Shown piece after piece: positions 1-64,000 of a DNA stretch of 64,000 bases. The notes under the pieces are model-generated. The model did not search any database. It saw only the letters and a list, made by a program, of their open reading frames with translations, and had not been told where the DNA came from. The DNA is taken from positions 372,001 to 436,000 of the forward strand of contig NZ_JAMTCN010000001.1 of the NCBI RefSeq assembly GCF_024171865.1. Reading direction: 5' to 3'. A program made the translations under genes and the position numbers. Source of the DNA: Prauserella aidingensis (GTDB lineage: Bacteria > Actinomycetota > Actinomycetes > Mycobacteriales > Pseudonocardiaceae). The stretch's first letter is position 1. Each line of letters starts with the position of its first letter.

Positions 1-1
1 C

Positions 2-655
2 GAGTGGTACCCGAGCCTCTTCTACACGCTCGCCGACAAGATCCTCCAGGACGAAGACCTCGAATGGCCGTCCCAGTCGATTCCTGCCCGCGGGGCGGGC
101 TCACCCGACGAGGCGATCAAGGGTGTCGTCAACGCCGCGCTGGGCGGGGACCTGGAACGCGTCATCGAACTGCTGGCGCCGGACGAGATGGCGGTGCTGC
201 ACGACGCGGGCCCGCTGCTGCTCGAGGAGGCGGGCGACTTCGAGGGCGTGCCGGGAGCCGAGGTCACCGACCTGCAGACCGAGAACTCCGAGGTCCAGCG
301 TGGCACGCGCGCCACGATCACCTCGGTGACGGTGTCCGCCCAGGGCAGCACCGTCACGGTCGCCAAGTCCGGCGACTGCTACGAGGTGCAGGCGCAGGGC
401 CGGAGTCAGCGGCTGTGCGCCGATCAGTTCGCCCAGCTCGCCGCGGGTGAGAACGCCGCCGACATGCCACCCGCCGTCGCCGGGATGGTCTCCAACCTGG
501 TCGGCGGGATCATGGAACAGGGAGTCGGCGTCGTGACCACCGAGATCGACGGCGAGCACTACGTCAGCCCGGTGCGCACGCTGAACGACCTGGGCATGAC
601 GGTCCTGCGCAGCCTCGAACCGGAGGACGTCGAGGCCATGTTCGGCGGGAACTGA
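2..655 (+). CDS. Conserved hypothetical protein, 5'-truncated by window edge
   Basis: The frame is open from the first base of the window and stops with TGA at 653-655, so the start codon lies upstream and only the last 217 codons are visible. The visible part is acidic, has no transmembrane segment, and contains two cysteines (GDCYEV and RLCAD) that could form a disulfide. Its middle (TSVTVSAQGSTVTVAKSGDCYEV) looks like a beta-rich extracytoplasmic domain. Such C-terminal regions often follow an N-terminal membrane anchor in actinobacterial proteins, but that part is not seen here. I do not recognise a family. Codon use is typical of the window. A strong hairpin follows the stop. Confidence 0.7.
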   Translation, partial: EWYPSLFYTLADKILQDEDLEWPSQSIPARGAGSPDEAIKGVVNAALGGDLERVIELLAPDEMAVLHDAGPLLLEEAGDFEGVPGAEVTDLQTENSEVQRGTRATITSVTVSAQGSTVTVAKSGDCYEVQAQGRSQRLCADQFAQLAAGENAADMPPAVAGMVSNLVGGIMEQGVGVVTTEIDGEHYVSPVRTLNDLGMTVLRSLEPEDVEAMFGGN

Positions 656-673
656 ACCGCCGACGGCACGACC

Positions 674-707
674 GCGGGCCCGGCGCAGGGGAGGCCGCCG
701 GGCCCGC
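674..707. terminator. Bidirectional intrinsic-type terminator hairpin
   Basis: A perfect 12-bp inverted repeat (arms 674-685 and 696-707) with a 10-nt loop sits between two convergent genes. There is no U-tract, as is common in actinomycetes. It can serve both the unknown gene on the left and the nitroreductase on the right. Confidence 0.75.
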
Positions 708-741
708 GCTGCTGTTCCGGGGCTGCTGTTCCGGGTGCGCG

Positions 742-1440
742 TCAGCGCCGGGCGTGGACGCCCCACGCGCCCCAGTGCACGACCTCCTCGACCGGGGCCC
801 GTTTCGGCCGGGCCCACCGGCCTCGCTCCGGGTAGCCCATCGGGACCAGCGCCATCGTGAGCGCGTCCTCCGGCAGTCCGAGGAGGGCGCGGAGCTCGTC
901 CTCGTGTCCCGCGTAGAGGGTGGTCAGCGACGTGCCGACGCCGTGCACCCGCGCGGCGAGGCAGAGGTTCTGGACGGCGCCGTAGATCGACGCGCCCGTC
1001 CGGGGGTCCGTGGCCGTCGCCGCTCCCCGCAGCACCGGGAAGACCCACACCGGCGCTTCCTCGAGGTGGTGGGCCAGGTGCTCGGCGCCGCGGAAGCCCG
1101 CCGGACTCAGCCCCTCGGCCGTGCCCGCGAGGAACTCGTCGCGCCGGTGTCCGTAGGCGCGCTCCCAGTTCTCGCGGTACCAGGGCGTGATCCGCCGTTT
1201 GACCTCCGGGTCGGTGACCACGACCCAACCCCACCCCTGCCGGTTGCCCCCGGAGGGTCCGCGCACCGCGGCGTCGAGGATGTCCCACAGAACCTCGTCC
1301 GGAATCGGCTCCGGTGAGAGGTAGCGGCGGGACGGCGTCGAATGCAGGACGTCGAGCGCGCTCGGCGGCTCGTCGGTTCGCACCTCGTCGCCGGTTCGCG
1401 TGTCGCCGGTTCGCGTGTCGGCGGTCGCACCGTCGGTCAT
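742..1440 (-). CDS. Nitroreductase family protein
   Basis: A 232-aa protein of the FMN-dependent nitroreductase fold (NADPH-dependent reduction of nitro compounds, quinones or similar acceptors). Visible family features are the N-terminal TPSRRYLSPEPIP segment (FMN phosphate-binding Arg pair), then ILDAAVRGPSGGNRQGWGWVV, and a C-terminal PMGYPERGRWARPKR loop typical of the family. The first 25 residues are a polar leader holding a duplicated DTRTG motif made by a 15-bp tandem repeat. The start at 1440 is chosen because GGAGGGGAG lies 6-7 nt upstream; longer readings run into the acn promoter region. The physiological substrate cannot be inferred. It is monocistronic and divergent from acn. 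Confidence 0.85.
   Translation of the reverse strand: MTDGATADTRTGDTRTGDEVRTDEPPSALDVLHSTPSRRYLSPEPIPDEVLWDILDAAVRGPSGGNRQGWGWVVVTDPEVKRRITPWYRENWERAYGHRRDEFLAGTAEGLSPAGFRGAEHLAHHLEEAPVWVFPVLRGAATATDPRTGASIYGAVQNLCLAARVHGVGTSLTTLYAGHEDELRALLGLPEDALTMALVPMGYPERGRWARPKRAPVEEVVHWGAWGVHARR
1391..1420. repeat. 15-bp tandem duplication inside nitroreductase gene
   Basis: Two perfect adjacent copies of CCGGTTCGCGTGTCG (1391-1405 and 1406-1420). The repeat is in frame and duplicates five residues in the N-terminal leader of the nitroreductase. Confidence 0.8.
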
Positions 1441-1639
1441 GGTCGGCTCCCCTCCGGGATGGTCGCGGCCCGGCGCGGGCCCGGTGCCCGCGCCGCAGTC
1501 CTGATCCAGCCCTATCATCGCCACGGCCACACCCGTCCCGCCCGGCGGAGGGGCAGCCCGCGGTCGTCGCCGGGCACACGGCCGTTCGGGACCGCGGCGG
1601 ATATCACACACGTCCCACGACATCCGGGCGCACCCTTGG

Positions 1640-1668
1640 TTGAATACAAAAAAGGACAAGCGTACTGT
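1640..1668 (+). promoter_or_regulatory. acn promoter with AcnR-type operator
   Basis: A plausible promoter has -35 TTGAAT (1640-1645), a 17-bp spacer and -10 TACTGT (1663-1668). Positions 1652-1667 read AAGGACAAGCGTACTG, which fits the corynebacterial AcnR box CAGNACnnncGTACTG (consensus from memory) at every defined position except the first. The box overlaps spacer and -10, as expected for a repressor site. The remaining 1441-1768 region (328 bp, between divergent genes) holds the nitroreductase upstream region and a roughly 95-nt acn leader in which I see no riboswitch. Confidence 0.7.
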
Positions 1669-1765
1669 TTACAGCGCAGGGATTGTCCGAGCCCACCTCT
1701 GCGGGCGCGACGGGGGTGCGCAAGACTCGGCCCTGGGTACCCGAACTAACCGCCGCATGGAGTGA

Positions 1766-4579
<2,814 letters not shown>

Positions 4580-4620
4580 GTCACCGGCCACGCGACACGA
4601 TCCGGTCGCTGACCCCCTCC

Positions 4621-4656
4621 AAGCGCCCCGCCAGGCCTCGGCCCGGCGGGGCGCTT
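4621..4656 (+). terminator. acn terminator
   Basis: A perfect 12-bp inverted repeat (arms AAGCGCCCCGCC 4621-4632 and its complement 4645-4656) with a 12-nt loop, ending in TT, 42 bp after the acn stop. Confidence 0.85.
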
Positions 4657-4716
4657 GCTCGTTCATGGCTCCGGCTTCGAACCACAGAGGTAAAACGCTC
4701 GTGGTACATTGGTGGC

Positions 4717-5241
4717 GTGACGACGACCCGGGAACGCATCATCACCAGCACCGAACCCGTCTTCGACGCGCACGGTTTCGCCGGCATCGGCGTCGACCGG
4801 CTGACCGAGGCGGCCGGAGTCTCCTCCCGCACCTTGTACAAGCACATGGGCAGCAAGACCGGTCTCATCGCCGCGGTCCTGGACGCTCGCCGGGACCGGT
4901 TCAGCCGCGTTTTCGCCGTCTCGACAGTCGATGAACTCTTCGACGCGCTGGCGAGCTGGGTCCGTTCCGAGGGTGCGCGCGGGTGTCTGTTCCTGCGTGC
5001 GCTCGGCGAGGACGGACACGGCGTCGCGGAGGTGGAGCACGCGGTCGCGGAGTACCGGGAGCTGCTGCACCGGGTGATGGCCTCGATCGTCGAGCGGGAA
5101 ACCGGCGGTGCGGACGAACTGCTCGCCGAACAGTTGCTCGTGGTCTTCGAAGGTGCGACCTCGGCGGCCTCCTACCGCGGACAGCGGGCTGTGGACGCCG
5201 CTCGCGCCGCCGCGAGATCCCTCGTCGTCGCACGCACCTGA
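4717..5241 (+). CDS. TetR family transcriptional regulator
   Basis: A 174-aa TetR/AcrR regulator. The N-terminal helix-turn-helix covers about residues 5-45 (FAGIGVDRLTEAAGVSSRTLYKHMGSK). The remaining helices form the ligand/dimer domain, which has a GARGCLFLRALGE segment as in the YxaF/TetR_C_33-like regulators that sit next to small flavoproteins. The next gene, 34 bp downstream in the same direction, is an NAD(P)H:quinone-type flavoprotein, so it probably controls that pair in response to a quinone, electrophile or drug. A TACATT hexamer lies 6 nt before the GTG start, consistent with a leaderless transcript. It is not AcnR despite following acn, because the AcnR signature sequence is elsewhere in the window. 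Confidence 0.88.
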   Translation: MTTTRERIITSTEPVFDAHGFAGIGVDRLTEAAGVSSRTLYKHMGSKTGLIAAVLDARRDRFSRVFAVSTVDELFDALASWVRSEGARGCLFLRALGEDGHGVAEVEHAVAEYRELLHRVMASIVERETGGADELLAEQLLVVFEGATSAASYRGQRAVDAARAAARSLVVART

Positions 5242-5275
5242 ATCGGCCTCGACCTGTCGAACGGAGCCCGTCCCC

Positions 5276-5950
5276 ATGCAGCTGCTGACCGTCTTTTCCC
5301 ACCCCTTCACCGACCGTTACCCGGCCGCGGTGATGGACGCGTTCCACGAGCCCTTCCGGCAGGCGGGGCACACGATCGACGTGCTCGACCTGCACCGCGA
5401 AGGGTTCGATCCGCGGTTCACCGAAGCCGATCACGCACACTTCTGGGGCGGCCCGGTTCCGGACGGGATCGCCGAGATGCACCGCCGGGTCGAGGCCGCG
5501 GACAGGCTCGCCTTCGTCTACCCCGTCTACTGGTGGGGGATGCCCGCGATGATGAAGGGGTGGATCGAGCGCGTCTTCACCGGTGGCTGGGCGTACCAGT
5601 ACGGCGCCGGTGTCGACGACCGCGGCAAGCAGCCTCTCCACGCACTGCTGCCGAGCATCCCCACCGTGCTCATCGGCGTGGGCGGGTCGAAGCAGCGAAC
5701 GTACGACAAGTACGGCTACGACGAGGCGATGCGCACCCAGATCGATGTCGGCATCTTCGCCTACTGCGGTATCGACGACGTCGAGAGCCACCTCATCCAC
5801 GACGTCGAAGGCGAGCACAACGCACCCCGGCGCGAGGCCGGGATCGCGCAGGCCGGCCGTATCGCGGAGGCCTTCATCGCGCCCGACCGCGTGGCGCGGA
5901 CGGCGAAGGCCGACCACCTGGCCGCTCGGCAGGGGATGCTGTCCCGGTGA
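5276..5950 (+). CDS. NAD(P)H:quinone oxidoreductase-like flavodoxin-fold protein
   Basis: A 224-aa cytosolic flavoprotein of the NQO1/MdaB/KefF type (two-electron reduction of quinones or azo/nitro compounds). The FMN-binding start LLTVFSHPF lacks a signal peptide. The family signature PVYWWGMPAMMKGWIERVF (about residues 83-101) is followed by the GGWAYQYG loop. The start is ATG 5276 and longer in-frame readings overlap the upstream regulator. It is probably co-transcribed with, and controlled by, the TetR gene 34 bp upstream. The physiological acceptor is unknown. Confidence 0.85.
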   Translation: MQLLTVFSHPFTDRYPAAVMDAFHEPFRQAGHTIDVLDLHREGFDPRFTEADHAHFWGGPVPDGIAEMHRRVEAADRLAFVYPVYWWGMPAMMKGWIERVFTGGWAYQYGAGVDDRGKQPLHALLPSIPTVLIGVGGSKQRTYDKYGYDEAMRTQIDVGIFAYCGIDDVESHLIHDVEGEHNAPRREAGIAQAGRIAEAFIAPDRVARTAKADHLAARQGMLSR

Positions 5951-5993
5951 TAATCGCCTCGCGCCCGCGCCCCGGTGATGGTTCCGTGTCGGG

Positions 5994-6554
5994 GTGATTC
6001 CCTCCGACGTCTTCCGCGACCTGCCAGTGCTGACCGATGACCGCGTCCGGCTCGTGCCGCTCGGCGAGGAGCATTTCGACGGGGTGCGCCGGATGCTCGA
6101 CGACCCGGAGGTCCGCAGGTTGACCGGGACGCACCACACGTTCACCGACGAGGAGGTGCGACGTCTCCTCGCCACCCGCTCCGACCACCACGACCGGGCG
6201 GACTGGGCCATCACCGACGCCGCCACGGGAGCGTTCCTGGGCGAGGCGGTGCTGCACGAGCTGGACCCGCCCAACGCCGCGGCGGGGTACCGCATCGCGC
6301 TGCTCGGGCCCGAGGCCTTCAGCCGCGGCTACGGCACGGCGTCGACCCGGCTGGTGCGCGACTACGCCTTCGACGTGGCCGGACTGCACCGGGTGGGACT
6401 CGAGGTGTTCGACTTCAACGTGCGTGCCCAGCGGGTCTACGAGAAGTGCGGGTTCGTCCGTGAAGGGATCCACCGCCAGGCGATCTGGTGGAACGGCATC
6501 TGGCACGACATGATCACGATGGGCATCGTCGCGAGCGATCCGCGTCCGGGGTGA
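5994..6554 (+). CDS. GNAT family N-acetyltransferase (RimJ/RimL-like)
   Basis: A 186-aa GNAT protein of the RimJ/RimL ribosomal-protein-alanine acetyltransferase group. Features are DDRVRLVPLGEEHFDGV near the N-terminus, the acetyl-CoA loop region LGPEAFSRGYGTASTRLVRDYAF (Q/R-x-x-G-x-G/A type), and the C-terminal motif RAQRVYEKCGFVREG. Acceptor specificity cannot be told from sequence; most such proteins act on N-termini or small amines. The GTG start at 5994 has no clear ribosome site. The last 41 bp overlap the convergent Ddn-like gene. Confidence 0.85.
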   Translation: MIPSDVFRDLPVLTDDRVRLVPLGEEHFDGVRRMLDDPEVRRLTGTHHTFTDEEVRRLLATRSDHHDRADWAITDAATGAFLGEAVLHELDPPNAAAGYRIALLGPEAFSRGYGTASTRLVRDYAFDVAGLHRVGLEVFDFNVRAQRVYEKCGFVREGIHRQAIWWNGIWHDMITMGIVASDPRPG

Positions 6555-7089
6555 GCACGAAGATCGGGAAGTCGCGGCCCGCCTCGTCGCGCTCCATGGC
6601 GTAACCGGGCCAGAAGCCGAGCAGCCGCCGCCACGTGGCCTCGCGGTCCAGACCGGTGAGTTCACGGGCGCGCACCGGGATGTCACGGCCACGCACGCGC
6701 ACCTGCGCGTCCGGCCGGGCGCGCAGGTTGAGCACCCACGCCGGGTCGTGGGGGCGGCCCCAGTTCGATCCGGTGACGACGAAGACCTCGTCGTCACCCA
6801 CCGTCTCTCCGGTGGCGCCTCCGCGGCAGCGTGCCCGGCCCACGCGGTGCGGGGTGCCGCGGTCGGGCATGTAGAGCAGGTTGCTCTCCCTCGGCCGGCC
6901 GGTCCGCCGTCCCGTCGTGATCAGCCGCAGCGACGGCAGACCGGCGATGCCGACCAGGCTCACCCGGCCCCGGGAGGCGCGATGCAGCCGGGTGTCGGCC
7001 CACACGACAGCCTCGGCGAGCTTCATCAACGACCGCCGCCGGCCGAGCAACCGCGCGACGGCGGGCAACGGGTTCCGCATACCGGACAT
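6514..7089 (-). CDS. F420H2-dependent nitroreductase/quinone reductase family (Ddn-like)
   Basis: A 191-aa member of the deazaflavin(F420)-dependent split-barrel family related to mycobacterial Ddn. Recognisable segments are LRLITTGRRTGRPRESNLLYM, then VFVVTGSNWGRPHDPAWVLNLRARPDAQV (core F420-binding/active-site region) and a C-terminal FPIFVLTP strand. Between the first two blocks sits an unusual 20-residue Arg/Gly-rich insertion after LLYMPDRG. Start 7089 is favoured by a GGGAA about 7 nt upstream; ATG 7080 is the alternative. It is transcribed in the same direction as the pyridine operon, 89 bp beyond nicE, so read-through is possible, but a functional link is not shown. Confidence 0.8.
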   Translation of the reverse strand: MSGMRNPLPAVARLLGRRRSLMKLAEAVVWADTRLHRASRGRVSLVGIAGLPSLRLITTGRRTGRPRESNLLYMPDRGTPHRVGRARCRGGATGETVGDDEVFVVTGSNWGRPHDPAWVLNLRARPDAQVRVRGRDIPVRARELTGLDREATWRRLLGFWPGYAMERDEAGRDFPIFVLTPDADRSRRCPS

Positions 7090-7178
7090 TCGACCATTCC
7101 CGGCAGCGGCACCGCACACCGGTTTTCCCGGGGCGGCCGCCGAAGGCGGAACACGTGGCCCGGTCGGTGACAGCGGCG

Positions 7179-7985
7179 TCAGGGGCTCACGGCGAGTTCG
7201 CCGCGCAGTAGGCGCCCCGCCTCGGGGATGGCGGGCGGGTGCCCCAGTGCGGTGAGTGTCTCGAACGCCGTCGCCGTGGCCGCCGTGACAACCGGAAGGC
7301 CGAGTTCCTGCTCCACGGCCTCGACCGCGTCCAGGGACGGCATCTGCACGCACGCCGACAGGACGACGGCCTCGGCCCCGTCCCGGTGCAGGCCTCGGGC
7401 TATCCCCGGCAGGTTTGCCTGGTCCAGCCTTCCGACCTCGAGGTTGTCCGGCACCTCGAGCGACACCGCGTCGAGCACTCGGACTCCCTCACCGTCGATG
7501 TAGGACCGCACCGTCTCCGTCAGCGGCGCCAGGTACGGCGTGACGATGGCGACCTGCCGCGCGCCGATCGCCCGCAACGTACGCACGAGCGCACCGGCGC
7601 TGCTCACGACCTCCGCGGGGTGACCGTTGTCGGCGGCCGCCCCACCGATCACCTTCTCCGACTCGACATGCGCGCCCGCCCCCTGTGCCATCACGGCGAC
7701 GAGGCACGCGTAGGCGATCGCGTCGACGTCGGCGTCCGACACCGCGGTCGCACAGTCGGCGGCCTTGTCCACCATGGCCAGCAGTTCGTCGCGGTTGACA
7801 TTGCGCATCCGCGCTCGCGCGGAGTGGAACGTGTACCGGTGGCCGGTGGCCTCGGTCTGCCGCCGGAACAACTCCGGCAGTTCGGTCTCCATCGTGGTGT
7901 TGGAGCTCGGGACGATCAGGCCGATACGGGACCGGCCCGTGGACTGCTGCTCGGGAGACTGGGACTCGGCGGACACTGCGTTCAT
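7179..7985 (-). CDS. nicE: Maleate cis-trans isomerase
   Basis: A 268-aa Asp/Glu-racemase-superfamily enzyme that isomerises maleate to fumarate, the last step of the maleamate pathway for 2,5-dihydroxypyridine breakdown. Motifs are IGLIVPSSNTTMETELP near residue 21 and the two active-site cysteines in AYACLVAV (C94) and LSACVQMPSLDAV (C212). Their spacing of 118 residues equals that of the characterised maleate isomerase cysteines (recalled as C76/C194). Its ATG overlaps the stop of the Mo-hydroxylase large subunit by 4 bp (ATGA). It is the last gene of the 11-gene operon. Arylmalonate decarboxylase is a structural relative but is excluded by motif and context. Confidence 0.9.
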   Translation of the reverse strand: MNAVSAESQSPEQQSTGRSRIGLIVPSSNTTMETELPELFRRQTEATGHRYTFHSARARMRNVNRDELLAMVDKAADCATAVSDADVDAIAYACLVAVMAQGAGAHVESEKVIGGAAADNGHPAEVVSSAGALVRTLRAIGARQVAIVTPYLAPLTETVRSYIDGEGVRVLDAVSLEVPDNLEVGRLDQANLPGIARGLHRDGAEAVVLSACVQMPSLDAVEAVEQELGLPVVTAATATAFETLTALGHPPAIPEAGRLLRGELAVSP

Positions 7986-10429
7986 CGGAATTCGACTCCT
8001 TGGTCGGAGGGGCCCGTACCGGCGGGGTCGGGCGCTGCTGGTTCGGGAGAGGCGGGTTCGGACACTGCGGCGAGCGCCCGCCAGACGGTTTCGGGCGTGA
8101 TCGGGAGGCTGTCGAGATCGACGCCGTACTCGGCCAGCGCATCGCACACGGCGTTGGCGACGGCGGCACCCGGCGGGATCGTGCCGACCTCGCCCACACC
8201 GCGAATGCCGAACGGAGTGACCGGCGACGGCACCTCGGTGTGCAGCAGTTCCATCGACGGCAGGTCGGCCGCCGTGGGCACGAAGTAGTCCATCATCGAC
8301 CCGTTGATCAGCTGCCCGGTCTCGGGGTCGTAGCGGAGTTCCTCGCTCAGCGCGGCGCCGAATCCCTGAGCCAGCGCGCCGCGCACCTGACCGTCGACGA
8401 TCTTCGGGTTCACCACGGTGCCCGCGTCGTGGACCATCACGAACCGTTCGACGTCGAACTCCCCCGTCTCGGGATCGACCGACACCGCGGCGGCGGCCGT
8501 CCCGAACGAGTACGCGGCGTCGGCGGGTTCGAAGTGCGCGGTCGCCTCCAGGCCCGGGTCCTCCTCCGGCGGGATGCCCTGGCCGGTGATCGCCACGGTG
8601 TACAGGTCCGCCAACGTCGCGGCCACGTCGCCGTCGCGGCGATGCCGGACGACCGAGCCGGCGATCTCAAGGTCCTCCTCGGCGACCTCCAGCCGCCACG
8701 CCGCCAGCCGCAGGGTCTTGGCGGCCAGCGCGTGCGCGGCCTCGCGCAGCGCTCCCGCCGCGGCGATCATCGTGCGGGAGGCGAACGACCCCGTGTTCAG
8801 CGGCGAGGCCGCCGTGTCACCGGCGTGGACCCGCACCAGGTCGTAGTCGGTGCCGAACACCTCCGCCACGACCTGCGCGAACGCCGTCTCGCTGCTCTGT
8901 CCGATGCTGGAGACACCCGTGTACACGTCGATCCCGCCGGAACGGTTGGCGCGCAACGTCACGCTCTCGTGCGCGCCGAACTGTGAACCGCGTTTGGCGA
9001 GGAACCGCGCGCTCGCGTAGCCGGTGCGCTCGACGAACGAGGAGAAGCCGATACCGACGAGACGGCCGTCCTCGCGCGGCGTGCGCGAGTGGCCGCGGTG
9101 TTCGGCCCAGCCGATCCGCTCGGCCGCCATGCGCAAGCAATGTTCGTAGTCACCGCTGTCGTACACCGCACCGGACGGGTTTCGCCACGGCAATTCCCGC
9201 GGAGTGAGCATGTTCCGTGCGCGCAGCTCGACGGGGTCGAGGTCGAGGCGCCGCGCGAGCCGGTCCATGAGCCGTTCGTAGGCGAAGTTCACCTCGGGCT
9301 GGCCGTAACCGCGGTAGGCCCCGATCGGGGTCTTGTTGGTCAGCGTGACGCGGCGTTCGGTGTAGCCGTCCTCGACCCGGTAGGGACCGTTGAACACCAC
9401 ACTGGACAGTTGTGCCGATCCGAACGGTGAGTTCCAGCCGCCGATGTCGGTGGCGTAGACGTCGGTCATCGCCAGGATCGTGCCGTCAGCGGCAGCGGCG
9501 ATGCGGTAGTCGTGCACCGACTCCCGTGCATGGGTGCTGGCTCGGAAGTGCTCGGCGCGGTCCTCGCTCCACTTCACGGGGCGGCGCAGGGCCATCGCGT
9601 GCAGGCAGGCGAGCACGTCCTCGGGAAACACGCCCAGTTTGAGCCCGAAACCGCCCCCGACGTCCGAGGCCACCGTGCGGATGTCGCTCTCGGACAGTCG
9701 GAGCGATTCGGCGAGCTGCTTACGCACCAGGTGCGGCACCTGGGTCGAGCAGTGCACGACCAGTTCGCGCGCGCCCGGCCGCCACTGCGCGACGACACCG
9801 CGGGTCTCCATCGGCAACGCGGTGACCCTGCCGATGCGGAACCGCCCCTCCTCCACGACGTCCGCCTCGGCCAGCCGTGCGTCCGGGTCTCCGCTGCCGC
9901 TGGAGTTGGCGGCGAGGAGGTTCGACTCCAGCACGGACGGATGCAGCACGGGAGCGTCCGGTTCGAGTGCCGCGAGCACGTCGGTGACGTGCGGCAGCGG
10001 TTCGTAGGTGATCTCGAGTGCCTCGACCGCATCCTCGGCGACGTGCCTGCTCGTGGCGACGACGCTGGCCACCGGCTGGCCCTCGTGCGTGGCCACGTCC
10101 TGCGCCAGCGCGTAGTACGGCAGCGTCGGCGCACCCGGTACGGGGCGCAGCACCGTGATCGGGTCGCTGAGCCTGCGCAGCGTGGCCGGGTCGAGTACGT
10201 GCTCGACACCGTCCATCCGATCGGCGGCGCTCGTGTCGACGGACGTGATCCTGGCGTGGGGGTACGGACAGCGTGCGACCGCCATGTACAGGACTCGCGC
10301 CGGCTCGACGTCGTCGGTGAACCGGCCGTCACCCCGGACCAGCCGCTCGTCCTCCTTGCGCGAGAGCGACGCGCCGAGGCTGCCACCCGCCACGGCGGTC
10401 TGTTCTCGCGAGTCCTCCAGTGCCGTCAT
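7982..10429 (-). CDS. Molybdenum hydroxylase large (Mo-pterin) subunit
   Basis: An 815-aa xanthine-dehydrogenase-family catalytic subunit that binds the molybdopterin cytosine dinucleotide cofactor and inserts water-derived oxygen into an N-heteroaromatic ring. The N-terminal domain SLSRKEDERLVRGDGRFTDD is the hallmark of CoxL/NdhL-type subunits. Later blocks include VGGGFGLKLGVFPEDV, KTPIGAYRGYGQPE (Mo-pterin loop) and the catalytic glutamate E747 in RGVGEVGTIPPGAA. CoxL-specific active-site Cys (AYRCSFR motif) is absent and AYRGYGQ is present, so it is not CO dehydrogenase. ATGA overlaps link it to genes on both sides. Context (NicX, NicD, NicF, NicE) points to a hydroxypyridine substrate giving 2,5-dihydroxypyridine. 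Confidence 0.92.
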   Translation of the reverse strand: MTALEDSREQTAVAGGSLGASLSRKEDERLVRGDGRFTDDVEPARVLYMAVARCPYPHARITSVDTSAADRMDGVEHVLDPATLRRLSDPITVLRPVPGAPTLPYYALAQDVATHEGQPVASVVATSRHVAEDAVEALEITYEPLPHVTDVLAALEPDAPVLHPSVLESNLLAANSSGSGDPDARLAEADVVEEGRFRIGRVTALPMETRGVVAQWRPGARELVVHCSTQVPHLVRKQLAESLRLSESDIRTVASDVGGGFGLKLGVFPEDVLACLHAMALRRPVKWSEDRAEHFRASTHARESVHDYRIAAAADGTILAMTDVYATDIGGWNSPFGSAQLSSVVFNGPYRVEDGYTERRVTLTNKTPIGAYRGYGQPEVNFAYERLMDRLARRLDLDPVELRARNMLTPRELPWRNPSGAVYDSGDYEHCLRMAAERIGWAEHRGHSRTPREDGRLVGIGFSSFVERTGYASARFLAKRGSQFGAHESVTLRANRSGGIDVYTGVSSIGQSSETAFAQVVAEVFGTDYDLVRVHAGDTAASPLNTGSFASRTMIAAAGALREAAHALAAKTLRLAAWRLEVAEEDLEIAGSVVRHRRDGDVAATLADLYTVAITGQGIPPEEDPGLEATAHFEPADAAYSFGTAAAAVSVDPETGEFDVERFVMVHDAGTVVNPKIVDGQVRGALAQGFGAALSEELRYDPETGQLINGSMMDYFVPTAADLPSMELLHTEVPSPVTPFGIRGVGEVGTIPPGAAVANAVCDALAEYGVDLDSLPITPETVWRALAAVSEPASPEPAAPDPAGTGPSDQGVEFR

Positions 10430-10980
10430 ACCGACCTCACCTCTCCGCCGGATCCGGCTTGTTGCGGGTGTTCGGCGAACCAGCGTTCGATCGCCGACAC
10501 GACGTTCTCGTAGCCGGTGCAGCGGCACAGCACACCCGCGATCTCCTCGCGGATCTCGCCCCGTGACGGGCAACCACCCTGGTATCCGAGTGCCGTCGCG
10601 GTCATCAGGAAGCCCGGGGAGCAGAAGCCGCACTGCAGTCCGTGCTCGTCGGACAGCGCCTGTTGCACCGGAGCGAGCTCGTCGCCCGCCAGTGACTCGA
10701 CGGTCTGCACGCTCCGGCCGTCGAGCTGGCACGCGAGCATGAGGCAGCTCTTCACGGCCTCACCGTCGACGACCACCGTGCACATGCCGCAGGATCCCTG
10801 CTCACAGCCGAGATGCGTGCCGGTGAGCCCGAGGTGCTGCCGGAGAAAGTCCGCCACGTGCAGCCGGGGTGGCACCTGCGTGCGCACCGCATCACCGTTG
10901 ACCGTCGTGTCCAGTTCCACGAGTGCCGCGGGCGCGTGCTCGCCGTCCGTCCCGCCGTGGCTCGTCGCCGTTTCCGTCAT
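10426..10980 (-). CDS. Molybdenum hydroxylase small [2Fe-2S] subunit
   Basis: A 184-aa electron-transfer subunit carrying two [2Fe-2S] clusters. The N-terminal plant-type ferredoxin motif is visible as GCEQGSCGMCTVVVDG with a fourth Cys in VKSCLML. The C-terminal four-helix cluster motif is CGFCSPGFLMT plus CRCTGY. A 20-residue polar N-terminal extension precedes the conserved domain. It passes electrons from the Mo centre to the FAD subunit encoded 3.2 kb upstream in the same operon; the usual adjacent FAD gene is separated here by nicX, nicD, the HD gene and the SRPBCC gene. It overlaps nicX and the large subunit by 4 bp each. Confidence 0.93.
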   Translation of the reverse strand: MTETATSHGGTDGEHAPAALVELDTTVNGDAVRTQVPPRLHVADFLRQHLGLTGTHLGCEQGSCGMCTVVVDGEAVKSCLMLACQLDGRSVQTVESLAGDELAPVQQALSDEHGLQCGFCSPGFLMTATALGYQGGCPSRGEIREEIAGVLCRCTGYENVVSAIERWFAEHPQQAGSGGEVRSV

Positions 10981-12023
10981 CGCTTGTCCGCGGGCCGCAT
11001 CTCCGACACCGTGAGCTCACCGGCGTCGACGATCAGCTCGTCGTCGAGGTAGAGGCTGTTGCCGCGCATAGGAATGTCGAAGTGGCACGGCGTGTCGTTG
11101 GGACCGCCGAGCTCGTTGTTCGGGCCGATGGAGAACATCACGTTGCCGTAGAAACTGCGCAGTTCCATGCCCATGCCGCCGGGGAACTGGGTCAGCCCGT
11201 GCCAGTGGGCGCGTTCGTCGAGGCCCCAGCCGACGTGGCTCATCCCGTAACCGCGCGGGTCGTCGAACGACTTGATGTAGGACGCGAGCAGTTCGGCATC
11301 CAACCCCGACGAACCGGCGCCGCCGCGGATGTCCTGGATGAAGCCCTGCTCGATGGTGATCTCCACGGGCGTCTGCACGTAGGTGTTGAACGGCAGCAGC
11401 ACGTCCCCCGGGGCGAGCACGATCTTGCCGTCGACGCCGTCGTCGGCACCGCCGGTGAACACGAATGCGGCGGGCCAGTGGTCCCAGCGGCCCGGGGTGT
11501 CGGTGTAGCCGTACTCCGACATCGTCGGGTACACGCCGAGCCGGTAGGTCACATCGGTGCCGTGCGGGCTGGTGATGCGCATGGTCTGTGCCTTGGCCAG
11601 CAGCTCCGCGCCGGTCTCGACCCGCTCGCGCAGCTCCTTGGTCGGCATCAGCCGTGCCAGCAGTTCGGGCGGTTCGACCGCCGTCAGGATGCGCGTACCG
11701 GCGTCCTGGATTTCGAACTGTTCCTTCGAGAACAGGAGGAACGTGCAGTCCACGACCATGTCGACGGCCTTCAGCGCTTCGACGGCGTGCCGGTTGCCCG
11801 CCAGTCCGGAGTCGCCCACCGCCCACGCGCCGGAGGCGTTGACGGGCGCCGGCATCCGCAGATGGAACGCCTGGGCGCCGAGTTGGCGAGCCGCCCACAG
11901 GAACGCGTCGGCGTACTCGCCGCGTTCGGACCCGCGGGTCAGCACGGCGACCGTCTCCCCCTCGTGCACACCGGAGAAGGTCAGCTGTCGCAGGCAGATG
12001 TCGTTGAACAGGTTCTGGTCCAT
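10977..12023 (-). CDS. nicX: 2,5-dihydroxypyridine 5,6-dioxygenase
   Basis: A 348-aa non-haem Fe(II) extradiol-type dioxygenase that opens 2,5-dihydroxypyridine with O2 to N-formylmaleamate. It aligns well with remembered Pseudomonas putida NicX: ILTAVEPPELLARLMPT, SEYGYTDTPGRWDHWPA, FYGNVMFSIGPNNELGG and the C-terminal PCHFDIPMR block. The metal ligands H265, H318 and D320 of NicX correspond to H263 (MSHVGWG), H314 and D316 (CHFD). Length equals the family. AGGAGAG precedes the ATG. The presence of NicX fixes the pathway intermediate of this operon, since the leucyl-aminopeptidase-like M29 relatives lack the GRWDHWP block. Confidence 0.93.
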   Translation of the reverse strand: MDQNLFNDICLRQLTFSGVHEGETVAVLTRGSERGEYADAFLWAARQLGAQAFHLRMPAPVNASGAWAVGDSGLAGNRHAVEALKAVDMVVDCTFLLFSKEQFEIQDAGTRILTAVEPPELLARLMPTKELRERVETGAELLAKAQTMRITSPHGTDVTYRLGVYPTMSEYGYTDTPGRWDHWPAAFVFTGGADDGVDGKIVLAPGDVLLPFNTYVQTPVEITIEQGFIQDIRGGAGSSGLDAELLASYIKSFDDPRGYGMSHVGWGLDERAHWHGLTQFPGGMGMELRSFYGNVMFSIGPNNELGGPNDTPCHFDIPMRGNSLYLDDELIVDAGELTVSEMRPADKR

Positions 12024-12035
12024 GATGGTTCTCTC

Positions 12036-12863
12036 CTACTCCGGACGGGTCGCCGTCACGTGGGGCCGGACGGCATCGAGAAAGCCGGTGGGGTTGTCCC
12101 AGGGCACCATGTGGCCCGCCCCGGGAACGGTCAGCAGTGGGATCTCGGGACGCGTGCGGGTCAGTTCCTCCGCTGCGCGGGGTGGGACGACGGGGCTGTC
12201 GCCGCCCCGGACGAGCGCCACCGGCGCGGTGACCTTCGCCCAGTACTCGAAGAAGTCCTCGCGTTCGAACCCCGCGTGGGTCTCGACGACGGCGGTCTCG
12301 TCGCACGTGGCCAGCACCTCGGCACGCAGGCGCAGTTCGCGTTCGGGCCAGGCCGGGTAGAACCTCCGCACCTCGTCGGCGGTCGTGCCGCGCTGCGCCT
12401 CGCGCAGCTGTTCGAGAAACGCCTTGCGGGAGGTCGGATACGGGTCCCGACCGGGACCGGATGTCGGCGGGTCCACCAGGACGAGCGGCCCGTGGCCGCC
12501 GGGCGCGTGCAGCACCGCGTAGGCGGCCGCGATCCGCGCGCCCATCGAGTGTCCGATCACGGCCGGTGACGCCAGGTCCAGTGCCTCGACCAGGCCCGCG
12601 ACGTCGGCGGCGTAGTCGGTGAGCCGGTAGCCGCCCGAAGGGCCGCGGTCACTGTCTCCCCTGCCGCGAACGTCCGGCACCGTCACCCGGAAACCCCACT
12701 CGGCCAACCGCACCGCGACGAAATCCGCGGTGACGGCCGGACTGGTGATGCCGGGCAGCAACAGCAGGTCCGGATCTCCGGTGTCGCCGTAGCGCAGCAC
12801 GTGGTGGCGCAGCCCGTTGGCGTCGGCGAAGGCGCTCTCCCCCGCGATGTCGATCGTGCTCAT
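12036..12863 (-). CDS. nicD: N-formylmaleamate deformylase (alpha/beta hydrolase)
   Basis: A 275-aa alpha/beta hydrolase removing formate from N-formylmaleamate to give maleamate. Catalytic residues are readable: nucleophile S106 in GHSMGAR, acid D131 in VLVDPPTSGPGR, and H251 in GAGHMVPWDNP. The spacing S to D (25) and S to H (145) matches remembered P. putida NicD (S101, D125, H245; 24 and 144). The unusual acid position after strand 6 and the DPPTSGPGR motif separate it from generic esterases. GGAGGAGTG precedes the start. It sits 12 bp upstream of nicX and 5 bp downstream of the HD gene. Confidence 0.9.
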   Translation of the reverse strand: MSTIDIAGESAFADANGLRHHVLRYGDTGDPDLLLLPGITSPAVTADFVAVRLAEWGFRVTVPDVRGRGDSDRGPSGGYRLTDYAADVAGLVEALDLASPAVIGHSMGARIAAAYAVLHAPGGHGPLVLVDPPTSGPGRDPYPTSRKAFLEQLREAQRGTTADEVRRFYPAWPERELRLRAEVLATCDETAVVETHAGFEREDFFEYWAKVTAPVALVRGGDSPVVPPRAAEELTRTRPEIPLLTVPGAGHMVPWDNPTGFLDAVRPHVTATRPE

Positions 12864-12868
12864 CGTGG

Positions 12869-13465
12869 TCACTCCTCCTCCGGCAACCGGGCGGACGCCC
12901 AGTCCAGCCATTCCGCGACATGGCCCTGCGCGGCGGGCACGCGCACCCGCTCGGCCATGTACTGCAACTTGGCGGCCGCTTTCTCCCGGGAGCACGCGCC
13001 GCTCGTGACCCAGCCGGCCGTCAGGTCGGCGAGGGTTTCCAGGAAGGACAGTGAGTCGGCGGCCTGCAGTTCGTCGCCGCCGCTCAGGCCGCCGACCTCG
13101 TGCAGGCCGACGAGCCTGCGCACCTCCGCCACGTCCACCTCGGCAGCCACGGGCCCGACGCCACCGAGCCACACGGTGACCGCATCCGCGGACCGCAGGC
13201 TGTGCGCGAACAGGTAGAACGGGTCGTCCCAGTCCGTGTTCGCATGGTCCAGAACCGGCCCGCCGGGGAACATCCGCTCGATGTCGTGGGTGAGCGCGGC
13301 GAGGCGTGCCTCGGCCGTGGCGTCCGGGACGAGGTGCACGAGCCAGTCGCGCGCCCGGCGCAGGTGCAGTTCCTGGCCGTACGGTGCGATCCACCCGGTC
13401 GCCAGTCGTTCGACCTCGGTGCCCGGCGCGAGGGCGGGCGGCGCCCACGGGGTCACGGAGGTCAT
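12869..13465 (-). CDS. HD-domain-like protein of the pyridine operon, possible phosphohydrolase
   Basis: A 198-aa soluble protein. I do not recognise a named family, but the pattern fits the HD metal-dependent phosphohydrolase fold: H34 (QELHLRRARDWL), the doublet H60-D61 (LTHDIERMF), H88 with AHSLRSADAV, H122 (VGLHEVGG) and D137 (ELQAADSLSF). These are the usual metal-binding positions in order. Both neighbours are tightly coupled (ATGA overlap with the SRPBCC gene; 5 bp to nicD), so it belongs to the pathway. I infer it could remove a phosphate from a phosphorylated pyridine intermediate made by the PEP-synthase-like pair in the same operon. A structural or regulatory role is the alternative. 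Confidence 0.75.
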   Translation of the reverse strand: MTSVTPWAPPALAPGTEVERLATGWIAPYGQELHLRRARDWLVHLVPDATAEARLAALTHDIERMFPGGPVLDHANTDWDDPFYLFAHSLRSADAVTVWLGGVGPVAAEVDVAEVRRLVGLHEVGGLSGGDELQAADSLSFLETLADLTAGWVTSGACSREKAAAKLQYMAERVRVPAAQGHVAEWLDWASARLPEEE

Positions 13466-14136
13466 GACCGCCCCCGCCCCATGCTGTGCCCGAGTGCGAC
13501 GAGTCCGACGGCCAGGGACGCGGCGCTCAGCGCGGCCGCGACCTTCGCCCACCGCTCGGCGGCGGCCGATTCGGGGGCATGTCCGGGTTCGGCGATCTGT
13601 CGGACGGAACGGTCGCGGTCGCCTGTCGCCACCTCCCGTGCGCCGCCCGGCGTGTCCGCGGCCAGGGCCGGTGACGGCCGCTGCGGCGTCTCACCGCCGA
13701 GGGCGGCCTCGAGGTTGCGCGCGAACTCCGCGGTGACCTTGCCCGCCTGTTTCGCGACGACCTTCTGCCCGACACTGCCGAGCGCGCCCGCCAGTGCCAC
13801 GTCGCCGTCGACGACCACGGTCGTACCGTCGCCGCCGGGCTCCAGTTCGACGGCGACCGAAGCCCGCACGTTGCCCATCGCGCCGCGCACCGTCTTGCCG
13901 GTCGCCGTGAACGCGACCCGTTTCTCCGGCACCCGCTCCACGATCGTCAGGTCGGCCGCGAACGTCGCCGACATCGGGCCGACGCTCTGCGTCACCCGCA
14001 CCCGCAGCTCGTCCGGACCGGACATGCTCAGGTCCTCGACACCCGGCATGCACTTCGCGACCAGTTCCGGCTGGTCCACGAAGTTCCACACCTCGGCCAC
14101 AGGGCGTCCGAGGCGGAACTCTTCCCGCAGTTTCAT
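13462..14136 (-). CDS. SRPBCC (CoxG-like) subunit/assembly factor of the Mo hydroxylase, membrane-anchored
   Basis: A 224-aa protein. Residues 1-145 form an SRPBCC/CoxG domain (MKLREEFRLGRPVAEVWNF, then KCMPGVEDL, and a C-terminal helix GQKVVAKQAGKVTAEFARNL). A Pro/Asp-rich linker follows, and residues about 190-217 are a hydrophobic helix (AAALSAASLAVGLVALG), suggesting a C-terminal membrane anchor as in CoxG. CoxG-type proteins recruit Mo hydroxylases to the membrane or serve as substrate-delivery domains. In the Ensifer 3-hydroxypyridine dehydrogenase an SRPBCC component is reported (from memory) to be a separate subunit, as here. It overlaps both neighbours by 4 bp. Confidence 0.88.
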   Translation of the reverse strand: MKLREEFRLGRPVAEVWNFVDQPELVAKCMPGVEDLSMSGPDELRVRVTQSVGPMSATFAADLTIVERVPEKRVAFTATGKTVRGAMGNVRASVAVELEPGGDGTTVVVDGDVALAGALGSVGQKVVAKQAGKVTAEFARNLEAALGGETPQRPSPALAADTPGGAREVATGDRDRSVRQIAEPGHAPESAAAERWAKVAAALSAASLAVGLVALGHSMGRGRS

Positions 14137-15020
14137 GGTGTCCCCTCCCCCCACGCCTGCCGGGCGTGGGACTCGCGCAGTTCGGTGAGCACTCTGCGCA
14201 CGTACACGGGCAGCAGATGGCGGCGGTACTCCGCACTCGCGCGGATGTCCGACGGCGGATCGGCGACCTCGAGCGCGGCGTCGGACGCAGCCGCCACGTC
14301 GGCGTCACGAAGTTCCGTACCCTCGAGCCGGTCGGCGGACGCGGTGGCGAGCACGGGGGTGTCGGCCACGCCGCCCAGCGCGATCCGAACGTCCCGCCAC
14401 CGGCCACCGTCGTCGCGGCTGCCCGCGGCAGCCACGCTGACGACGGCGAAATCGTTGTGTTTGCGGCACAGTTCCCGGAAGGCGACCGCCTCGGCCGGTG
14501 GTGGGAACTCGACCGCGACGACCAGTTCCCGGGGATCGACCGCGGTGGCGTACGAGCCCTCGTACAGCTCGTCGACCGGGATCCGGCGGACACCCTCCGG
14601 ACCGGCGGCTACCACCACCGCGTCGAGGGTGAGGCACGCCAGCGGCAGCTCACCGGTCGGATCGGCGTGCACCAGAGCCCCGCCGACCGTGCCGCGGTTG
14701 CGCACCTGCCGGTCTCCGATGTGCCGCACGATCCGCGGCAGCAGCGGCAGTCGCCGTGCCAGCAGGGAGGAACGCTCCACGGTGGAGTACCGGACGAGTG
14801 ATCCGATGGTCACGCGGTCGCCGTCGGCGACGATGTCGTCGAGTTCGTCGATCTCGTTGATGTCGACGATCGCGTCCGGCCGCCACAGCCGCATGTTCAG
14901 CATCGGCACCAGGCTCTGTCCTCCGGCCAGTACCCGCGCGGTTCCCGGGTAGTCGCCGAGTGTGGCTACGGCGTCGGCCACCGACCGAGGCCGGTGGTAC
15001 TCGAACGGGGCCGGTTTCAT
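14133..15020 (-). CDS. Molybdenum hydroxylase medium (FAD) subunit
   Basis: A 295-aa CoxM/NdhM-type flavoprotein subunit that takes electrons from the [2Fe-2S] subunit. FAD-binding motifs are ARVLAGGQSLVPMLNMRLW (about residues 30-48) and RNRGTVGGALVHADPTGELP (about 106-126). The C-terminal CO-dehydrogenase-flavoprotein domain is complete (VYVRRVLTEL). The start ATG overlaps the stop of the PpsB-like gene (ATGA). It is separated from the large and small subunit genes by five genes, an unusual order for the family but consistent with one co-regulated operon. Confidence 0.92.
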   Translation of the reverse strand: MKPAPFEYHRPRSVADAVATLGDYPGTARVLAGGQSLVPMLNMRLWRPDAIVDINEIDELDDIVADGDRVTIGSLVRYSTVERSSLLARRLPLLPRIVRHIGDRQVRNRGTVGGALVHADPTGELPLACLTLDAVVVAAGPEGVRRIPVDELYEGSYATAVDPRELVVAVEFPPPAEAVAFRELCRKHNDFAVVSVAAAGSRDDGGRWRDVRIALGGVADTPVLATASADRLEGTELRDADVAAASDAALEVADPPSDIRASAEYRRHLLPVYVRRVLTELRESHARQAWGEGTP

Positions 15021-16102
15021 GCGCCGCCGCTCCCCCGCACGACCCGCTGCCCGGCGAACCGCGCGAGCACCCGGTCGACCGGCGACTTGCGGTCGCCGAC
15101 CAGTTGCTCGGTCCCGCGCCTGCTCCACACCGTCTCCGGGCGCACCTGCAGCACGCGCACCTCACCGTGCTCGCCGACAGCCCACTCGATGTCCTGTGGC
15201 GCGCCGCGGTGCCGTTCGATCCGCTTCGCCAGCTCGGCGAGCGCGTGGAGCTGCTCGTCGGTCACGCACGGCTGCGAGCGCAGTTCGTCAGCCACCTCGA
15301 CCAGCGCCACTTCGCCGCATCCGGGATCGAAGGCGAACTTGGATTCCTGCTCGACGATGTCCCGGTCGAGCACTTCGAAGGTGACCTTGTCGACGCGGTA
15401 CCGGCTCGGGGTGATCCCGCCGCTGACGACGCCCTCACCGAGTCCCCAGCATCCTTCGACGACGACCTTCGAGCGATCGCCGCTGACCGGGTCGAGGGTG
15501 AACATCACCCCGGCCGACCGTGCGGCCACCATCTGCTGGACACCGACGCAGATGCCCAGATCGGAGGGCGGAGGCTTCTCGTCCTCGGTACGGTATGTCA
15601 GCACCGCCTCACCGAACATGCCCGCCCAGCAGCGCCGCACATGCCGGAGCAGCTCCTCGACGCCGCGGATCCACAGGAACGTGTCGTACTGGCCCGCGAA
15701 GCTCGCGCCCGCGAGGTCCTCGGACTCACCGCTCGAGCGTACGGCGACAGGTACATCGACCTGTCCTGAACGCGTGCCGAGCTCGGCGTACGCCTCGCAC
15801 ACCGCGGTCTCCAGTTCCGGCGGCAGCGGCGCGGACTCGATCTCAGCGGTCAGTCCGGCGCTGATCTCCCGGATCTCCGACAGCTCGGCGTTCGCTGCCT
15901 GGCTGCGTGCCTCCTCGGCGCGCCGTGTCAGTCCCGCCGCGTCGAGGAACCGTCGGTAGGCGCCGGTGGTGATCCCGAATCCGGGCGGCACCTCGAAGCG
16001 GGCCGCGTGCATGTCCGCGAGGCTGCCGAACTTGCCGCCCAGCAGCCGGTTCCCCGGTGCCTCGGGGTCGTCGATCCACAGTACGTGCGGGGTGGTGGTC
16101 AT
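15017..16102 (-). CDS. PEP synthase/PPDK N-terminal (ATP-grasp) domain protein, phenylphosphate synthase beta-like
   Basis: A 361-aa stand-alone pyruvate phosphate dikinase ATP-binding domain. ATP-grasp features are LLGGKFGSLADMHAARFEVPPGF, VAVRSSGESEDLAGASFAGQYDT and the C-terminal HRGAPQDIEWAV...VLQVRPETVW. It lacks the phospho-histidine and PEP-binding domains of full-length PEP synthase (about 800 aa); the phospho-His domain is on the next gene upstream. Size and split match the beta subunit of phenylphosphate synthase (about 40 kDa), which together with the alpha subunit transfers the beta-phosphate of ATP to phenol. Inference: it charges the His-domain partner to phosphorylate the hydroxypyridine OH. 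A role in Mo-enzyme maturation is the alternative. Confidence 0.85.
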   Translation of the reverse strand: MTTTPHVLWIDDPEAPGNRLLGGKFGSLADMHAARFEVPPGFGITTGAYRRFLDAAGLTRRAEEARSQAANAELSEIREISAGLTAEIESAPLPPELETAVCEAYAELGTRSGQVDVPVAVRSSGESEDLAGASFAGQYDTFLWIRGVEELLRHVRRCWAGMFGEAVLTYRTEDEKPPPSDLGICVGVQQMVAARSAGVMFTLDPVSGDRSKVVVEGCWGLGEGVVSGGITPSRYRVDKVTFEVLDRDIVEQESKFAFDPGCGEVALVEVADELRSQPCVTDEQLHALAELAKRIERHRGAPQDIEWAVGEHGEVRVLQVRPETVWSRRGTEQLVGDRKSPVDRVLARFAGQRVVRGSGGA

Positions 16103-17982
16103 GCGGATGCCTCCTCGATGACACGGACGACGCCGGTGCCGCCGTCCACTTCGATGAGCTGACCGGTCTCGATGGACGTCGTCGCGAAGCCCGTGCCGAC
16201 CACCGAGGGCAGGCCATACTCGCGGCAGATGATCGCGGTGTGCGCCATGATGCCGCCGACGTCGGAGACGGCGGCCGACAAGCGGGAGAACACCGGGGCC
16301 CAGCTCGGCGCGGTGATGCGGCAGACGAGGATGTCCCCGTCCTCCACCAGGTGCAGGTCCTCGGGGTCGAGGATCACGCGTGCCTTTCCGACGGCTGAAC
16401 CCGCCGAGGCGGCGACGCCACGCAGCTGCCCGTCGTCGGCCCCGTCCTCGCCACCGGTGCCCAGCCATTCGTCGATCGACTGCTGCGTGATGCCCCAGAG
16501 CATCACCGTCAGCGGTTCGGTGATGAACTCCGGCGGCACCCCGAGCGCCGGCTGCGGCGGGTGGGCCTTCAGCACGTCCCGAATGCGGCGGCGGCGCTCG
16601 ACCTCCGGCCGCCAGTACGTCACGCCCCTGGCCTCGGCATCGGTCGCCCACCCGATGATCAGGTCGTAGAGCGCGGAATAGATCTCGTTGCGGTGCAGGT
16701 AGAAGATGTCCTCGCGGTCGTCGAGGAAGTCGTGTGCGACGAACACGTCGCCGAGCTCCCGTACCTTCGAGAAGAACAGCGTGTGGTGCCAGTGTTCGAC
16801 GTAGAAGTTGTGGTTCTCGACGAACGGGAACACCTTCCGTGCCAGCTCGATCAGGCCGTCGAACTCCTCGCGGTCGGCCTCGGTCGGCAGGTAGCCGCGG
16901 TACTCCTCGGTGATGCGGCTGCGTTCGGCGAGGATCGACTCGAGCGGGCGGTCGATCTCCTCACCATCGAGCAGGTTCTTGATGTAGCCCCGCATCGCGG
17001 TGAACGGCAGGCGTAGATCGTCGATCCACGCCCGGTCGCTGTGCGTGTAGCCCGCGCCGGTCGAGAACCAGAACCACGGGTCCTGCGCCTCCTCGAACGC
17101 CTCGATCCACCGTGGACCGTTGGGGTGGGCCCGTACCGCCGCGATCGCGGCGTCCGGATCCTCCGTACCCAGCAGCTGGTCCGTCACACCGAGCTCGACG
17201 GCCAATCGCGCCAGCTTGCGCAGCTCGTCGTCCGGACGGAACAGCAGGATGTCGATGCCCGACACCATCTTCGCCAGCGTCTGATCGGTGATCCCGGGGA
17301 ATGCGGCCTGGCAGAATTCCTGGAACGTGAGATAGGCGCCGTAACCGAGGTTGAGCATCTCGAAGTGGTAGGAGCCCATCTCGAACAGGTTGTGGATGAG
17401 TTCGCCGTACTTCGTGAGGAGCTCGTAGCTCGAGTACGTCCCGCGGTGGGATAGCACGCTCTCGAGGGGCTCCCGGTCCGGCAGTGGCCGGAACTCGATC
17501 GCCTTGAGCCGCTTGATGCAGTCGGTGGCCTTTGCCTCCCACTCCTCGTAGATCTCGTCCCAGTTCTCGTAGTAGTGGCCGGCACGTTCCGAGAACTCCT
17601 CGGCCCGGCGGGCGATCTCGTCCGGGTCGGTGACCGCACTCGGGCTGATGTAGAGGTACCCGTTGATGATCCGGTGCTCGATGCCGCCCGCGGGCGGGAC
17701 CGGCCAGACCCGCGTGGACATCTGACTGGCGGCCACCCACCAGTTCTCGGTCATGATGGTGTCGAACGGGTACAGCGGTTCGGGGTTGTGCATCCCGTCG
17801 AAGAACCAGAACTTGCCGTCCTCGCTCTCGGCGCGTTCCTCGCTCAACAGCGCGTAGTAGGGGTACATGCTCTGCCAGCCTTCGGCCCCTTCCGGAGTCC
17901 GGATCGCGAACGGACTCGCGAACCGTTCACCGGGAACGGCTTCGGCCGGGGTCGTATCCGGGTGGGAATCAGCCAGTGTCAT
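16099..17982 (-). CDS. PEP-utilising (phospho-His) protein, phenylphosphate synthase alpha-like
   Basis: A 627-aa soluble protein with two parts. Residues about 1-500 are an aromatic-rich domain (FWFFDGMHNPEPLYPFDT, TRVWPVPPAGGIEHRIING, WHHTLFFSKVRELG) resembling the substrate domain of phenylphosphate synthase alpha and related split PEP synthases. Residues about 530-620 are the PEP-utiliser mobile domain with the phosphorylatable His in DVGGIMAHTAIICREYGLP (H581). No ATP-grasp domain is present; it is supplied by the 361-aa partner, with a 4-bp overlap. The start is supported by GGAGGCG upstream. I infer phosphorylation of the hydroxypyridine. Rifampicin phosphotransferase has a different single-chain order and is less likely. 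Confidence 0.85.
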   Translation of the reverse strand: MTLADSHPDTTPAEAVPGERFASPFAIRTPEGAEGWQSMYPYYALLSEERAESEDGKFWFFDGMHNPEPLYPFDTIMTENWWVAASQMSTRVWPVPPAGGIEHRIINGYLYISPSAVTDPDEIARRAEEFSERAGHYYENWDEIYEEWEAKATDCIKRLKAIEFRPLPDREPLESVLSHRGTYSSYELLTKYGELIHNLFEMGSYHFEMLNLGYGAYLTFQEFCQAAFPGITDQTLAKMVSGIDILLFRPDDELRKLARLAVELGVTDQLLGTEDPDAAIAAVRAHPNGPRWIEAFEEAQDPWFWFSTGAGYTHSDRAWIDDLRLPFTAMRGYIKNLLDGEEIDRPLESILAERSRITEEYRGYLPTEADREEFDGLIELARKVFPFVENHNFYVEHWHHTLFFSKVRELGDVFVAHDFLDDREDIFYLHRNEIYSALYDLIIGWATDAEARGVTYWRPEVERRRRIRDVLKAHPPQPALGVPPEFITEPLTVMLWGITQQSIDEWLGTGGEDGADDGQLRGVAASAGSAVGKARVILDPEDLHLVEDGDILVCRITAPSWAPVFSRLSAAVSDVGGIMAHTAIICREYGLPSVVGTGFATTSIETGQLIEVDGGTGVVRVIEEASA

Positions 17983-18071
17983 GGGTACGCCTCCGCCTGG
18001 GATCGGGTCGTGGAACTGCGCTCGCGCAGCGGTCTCCGGTCAGGGCCGGGATGCTGAGGAATTCGGGATGG

Positions 18072-18734
18072 TCAGGGCCTCGGGGTATCGAGAGTTGCGA
18101 GATAGCTGAGGACATCGGCGACCTCGACGACGTCGCCGTACTTCTGATCGATGTCGAACAGGTTCGCCTCGTGGGGTTCCTGAGCTCTGTCGGCGACGCA
18201 CTCGCGGGGAACGAGTACCGGGTAGCCGTACTGGACCGCGTCCACGACGGTCGCCCTGACACAGCCGCTGGTCGTCGCCCCGGCCACGACGACCGTGTCC
18301 ACTCCGGACGCGGCGAGGTAGGACGACAGTGCGGTACCGAAGAACGCCGACGCTCCGGTCTTGACGACGAGGTGCTCGTCCGGCCGCGGTTCGAGCCGGT
18401 CGTCGATCTCGACGAGCCTGCTGCCCACTTCGAGGGCCCGCATGCCGGTGGCCTTCTTCAGCCAGGTCAGGGTGTCCCGCTGCGCCGGGTCGTAGGCGAT
18501 GGTCGTGAACACCACCGGCAGGTCCGCTGCACGTGCAGCGTCGAGCAACCGGGCGGTCGCCGCGATCTCGCCGGACATGTCGGAGCCCGTAGGGCTCGCC
18601 GGGTCGGTGAAGCCGTAGGAGAAGTCGACCACCACCACCGCCGGGCGGGCGCCACGCTCCACCGGCCTGCCGAAACCGGCCCGGTCGTAGACGTGGTCGG
18701 TCGTGTGTGTGCCTGCCACGGCGGCTCCCTTCAT
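18072..18734 (-). CDS. nicF: Maleamate amidohydrolase (isochorismatase-like cysteine hydrolase)
   Basis: A 220-aa isochorismatase-fold amidase converting maleamate to maleate plus ammonia. The cysteine-hydrolase triad is visible: D37 (VVVVDFSYGFTDP), K125 (LVVKTGASAFFGT) and C158 (GATTSGCVRATVVDAVQYGY). The start at 18734 has a strong GGAGGT 6 nt upstream. It is the first gene of the operon; 89 bp, with a small CTGCG-CGCAG hairpin, separate it from the PpsA-like gene. Other isochorismatase-type amidases (nicotinamidase, carbamoylsarcosine amidase) share the triad, so the assignment rests on co-occurrence with nicX, nicD and nicE. Confidence 0.87.
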   Translation of the reverse strand: MKGAAVAGTHTTDHVYDRAGFGRPVERGARPAVVVVDFSYGFTDPASPTGSDMSGEIAATARLLDAARAADLPVVFTTIAYDPAQRDTLTWLKKATGMRALEVGSRLVEIDDRLEPRPDEHLVVKTGASAFFGTALSSYLAASGVDTVVVAGATTSGCVRATVVDAVQYGYPVLVPRECVADRAQEPHEANLFDIDQKYGDVVEVADVLSYLATLDTPRP

Positions 18735-18756
18735 TGGAACACCTCCGCCAGTTTGC

Positions 18757-18770
18757 ATACCGGTATACCA
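18757..18770. promoter_or_regulatory. Putative GntR operator at the nicF promoter
   Basis: Two overlapping perfect palindromes, ATACCGGTAT (18757-18766) and GGTATACC (18762-18769), lie 23-36 bp upstream of nicF. CGGTATACCA resembles the FadR/VanR-subfamily GntR box (T-x-GTATAC-x-A type, from memory). On the minus strand TATACC could be the -10, so binding would block transcription. The gene-free 18735-19027 stretch also carries the divergent regulator promoter. Confidence 0.6.
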
Positions 18771-19027
18771 TTTTGGCAAGAGGTGTTTCCCGTTCGAACC
18801 GATGATGACCGAGTCTGCCCCTCCCGTCCGGATCCGGGAATCCCTCCGGCGCATCCGCAACGCAGCCGTCATCAATCGTCATCGCCGCGTCACACGAACC
18901 TCCGTCGTACGGGCCCTGCCGCACCGGGCCGGTACGATCACCGGATGCCGCGGGCAACTCTGCGGCGAACGCGATGCGATGTCAGACGACGTGTGGCGAC
19001 GAACTAGGCGCGAGGACGGAGCGACGA

Positions 19028-19714
19028 ATGCAGCAACCGGGACGCGGCGCGATCCCCTTGTCCCAGCGGACGAGCGAGGGTGTCGCACGCGTGCTGCGTT
19101 CGGAGATCTTCTCCGGCGAGCTGAAGCCCGGGGAACCGCTGCGGGAGAGACTCCTCGCGGAACAGCTCGGAGTCAGCCGGACCCCGGTACGCGAAGCACT
19201 GTTCACGCTGCAGAGCGAAGGACTGATCGAACTCACGCCCAACCGGGGCGCGACCGTCCGCACCATCACCTCCCACGACATCATGCAGGTCTACACGCTG
19301 CGCGAGGTGCTGGAGTCGTACGCGGCGAAGGAGGCGGCCACCGGCCGGACCGAAGACGACCTCGAGGCCCTCGAGGACGCCCACGCAAAGCTGGTCCGCA
19401 TCTCACCCAGCGGGAACGCGAGCCAGCAGGCGATAGCCGATCTCGCCTTCCACACGCTGGTCGCCGAGGCCACGGGCAGTCGGATGCTCCAGACGACGAT
19501 GGGACACGTCCTCGCGTTCACGGTGAGCTTCCGGTCGAACTACTCCTACCCCGCCGAGCGCTCGGCCATCGCGGTCGAACAGCACCGGGCTGTGCTCGAC
19601 GCCATCCACGCCCGGGACGCCGCGGGCGCGGAGCGCCTCATGCGCGAACACGTCGAATCGGCGCGGCTGTTCGCCGTCCAGCATTTCGAACGACTGCAGG
19701 ACGCCGACACGTAG
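19028..19714 (+). CDS. GntR family (FadR subfamily) transcriptional regulator of the pyridine operon
   Basis: A 228-aa regulator. The N-terminal winged HTH spans about residues 10-75 ([36 protein letters not shown]), and the C-terminal FCD all-helical ligand domain has the acidic/His pattern DLAFHTLVAEATGS and EQHRAVLDAI, typical of metal plus carboxylate binding. ATG 19028 is preceded by GAGGACGGAG. It is divergent from nicF across 293 bp containing a GntR-like palindrome, so it most probably represses the operon and responds to a pathway acid such as maleamate, maleate or fumarate, or to the pyridine itself (inference). Confidence 0.88.
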   Translation: MQQPGRGAIPLSQRTSEGVARVLRSEIFSGELKPGEPLRERLLAEQLGVSRTPVREALFTLQSEGLIELTPNRGATVRTITSHDIMQVYTLREVLESYAAKEAATGRTEDDLEALEDAHAKLVRISPSGNASQQAIADLAFHTLVAEATGSRMLQTTMGHVLAFTVSFRSNYSYPAERSAIAVEQHRAVLDAIHARDAAGAERLMREHVESARLFAVQHFERLQDADT

Positions 19715-19737
19715 ACACCGAGTGCAGGACACGCGGC

Positions 19738-20709
19738 TCAGCCGGCTCGGGCGAGGGAGACGCCGAAGCGGTCCTGCTCGTCGGTCCACCAGTGGTCGAG
19801 CGCGAAACCCGCGTCGGCGAGTTCGCCTCGCACGCCGTCGGGCCGGAACTTGGCCGAGACCTCGGTCCGCAGGTGCTCACCGGCGCGGAACTCGACGTCC
19901 AGTCCGGCACCCGGCACGTGCACGACCAGGTCACGGCGGGCGCGCAGGCGCATCTCGATCCACTCGTGTTCGGCGTCCCACGCGGCCACGTGGTCGAAGT
20001 CGGCCGGGTCCGCGTCCGCACCCAGCCGGGCGTTGAGCACGGTCAGCACGTTGCGGTTGAACTCGGCCGTCACGCCGCGCGCGTCGTCGTAGGCGGCCAC
20101 GAGCGTGGCGGGGTCCTTCACCAGGTCGGTGCCGAGCAGCAACCACTCCCCCGGTTTCAGCACCTCCCGCACCGACCGGAGGAACGCCGCGCGCTCGGCG
20201 GGTGGGAAGTTGCCGATCGTGCCGCCCAAGAACGCCACGAGCCGCGGTGACGTACCGGGCAGCTCGCCCAGGTTCACGGTGAAGTCCCCGACGACCCCGT
20301 GCACGACGAGGTCGGGATAGTCCGCGGCGATCGCCTCGGCCGCCCCGGTCAGCGCGGAGGCCGACACGTCCTGCGGCACGAAGCCCGTCAACGTCCCGGC
20401 CGACCGCAGTGCATCCAGCAACGCCCGCGTCTTCTCGCTCGACCCGGCGCCCAGCTCCACGAGGGTGCGGGCCCCGGTCGCCGCGGCGATCGCCGGGGAC
20501 TCTCGCAACAGCACCTCGCGCTCGGCGCGTGTCGGGTAGTACTCCGGTAGCGCGGTGATCTGTTCGAACAGCTCACTGCCCCGCGCGTCGTAGAACCACG
20601 TCGCGGGCAGCCACTTCTGCGGCGCCGACAGTCCTTCCCGGACGTCGCGGCGCAGTGCCGCGGTCAGGTCCTCGCCGGTGCGGTGTCGTTCGATGATCAC
20701 GTCGTTCAC
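19738..20709 (-). CDS. egtD: L-histidine N(alpha)-methyltransferase
   Basis: A 323-aa SAM-dependent trimethylase making hercynine from histidine, the first committed step to ergothioneine. Motifs are PQKWLPATWFYDARGSELFEQIT, the SAM loop VELGAGSSEKTRALLDAL, FLGGTIGNFPP and LLLGTDLVKDPATLVAAYDD. The start is GTG 20709, overlapping the egtC stop by 4 bp (GTGA). It is the last gene of egtABCD. The PLP-dependent C-S lyase egtE, usual after egtD, is not here. Confidence 0.94.
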   Translation of the reverse strand: MNDVIIERHRTGEDLTAALRRDVREGLSAPQKWLPATWFYDARGSELFEQITALPEYYPTRAEREVLLRESPAIAAATGARTLVELGAGSSEKTRALLDALRSAGTLTGFVPQDVSASALTGAAEAIAADYPDLVVHGVVGDFTVNLGELPGTSPRLVAFLGGTIGNFPPAERAAFLRSVREVLKPGEWLLLGTDLVKDPATLVAAYDDARGVTAEFNRNVLTVLNARLGADADPADFDHVAAWDAEHEWIEMRLRARRDLVVHVPGAGLDVEFRAGEHLRTEVSAKFRPDGVRGELADAGFALDHWWTDEQDRFGVSLARAG

Positions 20710-21479
20710 GTGGAGCTCCGTTCGTCGAGGGGCACGATCCGGTCGACGACCGCGCCGGTACCGTCCCGGCGGGCCACGACGAGGTGTCGGTCGGGCACCG
20801 GCTGCCACGCCGGATCGTCGTCGTACGGTTCCGAGGCGACCGCCACGCCGCCGGCACGGGCGAGGACCGACAGCGAATGGGTCCACGCCGTCGCGACGAG
20901 CAGGTCACGGCCGGTGAGCACGAGGTTGAGCCGCGACCCCGGTGCGGCGCGCTCCACATCGGACACCAACTGCGCGACCTCGGTCACGGGGTCACCGCCC
21001 GCGGCCAGCCGCCTGCGCAGCAACGCCCACAGCAGCGCCGAATCGGTGCGTGCCTCCAGGCCCAGCAGGTCCACGACGGGCAGTTTCTCCGCGAGCCCCG
21101 CCACCGAGGACGGCCAGCCGGTCACCACGCCGTTGTGGCTGAACATCCACCGGTCGTCGACGAACGGTGCGCAGGCACCTTCCTCGACCGGCATACCCGG
21201 GGTGCCCGAGCGCACCGCGCCGACGAACGCCGCCGGCCGTACCGTCTCGGCCAGCCGTGGCAGCGTCTCGTCGGTCCACACGGGTCGCGCGCGGCGGTAC
21301 CGCACGGGAGGTCCCTCGTCGTCGGCCAGCCAGGCGAGGCCGAAGCCGTCGGCGTTGACGGTGCCACCTCCACGCATGTCCGCGGGCGCATGGGCCTGCA
21401 CGAGCAACGCGTGCGGCGCCCCCACGAGCGGACCCACGGGCGAGACCGGTGCTCCGAGGTAGGCGAGATGGCGGCACAC
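20706..21479 (-). CDS. egtC: Gamma-glutamyl hercynylcysteine S-oxide hydrolase
   Basis: A 257-aa class II (Ntn) glutamine-amidotransferase-fold hydrolase that removes glutamate from gamma-glutamyl-hercynylcysteine sulfoxide. The N-terminal nucleophile is Cys2 after Met removal (MCRHLAYLG), followed by NADGFGLAW and the RWMFSHNGVV block. GTG start at 21479, 3 bp after the egtB stop. It overlaps egtD by 4 bp, so translation is coupled. Confidence 0.94.
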   Translation of the reverse strand: MCRHLAYLGAPVSPVGPLVGAPHALLVQAHAPADMRGGGTVNADGFGLAWLADDEGPPVRYRRARPVWTDETLPRLAETVRPAAFVGAVRSGTPGMPVEEGACAPFVDDRWMFSHNGVVTGWPSSVAGLAEKLPVVDLLGLEARTDSALLWALLRRRLAAGGDPVTEVAQLVSDVERAAPGSRLNLVLTGRDLLVATAWTHSLSVLARAGGVAVASEPYDDDPAWQPVPDRHLVVARRDGTGAVVDRIVPLDERSST

Positions 21480-21482
21480 CGC

Positions 21483-22883
21483 TCACATCACCTCGTCGCG
21501 CGTCAGGTCGCGGGCACAGCGGAACCCGGTGAAGATCTGCCTGCGGATCGGGAGGTCCCAGTTGCGGAACGTGCCGCGGATCGCCACCGGGTCGGTGCCG
21601 AACGAGCCGCCGCGGAGCACCTTGTGGTCGCCGCCGAAGAACACCTCGGAGTACTCGCGATACGGGAACGCGGTGAACCCCGGGTAGCCGCGGAAGTCCG
21701 TGGACGTCCATTCCCACACGTCGCCGATCAGCTGGTGCGCCCCCACCGGCGAAGCACCCTCCGGGTAGGCGCCGACCGGTGCGGGCCGCAGGTGACGCTG
21801 GCCGAGGTTGGCACGGTCGGGCGTCGGGTCGTCGTCCCCCCACGGGTAGCGCAGGGACCGGCGGGAGACCGGATCGTGGCGGGCCGCCTTCTCCCATTCC
21901 GCCTCGGTCGGCAGTCGCCTGCCCGCCCATGCCGCGTAGGCCTCCGCCTCGTGGAACGACACGTGCAGGACCGGCTCGTCGGCAGGCACCGGCTCGTCCA
22001 CGCCGAACCGCCTCCGCCGCCAGTGTCCGCCGTCGCGATACCAGAACCGTGGCGCCGTGATGCCGTGGGCGGACACGTACGCCCAGCCGGCCTCGCTCCA
22101 CCACCGCGGGTCGTCGTACCCGCCGGCCTCGACGAACGCGGCGTAGCGCTCGCACGTCACCGGAACCGTGTCGAGCGCGAACCCGTCGACGTGCACCTCG
22201 TGGGCGGGCCGCTCGTTGTCGAGCGCCCACGGCTCCACCGACGTGCCCATGACGAACGGCCCCGCTGGGACGACGACCTCCTCCGGCAGCGGGCCCGCGC
22301 GCCTGCCGGGCGGCGGGGGCGCCTCGAGCAACGGATCGCCCCGGCGCAGTTGGTGGGTGGCGAGCATGGTCTCGTCGTGCTGCTGCTCGTGCTGGGCGAT
22401 CATGCCGAAGGCGAAGCCCGACTCCGTCAGCCGGTCGCCCTGCAACGGGACACGGTCGAGCGCGTCGAGCGCCTTCTCCCGCACCTGGCCGACGTAGGCG
22501 CGTGCCTCGTCAGGGCCGAGCAGCGGCAGTTCCGGCCGGTCGGCGCGCGGGTGCTGGAACGCGTCGTACAGATCGTCGATGTCGGGCCGCAGCGGTTCGC
22601 GGCCGCCGACGTCGCGCACGAGCCAGATCTCCTCCTGGCTGCCGACGTGCGCGAGGTCCCACACCAGCGGCGACATGAGCTTCGAATGCTGCCGGGTGAG
22701 CTCGGTGTCGTCGATGTCGGTCAGCGTCGCCGTACGCCGGCGCGCCCGGTCCAGCGCCGCCGCGGCGTGGGCACGCAGCGCCTCCGAACCCTCCGTGCCC
22801 GGGTGCGCGCCCGCGGGCTCGGTCGTACCGGGAGCGGCGGTGACGTCCTGGGCGGACGCCGGGGAACGGTCGAACGCGGCCAT
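21483..22883 (-). CDS. egtB: Hercynine oxygenase (sulfoxide synthase)
   Basis: A 466-aa Fe(II) enzyme that joins hercynine and gamma-glutamylcysteine with O2. The N-terminal DinB-like domain supplies the three-His facial site: H79 (VWDLAHVGSQEE), H165 and H169 (AQHEQQHDETM). The C-terminal FGE-sulfatase domain runs from about residue 205 (VPAGPFVMGTSVEPWALDNERP) to the end (HKVLRGGSF, FTGFRCARD). Length is normal apart from a 30-residue Ala/Thr-rich N-terminal leader. GAGGAGG precedes ATG 22883. It is separated from egtA by 106 bp. Confidence 0.95.
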   Translation of the reverse strand: MAAFDRSPASAQDVTAAPGTTEPAGAHPGTEGSEALRAHAAAALDRARRRTATLTDIDDTELTRQHSKLMSPLVWDLAHVGSQEEIWLVRDVGGREPLRPDIDDLYDAFQHPRADRPELPLLGPDEARAYVGQVREKALDALDRVPLQGDRLTESGFAFGMIAQHEQQHDETMLATHQLRRGDPLLEAPPPPGRRAGPLPEEVVVPAGPFVMGTSVEPWALDNERPAHEVHVDGFALDTVPVTCERYAAFVEAGGYDDPRWWSEAGWAYVSAHGITAPRFWYRDGGHWRRRRFGVDEPVPADEPVLHVSFHEAEAYAAWAGRRLPTEAEWEKAARHDPVSRRSLRYPWGDDDPTPDRANLGQRHLRPAPVGAYPEGASPVGAHQLIGDVWEWTSTDFRGYPGFTAFPYREYSEVFFGGDHKVLRGGSFGTDPVAIRGTFRNWDLPIRRQIFTGFRCARDLTRDEVM

Positions 22884-22989
22884 GTTTCCTCCTCGAACGG
22901 GACTGGCTCGAACGGGCCTGTGGGATGGGCGGGACACGGACGGGACAGCCGTGGCGACCGTCCCGGCGACGCCGGCCGGCCGCCACGGG

Positions 22990-24480
22990 TCAGCCGGGGT
23001 GCGGGCCGAGCCGGACGTCGACGGCGGCCGTGATCTCGTCGATCAGCGCCGGCGGCAACCCGAGGTCGGCCAGCCCGTCGCAACCGAGCTCGGCGACGGC
23101 TCGCGCGCCGCGGTGCAGCGCCGGGTCGGCGAGTCCGAGGCGGGCGGCGTCGGCCCACCTGCCCTCGGTGGCGGCACAGACCTCGCGGACGCGGTCGACC
23201 ACGGCGGGCCCCCGCAGCAGGGCGGCCACCAGGGCGACGGGATCGACCCACCGGCCCGCGGGCTGGGCGTCGACGTAGCGCACCTCGAGGTGCCCTCGCG
23301 GCCGGACCGGCGTGAACAGCGTGGTCAGGTGGTAGTCGAGGTCTCCGAAGGTGGGCGGTGGCCAGTGCCGGGCGACGCCGCGGCGCGCGATCCAGTCGGC
23401 GAACGTCAGCCGGTCGGGCGCGTCCCACGCTCCGGCCGCGCGCCTGCGCACCATGAGCGGGGTGTCCAGCACGCGGGAGGCCCAGCGTGCGGGCGGATCG
23501 TTGACGGCGCCTCCGGCCGCGGCGGGGTCGGTACGCGCAGGCTCGGTCTCCATCACGGCACGCCAGCGCGCCGAGGCGTGCCCGCTGTCTCGGCCGAGGT
23601 GCGTGCGCGAATTGGCGAACAGGGCGAGCAGGACGGGGCCGAGCGCGTGGACGGCCGCCCAGCGGGACGGCAGCGTGTCGGGCTCACCGGCGTCGACACA
23701 CACCTGCACCGCCGCGGTGCTGCACATCATCGTGGCGCCCGCGGGGCCGATGGTGGCGAACCGCCGTTGCATCGCCGCGTAGCGTTCCGTCTCGAGCAGC
23801 CGCCGCGGCGGGCGCAACGGGTCGATGGCCTGCTCGCCGAGGACGAGTCCCTCACCGGCGAGCAGCTCGGTCACGTGGGTCAGGTCGGCACCCGCGTCGG
23901 ACACCAACGCCGGGATCGAGGCGTGCGGACGGGTGGAGATCTCCACCTGGCCGCCCGGTTCGAGGGTGAGCGCCGAACCGGACGGCAGTGGAGCCGCCCG
24001 GCCGCCGGGGGCGAGCGTGGCCGGGGCGTGCCGGCCGAGCGCGCGGCCCAGCCGGTCGCGGTCCGGGGTCCTGCGCGGGTCGGCGGCGTCGTGGACGAGG
24101 AACTCGAGTTCGGCGCCGGTCAGTCGCGGCGGTCCGTGCTTGAAGCAGACCGAGGCGACGTACGCCTCTCCTTGGGCGCGATCGGCGATCGCGCACGCGG
24201 CGACCTCGGCGGCCGTCTCCCGCGTTCCGTCCGGCGCCGGGATCTCGGCAGCCGGGATCCCAGGAGCCGGGGTCCCAGGAGCCGCGGTGTCGGGAGCCGG
24301 GACGTCCGGGCCCGGCCTGCCGGGTGCGCGCTCGTCCCGGGTCGTGGCGCCAGAGGCAGCGCCCTCGTGAGTGGGGGTTTCCGGGGGCGGGCTCCCTCCC
24401 GAGGCCGGCGTTCCCGGGGTTGTCGTGCCCGGGGTTGTGGTGCCGGGGGTTGGTGTGACAGAACCGTGCATCGCCGTCAT
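22990..24480 (-). CDS. egtA: Glutamate-cysteine ligase EgtA with repetitive N-terminal extension
   Basis: Makes gamma-glutamylcysteine, the sulfur donor for EgtB. The conserved ligase domain starts near residue 100 (GEAYVASVCFKHGPPRLTGAELEFLVHD) and includes GGQVEISTRPHAS, MMCSTAAVQVCVDAG and HLEVRYVDAQP. The reading from ATG 24480 gives 496 aa, about 70-90 more than usual. The extra N-terminus is low-complexity Pro/Thr/Gly/Ala built from 15-bp tandem repeats, and no strong ribosome site is seen, so the true start may be further in. It is divergent from acnR across 179 bp. Confidence 0.9.
   Translation of the reverse strand: MTAMHGSVTPTPGTTTPGTTTPGTPASGGSPPPETPTHEGAASGATTRDERAPGRPGPDVPAPDTAAPGTPAPGIPAAEIPAPDGTRETAAEVAACAIADRAQGEAYVASVCFKHGPPRLTGAELEFLVHDAADPRRTPDRDRLGRALGRHAPATLAPGGRAAPLPSGSALTLEPGGQVEISTRPHASIPALVSDAGADLTHVTELLAGEGLVLGEQAIDPLRPPRRLLETERYAAMQRRFATIGPAGATMMCSTAAVQVCVDAGEPDTLPSRWAAVHALGPVLLALFANSRTHLGRDSGHASARWRAVMETEPARTDPAAAGGAVNDPPARWASRVLDTPLMVRRRAAGAWDAPDRLTFADWIARRGVARHWPPPTFGDLDYHLTTLFTPVRPRGHLEVRYVDAQPAGRWVDPVALVAALLRGPAVVDRVREVCAATEGRWADAARLGLADPALHRGARAVAELGCDGLADLGLPPALIDEITAAVDVRLGPHPG
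24254..24313. repeat. 15-bp imperfect tandem repeats in egtA 5' region
   Basis: Four adjacent 15-bp units (24254-24268, 24269-24283, 24284-24298, 24299-24313), the first two nearly identical (one mismatch in 15). They encode alternating Ala/Pro-rich pentapeptides. A second set of 15-bp Gly/Thr/Pro-encoding units lies at about 24410-24460. Confidence 0.7.
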
Positions 24481-24606
24481 GCGACCACCGCATCCGCTCG
24501 AGGACCGTCGGTGTCGGACGCTACCGGCGCCCACCGACAATCGCAGCCTTACGCGCTCGCCGGGGCGCGCCGCGGATGCCGCGGGGCGGGCGCGACACGC
24601 CCCTCC

Positions 24607-24622
24607 CAGTACGTACGTACGG
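24607..24622 (+). promoter_or_regulatory. AcnR-like operator upstream of acnR
   Basis: CAGTACGTACGTACGG matches the AcnR box CAGNACnnncGTACTG at all defined positions but one (TG read as GG). It lies 38 bp before the acnR start. It matches the site in the acn promoter (1652-1667) in layout, suggesting autoregulation of the unlinked repressor gene. Confidence 0.6.
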
Positions 24623-24659
24623 TTTGCATCCGGTGCACACGCGGTGTCAAGATCGGTGA

Positions 24660-25238
24660 ATGCCACGGGTCAGCCAGGACCACCTCGAGGCGCGCAGGCG
24701 CCAGATCCTCGACGGGGCACGCCTGTGTTTCGGACGGTTCGGCTACGAAGGTGCCACCGTCCGCAGGCTCGAAGAGGCGACCGGCCTCTCACGCGGCGCC
24801 ATCTTCCACCATTTCCGCGACAAGGAGTCGCTCTTCCTCGCCCTCGCCGAGGACGACGCCGCCCGCATGGCCGACGTCGTCGCGCGGCAGGGTCTGGTCC
24901 AGGTGATGCGTGACCTGCTGGCGGGCGACTCCGAACACCCCGCCGACTGGCTCGGCACCCGCTTGGAGGTCTCCCGCAGACTGCGCACCGATCCCGAGTT
25001 CCGCGGCCGGTGGGCCGAGCACTCGCAACAGCTCACGACGGCCACCCGCAAGCGGCTCGAGTGGCAGCGCCGGTCCGGCAACCTGCGCGACGACATCAGC
25101 GTCGACGTGCTCGCCGAGTACCTCCAGCTCGTACTGGAGGGCCTCGTCTCCCACCTCGCCATGGGCCTGCCCGCCGACGACCTGGAACCCGTCCTGGACG
25201 TCGTCGAGGACAGCGTCCGCAGGCACCGCGGCGACTGA
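24660..25238 (+). CDS. acnR: Aconitase repressor AcnR (TetR family)
   Basis: A 192-aa TetR-type repressor of aconitase. The N-terminus PRVSQDHLEARRRQILDGA with HTH YEGATVRRLEEATGLSRGAIFHHFRDKESLFLALAEDDA is close to the remembered corynebacterial and mycobacterial AcnR sequence. AcnR binds citrate-Mg2+ through its C-terminal domain, lowering acn expression when citrate is low (known for Corynebacterium). In many actinobacteria it is directly downstream of acn; here it is 20 kb away and divergent from egtA. An AcnR-like box lies in its own promoter. Confidence 0.9.
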   Translation: MPRVSQDHLEARRRQILDGARLCFGRFGYEGATVRRLEEATGLSRGAIFHHFRDKESLFLALAEDDAARMADVVARQGLVQVMRDLLAGDSEHPADWLGTRLEVSRRLRTDPEFRGRWAEHSQQLTTATRKRLEWQRRSGNLRDDISVDVLAEYLQLVLEGLVSHLAMGLPADDLEPVLDVVEDSVRRHRGD

Positions 25239-25239
25239 C

Positions 25240-25282
25240 CCGGGCGGTGCCGGGGCCACCGTCCGACCCGGGCACCGCCCGG
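25240..25282 (+). terminator. acnR terminator
   Basis: A perfect 12-bp inverted repeat (CCGGGCGGTGCC 25240-25251 and its complement 25271-25282) with a 19-nt loop directly after the acnR stop. Confidence 0.7.
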
Positions 25283-25485
25283 TTCGGGAACTCCGCCACC
25301 GTCACCGCCGTTTGTCCTGGTTAAGATACCCGTATCCCCTGTTGGCCCGTGTTCTGTCGAGGAGTGACGTCGTTCGTGCGCGATGCGCAGTCGCCGGGAG
25401 ACAGTATTCGGCCGGGTGACGGACCCGGCTCGCTGATGTCTCCCCCTGCCCGCCCCGCTCATCCGGCCCCGGGCGGCGCATTCTG

Positions 25486-26802
25486 ATGGACGTCCTGCTC
25501 ACCATCGGCGGCCTGCTCGTCGTCCTGCTCCTGACCGTCGGCACGGGCCTCGCGGTGGCGGCCGAGTTCTCGCTCACGACCCTTGAGCGCAGCACCATCG
25601 AGGCGAACGTCCGCCAGGTCGGCGACCGGCGGGCACGCACCGTTCTCAAGGCGCACCGCACGCTCTCGTTCCAGCTGTCCGGCGCCCAGGTCGCGATCAC
25701 GCTGACGACGCTGCTCACCGGGTACGTCGCCGAACCCTTGCTGGGCCAGGTCATCCGCCCGGTGCTGACCGGGGTCGGACTGCCCGACGGCGCCGCACGG
25801 GGCACGTCGCTCGTGCTGTCGATGCTGCTGGCCACGGCGCTGTCGATGGTCATCGGCGAGATGGTGCCGAAGAACCTGGCCGTCTCGCTGCCCCTCAAGA
25901 CGGCGCGGGCCGTCGCCGGGTACCACTCGCGGTTCTCGGCGCTGTTCCGCTGGCTCATCGCGCTCATGAACAACAGCGCCAACGTCGTCGTGCGCAAGCT
26001 CGGCATCGAGCCGCAGGAGGAACTGCGCTCGGCGCGGTCGCCCCAGGAGCTCGGCTCGATCGTGCGCACGAGCGCCGCGAGCGGCACGCTCGACGTCGCG
26101 ACGGCCCAGCTGCTCGACCGTTCGCTGCGCTTCGGGGAACGCACCGCGGCGGAACTGATGACGCCGCGGGTGCGCGTCGAATCGCTGCACGTCGACGAGA
26201 CGGTCGCCGACCTCGTCGACCTGTCGCGCAGCACCGGCCTCTCGCGGTTCCCCGTGTACCGCGAGGACCTCGACGACGTACAGGGCGCGGTCCACGTCAA
26301 GCAGGCGTTCACGGTCCGCGCGGACGAACGCCGCACCGTGCCGATCGGCTCGGTGATGCGGCCCGTGCCGACCGTGCCGGAGTCGCTACCGGGCGACGCG
26401 CTGCTCGAGCGGCTCCGCGCGTCCCGGTTCCAGCTCGCGATCGTGGTCGACGAGTACGGCGGCAGCGCCGGACTCGTCACGCTCGAGGACGTGGTCGAGG
26501 AGATCATCGGCGACGTCCGGGACGAGCACGACGACCGCGAGGAACCGTCCTCGCAGCAGATCGGCGTCGACAGCTGGGCCGTGTCCGGTCAGCTGCGCGG
26601 TGACGAGGTCGCCGACATCACCGGGTTCGCCATGCCCGACGGCGACTACGAGACGATCGCCGGGCTGATCCTCGAACGGCTGGGCCGGATCCCCGACGTC
26701 GACGACGCGGTCGACATCGACGGCTGGCGGCTCACCGTCACCGAGATGGACCGGCACCGCATCGCCGAGGTCCGCGTCGAACGACGGGAGGTGCCTGCGT
26801 GA
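25486..26802 (+). CDS. CNNM/CBS-domain membrane protein (HlyC/CorC family), first of pair
   Basis: A 438-aa inner-membrane protein. The DUF21/CNNM domain has hydrophobic segments at about residues 5-25, 60-85, 100-125 and 140-160 with the signature MVIGEMVPKNLAVSLPLKTA. CBS pair at about 215-340 (ELMTPRVRVESLHVDETVADLVDLSRSTGLSRFPVYRED). CorC/HlyC C-terminal domain at about 350-430 (VSGQLRGDEVADITGFAMP). Homologues are implicated in Mg2+/Co2+ transport; the haemolysin name is historical. The downstream paralogue overlaps by 4 bp (GTGA). The 247 bp upstream hold the acnR terminator and no clear promoter. Confidence 0.9.
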   Translation: MDVLLTIGGLLVVLLLTVGTGLAVAAEFSLTTLERSTIEANVRQVGDRRARTVLKAHRTLSFQLSGAQVAITLTTLLTGYVAEPLLGQVIRPVLTGVGLPDGAARGTSLVLSMLLATALSMVIGEMVPKNLAVSLPLKTARAVAGYHSRFSALFRWLIALMNNSANVVVRKLGIEPQEELRSARSPQELGSIVRTSAASGTLDVATAQLLDRSLRFGERTAAELMTPRVRVESLHVDETVADLVDLSRSTGLSRFPVYREDLDDVQGAVHVKQAFTVRADERRTVPIGSVMRPVPTVPESLPGDALLERLRASRFQLAIVVDEYGGSAGLVTLEDVVEEIIGDVRDEHDDREEPSSQQIGVDSWAVSGQLRGDEVADITGFAMPDGDYETIAGLILERLGRIPDVDDAVDIDGWRLTVTEMDRHRIAEVRVERREVPA

Positions 26803-27845
26803 ACGACTGGGTCGCCATCTCCCTCATCGGGGTCCTGCTGGCATTGAACGCGTTCTTCGTCGGCGCCGAGTTCGCGCTCATCTCCTCCCGGCGCGACCGG
26901 CTCGAGGCGCTGCTGGAATCCGGCAAGGGCCGGGCCAGGACCGTCATCAAGGCGGGGCAGAACGTCTCGCTCATGCTCGCCGGGGCCCAGCTGGGCATCA
27001 CCGTGTGCTCGCTGCTGCTGCTCCAGTTCGGCGAACCGGCCGTGGCGCACCGGCTCGAGGCGGCCGTGCACGCACTCGGTGTCCCCCTGCCCGCGTACGT
27101 CGTTCACGCCGTCGCCTTCGTCGTCACGCTCGTCGCCATCACGCTGCTGCACGTGCTGGTCGGCGAGATGGTGCCGAAGAACATCGCGATCGCCGAGCCG
27201 GAGCGGATGGCGCTGTGGCTCGTGCCCGTGCACGTGGCGTGGGTCCGGCTGGTGCACCCGTTCCTGTGGCTGCTCAACGGCATCGCCAACGGTGTACTGC
27301 GGCTCATGCGGGTCGAGCCGAGGGACGAGGTCGACACCGGCTACACCTCCGACGAGCTGGCCGCGCTGCTCAGCGAGTCACGGCGGGAGGGCCTGCTCGA
27401 ACACGCCGAACACCGGCGCCTGTCGCAGACCCTCTCGTCGGCCGACAAGACCGTCGCCGACATCATCGTGCCGATGTCCGACCTGAGGACCGTGCCCGAC
27501 CACCCGACGCTCGGCGACGTCGAGGCCGCCGTGTCCGCCACGGGATTCTCCCGCTACCCGCTGCGCGCCGACGACGGCACACTCGTCGGCTACCTGCACG
27601 TCAAGGACGTGCTGGCCCACCTCGGCGACGACCCCGGCGCGCGGGTACCGGCGAACAAGATCCGCAGGCTGACCCAACTGCCGGTCCACGCGCGGCTGGA
27701 CACGGCGTTGTCGGCGATGCGCAGGGAAGGCAGCCATCTGGCGACCGCCACCGACGACGACGGCGAGGTCGTCGGGGTGGCGGCACTCGAGGACCTGGTG
27801 GAGGAGTACGTCGGCACGGTGCGGGACGGCACGCATGTCACCTGA
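26799..27845 (+). CDS. CNNM/CBS-domain membrane protein (HlyC/CorC family), second of pair
   Basis: A 348-aa paralogue of the preceding gene: DUF21 domain with HVLVGEMVPKNIAIAEPERMALW, CBS pair (IIVPMSDLRTVPDHPTLGDVEAAVSATGFSRYPLR) and EDLVEEYVGTVRD at the end. It lacks the C-terminal CorC_HlyC domain, so it is shorter, as is usual for the second member of this actinobacterial pair. The two probably assemble as a heteromer in the membrane (inference). GTG start overlaps the upstream stop, and the next gene overlaps its end by 11 bp. Confidence 0.9.
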   Translation: MNDWVAISLIGVLLALNAFFVGAEFALISSRRDRLEALLESGKGRARTVIKAGQNVSLMLAGAQLGITVCSLLLLQFGEPAVAHRLEAAVHALGVPLPAYVVHAVAFVVTLVAITLLHVLVGEMVPKNIAIAEPERMALWLVPVHVAWVRLVHPFLWLLNGIANGVLRLMRVEPRDEVDTGYTSDELAALLSESRREGLLEHAEHRRLSQTLSSADKTVADIIVPMSDLRTVPDHPTLGDVEAAVSATGFSRYPLRADDGTLVGYLHVKDVLAHLGDDPGARVPANKIRRLTQLPVHARLDTALSAMRREGSHLATATDDDGEVVGVAALEDLVEEYVGTVRDGTHVT

Positions 27846-28731
27846 CACGGTGCTCACCGAACCGGAGTGGCGTGCCCGCGAGGAGGCCCACATCGCGCGC
27901 ATGCGGCCGTGGACGGGGCCGCACCAGGACCGCCGGTCGCGGGGCGAGAAGCATCCGGTGCTGGACTTCCTGTTCACGTACTACTCGTTGCCACCGTCCC
28001 AGTTGCAGCGCTGGCAGCCCGGCGTCGACGTGCTGCTCACCGGCGAGGGCGCCCGCCGGTTCCTCGACCGCACGGGGTACGTGGAGACGGCCGAGGGCGT
28101 CCACGCCGATCCGGTGCTGCCGCCGAAGCGCGCCCGCATGGCGCGGTACGCCGTCTCCCTCCTGGAGGCGACGGCGGCGCGACAACCCCGGCTCAACTGT
28201 TTCGGCCTCCACGAATGGGCGATGGTGTATCGCCACCCGCCGGATCAGGTCCGCCACGCTCAGTTACCACTGCGGCTGGGTTCCCGTGGCACCGACGACG
28301 TCGTCGAGAGCCTGAACATCCGGTGCGGCCACTTCGACGCCTTCCGGTTCTTCACCGAGCAGGCACGGCCGCTCAACACATTGCAGCCGACCAGGGAGAC
28401 GCAGCGCGACCTGGATCAGCCCGGCTGCCTGCACGTCGGTATGGACCTGTACAAATGGGCCTACAAGCTCGGGCCGCTCGTGCCGTCGGAGCTGCTCGGC
28501 GACTGTTTCGAGCTGGCGGCCGACATCCGCGTGCTCGACATGCGGGCCAGCCCGTACGATCTGTCGGCACTCGGCTACTCCCCCGTCCCGATCGAGACTG
28601 CGGCGGGCCGGGCCGAGTACGCCCGGTACCAGGCGGACTTCGCCCGCCGTGCGACTCCGTTGCGCGAACGGTTGATCACCCTCTACCGCGGGTTGCTTTC
28701 GGGAACGGAAGTCGGATCCGAATCACAGTAA
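27835..28731 (+). CDS. Conserved actinobacterial protein (often named 3-methyladenine DNA glycosylase)
   Basis: A 298-aa soluble protein. Homologues carry the name 3-methyladenine DNA glycosylase, but I see neither the AlkA/Tag helix-hairpin-helix nor the zinc motif, so the name is not supported by this sequence. Conserved-looking blocks are GEKHPVLDFLFTYYSLPPSQLQRW, LNCFGLHEWAMVYR, RCGHFDAFRFFT and CLHVGMDLYKWAYKL. The density of aromatic and His residues suggests an enzyme. It overlaps the CNNM gene by 11 bp and is translationally coupled. Confidence 0.75.
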   Translation: MSPDTVLTEPEWRAREEAHIARMRPWTGPHQDRRSRGEKHPVLDFLFTYYSLPPSQLQRWQPGVDVLLTGEGARRFLDRTGYVETAEGVHADPVLPPKRARMARYAVSLLEATAARQPRLNCFGLHEWAMVYRHPPDQVRHAQLPLRLGSRGTDDVVESLNIRCGHFDAFRFFTEQARPLNTLQPTRETQRDLDQPGCLHVGMDLYKWAYKLGPLVPSELLGDCFELAADIRVLDMRASPYDLSALGYSPVPIETAAGRAEYARYQADFARRATPLRERLITLYRGLLSGTEVGSESQ

Positions 28732-28817
28732 TCCGACGGGCTGGGCTGTTAGGGTGGTTACGTTTTTGTCACGTCGACAGAGTGTGATCGGCACTCCGTG
28801 CAGGTGAGAGGACGCGA

Positions 28818-30107
28818 ATGGGGCGGCACTACAGAGCCGACGATCCGGCTCCCGGGCACCCTGATCCGCTAGGCAAGGCGAGACAGGCGATCGGCGGAGC
28901 GAACGCGGGCGGCGGCTCGCCGGACGACTGGTTCCGCGACACGACGACGCCGCCTGCGGCCTACCGCAGCACGCCCGGCTACGCGCCGGCCCCGGACGAC
29001 GTCCTGTCCACCTCACCTGCGATGCACCCGGTGGCACCACGCCGCACCGCCGACGAGAGCGCCACCGAACTGACCACCCGCCTCGACCCGGTCCCGCCGG
29101 CCGCAGCGCCGTCACCCCACGCCGGTGCCGGCCACACGACGAACCCCCCGGCCCCTGATCACGCCGCGGCCGCGGAACGGCCCCCGCGTCCCCGGCAGCG
29201 GCCCGGCGGCCGTCCCCCCGTCCACGACGCCGGTCACGCCACGGGCGAGCACCCACCCGCGGCGGACCGCCACGACGCCGCGACCACCGGACCGGCACCC
29301 GGCCCGGTCGCCGCGACGCGCGGCCCCGCCGACCGGACTCCCGACAGCGGTACGGACGACCGCGAGGCACCCGGCGGCACCACCGACGCCGACCGCGACG
29401 CGGTCACGTCCACCGGCGGGCGCCGCCGCGTCACCTCGACCGGCAGGCACAGCACCGTCAGCGCGACGGGCGGCCACCGCGCCGTCACGTCCACGGGCCG
29501 GCACGGCACGGTCACGTCGACGGGCAGCCACCGCGCAGTGGCCAAGAAGCCGAAACGCAAGGTCGCGGCATGGCCCGTCGCCTGCGGGGTGCTGGTGGTC
29601 CTCGTCGTGGCGGGTTTCTTCGGCTGGAACTGGGCCGACGGTGTCCTGTCGAACCGCGCCGAGGCCCAGGCAGCGGCCTGCCAGGAGGGCCGGTCGACGC
29701 TGCGAGTGGCGGCCGATCCCGCGGTGGCCGAACCTGTCCGCCAGGCCGCCAAGACCTGGAACAACGACGACACGGTGGTGCACGGGCACTGCATCACCGT
29801 GAAGGTGCAACCGGGCAGCTCGCAGGTCGTCTACGACGATCTGACCGGCAACCGCGCCCGCGGCACTCCCGGCGCCTGGATCATGGCCGACACGAAGTGG
29901 TCGGACCGCCTCGCCTCGGAGCAGCCCGACCGGATCGGCGCCTCGCCGGAGAAGATCGCCTCCGGACCCGACGGCACGTTCACCTACGTCAGCCTCGCGG
30001 GCGACGGCGTGGACACCGTGCAGCAGCGGGCTGCCCAGTCCTTCCGCTCCTACCTGACCTCGCCGAAGCAGGAGAAGCACTTCACGCAGGCGGGCTTCAC
30101 CGGCTGA
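28818..30107 (+). CDS. Membrane-anchored protein with repetitive cytoplasmic region and extracellular solute-binding-like domain
   Basis: A 429-aa protein, function unknown. Residues 1-240 are Pro/Thr/Ala-rich and disordered, ending in six or so VTSTG/VSATG-type repeats spaced by Arg/His (about 194-240). A basic KKPKRK stop and one transmembrane helix (AWPVACGVLVVLVVAGFFGW, about 247-268) follow. The outer domain has two Cys (AACQEG, HGHCITV), likely a disulfide, and the TLRVAADPAVAEPVRQAAKTWN pattern common in solute-binding-like domains of actinobacterial surface proteins. Orientation N-in is predicted. ATG 28818 has GAGAGGA upstream. Monocistronic. Confidence 0.75.
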   Translation: MGRHYRADDPAPGHPDPLGKARQAIGGANAGGGSPDDWFRDTTTPPAAYRSTPGYAPAPDDVLSTSPAMHPVAPRRTADESATELTTRLDPVPPAAAPSPHAGAGHTTNPPAPDHAAAAERPPRPRQRPGGRPPVHDAGHATGEHPPAADRHDAATTGPAPGPVAATRGPADRTPDSGTDDREAPGGTTDADRDAVTSTGGRRRVTSTGRHSTVSATGGHRAVTSTGRHGTVTSTGSHRAVAKKPKRKVAAWPVACGVLVVLVVAGFFGWNWADGVLSNRAEAQAAACQEGRSTLRVAADPAVAEPVRQAAKTWNNDDTVVHGHCITVKVQPGSSQVVYDDLTGNRARGTPGAWIMADTKWSDRLASEQPDRIGASPEKIASGPDGTFTYVSLAGDGVDTVQQRAAQSFRSYLTSPKQEKHFTQAGFTG

Positions 30108-30232
30108 CGCTCTCGTCCCGGCCTGTCCGTGGCGGGGACCCGTCGTCGGTGGAGCCGTCGTCGAGTCGAGGCCGGAACCGAAACGACCCGCCGTATAGGT
30201 CGTTATACGACTTCGTGGCTCACAGACGAAGC

Positions 30233-30265
30233 GGCGCCCGAACACTCCATGAGCGTTCGGACGCC
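30233..30265. terminator. Hairpin between convergent genes
   Basis: An 11-bp inverted repeat with one mismatch (30233-30243 and 30255-30265), 11-nt loop, between a + gene ending at 30107 and a - gene ending at 30313. Confidence 0.6.
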
Positions 30266-30312
30266 GTTCGGGTGCGTCCGTAGGTCGGGTGGTCGACCGG
30301 CGAGCGAGTCGC

Positions 30313-30885
30313 TCAGCCCGTACGGCGAGCGTTGCGCCGCTGCGACAACTCGTCCGCCGCCACAGGCGTGTCGAGCTCGCCACCGTCGGCCCGTTCGGCA
30401 GGGAACTCGTGCAGCGAACCGCTGATCTCCTGCATCGCCCCGCTGACCGCGATACCGAACACGCCCTGACCGCCCTGGAGCAGATCGACGATCTCCTCGG
30501 GCGACGTGCATTCGTAGACGGTCGTCCCGTCGGAGAACAGGGTCACCCGGGCCAGGTCGCGCACTCCCCTGCCGCGCAGATGATCGACCGCCACACGGAT
30601 GTTCTGCAACGAGATGCCCGTGTCGAGCAGCCGTTTGATGATCTTGAGGACCAGGAGGTCCTTGAACGAGTAGAGCCGCTGCGAACCGGAACCGTGCGCG
30701 GTGCGAATGCTCGGCGCGATCAACTTCGTGCGCGCCCAGTAGTCCAGCTGACGGTAGGTGATACCGGCGATCTGACAGGCCGCTGGACCACGGTAGCCAA
30801 CCAGTTCGTCCGGCAGCGAGTCGTCAGGGAACAGCGCTCCCTGCTCGCCACCGTCGATGCCCCTGATCGGACTGTCGTCGACCAC
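30313..30885 (-). CDS. MerR family transcriptional regulator (Rv1830 type)
   Basis: A 190-aa MerR-like regulator. The HTH is at about residues 25-75 (VGYRGPAACQIAGITYRQLDYWARTKLIAPSIRTAHGSGSQRLYSFKDLL) with the wing; the C-terminal part is helical and lacks metal-binding cysteines. It corresponds by sequence and neighbourhood to mycobacterial Rv1830 and the corynebacterial protein near odhI. The GTG start at 30885 has AGGAGG upstream. In this genome a TetR gene lies between it and the DUF151 gene, interrupting the usual order. Confidence 0.88.
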   Translation of the reverse strand: MVDDSPIRGIDGGEQGALFPDDSLPDELVGYRGPAACQIAGITYRQLDYWARTKLIAPSIRTAHGSGSQRLYSFKDLLVLKIIKRLLDTGISLQNIRVAVDHLRGRGVRDLARVTLFSDGTTVYECTSPEEIVDLLQGGQGVFGIAVSGAMQEISGSLHEFPAERADGGELDTPVAADELSQRRNARRTG

Positions 30886-31083
30886 GCATGCCTCCTCTCG
30901 CCCGGCCGCGCGGCCGACGAAACAAGACCGCCGACCCGGACGGGCCGACCGGTACGACTACGCCCGTGCGGCCCGGTCGCCGACCACGGCGCGTTTCGTC
31001 GCTCTTCGAACGGTATGCCTGCCCCAGGGGGCGGTCAACGCGACGCGCGGGCACCGTGGCGACATCTCGACCGGATTACCCGG

Positions 31084-31112
31084 TTGTCGGGTTTTACTCA
31101 CCCGAGTAATTT
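31084..31112 (+). promoter_or_regulatory. TetR-gene promoter with internal operator
   Basis: -35 TTGTCG (31084-31089), 17-bp spacer, -10 TAATTT (31107-31112). A perfect inverted repeat TTACTC...GAGTAA (31094-31109, 4-nt centre) occupies the spacer and start of the -10. The ATG at 31120 falls where +1 is expected, so the transcript may be leaderless and autorepressed. Confidence 0.65.
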
Positions 31113-31119
31113 ATTACCC

Positions 31120-31782
31120 ATGCAGGTAACCACCCCATCGGACGACACAGGCGGCGACGGCGACGTCAGCACCTTCGGCGCGGGCGCCGGCCTCACCCCG
31201 ACAGAAGACATCCGGCGTAGACAGATCGTCGACGCCACGATCACCGCGCTCGCCGAACTCGGCTACGCCAAGACATCGTTCGCCCGCATCGTCGAGCGGG
31301 CGGGTCTGTCCAGCACGCGGATGATCTCCTACCACTTCGCGGGCAAGAGCGACCTCGTCCAGGCGACCCTCGGGACGATCATCGACCGGCAGGACACGTT
31401 CGTCGCCGAGCGTCTCGGCGACGAGAAGGACCTGAGACGGCTGTTGCTGGGCCAGCTGGCCGCGGAGGTCGCGTTCGTCGCCACCCACCCGCGGGAGTCG
31501 ACCGCGCTCGTCGAGATCGCCTCCCATGCCGGGACCGCCGACGACGCCGACATCTCGCCGCAGGTCGTGTACGCGGTCCGCGTGGGCAGGCTCGAGGGGC
31601 AGCTCGTCCAGGGCAAGCGACACGGTGTGTTCCGCGACTTCGACCCGAACGTCATGGCACTCGCCATGCGCCAGGCGGTCGACGGCGTGACCCTCCGGCT
31701 CCGCCAGGAACCGGATCTCGACCTCGACGCCTACGGCCGCGAACTGAGCGAGCTGTTCGACCGGGCCGTCCGGGCCGAGTGA
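31120..31782 (+). CDS. TetR family transcriptional regulator
   Basis: A 220-aa TetR regulator. After a 28-residue flexible N-terminus comes the HTH IVDATITALAELGYAKTSFARIVERAGLSSTRMISYHFAGKSDL. The C-terminal domain has no recognised ligand signature. Start ATG 31120 is preferred because promoter and operator lie directly in front. It stands alone, opposite in orientation to the garA-ftsR block around it, and its target beyond itself is unknown. Confidence 0.87.
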   Translation: MQVTTPSDDTGGDGDVSTFGAGAGLTPTEDIRRRQIVDATITALAELGYAKTSFARIVERAGLSSTRMISYHFAGKSDLVQATLGTIIDRQDTFVAERLGDEKDLRRLLLGQLAAEVAFVATHPRESTALVEIASHAGTADDADISPQVVYAVRVGRLEGQLVQGKRHGVFRDFDPNVMALAMRQAVDGVTLRLRQEPDLDLDAYGRELSELFDRAVRAE

Positions 31783-31869
31783 GAAGGCGGGCCGTCGTGG
31801 ACCGGCGGCATCGGGCGGCGGCAAGCCCCGCAGGAGCGGGACCCGGCCGCGGGTGCGGTGCGGTACCGA

Positions 31870-32343
31870 CTACGTGTCGGCGCCGCGGAAGTCCTCCGGC
31901 GAGACGGAGTCGAGGAACTCACGGAACTTCTCGACCTCGTCCTCCTGCTCGTCCGGGATGATCAGGCCCGCTTCGTCGAGCACGCCTTCCTCCGCGTGAA
32001 TCGGCACGCCCATCCGGAGTGCCAGGGCGACCGAGTCGCTCGGCCGTGCGGAGACCCGGACGTCCCCGTCGAACACGAGCTCGGCGAAGAAGGTGCTCTC
32101 CTGCAGGTCGGTGATGACGACCTGTTCGAGCTCCCGGCCGAGGCCACCGATGACGTCCTTGAGCAGATCGTGAGTCAGCGGACGGGCCGGCCGCACGCCT
32201 TGCTGTTCCAAGGCGATCGCGGTCGCCTCCACCGAGCCGATCCAGATCGGCAGGTACCGCTCGCCTTCCGTCTCCCGCAGCAACAAGATCGGCTGGTTCG
32301 CGGGCAGCTCGACCCGGACGCCGACGACGCGCATCTCGCTCAT
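31870..32343 (-). CDS. Bifunctional nuclease (DUF151) family protein
   Basis: A 157-aa BFN/DUF151 protein (Rv1829 type). Core motifs are MRVVGVRVELPANQPILLLRE, YLPIWIGSVEATAIALEQQG, TAELVFDG-like FFAELVFDGDVRVSARPSDSVALALRMGVPI. Plant members have RNase/DNase activity; the role in actinobacteria is not settled. The C-terminal acidic tail FREFLDSVSPEDF is typical for actinobacteria. GGGAGGCG precedes ATG 32343. The 295-bp gap to ftsR contains nothing I recognise. Confidence 0.9.
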   Translation of the reverse strand: MSEMRVVGVRVELPANQPILLLRETEGERYLPIWIGSVEATAIALEQQGVRPARPLTHDLLKDVIGGLGRELEQVVITDLQESTFFAELVFDGDVRVSARPSDSVALALRMGVPIHAEEGVLDEAGLIIPDEQEDEVEKFREFLDSVSPEDFRGADT

Positions 32344-32638
32344 CGGGCTTCGCCTCCCTCTCTGCGCGCGGGCTGCAGCGCTTCGCGGTGGATCATCCGT
32401 TCGGCCGGCCCACACGACACTCCGCGCGGACACCGCCGACGCTACCCGCCATCGCTGCGCTGTGCTCGCTTCTCACTCTCGCCGGCCCGGTCTCTTCGAG
32501 CCCGCCTTCAACCGTACGTCATCCCGGGGGCTGCACCGAAGTTTCGCCACCCGGCTTCTGAATCCGTGACCGCCGCGCTGCTCCGTCCGAGCGTGTCCCG
32601 GCCGCCGAACGACGCCGTCCCTGCCGCCGTCCGCGACC

Positions 32639-33415
32639 TCACCCGTGGGTCATCCCCCGGATGCCCGCCTTGACGAGGAGCGTGTGCAACGTGACCGACA
32701 GTGCCGCCAGCTCCCGGACGAGCTCGTCGCCGCGTTCGCGGGCGCCCTCGTCACGATGCCGGTACACCGGTGCCGCGATCTGTTCGAGCAACCCGACCTC
32801 ACGGTCGGCCGCGACCCGCAGTGCCCGCAGGTGCCGCGGTTCGATGCCGAACGCCCCCATCGCGGTGACCGTTCTGGCGATGGCCACGGCATCGGCGTCG
32901 TAGAAGCCGCCGGCGCCCGGCCGGACCAGGCCGTACTGATCCAGTTCCGTCAGCAGGTCCTCGTCGATCCCCGCCTCGGCGAGCAGCTGATCCCGCGACA
33001 GCCGGGACGGGGCCGTGACCGCGAAGTCCTCCGCCGTCGGCACCGGGGCACCGGTCTCGGGGCTGTCGAGCGGGACCAGTCGCGGCGTCCGGGGCTGCGA
33101 TGCGGGTGCCGGCTCGCGTTGCGGGCCGCCGTCCGATTCCGGGGCCGCGCCGCGATCCACGGCATCGAGCTGTTCCTTGATCACCTTCAGCGGCAGGTAG
33201 CGATCACGTTGCGCCGTCAGGACGAACCGGAGCCGTTCCACGTCGGCGGTCGTGAACTGACGGTAGCCGGACGGCGTGCGAGCGGGTCGGACCAGGCCTT
33301 CGGATTCGAGGAACCTGATCTTCGAGATCGTCACCCCGGGAAAATCCGTGCGCAGTTGCGCCAGCACGGCCCCGATGCTCAGACCCTCGCGTGGTTGCCG
33401 TCCGGCAGCCGTCAC
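32639..33415 (-). CDS. ftsR: MerR-type regulator FtsR
   Basis: A 258-aa MerR-like protein next to garA, matching the position and sequence type of corynebacterial FtsR (activator of ftsZ) and mycobacterial Rv1828. The N-terminal HTH is SIGAVLAQLRTDFPGVTISKIRFLESEGLVRPARTPSGYRQFTTADVERLRFVL. A 60-residue Pro-rich linker (about 95-135) separates it from a second helical domain that binds unknown ligands. Its GTG overlaps the garA stop by 4 bp, so expression follows garA. Control of cell division here is inferred from family only. Confidence 0.88.
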   Translation of the reverse strand: MTAAGRQPREGLSIGAVLAQLRTDFPGVTISKIRFLESEGLVRPARTPSGYRQFTTADVERLRFVLTAQRDRYLPLKVIKEQLDAVDRGAAPESDGGPQREPAPASQPRTPRLVPLDSPETGAPVPTAEDFAVTAPSRLSRDQLLAEAGIDEDLLTELDQYGLVRPGAGGFYDADAVAIARTVTAMGAFGIEPRHLRALRVAADREVGLLEQIAAPVYRHRDEGARERGDELVRELAALSVTLHTLLVKAGIRGMTHG

Positions 33416-33864
33416 TGCGCCCCCTGGCCTCCGGTCAGGAACACCAGACGGAACTTGCCGATCTGCACTTCGTCACCGCCGGCCAGGACGGCCTGGTCGA
33501 CCGGCTCGCGGTTGACGTACGTGCCGTTCAGGCTGCCCACGTCGATCACCACGAAGGAACCGCCTTCGCGCCGGAACTCCGCGTGCCGCCGGGACACGGT
33601 GACGTCGTCCAGGAAGATGTCGCTGTCGGGGTGCCGGCCCGCGCTCGTCGTGTCGCGGTCGAGCAGGAATCGCGATCCCGCGTTCGGACCCCGCTTGACC
33701 ACCAGCAACGCCGAGCCCGCGGGCAGCGCGTCAACGCCGGCCTCCTGCGGCTCCACCGCCGGCGCCTCCTGCCCCTCCCCTTCCGACAGGAAGTCCGCCC
33801 GGAACACGGAGGTCTTCTCCGGAGCTCCCTCCGGGGGAATCTCGGGCCCGTCGTTCGTGCTCAC
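33412..33864 (-). CDS. garA: FHA-domain regulator GarA/OdhI
   Basis: A 150-aa FHA protein that, unphosphorylated, inhibits 2-oxoglutarate dehydrogenase and NAD-glutamate dehydrogenase and so sets carbon/nitrogen flux. The FHA domain is at about 55-140 (GRHPDSDIFLDDVTVSRRHAEFRR, VGSLNGTYVN). The N-terminal phospho-switch reads EKTSVFRADF. Mycobacterial and corynebacterial proteins have ETTSVFR, where the first Thr is the PknG site and the second the PknA/B/L site. Here the first Thr is replaced by Lys17 and only T18 remains. GTG start with AAGGAGAG upstream. Confidence 0.95.
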   Translation of the reverse strand: MSTNDGPEIPPEGAPEKTSVFRADFLSEGEGQEAPAVEPQEAGVDALPAGSALLVVKRGPNAGSRFLLDRDTTSAGRHPDSDIFLDDVTVSRRHAEFRREGGSFVVIDVGSLNGTYVNREPVDQAVLAGGDEVQIGKFRLVFLTGGQGAQ

Positions 33865-34002
33865 CTGAGCTCTCCTTACGCACTGACAGTGTGTCGCTTG
33901 GCATTCTCACCGCCCGTGGTCGCGAAACCTCGGGCGGCCATGAAACCTGGTGCGCCTCAACGTACCGCGCGGGCGACCGCACGCAATGCCCGGGCTCCCC
34001 GA

Positions 34003-34395
34003 TCAACTCCCGGTCAGGCGCTGGTATGCCTCGGCGTCGAGCAACCCTTCCAGGGTGTCCGGATCGGCGACCCGGAGCTCGACGAGCCAGCCCTCGCCGT
34101 ACGGGTCACCGTTGATCAGCTCGGGGGTGGCCGTGACGGCGTCGTTGGCCGCGACGATCTCCCCGTCCAGCGGGGCGTAGATCTCGGACACGCTCTTGGT
34201 CGACTCGACCTCACCGAACGTGTCGCCCGCGGCCACCTCGGTGCCCGGCTCCGGGAGATCGACGAACACCACGTCGCCCAGCTGGTCCTGGGCGTACTCG
34301 GTGATGCCCACCCGCACGACGCCGTCGCTCCGTTCGGCGACCCATTCGTGGTCCTCGGTGTAGCGCAGTTCCTCGGGTGTGGACTGTGCAGCCAA
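34003..34395 (-). CDS. gcvH: Glycine cleavage system H protein
   Basis: A 130-aa lipoyl carrier of the glycine cleavage system. The lipoylated lysine is K67 in GEVESTKSVSEIYAP; the N-terminus STPEELRYTEDHEWV is family-typical. I choose TTG 34395 because GGGGAA lies 8 nt upstream; an in-frame GTG at 34413 has a poorly spaced site. gcvT and gcvP are not in the window. Followed by garA in the same direction, as in mycobacteria. Confidence 0.94.
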   Translation of the reverse strand: MAAQSTPEELRYTEDHEWVAERSDGVVRVGITEYAQDQLGDVVFVDLPEPGTEVAAGDTFGEVESTKSVSEIYAPLDGEIVAANDAVTATPELINGDPYGEGWLVELRVADPDTLEGLLDAEAYQRLTGS

Positions 34396-34464
34396 GGTTC
34401 GTTCCCCTTTCACTCCCTACGTGGCCGCGAACGAGGGGCATCGTCGCACGGCGCCGCGGCCTCG

Positions 34465-35292
34465 TCAGGCCGACCGGCCCGGGGCCTCAGTGCCCGCCGG
34501 ATCACTCCGGTCACGGCCCCGCGTGACGGCCAGCACGGTCTGCGCAACGTACAACGCACCGGACCACAGGTAGAGCGCGCCGCCCCAGATCGTGAACGCG
34601 TAGGCCAGCGGTGCGGCCACCGTGGCCGCGGTCGAATCGCCCTGGACCAGCAGAAGCAGCGGGAAGGCGTACATGAGGACGAACGTGGCACCCTTGCCGA
34701 CGTAGGTCACCTCCGGTGGTTCGAACCGGTAGTGCCGCAGGATCAGCAGGCAGATTCCCCCGGCGGCCTCGCGCAGCAGCAGCGCGGCGACGGCCCACCA
34801 CGGGATGATGTCGCGCAGCAGGAACGCCACGAGCGTGGCGACGATGTAGAGCCGGTCCGCGGCGGGGTCGAGCAGCTGCCCCAGCCTGCTCATCTGGTTC
34901 AGCCACCGCGCGAGCTTGCCGTCGAGCCAGTCGGTGAGGCCACTGAACACGAGGATCGCCAGCGCCCAGCCGTCGGCGTGCGGCCCGAGCAGTAACCACA
35001 GGAACACCGGAACGCCCGCGAGTCGCAGTACCGACAGCAGGTTCGGCGCCATCACCGCCTGTCGCAGCAGCGACGGTTCGCCCTCCCCCGCATCGTCGCC
35101 GGACGCCGTCGTCGCCCCCGAGCCACCCGACATTCGCGTGCCGCCGGAAGCTCCGGCGCCGCCCGACGTTGCGACGCCGCTCGATCCCCCCGAATCCCCC
35201 GTACCTGCCGCCTCGTCGCCGACATCGGTCGAGCGGCCCGCCACCTCGTCACGGCCGTTCCGCCCCGCACGCTTCCCCTCCGCGTCCTTCAC
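34465..35292 (-). CDS. CDP-alcohol phosphatidyltransferase (PgsA-like)
   Basis: A 275-aa integral membrane enzyme of phospholipid synthesis, probably phosphatidylglycerophosphate or cardiolipin synthase type. The CDP-alcohol motif DGx2ARx8Gx3Dx3D is intact (DWLDGKLARWLNQMSRLGQLLDPAADR). About five hydrophobic helices lie after residue 85. The first 75 residues are Gly/Ser/Thr-rich and disordered, so translation could start later (ATG at residue 54). It corresponds to Rv1822 (PgsA2) in the conserved gcvH-garA neighbourhood. Exact acceptor alcohol is not resolved. Confidence 0.87.
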   Translation of the reverse strand: MKDAEGKRAGRNGRDEVAGRSTDVGDEAAGTGDSGGSSGVATSGGAGASGGTRMSGGSGATTASGDDAGEGEPSLLRQAVMAPNLLSVLRLAGVPVFLWLLLGPHADGWALAILVFSGLTDWLDGKLARWLNQMSRLGQLLDPAADRLYIVATLVAFLLRDIIPWWAVAALLLREAAGGICLLILRHYRFEPPEVTYVGKGATFVLMYAFPLLLLVQGDSTAATVAAPLAYAFTIWGGALYLWSGALYVAQTVLAVTRGRDRSDPAGTEAPGRSA

Positions 35293-35447
35293 CCGCTCAC
35301 CGTATCGACTCGCCGGTCCCGGCGGGTGCGGCCGTGGTCACCCCGCCCCGTCACGATCGCCACACGGCGCCCGCGCGGGCCGGACCGGAGGCCGAAGCCG
35401 GGGCCGAGATCGCCGCCGCGGGCGTCGACCACGGCGACCTCGGACCG

Positions 35448-35909
35448 TCATCGGGTGCGGTGGTAGCTCCAGCCGCGGCGACGGAGCTCGTCACCCGTGA
35501 GTGCCTGGGGCCTGCCGTGACGATCCGTCCCCATCCACCGCGGGCGGCCCGCCACGTTCTCGAGCACGTACGGCCTACCCTGACTCCACACGACCGTGCA
35601 CGGCGTGGTCGGCGGCGCAGTCGCCTGTCGCCGAGCAGGTGCCCGCAGCGGCTCGGTGCTCTGCTGCGAGGACGGAAGCTGCTGCGAGGGTGGAAGCTGC
35701 TGGGAGGACGGGACGTGCTGGGAGGACGGGAGTTGCCGCGGGGCGGTGTTGTACCGCACCTCGGTGTTCGACCGCGGCGTGGTGTTCGACCGCGGCGTGG
35801 CGTTCTGCCCTGCCGCGTTCTGCCGCGGGGCGGGGTTCTGCCGCGCGGAGTTGGTGTGCCGCTCCGCGGAGTTGGTGGCACGGGCGGCGGGTTGCTCACT
35901 GTCGTTCAT
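35448..35909 (-). CDS. Hypothetical protein with Asn/Gln/Ser-rich repeat region
   Basis: A 153-aa protein I do not recognise. Residues 1-80 are unusually rich in Asn, Gln, Ser and Pro, with four LPSSQ-type pentapeptide copies and several PRSNT/RQN units; such N/Q content is rare in this high-GC setting. The C-terminal 50 residues look folded and conserved (CTVVWSQGRPYVLENVAGRPRW, LTGDELRRRGWSYHRTR). No signal peptide or membrane helix. The ribosome site at ATG 35909 is weak, so the start is uncertain. Confidence 0.6.
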   Translation of the reverse strand: MNDSEQPAARATNSAERHTNSARQNPAPRQNAAGQNATPRSNTTPRSNTEVRYNTAPRQLPSSQHVPSSQQLPPSQQLPSSQQSTEPLRAPARRQATAPPTTPCTVVWSQGRPYVLENVAGRPRWMGTDRHGRPQALTGDELRRRGWSYHRTR

Positions 35910-35973
35910 CACCGTCGTTATCGGCACGTGACCCGCCGGTGTTAACCGCCCGCCGCAGGGTTCACCCGTCCGC

Positions 35974-36019
35974 GGCCGGCCCACCTGTTGTCCACTGTGG
36001 ACTTCGAGGTGGGCCGGCC
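35974..36019 (-). terminator. Terminator of the acyl-CoA synthetase gene
   Basis: A perfect 13-bp inverted repeat (GGCCGGCCCACCT 35974-35986 and its complement 36007-36019) with a 20-nt loop, 9 bp past the stop. Confidence 0.8.
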
Positions 36020-36028
36020 TGCGTCCGG

Positions 36029-37753
36029 TCAGCTCTTCAGTCCGGGGAAGTCGTCGTCCCGGAACTCCCCCGCGGGACGGTCGGTGGCGTCGTTCTCCTT
36101 GCCGCGCAGCTCGACCCTGCGGATCTTGCCGGAGATCGTCTTCGGCAGCTCGGCGAACTCGAGCCTGCGCACGCGCTTGTACGGCGCGAGGTGCTCACGG
36201 GTGAACGCGAAGATGCTCTCCGCCGTCGCCCCGTCGGGAGCGTGTCCGGAGGCCAGCACGACGTACGCCTTCGGCACCGCCAGCCGGATCGGGTCCGGAG
36301 CGGGCACGACGGCCGCCTCGGCGACCGCCTCGTGCTCCAGCAGCACGCTCTCCAGCTCGAACGGCGAGATGCGGTAGTCCGAGGCCTTGAACACGTCGTC
36401 GGTGCGGCCGACGTAGGTGATGTAGCCGTCCTCGTCGATCGAGCCGACATCGCCCGTGTGGTAGTAGCCGTTCGCGAACGCGGTCGCGGTGCGCTCGTCG
36501 TCACCCGCGTACCCGACCATCAGCCCGGTCGGCCTGCGCGACAGGTCCAGGCACAGTTCGCCCTCGGTGGCGGGCTCGCCGCTCGCCGGGTCGACCAGCA
36601 CGACGTCGAAGCCCGGCACGGCGCGTCCCATCGAGCCCGGCTTGACCTTCTGGCCGGGCGTGTTGGCGATCTGCACCGTGGTCTCGGTCTGGCCGAAGCC
36701 GTCCCGGATCGTCACGCCCCAGGCGTCCCGCACCTGTTCGATGACCTCCGGGTTCAGCGGCTCCCCCGCGCCGACGACCTTGGTGGGCGGCGTCGGCAGC
36801 GCGGACAGGTCGGCCTGGATGAGCATCCGCCACACCGTCGGCGGAGCGCAGAAGCTCGTCACGCCGCACCGCTCCAGCTGGGCCAGCAGGGCGTCGGCGT
36901 CGAACCGCGAGTAGTTGTAGAGAAAGACCGTGGCCTCGGCGTTCCACGGCGCGAACACGTTGCTCCAGGCGTGTTTCGCCCAGCCCGGCGAGGCGACGTT
37001 CAGGTGCACGTCACCGGGCTCGAGGCCGATCCAGTACATCGTCGACAGGTGCCCAGCCGGGTACGACGTGTGCGTGTGTTGCACCAGCTTCGGTTTCGCC
37101 GTCGTGCCGGAGGTGAAGTACAGCAGCAGCGGGTCGGTCGCCTGCGTCGGCCCGTCCGGGGTGAACGCGTCGTCGGCGGAGTAGGCGTCGCCGTAGGACA
37201 GCCAGCCACCGGTGGGCTCCCCGACGGCGATGCGCGTGTAGTCGCCGGGCACGTCGGTGAACTTCTCCGCGTCGGCCGACCGTGCCACGACGTGTCGCGC
37301 CTCCCCACGGTCGACGCGGTCCCGCAGGTCGGCGGGCCCGAGCAGGGTCGTCGCCGGGATGAGCACGGCGCCGAGCTTGACGGCCGCGAGGATCGTCTCC
37401 CACAGCTCGACCTGGTTGCCGAGCATGAGGATCAGCCGATCACCGCGCCGCACGCCCTGAGCGCGCAGCCAGTTCGCCACCTGGTTGGACCGCCGCGACA
37501 GCTCGGGGTAGGTCCAACGGCCCTCGGTGCCGTCCTCCTCGACGATCCACAGCGCGGGACGCTCGGCGTTGGCCGGGTCGGCCGCCACGCGGTCGAACCA
37601 GTCGAGCGCCCAGTTGAACTCGGTCAGCTCGGGCCAGCGGAACTCCGCGCGGGCCGTGTCGTAGTCCTCCCGATGGGCGACCAGGAAGTCCCGGGCCCGA
37701 CGGAACTCGTCGTGACCCGCGTTCGAATGGGCGGTGTGGGCCTCGTTGCTCAC
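36029..37753 (-). CDS. AMP-dependent acyl-CoA synthetase (medium-chain/aromatic acid type)
   Basis: A 574-aa adenylate-forming acid:CoA ligase. Motifs are the P-loop LYFTSGTTAKPKLVQHTH, the aromatic/acyl pocket segment around FCAPPTVWRML, GFGQTETTVQ, the hinge YHTGDVGSIDEDGY and the catalytic lysine in LPKTISGKIRRVELR. Overall order resembles the MACS (medium-chain or benzoate) group. Substrate is unknown. GTG 37753 is preceded by GAGGAGAAG. A crotonase gene lies 170 bp upstream in the same direction, so the pair may act in fatty or aromatic acid breakdown. Confidence 0.92.
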   Translation of the reverse strand: MSNEAHTAHSNAGHDEFRRARDFLVAHREDYDTARAEFRWPELTEFNWALDWFDRVAADPANAERPALWIVEEDGTEGRWTYPELSRRSNQVANWLRAQGVRRGDRLILMLGNQVELWETILAAVKLGAVLIPATTLLGPADLRDRVDRGEARHVVARSADAEKFTDVPGDYTRIAVGEPTGGWLSYGDAYSADDAFTPDGPTQATDPLLLYFTSGTTAKPKLVQHTHTSYPAGHLSTMYWIGLEPGDVHLNVASPGWAKHAWSNVFAPWNAEATVFLYNYSRFDADALLAQLERCGVTSFCAPPTVWRMLIQADLSALPTPPTKVVGAGEPLNPEVIEQVRDAWGVTIRDGFGQTETTVQIANTPGQKVKPGSMGRAVPGFDVVLVDPASGEPATEGELCLDLSRRPTGLMVGYAGDDERTATAFANGYYHTGDVGSIDEDGYITYVGRTDDVFKASDYRISPFELESVLLEHEAVAEAAVVPAPDPIRLAVPKAYVVLASGHAPDGATAESIFAFTREHLAPYKRVRRLEFAELPKTISGKIRRVELRGKENDATDRPAGEFRDDDFPGLKS

Positions 37754-37805
37754 GTTCGTGCTTCTCCTCGTTCGTGCCGGTTCCGCTGTGGTCCCTCGCT
37801 CCCGG

Positions 37806-37914
37806 GTGCTCCCGGGCTCCGCGGTGTTCCCGGGGCTCCGCGATGCTCCGGGGCTCCGTGTTCCCAGGGCTCCGCGGTGGCCCCGGGGCTCCGCCGTGTT
37901 TCCGGGGCTTCGCC
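37806..37914. repeat. Six-copy intergenic tandem repeat, 17-19 bp units
   Basis: Units at 37806, 37824, 37843, 37860, 37877 and 37896 (lengths 18, 19, 17, 17, 19, 19) share the core GGGGCTCCGCGGTGTTCC with variations. They fill the space between the acyl-CoA synthetase and the crotonase stop. The units do not keep a reading frame, so this is not a coding repeat. Confidence 0.8.
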
Positions 37915-37923
37915 GCGGCGCCG

Positions 37924-38772
37924 CTATTCGCCGGTGAAGTGGGGCGGGCGCTTCTCCAGGAACGCCTGCACCGCCTCACCGAGATCCTTGCTGGGCAGGA
38001 ACGCCGCGTTCCACGCGGACACGTAGCGCAGCCCGGCGTCGACCTGCTGCTCGGTGCCCATGGACAGTACGTCCTTGATCCCCCGCACCACCAGCGGAGG
38101 ATTGGCCGCGAGTTCGGTGGCCAATTCTCGGGCTGCGGCGAGCAGCGCGTCGCGGTCGGCGTAGGTGTCGTTGACGAGTCCGATCTTCTCGGCCCGTGCG
38201 GCGTCGATGTCCTTGCCCGTGAGGGCGAGCTCCCGCAGGTGCCCCTCCCCGATGACGGCGCCGAGCCGCTGCAGACTGCCGATGTCGGCGACGATGGCGA
38301 CCTTGACCTCGCGCACGCTGAACCGCGCATCGGCGCTGGCCAACCGGATGTCGGCCCCGGCGATGAGGTCGACGCCGCCGCCGATGCACCACCCGGCCAC
38401 CGCGGCGACGACGGGCGTGCGGCACTTGGCGACCGAGCTGACCGCCTCCTGCATCGTCCGGATCTCCTCGAGGAACCGCGTACGCGGACCGGCCTGTGCA
38501 TCACCGGCCAGGAATTCGGACCAGCCCGGCAACATCGCGTTCAGGTCCAGGCCGTACGAGAAGTGCTCACCACTCCCGGCCAGCACGATCGCCCGCACGT
38601 CGGGGTCGGCGTCGAGGGCACCGAACACCAGCGGCAGCTCGCGCCAGAAGTCCGGGCCCATGGCGTTGCCCTTGGCGGGGCCGAGGAGCGTGACCTCGGC
38701 GACGTGACCGTCCCTGCGGACGTCGAAGGCGACCAGGTCGTCGGGCAGTTGTGCAGTGTGCGCGGCGTTCAT
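37924..38772 (-). CDS. Crotonase family protein (dienoyl-CoA isomerase-like)
   Basis: A 282-aa enoyl-CoA hydratase/isomerase superfamily member. Segments are [43 protein letters not shown] (oxyanion hole) and [47 protein letters not shown]. The acidic residues in [12 protein letters not shown] resemble delta3,5-delta2,4-dienoyl-CoA isomerase (ECH1) more than a hydratase, which would have the GC-E-G-E pattern. ATG 38772 with GAGG upstream; an in-frame GTG at 38790 is an alternative. Confidence 0.88.
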
Positions 38773-38801
38773 GGCGCCATCCTCGCTCACGGCCCGGCGG
38801 G

Positions 38802-40040
38802 TCAGGTGAGCAGGTCGACGACCGGGCCGATCACCGTCACCGCGGGCGGGCGCATCCCTTGGCGGGCGGCGTCGGCACCGACCTCCTTCAGCGTCGAGCG
38901 CAGCACCTTCTGCCCCGCCATCGTGCCGTCCTGGATCATCGCGACCGGAGTGTCGGCGGGCCTGCCCGCGGTCATCAGCGCATCGGCGAACCGGTCGATC
39001 CGCTCGACGCCCATCATCAGCACGATCGTGCCCCGCAGGCGGCCGAGCGCGTCCCAGTCGGTCAGCGACGTCTCGTGGTCCGGCGGGACGTGCCCGGAGA
39101 CGACGACCACCTCGTGGGTCACGCCCCGGTGCGTCACGGGCACGTCGGCCAGCGCCGGGACGGCGAACGCGCTGGTGATCCCGGGCACGACCGACACCTT
39201 CACGCCTGCCTCCACGCAGGCGAGCAGCTCTTCGAAACCGCGGCCGAACACGTACGGATCGCCACCCTTGAGGCGGACGACGAACTTGCCCGCCCTGGCG
39301 TTGTCGATCAGCGCGCTGTTGATGACGTCCTGGCTGGCCGCGCGGCCGTACGGGATCTTCGCCGCGTCGATCACCTCGACGTGCGGCGGCAGTTCGTCGA
39401 GCAGGTCACGCGGCGCGAGCCGGTCGGTGACCACCACGTCGGCGCGCGCGAGCAGCCTGCGACCGCGCACGGTGATCAGCTCGGGGTCGCCGGGGCCGCC
39501 GCCGACCAGCGCGACCCCGGCTTCGGGCCTGCGATCGTCCTGCCCCGCACCCTGGCCGTAGCCGCGTCCCGGGTCCGCGGCCGCTCCCGAGCGCAGCGCG
39601 TCCAGGAGGCCGTCGCGCACCACGGCGGAGCGCTGAGGCTCGCCACCGGACAGCACGCCCACGAGCACGCCGTCGTTCTCGCCCGCCGCGGGCGTCACCG
39701 CACTGCCGTCGGGCCCGGAGTCCGCGCGGACACAGAAGACACGCCTCCGGTCGGCCTCCGCGCACACGGCGGCGTTGACGTCCGCGTCGTCAGTGCACGC
39801 CAGCGCGTACCAGGCGTCGGCGAGGTCGCCGTCGGCGTACTCCCGCCGGGTCCAGGTGATCTCGCCCTCGTCGGCCATCGCTCCGACCGACGGGGTGGTG
39901 TCCGGGGCCACGACTTCGATGACGGCCCCGGCCCTGACCAGCCGTGGCAGCCGCCGCTGAGCGACGGTGCCGCCGCCCACGACGACCACGCGCCGCCCGG
40001 TGAGGTCGAGTCCGACCAGGTAGTGCTCTTCCTGCGCCAT
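38802..40040 (-). CDS. cysG: Siroheme synthase (precorrin-2 dehydrogenase/ferrochelatase fused to uroporphyrinogen-III methyltransferase)
   Basis: A 412-aa bifunctional enzyme. Residues 1-150 are the NAD-binding precorrin-2 oxidase/ferrochelatase ([21 protein letters not shown]). Residues about 175-412 are the SAM-dependent methyltransferase ([55 protein letters not shown]). It makes siroheme for sulfite and nitrite reductases or feeds cobalamin synthesis. A 25-residue Gly/Asp linker joins the domains. Start 40040 by similarity; GTCATG at 40052 is the alternative with AGGG upstream. Confidence 0.93.
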
Positions 40041-40079
40041 GCCGGTCAGCATGACGCATGCCCTGTCACGGTCCTACGC

Positions 40080-40532
40080 TCAGGGCCTGCGCAACGTGAG
40101 GAGTTCCTCTGCGCCGAACATCCGGGCGGTCTCGACCGCGCTCGGCTGCCCCGCCTCCGGATCGGCGCAGCCCTCGAGCAGCGCGCGCACGACCTCCGCC
40201 TCGCCCTTGAACACGGCACCGGCGAGCGGGCTCTGGCCCCGGTCGTTGAGCCGGTTCGGGTCGGCGCCGCGGCTCAGCAGCGCGGCGACGGTCCCGGCAT
40301 GGCCGTGGTAGGCCGCCAACATCACGAGCGTGTCGCCGCTGTCGTTGGACAGGTTCACCGGTACACCGGCGTCCACGTACGCGGCCAGCGTGTCGGTGTC
40401 ACCGTGGCGGGCGAAATCGAAGACACGGCCCGCGAGTTCGAGCAGTTCGGGGTCGATCTCGGTGCCGGCGGCGTGCGCCCGCCCGTCCCCGTCGGTCCGG
40501 CCGGGCGCAGGATCCGGATGCCGCTCCGTCAT
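40080..40532 (-). CDS. Ankyrin-repeat protein
   Basis: A 150-aa soluble protein with three ankyrin repeats from about residue 37: [82 protein letters not shown]. Small ankyrin proteins like this mediate protein binding; in some bacteria they accompany catalase. ATG 40532 has a weak ribosome site. The frame is open upstream through a truncated rpsR to a well-supported start at 40673, so the real product may be a 197-aa fusion. Confidence 0.8.
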
Positions 40533-40673
40533 CAGGCCAGGGTGGCACGTTCCGACCCCGAGCGCTCGGCGCCGGACCGTGCGCAACAGCGCCGTGTCCT
40601 TCCCGTCGACGTGCTCGACACCCTCGGCACGCAACAGGTTCCGCGTGCGGCGCTTCTGCGGTGCGGGCTTCAC
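40533..40673 (-). pseudogene. rpsR: Truncated 30S ribosomal protein S18 paralogue (rpsR remnant)
   Basis: Ten bp after rpsN, a GTG with GGAGGGG upstream opens a 47-codon stretch. Its first 32 codons match the S18 N-terminus: [20 protein letters not shown] compared with the family pattern NLL..LGVE.VDYKDTA.LR. The match stops there; the RNA-binding FISDRGKIRSRRVTG block and the rest are missing. The conserved Tyr of VDYKDT is Gly. The frame runs without a stop into the ankyrin gene, so a chimeric protein could be made. Confidence 0.75.
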
Positions 40674-40683
40674 CGGTCCCCTC

Positions 40684-40989
40684 CTACCAGCTCGCCGTGC
40701 TCACACCGGGCAGCTCACCCCGGTGCGCCAGCTCGCGCAACCGGATCCGGGACAGCCCGAAGGCGCCGTAGAAGGCGCGCGGACGGCCGTCGACGGCATC
40801 GCGGTTACGGATACGCGTGGGACTCGCATCGCGCGGCATCCGTTGCAGCTCCGACACGGCCGCCGCCTTCTCCTCCGGAGCGGACCGGGGCGAGCGGATC
40901 GACTCCTTCAACTCCACCCTCCGCTCGGCATACCGCGCGGCGACGACCTTGCGCTGCTCGTTCTTCGCGATCTTCGACTTCTTCGCCAT
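40684..40989 (-). CDS. rpsN: 30S ribosomal protein S14, zinc-independent form
   Basis: A 101-aa S14 of the long C-minus type: [20 protein letters not shown] at the start and RCELTGRPR-equivalent [41 protein letters not shown] at the end, without the CxxC zinc ribbon. Such copies replace the zinc form under zinc starvation. Start ATG overlaps the rpmB stop by 1 bp. The gene normally between them, rpmG (L33), is missing. Confidence 0.95.
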
Positions 40990-41225
40990 CAGAGCCTCAC
41001 CCCTCGTGCACGCAGGTCGGCCACGACGGCGTCGATCCCGCGCTTGTCGATCGTCTTCATGCCCTTGACCGACACCCGCAGCCGCACCCAGCGGTTCTCG
41101 GACGGAACCCAGCACCGGCGCGGCTGGATGTTCGGCTGCCAGCGGCGCGGGGTACGCCGGTGCGAATGCGACACCTGCTTGCCGTAGCCCGGCCCGCGAC
41201 CGGTGACCTGGCAGATCGCCGACAT
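40989..41225 (-). CDS. rpmB: 50S ribosomal protein L28, zinc-independent paralogue
   Basis: A 78-aa L28: [30 protein letters not shown] and [19 protein letters not shown]. It has single cysteines (C5 and C38) rather than the paired CxxC motifs of the zinc form. First gene of the rpmB-rpsN operon. GGGAGGG lies just before ATG 41225, and a Zur-like box is 21 bp further upstream. Confidence 0.94.
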
Positions 41226-41245
41226 CGACCCTCCCTGGATGGTGT

Positions 41246-41260
41246 TGATAATCGTTTTCA
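41246..41260. promoter_or_regulatory. Zur-like operator between rpmB and rpmE2
   Basis: TGATAATCGTTTTCA (41246-41260) is a 7-1-7 imperfect palindrome matching the Zur box type TGAAAATnATTTTCA. It lies in the 102-bp divergent promoter region of zinc-free ribosomal protein genes, overlapping a TTGATA hexamer (41245-41250) on the + strand. It is one of the few AT-rich patches in the window. Confidence 0.75.
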
Positions 41261-41327
41261 TTTACAGTACACGGCGTGGCCGCACCGCAACGACGACCCC
41301 TGGTCCGGCCCTGCGACAGGAGGAACG

Positions 41328-41591
41328 ATGAAGCCCGACATCCATCCCGACTACCACCCGGTGGTCTTCCAGGACGCCAACACCGGTGACCGGTTCCTGA
41401 CCCGCTCGACGGCCACCTCGGAGCGCACCACCGAGTGGGAGGACGGCAACACCTACCCGCTGGTGACCGTGGACATCAGTTCCGCGTCGCACCCGTTCTG
41501 GACGGGCACGCAACGGATCATGGACACCGCGGGTCAGGTGGAGAAGTTCCGCCGCCGCTACGGCGACGCGTCGGCCGCGCGGGGCCGGTAG
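41328..41591 (+). CDS. rpmE2: 50S ribosomal protein L31 type B
   Basis: An 87-aa zinc-free L31: [60 protein letters not shown], lacking the CxxC of type A, with the family C-terminus [21 protein letters not shown] precedes ATG 41328. Expected to be derepressed with rpmB-rpsN when zinc is low. The last 34 bp overlap the convergent decarboxylase gene. Confidence 0.95.
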
Positions 41592-43111
41592 AGCGTTCCG
41601 AGGAACTCGGCGAGCAGCCGCTCCCGCAGCCTCGGCGACGCGACCGCCAACATGGCGTTGATCCCGGCCATTCGGTCAGGCAACCGGATCGGACGGCCGG
41701 GACCACGGCCCTGTCCGTCACCGGTCCGTCCGTCGCCGTTCCCGTCGGGGCCGTCCTCGTCGGGGCCGTCCTCGTCGGGGCCCGCGCCGAGACCCGCCGC
41801 GGCGAGCAGGCCCGCGAACTGCTCCGGCGTGAGCGCCTCGGGGTCGAGAGCGTCGATCAGCGCCCGCAGGTCGTCGTCGAGCGTGACCGGCCCTGCGGCC
41901 ACGGCCGACGTCACGGCCTCGCGCATCGCCGTCAGCAGCGCGTCCTCGTGGCCGCGGTTCGCGGCGGTCACCGTCAGGTGCAGATTGGCGGGCGACGACT
42001 CGTGCGGGAACTGGAGTTGCACGTACCAGCCGCGGGCTGCCAGCTCGTCGGCCACCGTGAACAGGTCGAACCCGGGGTCCCCGTCGAGCGCGACGGCCAG
42101 CAGCGTGGAGTCGGGCTCGCCGAGCACGCCGAGTCCGTCGATCGCGGTGATCCCGGCACGGATCTCCTCGGTCGCCGCGCGGGCGGTGCGGGCGAGCGCG
42201 GCGTAGCCGTCGTCGCCGACGTGGCGGACGACCGCCCACGCCGCCGCGAGCGGACCACCCGACCTGGTCGACTGCAACGTCGGGTTGAGCATCGTGTACC
42301 CGGGCCAGTCGGCGCTCGCGAAGTAGTGGCCGCGGCGCAGCTCCGCGTCGGCGTGCAGCAGCACGGACACGCCTTTCGCGCAGTAGGCGTACTTGTGCAG
42401 GTCCACCGACAGGCTCGTGACCCCGGGCACGGAGAGGTCGAACGCGGGAGCGCGGGTGCCCACGCGCTCGCGGCGCAGGTACGGCAACACCCAGCCGCCG
42501 ATGCACGCGTCGACGTGCAGGCGGACGCCGTGTTCGCGGGCCACCGCGGCGATCTCGGGGATCGGATCGACGACCCCGTGGGCGTAGGACGGCGCGCTCG
42601 CGACGACGAGCACCGTGGTGTGGTCGATGGCCGCGGCCGTCGCGTCCGGGTCCGCGCGGAAGGTCGTGGGATCCACCGGCACGCTCACCACGCGGACGCC
42701 GAACAGGTGGCCCGCCTTGCGGAACGCGGCGTGCACCGTCGACGGGACGACGATCGACGGGTCGACGACGTCCCGTCGGCCCTCGCGCGCCGCCAGCACG
42801 GCCAACAGGCACGACTCCGTGCCGCCCGACGTCACCGTCCCGACGGCGGCCCGCCCTCCGCCCAGCAGCTCGATCGCGGTGCCGACGAGGTCGTTCTCCA
42901 TGTGCAGCAGGCTGGGAAACGCCGTCGGGTCCAGCCCGTTGGCCGAGGACGCCGCCGCGTGCGCCCGCGCGGCCAGTTCGTCGAGGTCGCCGAGACCACT
43001 GTCGTAGACGTAGGCCAGCGTGCGCCCGCCGTGGGTCGGTGCGTCCCCGGCCCGCAGCCGGGTCAGCTCCGCGAGCACCTCGTCGGCGCCGGGACCCACG
43101 CCGGGGATCAC
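41558..43111 (-). CDS. PLP-dependent decarboxylase/sphingosine-1-phosphate-lyase-like protein
   Basis: A 517-aa group II PLP enzyme. The cofactor lysine is in [15 protein letters not shown]; other family blocks are [30 protein letters not shown] and [14 protein letters not shown]. The overall sequence is nearer to sphingosine-1-phosphate lyase/tyrosine decarboxylase-type proteins than to glutamate decarboxylase. After residue 425 comes an Asp/Gly/Pro repeat linker (DEDGP units) and an additional 40-residue helical C-terminal tail. Its GTG overlaps the stop of a GPH-type transporter (GTGA), which may carry its substrate or product. Substrate unknown. Confidence 0.85.
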
Positions 43112-44466
43112 GCGCCGCCCCCTTCGGCCGGGGCCGTGGCATCGGCATCGGGGTCGCCGTCGGGGCGGCGGTCCCCCAGCACGCTGCGCCGCAGCAACGG
43201 CAACGCCAGCGCGACGAACACCGCGGGCAGTGCGGAGAAACCGACGGTGATGGCCGTGACCGCGCTCTCGGGCTGGGTCGCCACCGACTGTCCACTCGAG
43301 ACGTACCCGCCGAGCGAGAGCACGAGTCCGAACAGGCCGGGGCCGACGGCGAGCCCGAGCGTCTCGGCTGCCGTCCAGACGCCCGCGGTGATCCCGGCGC
43401 GGGTGGCACCGGTGCGTTCCTCCTCCGCGGAGATCAGGTCCGGGAGGATCGCCAGCGGGAACACCTGGATCCCCGCGTATCCCACACCCGCGAGCGCAAC
43501 GAACACGAACACCACCGGCGTCGCCATGGCCGGTGAGAATGCGAGGGCTCCGAGCGCGGCCGCCAGCAGTACCGACGAGACGCGGAAGCCCGTGAGTTTG
43601 CCGCCGCTGCGGCCGATGCGGTCCCACACCGGCATGACGAGCAGTGCCGGGCCGACGAAGCCCGCGAACAGCGCCGACTGCAGGTCGGGGTCACCGAGGA
43701 CGTACCGCGCGACGTAGTTGACCCCGGCCAGCAGGGTGGCGACGCCGAGCGCCTGGAGGAAGTAGACGGTCAGCAGCCAGCGGAACGCCCGCCAGGACCG
43801 CATGGTGGCGAGCAGGTCGCGCCACCCCGGTGTGGGCTCCCGCAGCCTCCCCACGGGTGCACCGCGCGTGCCGGCGTAGACGGCGACCGCGCCGAGTGCG
43901 ATGAGCACGCCGACGAACGCGCCCATGGCGCGATAGCCCGCGGTGCCGCCGAGCCCGCTCGCGATGGCCGGTGCGACCGCGCCCGACACCAGGATGGCGA
44001 GCGCCAGCACGGCGATGCGCCAGGTCGTCAGTCGCGTCCGCTCGTGATAGTCCTCGGTCAGTTCCGCGGGCAACGCGTTGAATGGCACCTGGAAGAAGGC
44101 GAACGCCGTCGCGCACACGAAGAACACGACGACGACGTAGGCCGCGTCCGCGGCCGTCGAGCCGAGGCCGGGACCCGCGAACAGCGCGGCGAAGCACGCG
44201 GCCAGCACCAGACCGCCGATCAGCAGGAACGGTCTGCGGCTGCCGTGTCTGCGCAGCGCGCCGTCCGAGATCCGCCCGGCGACCGGGTTGAACAGCACGT
44301 CCCACGCCTTCGGCAGCAGCACGATCGCACCCGCCACGGCGGCGGGCACGGCCATCGTGTCGGTCAGGTACGGCAGGAGCAGCAGCCCCGGCACCGTCCC
44401 GAACGCGCCCGTCGCGAACGACCCGAGCGAATACCCGAGACGAGTCCTGGTCCCCAGCGCCGACAT
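43108..44466 (-). CDS. MFS/GPH-type transporter
   Basis: A 452-aa protein with 12 predicted membrane helices. The glycoside-pentoside-hexuronide cation symporter pattern is visible: KAWDVLFNPVAGRISDGALRRHGSRRPFLLIGG in the first half and VMPVWDRIGRSGGKLTGFRVSS in the second, with LPDLISAEEERTGATRAGITAGVWTAAETLGLAVGP. The cargo is unknown, and actinobacterial relatives also lie next to lipid or sphingolipid-like genes. Translationally coupled to the downstream PLP decarboxylase. Confidence 0.87.
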   Translation of the reverse strand: MSALGTRTRLGYSLGSFATGAFGTVPGLLLLPYLTDTMAVPAAVAGAIVLLPKAWDVLFNPVAGRISDGALRRHGSRRPFLLIGGLVLAACFAALFAGPGLGSTAADAAYVVVVFFVCATAFAFFQVPFNALPAELTEDYHERTRLTTWRIAVLALAILVSGAVAPAIASGLGGTAGYRAMGAFVGVLIALGAVAVYAGTRGAPVGRLREPTPGWRDLLATMRSWRAFRWLLTVYFLQALGVATLLAGVNYVARYVLGDPDLQSALFAGFVGPALLVMPVWDRIGRSGGKLTGFRVSSVLLAAALGALAFSPAMATPVVFVFVALAGVGYAGIQVFPLAILPDLISAEEERTGATRAGITAGVWTAAETLGLAVGPGLFGLVLSLGGYVSSGQSVATQPESAVTAITVGFSALPAVFVALALPLLRRSVLGDRRPDGDPDADATAPAEGGGA

Positions 44467-44554
44467 GCTCCTCCTCGGACGGTGCGCGTGGAGGAATCGT
44501 GCCACCCCGGCGCCGCCACCCGGCTCCGACCCCGACGTGCGAGACAGCGCCGGG

Positions 44555-45574
44555 TCAGCCGAGCACGTCGGCCACCCGGCGCAGCGTCGCGGCGTCACCG
44601 CGGACGAGCAGCGTGGTCACGACCGTGTCCTCCCACGCCTGCAGTTCGTCGCGGATCTTCGCGGGCGGCCCGATCAGCGACGTGTCCTCGACCAGTGAGG
44701 TCGGGATCGCCGCCGTGGCCTCCTCCTTGCGGCCCGCCAGGTACAGGTCCTGCACCGTGTCCGCCACATCGGCGTAACCCATGCGCGCGAACACGTCGTG
44801 GTGAAAGTTGGCGTCCTTCGCGCCCATACCGCCGATGTAGAGCGCCAGCGACGGCTTGATCATCGCCGCGGCCTGTTCGACGTCGTCGTGCACGATCACC
44901 GGCACCGACGCGGCGACCTCGAACCCCTCCGGCCGGTGCCCGCGCGCCGCGAATCCCTCGTCGAGGGCCGCGCGGTAGAAGGCGTCGCTCTTCGGGGAGA
45001 AGAACAGCGGAAGCCAGCCGTCGCAGATCTCCGCCGACAACGCCACGTTCTTGGGCCCCTCGGCCGCCAGGTGGATCGGGATGTGGGACCGCAGCGGGTG
45101 CACGGTGGACTTGAGCGGCTTGCCCAGCCCGGTGCCGCCCTGCAGCGGCAGTTGGTACTGCTTCCCGTCGTGCACGACCGGTGCCTCGCGCGCCACCACC
45201 TGGCGCACGATGTCGACGTACTCGCGGGTCCTGGCGAGCGGCCTCGGGTACGGCTGCCCGTACCAGCCTTCGACGACCTGGGGTCCGGACGCGCCGAGCC
45301 CGAGGACGAATCGGCCGCCCGACAGGTGGTCGAGCGTCATCGCCGCCATCGCCGTGGCCGTCGGCGTACGGGCCGACAGCTGGACGATGTTGGTGCCGAG
45401 GGTGACGCGGGAGGTCGCCGACCCCCACCAGGCGAGCGGGGTCAGGGCGTCGGAGCCGTAACCCTCGGCGGTCCAGACCGAGTCGAATCCGAGTCGTTCG
45501 GCCGTCGTGATCGCCTCGAGCGCACCCTCCGGCGGGCCCGACGACCAGTATCCGAGGTGGTAACCCAGTTTCAC
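44555..45574 (-). CDS. LLM-class F420-dependent oxidoreductase
   Basis: A 339-aa TIM-barrel luciferase-like flavin/F420 enzyme. Blocks are [90 protein letters not shown] and the C-terminal LIGPPAKIRDELQAWEDTVVTTLLV. This Gly-Ala-Ser-Gly-Pro-Gln-Val pattern is typical of actinobacterial F420-dependent members. Substrate unknown. GTG 45574 with AAGGAGAA upstream. Confidence 0.9.
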   Translation of the reverse strand: MKLGYHLGYWSSGPPEGALEAITTAERLGFDSVWTAEGYGSDALTPLAWWGSATSRVTLGTNIVQLSARTPTATAMAAMTLDHLSGGRFVLGLGASGPQVVEGWYGQPYPRPLARTREYVDIVRQVVAREAPVVHDGKQYQLPLQGGTGLGKPLKSTVHPLRSHIPIHLAAEGPKNVALSAEICDGWLPLFFSPKSDAFYRAALDEGFAARGHRPEGFEVAASVPVIVHDDVEQAAAMIKPSLALYIGGMGAKDANFHHDVFARMGYADVADTVQDLYLAGRKEEATAAIPTSLVEDTSLIGPPAKIRDELQAWEDTVVTTLLVRGDAATLRRVADVLG

Positions 45575-45609
45575 GTCGTGTTCTCCTTCGGGCCGCACTG
45601 TCGTCGGAT

Positions 45610-45628
45610 GCCACCGGGGTCCGGTGGC
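45610..45628 (-). terminator. Short hairpin after DUF2236 gene
   Basis: Perfect 8-bp inverted repeat GCCACCGG (45610-45617) and CCGGTGGC (45621-45628) with a 3-nt loop, 46 bp downstream of the DUF2236 stop. Confidence 0.6.
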
Positions 45629-45674
45629 GCTGCCGGTCCGTTGCCGTCGTCACCGGTCCGCGCCGGATCGTGCG

Positions 45675-46757
45675 TCAGCCCGCGGGCCGGTGTTCGGCGG
45701 GCACGTAGTGGGTGGGCCGCGACCGCTCGGCCACGGGCGGCAGGTTCCGCGGCGGGGTCTCGACGGTGGGCGTTCCCGCAGGGTCCCTGCCGAGCGCGCG
45801 CCGCCAACCCGCCCTCGCCCGCGGATGGTACCGACGCTGCCACGGGACGAACCGGAACGCGAGCCCGATCGCCTTTCCCACCAGCCGGTGCACCCGCTGG
45901 TCGCGCGGCGACCACGGGTAGCCGAGGCGGGTGCGCACGGGTTCGTCGTACATGCCGACCGTCAGCCACACGAAGCCGCGATGCACCAGCGGCCGGACGA
46001 GTGTCCACAGGGGACGCGGCAGCCACTTCAGCAGTGGCGGCCTGCCGATCCGCGAGATGTCGAGGACGTCGCGTGTGGCCTTGTTGTCCTCGAGCACGTC
46101 CCGGCACATGCGGTCCCAGTACTCCTGGAAGTCCTCCCAGGTGGCCGGGACCGGGCGCATCGACATGCCGTACATCCGGTACCAGCGCTTGTGTTCGTCG
46201 AACAGCTGCCGCCGCTGCGCCTCGGTGAGCCCGCCCATGAAGTTCTCGGCGATGATCAGCGTGCTGACGAAGAAGGTCGCGTGCGCCCAGTAGAACGTGC
46301 CGGGGTTCAGGGCGTGGTAGCGGCGGCCGAACTCGTCGGTGCCCTTGATCGTGTCGTGGTAACCGCGCACCTCGAGCGCCGTGGCGTGGGCACGCGGGCC
46401 GTCGTAGATCACCCCGCCGATCGGGTACAGCGAGCGGAACAGCCGTTCCCAGCGTTCGTCGAAGAACCGGGAGTGCTCCTCGACACCGGCCCCGAGTTCG
46501 GGGTGCATGTTCTGCATGCTCCCCGCCCACAGGGCGATGAGCAGCCCTCGCCAGTCGCCGAAGATCCGCCAGGTCAGCGAGTCCGGCCCCAGCGGCTCGG
46601 GGGCGTGTCGGGCAGTGGCGGCGTACGGCGCGGCCGTGTGCACGTCGGAGGCCGGGGCCACGTCGGAGGCCGGGTCCGCCGCCTGTTCGCCCGCGGAGTC
46701 CCGTGCAGACGGTGCGTGCGGGGACGGCACGCCGTCGCGGGAGCGGCTCTGCGTCAT
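45675..46757 (-). CDS. DUF2236 oxygenase family protein (MpaB/rubber-oxygenase-like)
   Basis: A 360-aa member of the family that contains latex clearing protein and the mycophenolic acid oxygenase MpaB (b-type haem oxygenases). Conserved-looking parts are WRIFGDWRGLLIALWAGSMQNMHPELGAGVEEHSRFF, GVIYDGPRAHATALEVRGYHDTIKG and YHALNPGTFYWAHATFFVS. The N-terminal 50 residues are Ala/Asp/Pro-rich with a duplicated ASDVAPASDV caused by an 18-bp repeat. No signal peptide. Substrate is unknown. ATG 46757 with TTGGAG upstream; divergent from a TetR gene with a palindromic site between. Confidence 0.88.
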   Translation of the reverse strand: MTQSRSRDGVPSPHAPSARDSAGEQAADPASDVAPASDVHTAAPYAATARHAPEPLGPDSLTWRIFGDWRGLLIALWAGSMQNMHPELGAGVEEHSRFFDERWERLFRSLYPIGGVIYDGPRAHATALEVRGYHDTIKGTDEFGRRYHALNPGTFYWAHATFFVSTLIIAENFMGGLTEAQRRQLFDEHKRWYRMYGMSMRPVPATWEDFQEYWDRMCRDVLEDNKATRDVLDISRIGRPPLLKWLPRPLWTLVRPLVHRGFVWLTVGMYDEPVRTRLGYPWSPRDQRVHRLVGKAIGLAFRFVPWQRRYHPRARAGWRRALGRDPAGTPTVETPPRNLPPVAERSRPTHYVPAEHRPAG

Positions 46758-46770
46758 CGTCGACTCCAAT

Positions 46771-46790
46771 GTGACTACGGCCGTTGTCAC
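46771..46790. promoter_or_regulatory. 20-bp palindrome between DUF2236 and TetR genes
   Basis: Arms GTGAC (46771-46775) and GTCAC (46786-46790) flank the perfect 8-bp palindrome ACGGCCGT (46777-46784); 18 of 20 positions are symmetric. Located 14 bp from the DUF2236 start and 56 bp from the TetR start, it is the likely TetR operator. Confidence 0.65.
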
Positions 46791-46845
46791 CTTCGTCGGT
46801 CACGGTACGGTCGACAACGTTCGTGGTCAATCGAGGGAAGCTGAC

Positions 46846-47457
46846 ATGACTGCCGAAAGCCGCACCTGGGCGGGCACCACCCTGGCCGACCGCAAGGCCA
46901 CCCGCAGGCGCCGACTGCTGGACTCCGGGCTGACCCTGCTCGGCTCCGAGGACAGTGCCGCCCTGAGCGTGCGCGCCGTCTGCCGTCACAGCAGGCTCAC
47001 CGAGCGCTACTTCTACGAGAACTTCGCCGACCGCGACGAGCTCATCGTCGCCGTCTACGACGAGCTGACCTCCGAGGCCCACCGCGTACTCGTCGACGCC
47101 GTGGCGGCCGCGCCCACCGACGACCGGCCCGCCCGCGCCCGTGCCGCGGTCACCGCCTTCGTCGAGCTGATCATCGACGATCCCCGCAAGGGGCGGGTGC
47201 TGCTGCTCGCGCCGCTCACCCACCCGGCACTGAGCCGCAGCGGCGTGCAGCGCATCCCGATGTTCGCCGGGCTGGTCCGCGACGAACTCTCCGCCAACGT
47301 CGACGAGGAGGACCGCGCGATGACCGCCACCGCGCTGGTCGGCGGACTCGCCAACCTGTTCACGGCCTACCTGGACGGCACGCTCGACGTCGACCGCGAA
47401 CGACTCGTCGTCCACTGCGTCAAACTCGTCCTCGGCATCGACGCCCTCCACAGCTGA
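46846..47457 (+). CDS. TetR family transcriptional regulator
   Basis: A 203-aa TetR regulator: ADRKATRRRRLLDSGLTLLGSEDSAALSVRAVCRHSRLTERYFYENFADRDELI is the HTH region. The C-terminal domain includes RGRVLLLAP-like KGRVLLLAPLTHPALSR, seen in regulators of DUF2236 genes. GAGGGA upstream of ATG 46846. It probably controls the divergent DUF2236 gene through the 20-bp palindrome. Confidence 0.88.
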   Translation: MTAESRTWAGTTLADRKATRRRRLLDSGLTLLGSEDSAALSVRAVCRHSRLTERYFYENFADRDELIVAVYDELTSEAHRVLVDAVAAAPTDDRPARARAAVTAFVELIIDDPRKGRVLLLAPLTHPALSRSGVQRIPMFAGLVRDELSANVDEEDRAMTATALVGGLANLFTAYLDGTLDVDRERLVVHCVKLVLGIDALHS

Positions 47458-47462
47458 ACTGT

Positions 47463-47489
47463 CCGCAGCGGAACCCTCTCCGGCTGCGG
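47463..47489. terminator. Hairpin between convergent genes
   Basis: Inverted repeat CCGCAGC (47463-47469) and GCTGCGG (47483-47489), 13-nt loop, between the TetR gene and dmpG. Confidence 0.5.
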
Positions 47490-47526
47490 CCTGTACAGCC
47501 GGACGTTCCACGGCCGGATCCACCGC

Positions 47527-48555
47527 TCACGCGCCCGCGACGTTCTTCTTCTCCTCGACCAGTTCGAGCGCGATGTCGATGATCATGTCCTCCTGGCCGC
47601 CGACGTAGCGCCGCTCACCCACGCGGTAGAGGATCTCGTGGGCGGGCACGCCGTAGCGCTCCGCGGCACGTTCGGCGTGCAGCAGAAAACTCGAGTACAC
47701 GCCCGCGAAGCCCTGCACGATCGAGGAACGGTCCATCACGGGCAGCCGCGTGATGAACGGCTTGACCACGGTGTCCGCCGCGTCCATCAGCGCATCCTTG
47801 TCGACGCCCGTCTCGACACCGAGTCGTTCGAACGTCGCGGCGAGCACCTCGGTCGGCGAGTTTCCCGCGCCGGCACCCAGTGCGACGAGCGACCCGTCGA
47901 TCTGGCGGGCGCCCGCGCGGTGGGCCAGGACCGAGTTGGCCACGCCGAAGCTGAGGTTCTGGTGCCCGTGGTAGCCGACCTGCGCGTCATCGCCGAGTTC
48001 GGCGACCAGAGCGGCGACCCGGTCGGACGCGTCCTCGAGGATGAGGGCGCCTGCGGAGTCGACGACGTACACGCACTGACAGCCGGCGTCGGCCATGATC
48101 CGCGCCTGCTTCGCCAGCGTCTCCGGCTCCGCCATGTGCGAGAGCATCAGGAATCCGACCGTCTCCAGCCCGAGATCCCTGGCGGCCGTGAAGTGCTGCA
48201 CCGACACGTCGGCCTCGGTGCAGTGCGTCGCGATGCGCACCGCGCCCGCGCCGAGATCCGCCGCGGCGCGCAGGTCGGTCACCGTGCCGAGCCCGGGCAG
48301 CAACAGCACCGCGATGCGCGCCCGGCGCGCCTCCTCGACGGCCGCGGCGATCAACGTACGTTCGTCGACGAGGGAGAAGCCGTAGTTGAACGTCGACCCG
48401 CCGAGGCCGTCGCCGTGGGTCACCTCGACGAGGGACACCCCGGCGTCGTCCAGCGCCCGCACGGTGTCGCGCACGTGCTGTTCGGTGAACCGGTGCGCCA
48501 TCGCGTGGCTGCCGTCGCGCAGGGTCGTGTCGACGATCCGAACCGGGGCCGTCAT
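47527..48555 (-). CDS. dmpG: 4-hydroxy-2-oxovalerate aldolase
   Basis: A 342-aa divalent-metal aldolase splitting 4-hydroxy-2-oxoacids to pyruvate plus an aldehyde, a late step of meta-cleavage pathways (aromatics, steroids). Signature residues: [18 protein letters not shown], the metal-binding [14 protein letters not shown], and [19 protein letters not shown]. Normal length. It overlaps dmpF by 4 bp (ATGA), as in channelling aldolase-dehydrogenase complexes. The partner hydratase is not adjacent. HsaF (steroid) is an equally possible name. Confidence 0.94.
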
Positions 48556-49487
48556 GCGTACACCGCCTTCGTCGAGGGGCCACTGTCGGCGCCGAGGAGT
48601 CGCTCCGCCATGAGCTCGCCGATGCGCGCCGCCGCGGCCGTCATGATGTCCAGGTTGCCGGCGTAGGTCGGCAGGTAGTCGCCGTTGCCTGCCACTTCGA
48701 GGAACACGCCCACCCGGGCGCGGCCGTTCCAGTCGGGTCTCGGGTCGTCGAACTGCGGTTCGGCCTTCACCGTGTAGCCGGGAACGTACTCCTGCACCCG
48801 GCGCGCGGTGTCGTGAATGGACTGTGCGATGGCCGCCCTGTCGGCGTCCGGGTCGATCGCGCAGAACACGGTGTCCCGCATGATCATCGGCGGTTCCATC
48901 GGGTTGATGATGATGATCGCCTTGCCGCGTTCAGCCCCGCCGACCACTTCGAGCCCCCGTGCGGTCGTCTCCGTGAACTCGTCGATGTTGGCGCGCGTGC
49001 CGGGCCCCGCCGACCGTGACGACACGGACGCCACGATCTCCGCGTACGGCACGTCGGTGACACTGCTGACGGCGTGCACGATCGGGATGGTCGCCTGCCC
49101 GCCACAGGTGATCATGTTCACGTTGGGCACCTCGAGGTGCTCCGGCGGGGCCACGACGGGGCACGTGAACGGGCCGGTCGCCGCCGGGGTCAGGTCGATC
49201 GCCCGGATGCCGGCCTCGGCGTAGCGCGGCGCGGCGGCCAGGTGCGCCTTCGCCGAGGTCGCGTCGAAGACCAGGTCCGGAGTCTCGTCGCGGTCCAGCA
49301 GCCAGTCGACGCCACCCGCCGAGGCCTCGACCCCGAGCGCCTCCGCACGGGCGAGACCCTCCGAGGCCGGATCGACGCCCACCATGTACCGCACGTCGAC
49401 GAGGTCGCTCCGTTGCAGTTTCGCGAGCAGGTCGGTGCCGATGTTGCCGGGGCCGACGATCGCGGCCACCGCTCGAGGTGTGGTCAT
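48552..49487 (-). CDS. dmpF: Acylating acetaldehyde (propanal) dehydrogenase
   Basis: A 311-aa NAD-dependent enzyme converting acetaldehyde or propanal to the acyl-CoA, forming a channelling complex with DmpG. Nucleotide site [17 protein letters not shown], catalytic Cys in [16 protein letters not shown], and [14 protein letters not shown] are visible. It is the first gene of a two-gene operon divergent from an IclR regulator with a 40-bp shared promoter region. Confidence 0.94.
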
Positions 49488-49506
49488 GGGGATGACGCTC
49501 CGGCAC

Positions 49507-49516
49507 GGCGTACGCC
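49507..49516. promoter_or_regulatory. Palindrome in dmpF/IclR divergent promoter
   Basis: GGCGTACGCC, a perfect 10-bp palindrome in the 40-bp gap between dmpF (start 49487) and the IclR gene (start 49528). Candidate IclR operator. Confidence 0.45.
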
Positions 49517-49527
49517 AGAATCAACGT

Positions 49528-50361
49528 ATGTGTCCCGCTCATCGGAACAACGCGGCTCCGAACAACGCGGCTGCGAACAACGCGACTCGGGACAACGCCG
49601 CCTCCTCGGGTGCGGACGGTGCCGCCGACGGTGTCGCGTCAACGGCCGCTCGGGTGGCGGCGTTGCTCTCGGCGTTCAGAGCCGGCGACGACGCGCTCGG
49701 CGTGTCCGAACTGGCACGGCGCACGGGCGTGCCGAAGTCGACCACACACCGGCTCGCCGCACACCTGACCGACCAGGGACTGCTGGAGCCCGCGGGCAGG
49801 GGCAGACTGCGGCTCGCGCTGAAACTCTTCGAGATCGGCCAGCTCGCCGCGGCCCAACGGGGCCTGGTCGACGCGGCCCGGCCGTACCTCGCCGATCTCC
49901 GCGAGGCGACCCGCAACACGGCACATCTCGCCGTGTTGGAGGGCACCGAGGTCGTCTACCTCGACATCCTCCGCGGGCCCGACGCGCCGACGCTGCCCTC
50001 CCGCGTGGGCGGCCGGTTCCCCGCCCACGCCACGTCCGTCGGCAAGGCGATCCTCGCGTTCTCCTCGCAGTCCGTTGTGGACGGCGTGGTGACCGCGGGC
50101 CTGCCCCGGATCAGCCCGCGGACCGTGACCGCTCCCGGGCTCTTCCGGACCCAGCTGGCGACGATCGCCCGCGACGGGATCGCCTACGACCGTGAGGAAT
50201 CCGGGGTCGGGGTGGTCTGCGCCGGCGCACCACTGGTCGGCTCGGACGGGACCGCCGTCGCCGCGCTCTCGCTGTCCGGCTGGACCAATCGGATGCGGCT
50301 CGACCGTGTCGCCCCCGCCGTCCGCACCGCCGCGCTGACCCTGTCCCGCCTGCTGCCCTGA
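49528..50361 (+). CDS. IclR family transcriptional regulator
   Basis: A 277-aa IclR-type regulator. The winged HTH is at about residues 38-95 (ARVAALLSAFRAGDDALGVSELARRTGVPKSTTHRLAAHL), and the effector domain at about 110-275 (LVDAARPYLADLREATRNTAHLAVLEGTEVVYLDIL, HATSVGKAILAF). The first 30 residues are an unusual Asn/Ala-rich leader from a 15-bp tandem repeat, so a later start is possible. It most likely regulates divergent dmpF-dmpG. Confidence 0.88.
   Translation: MCPAHRNNAAPNNAAANNATRDNAASSGADGAADGVASTAARVAALLSAFRAGDDALGVSELARRTGVPKSTTHRLAAHLTDQGLLEPAGRGRLRLALKLFEIGQLAAAQRGLVDAARPYLADLREATRNTAHLAVLEGTEVVYLDILRGPDAPTLPSRVGGRFPAHATSVGKAILAFSSQSVVDGVVTAGLPRISPRTVTAPGLFRTQLATIARDGIAYDREESGVGVVCAGAPLVGSDGTAVAALSLSGWTNRMRLDRVAPAVRTAALTLSRLLP
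49543..49602. repeat. 15-bp tandem repeat, four copies, in IclR gene
   Basis: Units at 49543, 49558, 49573 and 49588 share the core AACAACGCGGCT (last unit degenerate). In frame they encode NNAA-type pentapeptides. Confidence 0.8.
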
Positions 50362-50376
50362 AAACGACCGCCGCGG

Positions 50377-50418
50377 TTCACACCGCGACATTCACACCGC
50401 GGCGTTCACACCGCGACC
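50377..50418. repeat. 14-bp tandem repeat, three copies, overlapping a stop codon
   Basis: TTCACACCGCG plus three variable bases, at 50377, 50391 and 50405. The third copy contains the stop and last codons of the minus-strand aminotransferase gene; the first two fill the gap to the IclR gene. Confidence 0.8.
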
Positions 50419-51209
50419 GGGGGCTCCGACTCGTAGGCGTCGTGCAGCAGGCTCACCAGCTCGCCGGGGTCTTCCATCGTCGTGTCGGCGATGCGGGCGA
50501 GTCCGACACCAGGACTCCAGGAATTCATGACCACGCCGGCGAGTCCCGCCGTCAGCTCGGTCTCCCCGACCGGCCGCACCACCTGGTCCACACCACGGGC
50601 CGCAAGCCGCCGTTCGACGATCTGCATCGTGACGCCGCGGAGCACCGGCGCCTCGGGCCAGACGACCGTTCGGCCGTCCCGGAACGCCAGATTCCAGATC
50701 GTGGCCTCGCTCAGGTGCCCGGCCGGATCCGCGAACGCGGCATCGTCGAAACCGCGCTCGGCCGCCCGCCGGAGAAATCGGGTCTTCGCGACTTCGCCCA
50801 CGTGTTTGATATGCGGCAGGTGCCGCTGGTACGGCACGACGTCGAGCGCGAGCGGCTCCGCCGACGGCGTCACCGGGTCCGCCACGGTGACCAGGACGTC
50901 GATCTCGTCCGCTCCCCCGCTCTGCAGGAACTCGCCGGGCCGCGTGGTGAGGTGGCACGTGAGGGAGACGTCGGGCGGTGCGGACGCGACGGCCGACGAC
51001 AGCAGCTCGCGGATCCGGCCGTCGGGCAGGTGGTGCCCGAACAGCTCGTCACTCGCGGTCCTGAGCCGGTCGAGGTGCAGGTCGAGCCCACGCACCGCCC
51101 CGTCGCGCACCTGCATGGCCGTGAAGTGCGCGAAACCGGAGAAGGCCAGCGGAGCGAGATCGTCGGCGGTCGCGACACGACCGTTGACGTACGTTGAGAT
51201 GATCGCCAT
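50406..51209 (-). CDS. Class IV aminotransferase/4-amino-4-deoxychorismate lyase-like protein
   Basis: A 267-aa fold-type IV PLP enzyme. The probable cofactor lysine is K135 in LPHIKHVGEVAKTRFLRRAAERGFDDAAF, followed by GHLSEATIWNLAFRDGRTVVWPEAP and GVTMQIVERRL. The N-terminus VNGRVATADDLAPLAFSGFAHFTAMQVRDGAVRG fits the family. It may be an ADC lyase or amino acid aminotransferase; sequence alone does not decide. The start coincides with the expected transcription start of a MerR-type promoter, so the mRNA may be leaderless. Confidence 0.85.
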   Translation of the reverse strand: MAIISTYVNGRVATADDLAPLAFSGFAHFTAMQVRDGAVRGLDLHLDRLRTASDELFGHHLPDGRIRELLSSAVASAPPDVSLTCHLTTRPGEFLQSGGADEIDVLVTVADPVTPSAEPLALDVVPYQRHLPHIKHVGEVAKTRFLRRAAERGFDDAAFADPAGHLSEATIWNLAFRDGRTVVWPEAPVLRGVTMQIVERRLAARGVDQVVRPVGETELTAGLAGVVMNSWSPGVGLARIADTTMEDPGELVSLLHDAYESEPPVAV

Positions 51210-51215
51210 GCCGAC

Positions 51216-51247
51216 AACGTAGGAGTTGACACCAGTGACAAGGGCAA
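51216..51247 (-). promoter_or_regulatory. MerR-type promoter/operator of the class IV aminotransferase
   Basis: On the minus strand, -35 TTGCCC (51242-51247) and -10 TACGTT (51216-51221) are 20 bp apart, the long spacing typical of MerR-activated promoters. Within the spacer TTGACACCAGTGACAA (51226-51241) is a near-perfect dyad. The dyad overlaps the start codon of the divergent merR gene. Confidence 0.55.
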
Positions 51248-51603
51248 ACACGGATGCCCCACTTCGGGTGGGGGACCTCGCCGCCCGTACCGGGGTCAGC
51301 GCCCGACTCCTGCGCTACTACGAGAACCAGGGCGTCCTGCCGGCACGACGGTCCTCGTCCGGGCAGCGCCTGTTCGACGCGACCGCGGTCGACCAGGTGC
51401 TGCGGATCCGGGAGCTCCTGGATGCAGGCCTGCCCCTCCGCGTGATCCGCGAACTGATCGACTGCATCCGCGCGCCGGGGCGCCTCGAGCCGTGCGCAGT
51501 CCCTGTCCTGGCCGAACATCTCACCGAGTACGACTCGCGGATCGCCGAGCTCGTGACCACGCGGGACTCGCTCCAAGGGCTCATCGACGCGTCGGCCGGA
51601 TGA
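51235..51603 (+). CDS. MerR family transcriptional regulator
   Basis: A 122-aa MerR-type protein: LRVGDLAARTGVSARLLRYYENQGVLPARRSSSGQRLFDATAVDQVLRIRELLDAGLPLRVIRELIDCI is HTH plus wing, followed by a coiled-coil dimer helix; no metal-binding cysteine cluster. I prefer GTG 51235 (AGGAG 9 nt upstream) over TTG 51226. Divergent from the class IV aminotransferase with a shared MerR-type operator, so it probably activates that gene and regulates itself. Confidence 0.87.
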   Translation: MTRANTDAPLRVGDLAARTGVSARLLRYYENQGVLPARRSSSGQRLFDATAVDQVLRIRELLDAGLPLRVIRELIDCIRAPGRLEPCAVPVLAEHLTEYDSRIAELVTTRDSLQGLIDASAG

Positions 51604-51700
51604 TCGCCGGCCCGGCCCGGCCCTGCCCGTGTCCGCGCGGCCGATCGCCACGTCCGTGACGTCCACACCGCACCGCGTACGCCTCGCGACCGCCTGCGCC

Positions 51701-51706
51701 TAGGGT
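51701..51706 (+). promoter_or_regulatory. -10 element of a leaderless promoter
   Basis: TAGGGT ends 6 nt before ATG 51713, the usual geometry of actinobacterial leaderless transcripts; no ribosome site is present before the ATG. Confidence 0.55.
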
Positions 51707-51712
51707 GGGCGC

Positions 51713-52111
51713 ATGTCCGACACATCCAGGCCGAGTGACGAGCTGACCGAGTTCTGGCGCGAGCGTCACATCGCGACGTTGACGACGCCGCGCGCCGACG
51801 GCACACCGCACGTCGTCCCCGTGGGTGTGACCGTGGACGAGGAGTTCGCAGTGGCCCGGGTCATCTGCTCCGGCGACAGCGTCAAGGCGCGCAACGTCCG
51901 CCGCGCGGGTCCCGAGGGTGCGTCCGTCGCGGTCAGCCAGGTCGACGGGCGCCGGTGGTCGACGCTCGAGGGACGGGCCGTCGTCCGTGACGACGCCGAT
52001 GCGGTGGCCGAGGCCGAGCGCCGCTACGCCGGGCGCTACCGCACGCCCCGCGTCAACCCGAAACGCGTCGTCCTCGAGATCACGCTCACCCGCAGGCTCG
52101 GCATGCGCTGA
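51713..52111 (+). CDS. PPOX-class (split-barrel) F420/FMN-dependent oxidoreductase
   Basis: A 132-aa flavin/deazaflavin split-barrel protein: DELTEFWRERHIATLTTPRADGTPHVVPVGVTVDEE, then ICSGDSVKARNVRRAGPEGASVAVSQVDGRRWSTLEGRAVV. This is the family annotated as pyridoxamine 5'-phosphate oxidase-like in actinobacteria; many bind F420. Substrate unknown. Likely leaderless, monocistronic. An imperfect GC hairpin (52112-52145) follows. Confidence 0.87.
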   Translation: MSDTSRPSDELTEFWRERHIATLTTPRADGTPHVVPVGVTVDEEFAVARVICSGDSVKARNVRRAGPEGASVAVSQVDGRRWSTLEGRAVVRDDADAVAEAERRYAGRYRTPRVNPKRVVLEITLTRRLGMR

Positions 52112-52162
52112 GCACGCTCCCCGCCCCTCCCGGCCGGGGTCGTGCCCACATGCGCTCGGGGC

Positions 52163-52870
52163 TCAGCCGCCGAACATCGCCCGGAACTGTTCCAACGACG
52201 AGGCACGGTAGACGAAGTTGTTCTCGGTGACCTCGGACAGTGGCGCCGACGGCTCGGCCGAGTACAGATGTCCGGGGTGCACCACCGGGTCGCCGGAGAG
52301 GCGCGCCAGCGCCTGCAGGCTGTGGTACATCGCGTCGGCGTCGCCGCCCGGAAAGTCGGTGCGCCCGCACCCTTCGAGGAACAGCGTGTCACCCGCGACG
52401 AGCTTGTCGCCGACGAGGAAGCACTGGCTGCCGGGCGTGTGCCCGGGCGTGTGCAGCAGCCGGATGCCGACGGCGCCCACCTCGAGCCGGTCGTCGTGTT
52501 CGTGCGCGACGAGGTCGCCGGACACGCCCGTCGTGCGCCGCACCCATTCGGACTCCGCGTCGCTGACGTGCACCGGTACCTGCTCGCGCTCCAGCAACTC
52601 GGCCAGTCCCGGCAGGGAGAACCCCATGAAGTCGCCGCCGACGTGGTCCGGGTGGTGATGCGTGGCGAGCACACCGCTGAGCCGCATGTCGTCGGCGGCG
52701 AGCGTGTCGAGCAGGTCGCCCGCCGCGTACGCCGGGTCGACGACCACGGCCTCCCGCGTCTCGGTGTCCCCGATGAGGTAGGCGAAGTTGCGCATCTGCG
52801 TCGCGACGGGATCGCCCACGGCGAAGTCCCGGCCCGCGAGCAACTGGCGGAAGTACAGCCGATCGGACAT
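52163..52870 (-). CDS. Metallo-beta-lactamase fold hydrolase (glyoxalase II-like)
   Basis: A 235-aa MBL-fold protein. The metal motif HxHxDH is H71-H73-D75-H76 (LATHHHPDHVGGDF), further ligands lie in LLHTPGHTPGSQC and AGDTLFLEGCGRTD, and the terminal His in VVHPGHLYS. It resembles hydroxyacylglutathione-hydrolase-like or persulfide dioxygenase-like actinobacterial proteins, probably acting on mycothiol or other thioesters (inference). Convergent to the PPOX gene. Confidence 0.9.
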   Translation of the reverse strand: MSDRLYFRQLLAGRDFAVGDPVATQMRNFAYLIGDTETREAVVVDPAYAAGDLLDTLAADDMRLSGVLATHHHPDHVGGDFMGFSLPGLAELLEREQVPVHVSDAESEWVRRTTGVSGDLVAHEHDDRLEVGAVGIRLLHTPGHTPGSQCFLVGDKLVAGDTLFLEGCGRTDFPGGDADAMYHSLQALARLSGDPVVHPGHLYSAEPSAPLSEVTENNFVYRASSLEQFRAMFGG

Positions 52871-53055
52871 GGCGCGCAGGCTACCGGTCGCCGCTCCCGG
52901 ATACGTCGCCGCAGTCCCGGGTACCCGTCCCGCCCTGGCCGTGGCGTCGTCCCCGCGCGGCGGCCGTTCGGGCGGTATCGGCGGACGCGGTGCGTGGCCG
53001 GGCGGTCACGGGTGCGACAATTCCCGGACCTGAATCCGCCGGCGAGGAGGGCCCC

Positions 53056-53541
53056 ATGCAGCTCGGACGTGCCGCCGTCGGCGTGGTACTCGGCATCGCG
53101 ATCCTGTTCACCGGGGCGGCCAGCGCGGCGCTCGAACCCGAGCCGGGTGACGCCGCACGGGCGGCCCCGCACCCGCCGCCACACCCGGCATCGCCGCCGG
53201 ACCCGCACCACTCCCCCGACACCGCCCCGGACGCCGCGGGCCCGCACACCGTGCGTATCCACGTGTCCGGTCCGGACGACACGCTCATGCGGGTACTGCG
53301 CGACGACCAGGGCACCCAGGTGGCGCTGGGCGGTGAACCGTTCGACCACTCCTTCACCGAACCGGCGGGCAGCGACGGGCACCTCGGCATCCGGGTGGCC
53401 GCGGCGAGCAAACAGGCAGGCCGCCCCGCCGTGCAGTGCCGCATCACGGTCGACGGCGACGTCGTGGCCAGGGACCGGGCGACCGAGCGGGACGAGACCG
53501 GACTGGCTCAGGTCCAGTGCGCGGTGCCCCGCGGCGTCTGA
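53056..53541 (+). CDS. Secreted hypothetical protein
   Basis: A 161-aa protein with a signal peptide (MQLGRAAVGVVLGIAILFTGAASA, cleavage after ASA-A near residue 24). A His/Pro/Asp-rich linker (about 30-62) precedes a small beta-rich domain that ends in a pattern with two cysteines (VQCRITVDG, VQCAVPRGV), likely disulfide-bonded. Homologues of this small domain occur only in related actinomycetes as far as I can judge. GAGGAGG upstream of ATG 53056. Function unknown. Confidence 0.8.
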   Translation: MQLGRAAVGVVLGIAILFTGAASAALEPEPGDAARAAPHPPPHPASPPDPHHSPDTAPDAAGPHTVRIHVSGPDDTLMRVLRDDQGTQVALGGEPFDHSFTEPAGSDGHLGIRVAAASKQAGRPAVQCRITVDGDVVARDRATERDETGLAQVQCAVPRGV

Positions 53542-53571
53542 CGCGGGTACCGCCGGGCAGACTCGAGGGTC

Positions 53572-54315
53572 ATGAACGGAACCGTCGTCGTCCTCGGCGG
53601 GCGCAGCGAGATCGGCGTCGCCGTCGCCCTGCGCCTCGTCCGCGCGGGCGCCACCGAAGTCGTCCTCGCCGCCCGCCGCAGCCACGATCTCGACGAGCAG
53701 GAACGCCTCCTCCGCGACGCAGGCGCCACGTCCGTGGCCCGCGTCGAATTCGACGCCGACGACACCGCGCGGCACGCCGACGTCCTCGGCGAGATCATGA
53801 CCGCCAACGGACCGGTCGGCGTCGTCGTCACCGCCTTCGGAATCCTCGGCGACCAGCAGCGCGCCGAACACGATGCGGGCCACGCGCTGCGGATCGTCCA
53901 CACCGACTACACCGCGCACGTCAGCGCGCTGACCCACCTCGCGAATCTGCTGCGCGCCCAGGGCAGCGGCAGTCTGGTCGTGTTCTCCTCGGTCGCGGGC
54001 GTGCGGGTACGGCGGGCCAACTACGTCTACGGGTCGGCGAAGGCGGGCCTCGACGGCTTCGCGAGCGGACTGGGTGATGCCCTCGCAGGCAGTGGCGTGC
54101 ACCTGCTGCTGGTGCGGCCCGGGTTCGTCGTCGGCCGCATGACCGACGGCATGTCGCCCGCCCCCTTCTCCAGCACCCCGGACCAGGTGGCCGACGCCAC
54201 CGTCGCCGCGCTCCGCGCGGGTAGGCACACCGCATGGGTGCCGCGCATCCTGCGGCCGGTGTTCTTCGGCATGCGCCTGCTGCCGCGTACCCTCTGGCGG
54301 CGACTGCCCCGCTGA
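53572..54315 (+). CDS. SDR oxidoreductase, DprE2-like
   Basis: A 247-aa short-chain dehydrogenase resembling decaprenylphosphoryl-2-keto-erythro-pentose reductase DprE2 (arabinan precursor synthesis). Seen: nucleotide loop VVVLGGRSEIGVAVALRL, VVTAFGILGDQQRAE, catalytic Ser in VVFSSVAGVRVRRANYVYGSAKAGLDGF with Y-G-S-A-K, and the family-specific tail VRPGFVVGRMTDGMSPAPFSSTPDQVAD...RTLWRRLP. No dprE1 is adjacent, so this may be a paralogue. Confidence 0.85.
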   Translation: MNGTVVVLGGRSEIGVAVALRLVRAGATEVVLAARRSHDLDEQERLLRDAGATSVARVEFDADDTARHADVLGEIMTANGPVGVVVTAFGILGDQQRAEHDAGHALRIVHTDYTAHVSALTHLANLLRAQGSGSLVVFSSVAGVRVRRANYVYGSAKAGLDGFASGLGDALAGSGVHLLLVRPGFVVGRMTDGMSPAPFSSTPDQVADATVAALRAGRHTAWVPRILRPVFFGMRLLPRTLWRRLPR

Positions 54316-54331
54316 GTTGCCCGACGCCGCA

Positions 54332-54414
54332 GCATCACCGGCGTCACAGCATCACCCCGCGTCCCAGCATCACCCGAACGTCACAGCGTCACCCGAACGT
54401 CACAGCGTCGCGCC
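54332..54414. repeat. Tandem repeat of 17-19 bp downstream of SDR gene
   Basis: Four copies (54332, 54349, 54367, 54386) plus a partial fifth (54405-54414) of GCATCACCCGAACGTCACA and variants; copies three and four differ at one base. They lie in the 222-bp gap between the SDR and universal stress genes. Confidence 0.8.
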
Positions 54415-54537
54415 GCCGCGCGGTGTTCGCGGCGCACGGGCACATCGCGTCCCCGTGCGGAGTTTCGCCACACCCCGCCACCGCGCCGTCGCGTACCGTC
54501 CCCGTAGGACGGACGAGATCACGAACGGGAGGCGCCG

Positions 54538-55449
54538 ATGACCGAAGCCGGCCGAGGCCAGGGACCCGTCGTCGTCGGGACCGACGGTTCCGAGACCGCA
54601 CTGCGCGGCGTGCAGTGGGCGGCGCGGGCGGCGGCGATCCGGCGCGCACCCCTGCACATCCTGCATGCCTCCGGCTACCCCGAGCGCTACACGGGCGAGT
54701 CGATACTGCCGCCCGAGTCGTTCAAGGCCGAGCTGCGCCGCCAGCGGTGGGCCTTCCTGCACGCGGCGCGGCAATCGGCGATCGACACCGTCGCGGCGGC
54801 CGGACTGCCCCGGCTCGACGTGGCGACCGTGCTCGATCCGGAACAGCCCATCCCGGCGCTGGTCCACGCCTCCGCCACCGCACGGCTGCTCGTCCTCGGC
54901 ACGTCGGCGCACCGCAGCATCACCGGGCTCATCGTCGGCTCCACGACCATCGCGCTGGTCGGCCACGCCCACAGTCCCGTGGTGTCCGTCCGCGGTGACG
55001 TCGCCGACAGCGGCGAACCCGACCGCAGGCCGGTCGTGGTCGGCGTCGACGGCAGTCCGTTGAGCGAACGCGCCCTCGGGTACGCGTTCGACGAGGCCTC
55101 GTTCCGGGGCGTCGCGCTCGTCGCGGTGCACACGTGGAGCGACTCGGACACCTCCGCGTTCCGCGACACGTACGTCGACTGGGAGCCGCTGCGCGACACC
55201 GAGGAACGGCGGCTCGCCGAACGCCTCGCGGGCCGGCGCGAACGCTACCCCGACGTGCCCGTGGAACGCGTCCTGGTCAAGGACAAGCCGCGGCACGAAC
55301 TGCTCGAATGGAGCAACCGGGCGCAGCTGGTCGTCGTGGGCAGCCGCGGCCGGGGTGGGTTCCGTGGCCTGCTGCTCGGCTCGACCAGTCACGCCCTGAT
55401 TCACAACGCCGGCTGTCCCGTGCTGGTCGCCCGCCCCGAGGACGCCTGA
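54538..55449 (+). CDS. Tandem universal stress protein
   Basis: A 303-aa protein of two UspA domains (about 8-150 and 160-300). Both ATP-binding Gx2Gx9G(S/T) motifs are present: LVLGTSAHRSITGLIVGSTT and VVVGSRGRGGFRGLLLGSTS, after starts VVVGTDGSETALRGVQWA and VVVGVDGSPLSERALGYA. Two-domain ATP-binding USPs of this kind are typical of actinobacteria and are linked to dormancy and redox stress. GGGAGGCG precedes ATG 54538. Confidence 0.93.
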   Translation: MTEAGRGQGPVVVGTDGSETALRGVQWAARAAAIRRAPLHILHASGYPERYTGESILPPESFKAELRRQRWAFLHAARQSAIDTVAAAGLPRLDVATVLDPEQPIPALVHASATARLLVLGTSAHRSITGLIVGSTTIALVGHAHSPVVSVRGDVADSGEPDRRPVVVGVDGSPLSERALGYAFDEASFRGVALVAVHTWSDSDTSAFRDTYVDWEPLRDTEERRLAERLAGRRERYPDVPVERVLVKDKPRHELLEWSNRAQLVVVGSRGRGGFRGLLLGSTSHALIHNAGCPVLVARPEDA

Positions 55450-55485
55450 CCGTCTCCTCGGCCCCGCTCGTGCGCGGCGTGTGCG

Positions 55486-56451
55486 TCACCGCGGAGTGAG
55501 CAGTACCCACACCGGCCCTTCGGCGACCGGCACGCGCTGCCCGCCGCGGGTGCGGTACGTCGTCGGATCCTCCGGCGACGGGCGTGACCACGTGCCGTCG
55601 AACGCCGTGCCGTCGCGCAGGATCGTCGCCTCGCCGCGCCCGACCGTCCCGGCCACGGGCGAGAGCTGCCCACCGGAATCGCGCACCTGCCTGCCCTCGC
55701 GAACGGCCACGCGCTGCACGACGACCGTCCCCGCGGTGACCCGGCCCGCCTCCCGCGTGGTCAGCGGGGACCCGTTGAACGAGATCCGCCAGCGGTCGTC
55801 GGCCGCCGACCACGTGAACCGGTAGCGCGCGTCGCGGAAGTTCACCGCGCGGGCCTCGACCGGTGTGCCGCCCTCCGGTGCCGCACCCGGTCGGGTGACC
55901 GGCGTCGGCTCCCGCTCCCGTTGTTGCCCCGGAAGCTGCTGCGGGCGCACGTACAGGTTGTGCGGGATGGGCCGGTCGCCCCCGCGGAAATAGGCCCCGG
56001 GCCGTGTCTTGTCCGTGACGAGCGTGATCGGCGCGCGTTTCAACAGCGGCTCGATCTCCGGTGCGCCACCCGAGTAGGCCAGCACCGGTCTGCCGAACTG
56101 CCGGACGAGCGCGATGTCGGTCTCCCGCGCGCTGCGCACCGGTCCGACCGCCTCGGGCAGCCTGCTCGCGTACACCGCGGCGAGCCGCGTCAGCCCGCCT
56201 TCGACCGGTTCGACGTACACCTTGTCCGCGGCCGACAGACCGGCCTGCGGGCGCGCCTGCTCGACGTTGTCGACCTTCACGACCACGACCGGCCTGCGCG
56301 GGGGTTCGCTCGGCGCCGCGCCCGGCTCCGAGGGCGCCCGGTCCTCACCGTTGCCGCCTCCCGGCAGCACCAGCAGCGTCACCGCCACGGCGGCGACGAG
56401 GAACACGACCACCGCGGCGATCAGCCGCAACGCGGAACGCGACAACGTCAT
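55486..56451 (-). CDS. DUF3048 (YerB-like) membrane-anchored exported protein
   Basis: A 321-aa protein with an N-terminal membrane anchor (ALRLIAAVVVFLVAAVAVTLLVL, about 7-29) and no lipobox. Two DUF3048 parts follow: VVVVKVDNVEQARPQAGLSAADKVYVEPVEGGLTRLAAVYASRLPEAVGPVRSARETD and, after a linker, YRFTWSAADDRWRISFNGSPLTTREAGRVTAGTVVVQRVAV. Role unknown, probably at the cell envelope. Same operon as the upstream membrane protein (4-bp gap). Confidence 0.88.
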   Translation of the reverse strand: MTLSRSALRLIAAVVVFLVAAVAVTLLVLPGGGNGEDRAPSEPGAAPSEPPRRPVVVVKVDNVEQARPQAGLSAADKVYVEPVEGGLTRLAAVYASRLPEAVGPVRSARETDIALVRQFGRPVLAYSGGAPEIEPLLKRAPITLVTDKTRPGAYFRGGDRPIPHNLYVRPQQLPGQQREREPTPVTRPGAAPEGGTPVEARAVNFRDARYRFTWSAADDRWRISFNGSPLTTREAGRVTAGTVVVQRVAVREGRQVRDSGGQLSPVAGTVGRGEATILRDGTAFDGTWSRPSPEDPTTYRTRGGQRVPVAEGPVWVLLTPR

Positions 56452-56455
56452 GGCG

Positions 56456-57055
56456 TCACTGCCGCGCCCAGTCCTGTGCCACGCGCTGCCATTCGCGGTC
56501 CCACCACGCCTGCCGCGACCGTGCCAGCAGCACGCGGAAGGCGCCGTAGGCGAGCCCGCCCCCTGCGGCCACGAGCAGCCACAGGGCCAGGCCCGCGCTC
56601 GCACCGTCGACGACGGCGCCCGTTCGCGTCACGGGAGGCGAGGTGACGGCGCCGCCGGGGTCGACCCAGATGGCGACCTCCGTGCCCCGGGTGGCGCCGC
56701 GGTGGGCGGGTACCGATCCGGTGCGCTCGCCGCCTCCGGGCGCCGTCCACCGCGCCGGAGCGCGCACACCGCGCGCATAGCCCGTCGTCGCCGAGGTCGG
56801 CGCCTTCGCGGTCAGGACAGCGGTCACCTGGTGTTTCGCCGCCGCGTCGCGGGCGACGTCGTCCAGCCTGCTCGCGTACACGTCACCGCCCCAGCCGACC
56901 GCGACGGGCACGGCCGCGATCACGAGCGCCACGAGCATCACCAGCAGGCGGCCGTCCCAACGGTCACCCCTGCGTGCCAACGGGTTCTTGCCCGGACGGA
57001 TCCGCCGCCACGCGCGCGTGAGCCGTCCGTCCGATCCCACGCCTCTCACCGTCAC
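56456..57055 (-). CDS. Rv1733c-like two-pass membrane protein
   Basis: A 199-aa protein with two membrane helices (about 36-55 and 155-175) and an outer domain between (ARWTAPGGGERTGSVPAHRGATRGTEVAIWVDPGGAVTSPPV), as in the Rv1733c family. The N-terminus LTRAWRRIRPGKNPLARRGDRWDG is basic, family-typical and cytoplasmic. I prefer GTG 57055, which has GAGGGGAG upstream, over GTG 57049. First gene of a two-gene operon. Confidence 0.82.
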   Translation of the reverse strand: MTVRGVGSDGRLTRAWRRIRPGKNPLARRGDRWDGRLLVMLVALVIAAVPVAVGWGGDVYASRLDDVARDAAAKHQVTAVLTAKAPTSATTGYARGVRAPARWTAPGGGERTGSVPAHRGATRGTEVAIWVDPGGAVTSPPVTRTGAVVDGASAGLALWLLVAAGGGLAYGAFRVLLARSRQAWWDREWQRVAQDWARQ

Positions 57056-57211
57056 CGTTCTCCCCTCGTCGGCCGCTCGGGTGCGGGTCCTCGGACCACC
57101 GGCCCTCGGACCACGACACGCGGTCGGTACGCATGTCATGTTCCCGCCGCGGCGGCGAACTATTCAACACATCGCCCGCCCACCCACCGGAACGTGACCC
57201 GCCGACCGACG

Positions 57212-57250
57212 ACGGCGGGCCGGCACATCGTCGATGTGCCGGCCCGCCGT
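57212..57250 (-). terminator. 39-bp near-perfect palindrome, conservon operon terminator
   Basis: Arms 57212-57230 and 57232-57250 are perfect 19-bp complements around a single T. In RNA it would form an uninterrupted stem of at least 17 bp. It lies 70 bp downstream of the monooxygenase stop (minus strand). Confidence 0.8.
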
Positions 57251-57320
57251 GACAGCTGCCGAGATACTCCGCGGACTCACCGTCGGAGCCGCGGACGCCC
57301 CCTCGCCCGAGGGGCTCCCG

Positions 57321-58550
57321 TCAGGAGACGCTCGCCAGGTAGTCCGCCGCCTTCTGCGGGTCCATGAACCAGTGCTGATAGTCCGACGGGTCGGAGAAGC
57401 CGTTGGCGAACCGCTTCGCCACGACCGGGTTCTCCTGCGCCGCACCCAGGATGTCCATGACGTGCGGGGGCGGCGGGGTGAGCAGCGCGTTCGTCCAGTT
57501 CGTGACGTGCTGGGCGTAGTCCCAGTACTTCTCGAACGTCTCGTGCATCCACGCGTCGTCGAACGGCTGGTCGCCGCGCTCCATGATCGACTTCAGGTAC
57601 GAGTCCGCACACTTGGCCGCGTTGTTCGAGCCCTGACCCGTGATCGGGTCGTTGGCGACGACGACGTCGGCCATGCCCAGCACCTTGCCCCCCGACGGCA
57701 GCGTGCCGACCGGCTTGCGGATGACCGGGGTGTAACCGCCCGCCAGCGTGGCGCGGTCGTCGGTCAGCTCGGCGTTCCGGGCCCGGTCGTACTCCCACGG
57801 CAGGAACTGCTTCATCAGCGCCAGCGTGCGGTCGAGGTGCTCCTGCGGGGACGGCCGGTCGGTGAACACGTCGAGCGGCCCGCCCGGAATGCCCTCGAAG
57901 AACAGGATCTCGCAGTTCCCGCTCAGCGTGTAGCCCGGGATCATGAACAGCTCACCCACACCCGGGATCAGGTTGAACCGGACCGCGCGGTTGTTCGGAT
58001 GCTCCGGCCGAGGCTCGACGCCGTGCGCGTAGACGACCGACAGCGCACGTTGCGGCTTCGTCCACACCGAACGCTCGTTGTCGCGGTCGAACAGCTGCAC
58101 CAGCTCGCCCTTGCCCGCGGCGACGACCGTCAGGTCGTACATCGTCGACAGCGAGTTCAGGTCGGCCGTCGTCACGCCGTGGATGACGAGCTTGCCGCCG
58201 CGCTGTTCGAACAGCTCCAGCCAGCCGGCCATCTTCACCCGCTGGTCGACCGACTGGCCGTAGTTGTCGAGCCAGCCGATCCAGTTGAGCTGGCGGCTGG
58301 CGTCCTCACCGGCGATCGACACGCCGAGGCCGTCGACCGTGACGCACTCGGACTCCCACAGGTTGAGGCCCTCGTCGCGCTCGGTCTGCAACGCGTCATT
58401 GAACATGCACTGGGTCGACATGACACGGCCGCCGCGGATCTCGTCCGCGGTCCGCGCCGACATCACGGTGACGTCGTACCCGTGCTGGAGCAGCGACAGC
58501 GCCAGCTGGAGTCCGGACTGGCCGGCTCCGACGACCAGAATCTTACGCAT
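57321..58550 (-). CDS. Styrene/indole monooxygenase-like FAD protein (StyA family)
   Basis: A 409-aa group E flavoprotein monooxygenase-like protein. The FAD loop is MRKILVVGAGQSGLQLALSLLQHGYDVTVMSARTADEIRGGRVMSTQCMFNDALQ. Other family-like blocks: VAAGKGELVQLFDRD, GMADVVVANDPITGQGSNNAAK and the C-terminal PPPHVMDILGAAQENPVVAKRF. A reductase partner (StyB) is not adjacent. It overlaps cvnD by 8 bp as the last gene of the conservon operon, a position often held by P450s in Streptomyces conservons. Substrate unknown. Confidence 0.88.
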   Translation of the reverse strand: MRKILVVGAGQSGLQLALSLLQHGYDVTVMSARTADEIRGGRVMSTQCMFNDALQTERDEGLNLWESECVTVDGLGVSIAGEDASRQLNWIGWLDNYGQSVDQRVKMAGWLELFEQRGGKLVIHGVTTADLNSLSTMYDLTVVAAGKGELVQLFDRDNERSVWTKPQRALSVVYAHGVEPRPEHPNNRAVRFNLIPGVGELFMIPGYTLSGNCEILFFEGIPGGPLDVFTDRPSPQEHLDRTLALMKQFLPWEYDRARNAELTDDRATLAGGYTPVIRKPVGTLPSGGKVLGMADVVVANDPITGQGSNNAAKCADSYLKSIMERGDQPFDDAWMHETFEKYWDYAQHVTNWTNALLTPPPPHVMDILGAAQENPVVAKRFANGFSDPSDYQHWFMDPQKAADYLASVS

Positions 58551-59187
58551 GCGTTCGTGCCCTCCCGGGGTCAGACAGTTCGGCCAACGCCAGCGTGTAG
58601 CTCACGAGCTCACGCAGCGTCTCGGCCGTGGATTTCGGCTCCCGCGCATCGACGGTGACCAGCGGAATCGACGCGTCGAGCGCCAGCGCGTCCCTGACGT
58701 CCTCGATGTCGTGGTACATCTCGCCGTCGAACCGGTTGACCGCGACGATGAACGGCAGGTCCGAGTCGTTCTCGAAGTAGTTGATGGCCGCGAAGGACTG
58801 GTCGATCCGGCGGGTGTCGACGAGCACCACGGCGCCGAGCGCACCGCGGGACAGGTCGTCCCACAGGAACCAGAACCGCGCCTGGCCGGGCGTGCCGAAC
58901 AGGTACAACAGCAGATCGTCGTGCAGCGTGATCTTGCCGAAGTCCATCGCCACGGTCGTGGTCGACTTCTGGGCGGTGTCGGGCGCCTCGTCGATGCCCG
59001 TACCCGCCTCGGTCATCCAGGCTTCGCTGTTGATCGGCGGCACTTCGGACACGGATCCGACGAACGTGGTCTTGCCGACGCCGAAACCGCCGGCGACCAC
59101 GATCTTCGCCGAGACCGCCAGCTGTTCCGGGTCGCCGCCGCCGGCCGCCGCCTGCGCGCCGTCAGACCGGTAGCCGCTTGAGTCCAT
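58543..59187 (-). CDS. cvnD: Conservon GTP/ATP-binding protein CvnD
   Basis: A 214-aa small Ras-like GTPase. The P-loop is GGFGVGKTTFV (about residues 34-44), the Walker B/G3 region is LLLYLFGTPGQARFWFLWDDL, and the base-recognition motif is VAVNRFDG (NKxD-like, with R). It works with CvnA (kinase-like), CvnB (roadblock) and CvnC (DUF742) as a G-protein-coupled-like signalling unit in actinomycetes. Overlaps cvnC by 26 bp. Confidence 0.94.
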   Translation of the reverse strand: MDSSGYRSDGAQAAAGGGDPEQLAVSAKIVVAGGFGVGKTTFVGSVSEVPPINSEAWMTEAGTGIDEAPDTAQKSTTTVAMDFGKITLHDDLLLYLFGTPGQARFWFLWDDLSRGALGAVVLVDTRRIDQSFAAINYFENDSDLPFIVAVNRFDGEMYHDIEDVRDALALDASIPLVTVDAREPKSTAETLRELVSYTLALAELSDPGRARTHA

Positions 59188-59539
59188 CGAGGATCCTCTC
59201 GAGTACGTTCCGATCGTGCGCGTACGCGTACGCAGTGGGGTGGATGTAGATCGCTCCCTGGGCAGCCAGGTCGCTGACCAGCACGCGGATCACGCCCAGC
59301 GGCAGTCCCAGCGACACCGAGAGCTCGGCGATCGACACACGCGTGCGCGCACGCTCGTACAGCCGACGCGACTCCGGCATCAGGGAGTCCGCCAGGCTCG
59401 GGTCATAACGCGGCACCGAAATCAGCGTTTCGACGAGCAGGTCGTAACGCGGTTTGGTGCGGCCGCCGGTGAGCGCGTAAGGACGGATCCGCTTGCTGCG
59501 CATCCGGTTCGGCTGACCGGCCCCATTTTCTGTGGACAC
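59162..59539 (-). CDS. cvnC: Conservon DUF742 protein CvnC
   Basis: A 125-aa DUF742 protein with a winged-HTH-like core: RIRPYALTGGRTKPRYDLLVETLISV and RVSIAELSVSLGLPLGVIRVLVSDLAAQGAIYIHP. GTG 59539 has GAGGAAG 8 nt upstream; GTG 59548 lies directly on that site and is less likely. Between cvnB and cvnD. Confidence 0.92.
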   Translation of the reverse strand: MSTENGAGQPNRMRSKRIRPYALTGGRTKPRYDLLVETLISVPRYDPSLADSLMPESRRLYERARTRVSIAELSVSLGLPLGVIRVLVSDLAAQGAIYIHPTAYAYAHDRNVLERILDGLKRLPV

Positions 59540-59567
59540 GGTGGTCACTTCCTCACCAGTGGGGTCG

Positions 59568-60005
59568 TCACGCCTGCGCCCTGCGGGCGGTCAGCACGCG
59601 TCGCATGTCGGCACGGATTTCCGGAGTCAGGGCGTGGCCGGCGTTGCGGACGAACTGGGTCATCTCGTACGCCACCACCTTCATGTCGCAGTCGGGCCCG
59701 GTCAGCACGGCGAGGCCGGCGCCGTTCCCGATGCCCATGAACAGGAAGTAGCCGTGGGTGAGCCGGATGATGATCTGCTCACACCCGCCCTTGTCGAACA
59801 GCGTCGCGCTGTTGCGCGCGAGGCTGAGCATCCCGCTCGCGATCGCCGCGAGCTGCTCCGATTCGTCCGTCGAGACCTCGTCGGACGCGGTGAGCGGAAA
59901 ACCGTCGGACGACATGATCAGCGCGTGCGTGACCCCGTGGACCTTGCGGACGAAGTCGTTGATCAACCACGCGAAATTCTGTTTGCCTGAGGCCTGCGGG
60001 TTCAC
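59568..60005 (-). CDS. cvnB: Conservon roadblock/LC7 protein CvnB
   Basis: A 145-aa roadblock/LC7 (MglB-like) protein, likely GTPase-activating or scaffold partner for CvnD: QNFAWLINDFVRKVHGVTHALIMSSDGFPLTASDEVSTDESEQLAAIASGMLSLARNSATLF. GTG start overlaps the cvnA stop by 4 bp (GTGA). Confidence 0.95.
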   Translation of the reverse strand: MNPQASGKQNFAWLINDFVRKVHGVTHALIMSSDGFPLTASDEVSTDESEQLAAIASGMLSLARNSATLFDKGGCEQIIIRLTHGYFLFMGIGNGAGLAVLTGPDCDMKVVAYEMTQFVRNAGHALTPEIRADMRRVLTARRAQA

Positions 60006-61456
60006 TCGGCCTCCTCACCGACGTCGTCGAGCCTGCGGTGCTTGGCCCGCGGAGCGTCGTCGCCCTCCTGGCCCGGCTCGGCGGCCTCGGCGTTCTCGGC
60101 GTTCTCGGCGGCGAGCTGCTCACCGTCGGAGAAGGCGTCCAGATCGGCCAGCAGCCGGTCGTGGCTCTCCTCCATCGACACCGGGTCCTCGAGCACGTCC
60201 TCGGGAGCCGACATCGGCTCGTCCGACCCGCTCGTGCCCGCGCCGGAACCCGCACCCGCCGCGGTGGTGTCCTTCAGGCTCTGCGACACGCGGCGGGGAA
60301 GCCCGCTCGCGGTCGTACCGCCGGTCGCGTTCGACGACGGGCGCGGCCGGGGCCGCGGCGAGGGCGGCTCCTCGACCGGAGCCGCGGTGTCCGCCTGCGG
60401 CGGAGCGGCGTCGGTCGGGGACGGGGCGGCCTCGGCCGGGGGCGGCGGGGTGGCCGCCGCACCGGTCTGCTGCGGCACGCGCTGCGGCAGCTGGCCGGAG
60501 ATGGCCCCCGCCGAGCGTTCCGGCGGTTCGGGCGCGGGCTCGACCAGGCCAGGGCCCTGGGAGTAGAAGACCGTCTCGTTGCCCGACCACATCGCGTCCG
60601 GCACCTCGGTCACCAGCGCCAACGGCAGCAGCACGGTCGCGGTCGTACCGCTCGGCAGCCGGTTGGCCAGCGACACGGTGAGCTTGTGCCGGTCGGCCAG
60701 TCGCCGCACGACGGTCAGGCCCATGCTGCGGACCGCCTCGTCGTCGATGACCTCGTCGATCTCGGTCTCAACCGGCGACAGTCGCCGGTTGAGGTCGTCC
60801 ATCCGGTCCGGCGGCAGGCCGATGCCCTCGTCCTCGATCCGCAGCAGCACGCTGCCGCTGTCGGTCAGGTGGGCACTGACCCGCACCGGAGCGTTGGGCG
60901 GCGACTGGTTGGCCGCGTTGTCCAGCAGCTCCGCCAGCAGTCGGCTGATGTCCTCCGCCGCGAACCCGGCGACGCCCAGGGACGCGACGCGCCCGATGGT
61001 GACGCGGGAGTACTGGTCGATCGACGACATGGCGCCACGCACGACGTCGACGAGCGACAACGCGTCCGTGGACGGACCACCGGCGTCCTTGCCCGCGAGC
61101 ACCCGGAGGTTCTCCGCGTTGCGCCGCAGCCGCGCCGCGAGGTGGTCGAGGCGGTACAGCTGACCCAGCCGCTCCTCGTCCTCCTCGTCGATCTCCATCT
61201 TCTCGAGTTCCTGCAGCAGGGTGTCGACCAGGTTCAGGTCGCGGAGCGCGAGGTTCGCGCACATGTCGACCAGTGCCTGCTGCTGCTCGCCGCCCCGCGC
61301 CGGGAGGGGTTGCGCCAGGGCGGCGATCGCCGTCCCGTCGGATCCTTCCCCGTCCTGCCGTGGAGGATCCAGCAGCTGAGCCGCCGCCACCCGGGAGCGG
61401 TCAAGTAACACACGCGAGCGCTCCAGAATTTCCCGCGCTCTCGCCCGCCTCGCCAT
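60002..61456 (-). CDS. cvnA: Conservon sensor histidine kinase-like ATPase CvnA (soluble)
   Basis: A 484-aa protein. The dimerisation/phospho-acceptor helix is LYRLDHLAARLRRNAENLRVLAG (about 100-122). The HATPase domain is at about 150-285 with N-box AELLDNAANQSPPNAPV, G1 IEDEGIGLPP and G2 RSMGLTVVRRLADRH. It lacks the usual two transmembrane helices and sensor region of CvnA, starting only about 55 residues before a coiled helix, so it is cytosolic. The C-terminal 190 residues are Pro/Ala/Asp-rich and disordered. ATG 61456 starts the operon. Confidence 0.93.
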   Translation of the reverse strand: MARRARAREILERSRVLLDRSRVAAAQLLDPPRQDGEGSDGTAIAALAQPLPARGGEQQQALVDMCANLALRDLNLVDTLLQELEKMEIDEEDEERLGQLYRLDHLAARLRRNAENLRVLAGKDAGGPSTDALSLVDVVRGAMSSIDQYSRVTIGRVASLGVAGFAAEDISRLLAELLDNAANQSPPNAPVRVSAHLTDSGSVLLRIEDEGIGLPPDRMDDLNRRLSPVETEIDEVIDDEAVRSMGLTVVRRLADRHKLTVSLANRLPSGTTATVLLPLALVTEVPDAMWSGNETVFYSQGPGLVEPAPEPPERSAGAISGQLPQRVPQQTGAAATPPPPAEAAPSPTDAAPPQADTAAPVEEPPSPRPRPRPSSNATGGTTASGLPRRVSQSLKDTTAAGAGSGAGTSGSDEPMSAPEDVLEDPVSMEESHDRLLADLDAFSDGEQLAAENAENAEAAEPGQEGDDAPRAKHRRLDDVGEEAE

Positions 61457-61877
61457 TCGGTGTCCACACTTTCTTGAGTCTCGCGTACGGGCCTCGGAAT
61501 TCGGCCGTATGTCCCCCGACCAACGGTGGCATATGCAAGCAGACGCCCTCCCCGATGTCCACTAGCAGTCCCTGCGTAGTCGCGCGCCGTGATGCCTTAC
61601 TCTCACCACCGCAAAGAAGCGTGGCGTGCACCCGTTCGTGGGACGGGAATCACCGTCCGTGTCCCATGTACTGCCACACAGATCACACCTAGAGTGACCG
61701 GATCCCTGCCGGACGGGTGTCCGGACGTGCGATCCTCACGGGAGGCACCACACCCGGTACGACCACCGGCCGAGCCGGACCGGACACGACAACCGAGCAC
61801 CGACGACCGCATCGACAGCACCCGGGCCCGCCGCGCGGCCGGCGGCCCCGCCGACACGCGCCGTGGAAGGATCACGA
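61457..61877. other. 421-bp divergent intergenic region, cvnA / ATPase-fold gene
   Basis: No gene is supported. It has lower GC than its surroundings. A nested pair of inverted repeats is visible: GGACGG/CCGTCC (61641-61658) inside TGGGAC/GTCCCA (61639-61666). TAGAGT (61690-61695) may be a -10 with TGTACT (61667-61672) as a weak -35, leaving a long leader before the GTG at 61878. No tRNA or riboswitch fold recognised. Confidence 0.5.
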
Positions 61878-62393
61878 GTGAGCAGCCACACCGCACAGGT
61901 CGACGACATCCGGCTCGTGGCCATGCCCAGCGCACTGAACTGCGCGAGCATGTTCGTCGAGTTCTCGCTGACCGAGTGGCAGCTGCCGATGCTCCGTGAC
62001 ACCACGTCCGAGGCGGCACGTGCGCTCGTGCAGAACGTGCTCGACCACGCCGACGACAAGAACCCCGGGTTCGTCAACGTACGGCTCCGGCTGAAGGGCG
62101 ACTGCCTGGTGATCGAGGTCGAGGACGACCAGCTCGCCCGCGCCCACGACGAAGCACCGGTGATCGACGGCCGCCGGACGGGCGCCGTCCCGGTGCAGGG
62201 ACGCGGCAAGCTCGTGTGGTGCGAGGTTCCGCTGCCCCCGGGCATGTCGGCCACGCAGGTGCGCCTGCCGCACCGCGGGGAGCGCCGCAATCTGCCACCC
62301 GAGGCCGCCGCCCCGCCCGCCGAGCAACCGCAGTCCGTCGACCCGGCGCTCGCCGACCGGGTGCTCGTCGGACTCAAGAACCGCGAGTGGTGA
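61878..62393 (+). CDS. HATPase-fold (anti-sigma-factor-like) protein
   Basis: A 171-aa protein with a degenerate GHKL ATPase domain as in actinobacterial anti-sigma/RsbW-like proteins: DDIRLVAMPSALNCASMFVEFSLTEWQLPMLRDTTSEAARALVQNVLDHADD and VRLRLKGDCLVIEVEDDQ. The G2 region is replaced by GRGKLVWCEVPLP, so ATP binding is uncertain. The C-terminal 45 residues are Pro-rich. GTG 61878 has GGAAGG 7 nt upstream. Divergent from the conservon, so it may share its signalling (inference). Confidence 0.85.
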   Translation: MSSHTAQVDDIRLVAMPSALNCASMFVEFSLTEWQLPMLRDTTSEAARALVQNVLDHADDKNPGFVNVRLRLKGDCLVIEVEDDQLARAHDEAPVIDGRRTGAVPVQGRGKLVWCEVPLPPGMSATQVRLPHRGERRNLPPEAAAPPAEQPQSVDPALADRVLVGLKNREW

Positions 62394-63100
62394 GCGCCCC
62401 GCAGCACCGGAGCGGCCCGCAGGCCGACGGCTCCGGCGAGAACCCCTCCGGTCGCGACACCCCTGGGGAGGTCGCGGACCTGTTCTACGCCCTCTGCGGG
62501 CGGCGGCGGGACGTGCGCGGGCAGTTCACCGGCGAGCCGCTCGACGACGTGGTGTTGCGCCGCATCCTCGGCGCCGCTCACGCCGCGCCCAGCGTGGGCC
62601 TGAGTCAGCCCTGGGACTTCGTCCTCGTGCGGGACCGCGGCACCCGCGAGACGTTCCGCGACCACGTCGCCGCCGAGCGGGACACCTTCGCCCGCGAGCT
62701 CTCCGGCGAGGACGCCGAGACGTTCTCGAAGATCAAGATCGAGGGCATCCTCGAATCGACCCTGTCGGTCGTCGTCACCTACGACCCGGACCGTGGCTCC
62801 CCCGCCGTGCTGGGCAGGCACGCGATCGCCGACGCCGGCCTCTACTCGGTCTGCCTGGCGATCCAGAACCTGTGGCTCGCCGCGACCGCCGAAGGTCTCG
62901 GCGTCGGCTGGGTCAGCTTCTACCGCGAACCCGTACTGCGCGAGCTGCTGCACATCCCCGAGCGGGTCCGCCCGGTCGCGTGGCTGTGCCTGGGTCCGGT
63001 GACGCACCTGGAGCAGACCCCGGACCTGGAACGGCACGGCTGGCGTTCCAGGCTTCCCCTGGACGCCGTCGTGCACGCGGAGCGCTACCCCGAGTCGTGA
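62390..63100 (+). CDS. bluB: 5,6-dimethylbenzimidazole synthase
   Basis: A 236-aa nitroreductase-fold BluB, which fragments FMNH2 with O2 to make the lower ligand of cobalamin. Signature: ALCGRRRDVRGQFTGEPLDDVVLRRILGAAHAAPSVGLSQPWDFVLVRD, with LAIQNLWLAATAEGLGVGWVSFY and VRPVAWLCLGPV. A 25-residue polar N-terminus precedes it. GTG 62390 overlaps the previous stop by 4 bp. No other cobalamin gene is nearby except cysG at 39 kb. Confidence 0.92.
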   Translation: MSAPQHRSGPQADGSGENPSGRDTPGEVADLFYALCGRRRDVRGQFTGEPLDDVVLRRILGAAHAAPSVGLSQPWDFVLVRDRGTRETFRDHVAAERDTFARELSGEDAETFSKIKIEGILESTLSVVVTYDPDRGSPAVLGRHAIADAGLYSVCLAIQNLWLAATAEGLGVGWVSFYREPVLRELLHIPERVRPVAWLCLGPVTHLEQTPDLERHGWRSRLPLDAVVHAERYPES

Positions 63101-63152
63101 CACGCCGTCCGTGACAAGCCATCCATGACGCGCCGTCCGTGACGTGCGGGCC
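63097..63152. repeat. 14-bp tandem repeat, four copies, starting at bluB stop
   Basis: Units at 63097, 63111, 63125 and 63139 share the pattern GTGACnnGCCGTCC; the first unit contains the bluB TGA. A further GTGACC follows. Confidence 0.8.
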
Positions 63153-63183
63153 GTGACCGCTGCCGCGGGGCGGGACCGCCCAG

Positions 63184-63211
63184 CCGGACACCGGACACCG
63201 GACACCGGACA
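63184..63211. repeat. 7-bp tandem repeat, four perfect copies
   Basis: CCGGACA repeated four times without mismatch, followed by two degenerate copies, in the 201-bp gap before the phosphoribosyltransferase gene. Confidence 0.85.
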
Positions 63212-63301
63212 CCCGCACACTGGACACCCGCGGCGACTGCGCGCACCCTGGACCGGCGGGGACCTTCCCCGGGAACCTGCCCGCGTACGGAGCATGCGCG
63301 C

Positions 63302-63937
63302 ATGGAGTTCACCGACCGCCGCGACGCCGGACGTGAGCTGGCTGCCCGGCTGCATCACCTGGCCGGGCAGCGACCGCTCGTGCTCGGCCTGCCACGGGGC
63401 GGGGTCGTCGTCGCCGGGCCGGTGGCCGAGGCGCTCGGCGGAGAACTCGACATCATCGGTGTCCGCAAACTCGGCGTGCCCGGCGACCCGGAGCTGGCTC
63501 TCGGGGCCATCGCCGAGGGCGGGACGGTCGTCGCCAATCCGGACGTCCTGCGGCATCGCCGGCTCGGCCGGGACGATCTCGACCGGGCCGCGGCCGAGGC
63601 GTTTCCGGAACTGGACAGAACCGTCGCGCGGCTGCGCCGCGGCAGGCCGCCCGTGCCGTTGGACGGGCGCTGCGTGATCGTCGTCGACGACGGCATCGCC
63701 ACCGGCGCGACCACCCGTGCGGCGTTGCACTCGGTGGCCGCCCGCGGTGCGCGGCTGCTCACCCTCGCCATCCCCGTCGCGCCGGCCGACGTGCTCGAGG
63801 AGCTGTCCTCCGCCGCCGACCGCACCGTGTGCCCCAATCCGCGGGTCTGGATGCGCGCGGTCGGCAACTGGTACCGCGACTTCCGTCCGGTCTCCGACGA
63901 GGAGGTCATGGCGCTGCTGCACCCGCAGCACGCGTGA
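63302..63937 (+). CDS. Phosphoribosyltransferase family protein
   Basis: A 211-aa type I PRTase-fold protein. The PRPP-binding motif is CVIVVDDGIATGATTRAAL (about 124-142); the N-terminal RPLVLGLPRGGVVVAGPVAEALGGELDIIGVRKLGVPGDPELALGAIAEGG is the signature of the actinobacterial stress-linked PRTase group (often fused or adjacent to dienelactone-hydrolase-like proteins). Substrate base unknown. A GTGA at 63934-63937 could couple it to a following gene that runs off the window. Confidence 0.88.
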   Translation: MEFTDRRDAGRELAARLHHLAGQRPLVLGLPRGGVVVAGPVAEALGGELDIIGVRKLGVPGDPELALGAIAEGGTVVANPDVLRHRRLGRDDLDRAAAEAFPELDRTVARLRRGRPPVPLDGRCVIVVDDGIATGATTRAALHSVAARGARLLTLAIPVAPADVLEELSSAADRTVCPNPRVWMRAVGNWYRDFRPVSDEEVMALLHPQHA

Positions 63938-64000
63938 ACCGCCTGCCACGGATCGGGCACGTCGCGGGCGCCGAGCGCGTCGGCGTGGCGGGTCGTCCCG

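Follow-up and report, generated by a model that had tools for sequence, protein, structure and literature searches.

An eleven-gene operon of Prauserella aidingensis and a proposed phosphate-tagged route for 3-hydroxypyridine breakdown

The operon and its surroundings

The window, a stretch of 64,000 nucleotides from the soil actinomycete Prauserella aidingensis, contains eleven genes in a single run on the minus strand, from 18734 to 7179. The first encodes a NicF-like maleamate amidohydrolase with an isochorismatase fold (220 aa, 18072..18734; Pfam Isochorismatase, 4e-40), whose best match in the PDB is 4l07 (E = 2e-75), with 3ot4 and 3uao also found. It is followed by the two subunits of a putative two-component aryl dikinase: a swivel/substrate subunit resembling PpsA, CreH and HpeH (627 aa, 16099..17982; PEP-utilizers, 3.9e-20; NF006153, 807 bits) and an ATP-grasp subunit resembling PpsB, CreI and HpeI (361 aa, 15017..16102; PPDK_N, 7.8e-92; best PDB matches 9dae and 9goj). 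Next are the FAD subunit of a molybdenum hydroxylase (295 aa, 14133..15020; FAD_binding_5 and CO_deh_flav_C), a CoxG protein of the SRPBCC type (224 aa, 13462..14136; COXG, 2.2e-20) and a predicted metal phosphohydrolase of the HD superfamily (198 aa, 12869..13465), which is proposed as the phosphatase of the pathway. The remaining genes encode a NicD-like N-formylmaleamate deformylase, an alpha/beta hydrolase (278 aa, 12036..12872; Abhydrolase_1, 4.9e-23); a NicX-like 2,5-dihydroxypyridine 5,6-dioxygenase (348 aa, 10977..12023); the [2Fe-2S] subunit (184 aa, 10426..10980; Fer2_2, 3.4e-25, and Fer2, 9.4e-9) and the molybdopterin subunit (815 aa, 7982..10429; MoCoBD_1/2) of the hydroxylase; and a NicE-like maleate isomerase (268 aa, 7179..7985; 4fq7, E = 1.1e-65, and 2xec, E = 1.7e-60).

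These domains come from a Pfam scan that covered ten of the eleven proteins, in which the HD protein and NicX were without a match. An earlier note on this DNA had described an operon of eleven genes, nearly all joined by 4-bp overlaps, with a molybdenum hydroxylase in four separate parts, and this description holds. Eight of the ten junctions are at -4 bp, the exceptions being gaps of +89 bp between nicF and the PEP-utiliser gene and of +12 bp between nicD and nicX, and the MoCoBD, Fer2/Fer2_2, FAD_binding_5/CO_deh_flav_C and COXG domains each reside in a gene of their own. The overlap between the HD gene and nicD depends on a GTG start at 12872; if the ATG at 12863 is used, a small gap results and NicD has 275 residues. 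The 627-residue dikinase subunit belongs to a clade with SH-aLRT support of 100. All eleven genes are found together in 16 of the 39 loci of this clade, which argues that the grouping is not due to chance.

A divergent gene on the plus strand, outside the eleven-gene span, encodes a GntR/FCD regulator (246 aa, 18974..19714; Pfam GntR and FCD), and an orthologue is found near the operon in relatives, with 81% identity in L036. Upstream of nicF is an operator-like palindrome, ATACCGGTAT (18757..18766), on which the regulator would act. Of 23 sequences, 18, including two from Proteobacteria, have a similar site with at most two mismatches that begins 26–82 bp ahead of nicF. A search for a hairpin in the nicF leader gave nothing above chance. 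On sequence grounds, the operon and its regulator constitute an acquired island of 12.6 kb (7131..19731): the dikinase gene is absent from all six other genomes of the genus that were examined, in which the flanks of the island lie 33–201 bp apart in five cases and about 1.0 kb apart in one. An Amt-family gene, absent from the window, is present near 22 of the 39 clade loci. Its product has lost both pore histidines and had no match among PDB sequences at 1e-8; such a channel may carry the heterocycle in place of ammonium.

The dikinase pair, the hydroxylase and NicX

The earlier note took the dikinase pair for a split PEP synthase. The pair is indeed split, with the ATP-grasp and swivel parts as separate subunits, in the same manner as PpsAB, CreHI and HpeHI, but its type is that of an aryl dikinase. 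The catalytic histidine of the larger subunit, His581, lies within S573DVGGIMAH581, which contains the S/TxxGGxxxH motif with a methionine at -2 (S573, M579 and H581). PMC12167813 describes this motif for aryl dikinases and, for phenolic dikinases, the lack of a pyruvate-binding fold and a methionine two residues ahead of the histidine. The histidine and methionine are present in all 58 rows of the clade alignment, 46 of which are distinct, and Pfam found no pyruvate-binding domain in the pair, on which ground a true PEP synthase was rejected. Thus, although the ATP-grasp and swivel domains also fit PEP synthase profiles, the idea that the pair makes PEP from pyruvate during growth on C4 acids is very unlikely, and we class the proteins as a two-component aryl dikinase like PpsAB, CreHI and HpeHI, predicted to phosphorylate an aryl hydroxyl.

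The molybdopterin subunit of the hydroxylase is closest to quinoline 2-oxidoreductase (1t3q, 2.9e-145), and its GVGE aligns with the GMGE of that enzyme. Quinoline 2-oxidoreductase hydroxylates beside the ring nitrogen, and its substrate is an unphosphorylated heterocycle. For an enzyme with this regiochemistry to supply NicX, the substrate would have to be 3-hydroxypyridine, since conversion of 2-hydroxypyridine to the NicX substrate would require beta-hydroxylation. The SRPBCC part is a CoxG, consisting of a COXG domain and a C-terminal membrane segment, according to Pfam, the match to CoxG 8uds (E = 1.4e-17) and hydropathy; the segment is missing from 5 of the 33 complete CoxG copies. A Mo/FeS/FAD enzyme accompanied by CoxG is also seen in the molybdenum CO dehydrogenase system (8uem, 8uds), although the Mo subunit in the window is closer to quinoline 2-oxidoreductase.

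NicX is similar to the Pseudomonas putida enzyme (7cn3, 8.9e-88). The iron ligands His265, Ser302, His318 and Asp320 (P. putida numbering) are all kept, as are the equivalents of E177 and H189. The claim that all catalytic residues are in place is therefore borne out for these positions but not for the substrate contact His105, which is essential in the P. putida enzyme and is replaced by phenylalanine here. The same phenylalanine is found in every NicX row with at least 57% identity, including two from plasmids (L032 and L035), where NicX lies beside an annotated FAD monooxygenase.

NicX was found in 25 of the 30 clade genomes tested and in 1 of 36 genomes with other dikinases (Fisher p = 3e-12, the genomes being related and so not independent). 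Five clade loci have the seven core genes but no adjacent NicX; in these, NicX-like genes with 43–69% identity are located elsewhere in the genome. Two others, L068 and L080, have neither NicX nor the HD protein, which suggests that some members of the clade may have a different substrate. NicX by itself was rejected as a marker of the system: 208 plasmid records carry it, yet none of the 223 plasmid records that match the 627-residue dikinase subunit reaches 60% identity. The NicX places inspected on plasmids were three annotated ones with no dikinase among the listed genes (L032, L034 and L035) and one that is unannotated (L033).

NicX, NicD, NicE and NicF are shared with the degradation of nicotinate, and the FAD monooxygenase stands beside NicX in two of the three annotated plasmid clusters (L032 and L035), as would suit a pathway for nicotinate or 2-hydroxypyridine. 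However, the Pfam scan revealed neither a NicC-type monooxygenase nor a diiron hydroxylase in the operon, and 2-hydroxypyridine would again call for beta-hydroxylation. The nicotinate pathway was rejected for want of a NicC-like gene, and these two substrates together are given a very low probability. The earlier proposal, growth on 3-hydroxypyridine or a close relative, is supported, with 3-hydroxypyridine as the predicted substrate, given the proximity of the Mo subunit to 1t3q, the lack of a NicC type and the distribution of NicX.

The HD protein and its HAD counterparts

The HD protein had no match to Pfam or NCBIfam at 0.01, and its sequence had no meaningful match in the PDB. A homologue in clade locus L069 has matches to HD (0.0033) and DUF4202 (1.2e-6), neither of which reaches the curated cut-off. 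The search with the HD profile also gave four weaker matches (G002, G105, G286 and G376). Nevertheless, the assignment to the HD family made in the earlier note is upheld by structure and by ligands. The AF2 model has a pLDDT of 95.2, and its best alignments to PDB entries with informative titles are to HD-superfamily hydrolases. H34, H60, D61, H88, H122 and D137 form the H...HD...H...H...D metal-ligand pattern of that superfamily and are invariant in 31 of 31 sequences and in 30 of 30 in a second set. By model and ligands, then, the unnamed protein of the operon is a predicted HD-fold metal phosphohydrolase.

A control for HAD phosphatases was run over all 79 dikinase loci (39 of the clade and 40 others). 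This HD protein is present in 30 loci and a HAD phosphatase in 25, and no locus has both. HD proteins of the window type are found in 30 of the 39 clade loci and in none of the 40 others, while the HAD family of L068 and L080 is found in 2 and 23, respectively. The two clade loci with a HAD protein are exactly the two whole loci that lack the HD protein. This complementarity strengthens the case for the HD protein as a phosphatase. However, the partner is not always single: HD proteins of another, cre-type kind occur in 6 of the 40 other loci, and two of these (L091 and L093) also have a HAD protein.

Among the structural neighbours of the HD protein are alarmone hydrolases and cyclic-nucleotide phosphodiesterases, which would be compatible with a regulator or with a nucleotide phosphatase that clears the AMP made by the dikinase, rather than an aryl-phosphate phosphatase. 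Yet the HD protein replaces, and never accompanies, the HAD family found in 23 of the 40 other loci, and clearance of AMP would be needed equally at those loci. A role of this kind is thus judged improbable, and the HD protein is retained as the proposed aryl-phosphate phosphatase.

In cre-type clusters of Rhodococcus, an HD protein occupies the position of creD, and PMC7764795 catalogues the HD protein in this place as a phosphohydrolase. In a single HHalign comparison, the HD set and the cre-type HD set aligned at their ligand positions with a probability of 26% (E = 7e-4), which is only suggestive of orthology to CreD.

A proposed pathway and its relatives

These elements can be combined into a complete pathway for 3-hydroxypyridine, to which we assign a probability of about 0.6. 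The dikinase pair would use ATP to phosphorylate the ring hydroxyl, yielding 3-pyridyl phosphate. The Mo/FeS/FAD hydroxylase, its class assigned by sequence, would then add a hydroxyl at C6, beside the ring nitrogen, while CoxG would dock the enzyme at the membrane and electrons would pass to quinone. Removal of the phosphate by the HD phosphohydrolase would give 2,5-dihydroxypyridine. In the known lower pathway, NicX opens this ring to N-formylmaleamate, NicD deformylates it, NicF frees ammonia and NicE converts maleate to fumarate, and the proteins assigned to these families here are predicted to do the same.

A broader proposal, held tentatively and at slightly less than even odds, is that the dikinase pair, the Mo, FeS, FAD and CoxG components and the HD phosphatase make up a portable seven-gene module. 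An aryl phosphate would be the true substrate of the Mo hydroxylase, and a tagged hydroxy-N-heterocycle would be hydroxylated at the membrane before its tag is removed by an HD family that lies outside Pfam and NCBIfam here.

The tag might instead not be obligatory, with the Mo hydroxylase acting on free 3-hydroxypyridine, the dikinase serving trapping, uptake or enzyme maturation and the HD protein an accessory. The nearest solved Mo hydroxylase does take an unphosphorylated heterocycle, and PMC12167813 proposes that such compounds are phosphorylated for trapping or scavenging. However, trapping still implies phosphorylation and a phosphatase, matching the HD/HAD complementarity, and the enzyme that follows in the Hpe pathway accepts phosphorylated compounds only, according to PMC9618137. 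We regard this alternative as unlikely, though it carries more weight than the others, and favor phosphorylation as a true pathway step.

In Ensifer adhaerens HP1, the subject of the 2020 study by Wang and coworkers, the 3hpd cluster reportedly includes a four-part Mo dehydrogenase with a separate SRPBCC protein, PEP-utilising and PPDK-like proteins and a route through 2,5-dihydroxypyridine; the study is said to have left the role of the last two proteins open. The likeness to this cluster pointed out in the earlier note stands as a comparison of gene content with the cluster as reported: Mo, 2Fe-2S, FAD, separate SRPBCC, PEP-utilising and PPDK-like genes are common to both. According to PMC10117386, Wang et al. 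2020 found that 3hpd-type clusters are common among Actinobacteria and Proteobacteria and that their genes vary in order; the study is also cited in PMC11962113 and PMC12016537. An actinobacterial host is thus already reported, and the interest lies in the proposed mechanism. No link of hydroxypyridine to a dikinase or to pyridyl phosphate was found in the open-licence literature searched.

Phosphorylation, oxidation and dephosphorylation are the logic of the Cre pathway. This pathway, for 4-cresol in Corynebacterium glutamicum, likewise has a dikinase, an oxidation step and the phosphohydrolase CreD (gene list in PMC7764795) but uses a cytochrome P450 where the window has a molybdenum hydroxylase, and the HD homology is too weak for the proteins to be called orthologues. 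The Hpe pathway of Rhodococcus rhodochrous GD02 also begins with a two-component dikinase and ends its phosphate stage with a phosphatase. It differs in its substrates (hydroxyphenylethanones), in having a carboxylase rather than a Mo hydroxylase and in its NagD-like phosphatase (PMC9618137 and PMC12167813). For that enzyme, HpeD, a role as phosphatase in a dikinase pathway has been demonstrated; its closest characterised homologue is NagD (PMC9618137). PpsAB of Azoarcus KH32C is likewise a two-part aryl dikinase, with 45.5% identity to the window subunit, but operates with phenylphosphate carboxylase, in a carboxylation, and has a third, CBS subunit. The nic clusters for nicotinate have the NicX/NicD/NicE/NicF lower pathway in common with the window; in L032 and L035, however, NicX has a FAD monooxygenase as its neighbour.

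The comparison gives the PEP-utilising, PPDK-like and unnamed HD proteins, and the SRPBCC part, proposed roles that can be tested. Genome searches for such pathways could use as markers the Amt-like gene, the operator of the GntR regulator and the way in which dikinase loci tend to have one or the other phosphatase, HD or HAD. If the proposal is true, the phosphate-tag strategy of the phenol, cresol and hydroxyacetophenone pathways would extend to N-heterocycles and to molybdenum hydroxylases.

The operon and its lower pathway

The eleven-gene operon described in the earlier note was confirmed: eleven minus-strand genes run from 18734 to 7179 in the order nicF, the PEP-utiliser (swivel) subunit (627 aa), the PPDK-N subunit (361 aa), the FAD subunit, CoxG/SRPBCC, a 198-aa HD-superfamily protein (12869..13465, minus strand), nicD, nicX, the 2Fe-2S subunit, the Mo-pterin subunit and nicE. 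Eight of the ten junctions are 4-bp overlaps, in keeping with the claim that nearly all genes are joined in this way. That the cluster occurs in actinobacteria is already known, having been reported in the phylum (PMC10117386). What is new is a specific mechanism, backed by comparison of sequences, in which a phosphate tag would be attached to the substrate, the tagged substrate hydroxylated by a molybdenum enzyme, and the tag then removed.

A Pfam scan of ten of the eleven proteins gave matches for eight and none for the 198-aa protein or NicX. NicX matches PDB 7cn3, NicE matches 4fq7 and 2xec, and NicF matches 4l07 and 3ot4. The single NicX of the host genome retains the equivalents of the iron ligands His265, Ser302, His318 and Asp320 and of the substrate residues Glu177 and His189, as assigned in PMC7910607. 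The claim that all catalytic residues are present thus holds for these positions and fails at His105, which is Phe. This is not taken as a defect, because every aligned row of at least 57% identity has Phe, including those of loci L032 and L035, where NicX adjoins an annotated FAD monooxygenase. Glu177 is Gln in four rows at 57–59% identity.

The dikinase clade and the substrate

HpeHI, CreHI and PpsAB are two-component dikinases that phosphorylate phenolic compounds. HpeH is 71.1 kDa and HpeI 40.6 kDa, and the motif is T/SxxGGxxxH with the regulatory Thr replaced by Met (PMC12167813, whose main text nowhere contains the word hydroxypyridine). Like these systems, the window has two subunits, of 627 and 361 aa, and the motif S573DVGGIMAH581 with Met. 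What had been called a split PEP-synthase pair is indeed split, but by motif, Met and subunit sizes it is predicted to be a two-component aryl dikinase.

Scanning genome contigs with the 627-aa protein gave 200 relatives; the analysis retained the 80 best, which represent 79 loci. In a tree of 89 rows, the 45 with at least 57% identity, including the window, form one group (SH-aLRT 100), in which the partner of the window is Amycolatopsis echigonensis (L036, support 98). This clade takes in 39 of the 79 loci, leaving 40 others, and all 58 clade rows (46 distinct sequences) carry the His, GG and Met of the motif. The clade loci contain PPDK in 38 cases, FAD in 36, CoxG in 34, HD in 30, FeS in 26, Mo in 26, NicF in 30, NicD in 26, NicX in 20 and NicE in 18; a threshold of 45% identity applies to FAD, FeS and Mo, and many contigs end within the cluster. 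All eleven genes lie within one locus in 16 of the 39. The others, at any identity, contain PPDK in 39 cases, FeS in 4, Mo in 3, FAD in 3, CoxG in 1, NicD in 1, and HD and NicX in none. A polysaccharide-deacetylase-family gene lies immediately ahead of the dikinase at L063:8824-9813, L064:7047-8072 and L068:8952-9878. In L069 and L070 the swivel subunit occurs twice, and so does NicX, with one paralogue at 37% identity; in L069 that paralogue has altered residues at NicX sites.

A genome-wide NicX search (E 1e-30 or better) covered the genomes behind 30 of the clade loci and 36 of the others. NicX was found in 25 of the 30 versus 1 of the 36 (Fisher p 3e-12, which is too small, as related genomes are not independent). 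The remaining nine clade loci all carry NicX themselves, bringing the total to 34 of 39. The five cases without it are L068 and L080 of the Acidimicrobiia, which also lack HD, and L042, L043 and L071, whose contigs stop before the expected place. Five loci have the seven core genes without an adjacent NicX (L057, L063, L064, L065 and L067), and all five genomes have a match elsewhere (G791 69%, G796 45%, G797 45%, G800 45%, G798 43%), with the iron ligands retained in the two checked, G791 and G796 (L159, L167). From this co-occurrence, the product of the module is therefore most likely the NicX substrate, 2,5-dihydroxypyridine.

The structure nearest to the Mo subunit is quinoline 2-oxidoreductase (1t3q, E 2.9e-145), ahead of the CO dehydrogenases, and the subunit retains the GxGE motif glutamate. 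Mo hydroxylases of the quinoline 2-oxidoreductase type attack the carbon adjoining the ring nitrogen. To yield 2,5-dihydroxypyridine by hydroxylation at that position, the substrate therefore needs an OH at C3, and 3-hydroxypyridine offers the phenol-like OH needed by an aryl dikinase. Dikinase, Mo hydroxylase and NicX all appear to converge on 3-hydroxypyridine, and the original reading of the substrate is probably right.

In CO dehydrogenase, electrons pass to quinone via CoxG. The SRPBCC part is a CoxG by its Pfam COXG domain and a match to 8uds, and a C-terminal hydrophobic segment is found in 28 of 33 complete clade copies (not in L063, L064, L068, L070 and L080). An XdhC/CoxI gene is present in the host genome. 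CoxG proteins tether other enzymes to membranes, and the same was proposed for the enzyme of Ensifer adhaerens HP1, host of the 3hpd cluster; in an archaeal case, quinone reduction did not need CoxG (PMC11962113).

The island and its surroundings

A dikinase gene of at least 77% identity occurs in 14 of 390 family genomes, counting that of the host; the six other same-genus genomes examined all lack it. The left flank extends in these six to window 7128–7158 in four and to 7074–7077 in two, and the right flank starts from 19718–19744. The distance between the flanks is 33–201 bp in five of them and about 1.0 kb in the sixth (G653). The acquired island, window 7131–19731, thus consists of the operon and its GntR gene; none of its twelve genes is a recombinase. 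Its left neighbours are an F420H2-dependent quinone reductase (6514–7353, minus strand) and an aconitase (1769–4579, plus strand). Beside it, at 19738–24666, are genes resembling an ergothioneine cluster (Methyltransf_33, class-II amidotransferase, FGE-sulfatase/DinB and GCS2).

GntR orthologues are close to the operon in relatives. When the two best sites per sequence are considered, 18 of 23 sequences have a TGGTATACnnGTATnCCA-like site that begins 26–82 bp before nicF, among them the proteobacterial L056 and L061. In the window, ATACCGGTAT at 18757–18766 is an operator-like candidate site; it is conserved ahead of nicF, together with the GntR gene, in actinobacterial relatives and in two proteobacterial ones.

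In 22 of the 39 clade loci the operon has an ammonium-transporter-family gene in its neighbourhood, for example L049:7613-9028 (some contigs stop short of the place). The gene usually lies between GntR and nicF. All six proteins scanned match Ammonium_transp. In AmtB numbering, the first pore histidine is Tyr in all 22 copies of sufficient length (21 from clade loci and one from L161), the second is Ala in 21 of 21 (one further copy is truncated), and Asp160 is kept; the host's own canonical Amt retains both histidines. These replacements suggest a channel with a substrate other than ammonium. The 239 bp between 18735 and 18973 of the window hold no such gene, and the sole match in the host genome is the canonical Amt, at 26% identity.

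HD and HAD proteins at dikinase loci

HpeD was shown to dephosphorylate compounds of the Hpe pathway, and its nearest characterised homologue is NagD (PMC9618137). The HD protein is present in 30 of 39 clade loci versus none of the 40 others. Seven of the nine clade contigs that lack it break off inside the module or directly behind its genes, and real absences amount to two of 32 loci, L068 and L080. In both, the opposite strand encodes a HAD hydrolase (Hydrolase_6) about 6 kb ahead of the dikinase. A control search for this HAD family in all 79 loci found it in two of the 39 clade loci, exactly these two, and in 23 of the 40 others, in many of which it lies just before the swivel gene. HD and HAD occur together in none of the 79. 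Dikinase loci tend to carry either one phosphatase or the other, and from this complementarity and the phosphatase activity of HpeD we infer that the HD protein occupies the place of the phosphatase at clade loci.

The exceptions are HD proteins of a cre-like type in six of the 40 others (L091–L094, L096 and L102), two of which, L091 and L093, have HAD as well, and some of the 40 that have neither phosphatase. A scan of 396 genomes of the phylum gave strong HD matches in three (G000, G111 and G320), the same three that have a dikinase subunit of at least 57% identity.

L068 and L080 combine a clade dikinase with two Mo-hydroxylase sets, the HAD phosphatase and a carbon-nitrogen hydrolase, but have neither NicX nor HD; these genomes perhaps treat another heterocycle by the same logic. 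The Thermomicrobium roseum megaplasmid (L115) carries a distantly related dikinase, an HD protein of 46% identity, Mo, FeS and FAD genes and a different lower pathway, with fumarylacetoacetate hydrolase and cyclase genes, and this set perhaps acts on another substrate. The HAD family beside 23 of the 40 non-clade dikinases (within L073–L112) marks aryl-phosphate pathways that have yet to be explored, many of them in Chloroflexota and Actinomycetota.
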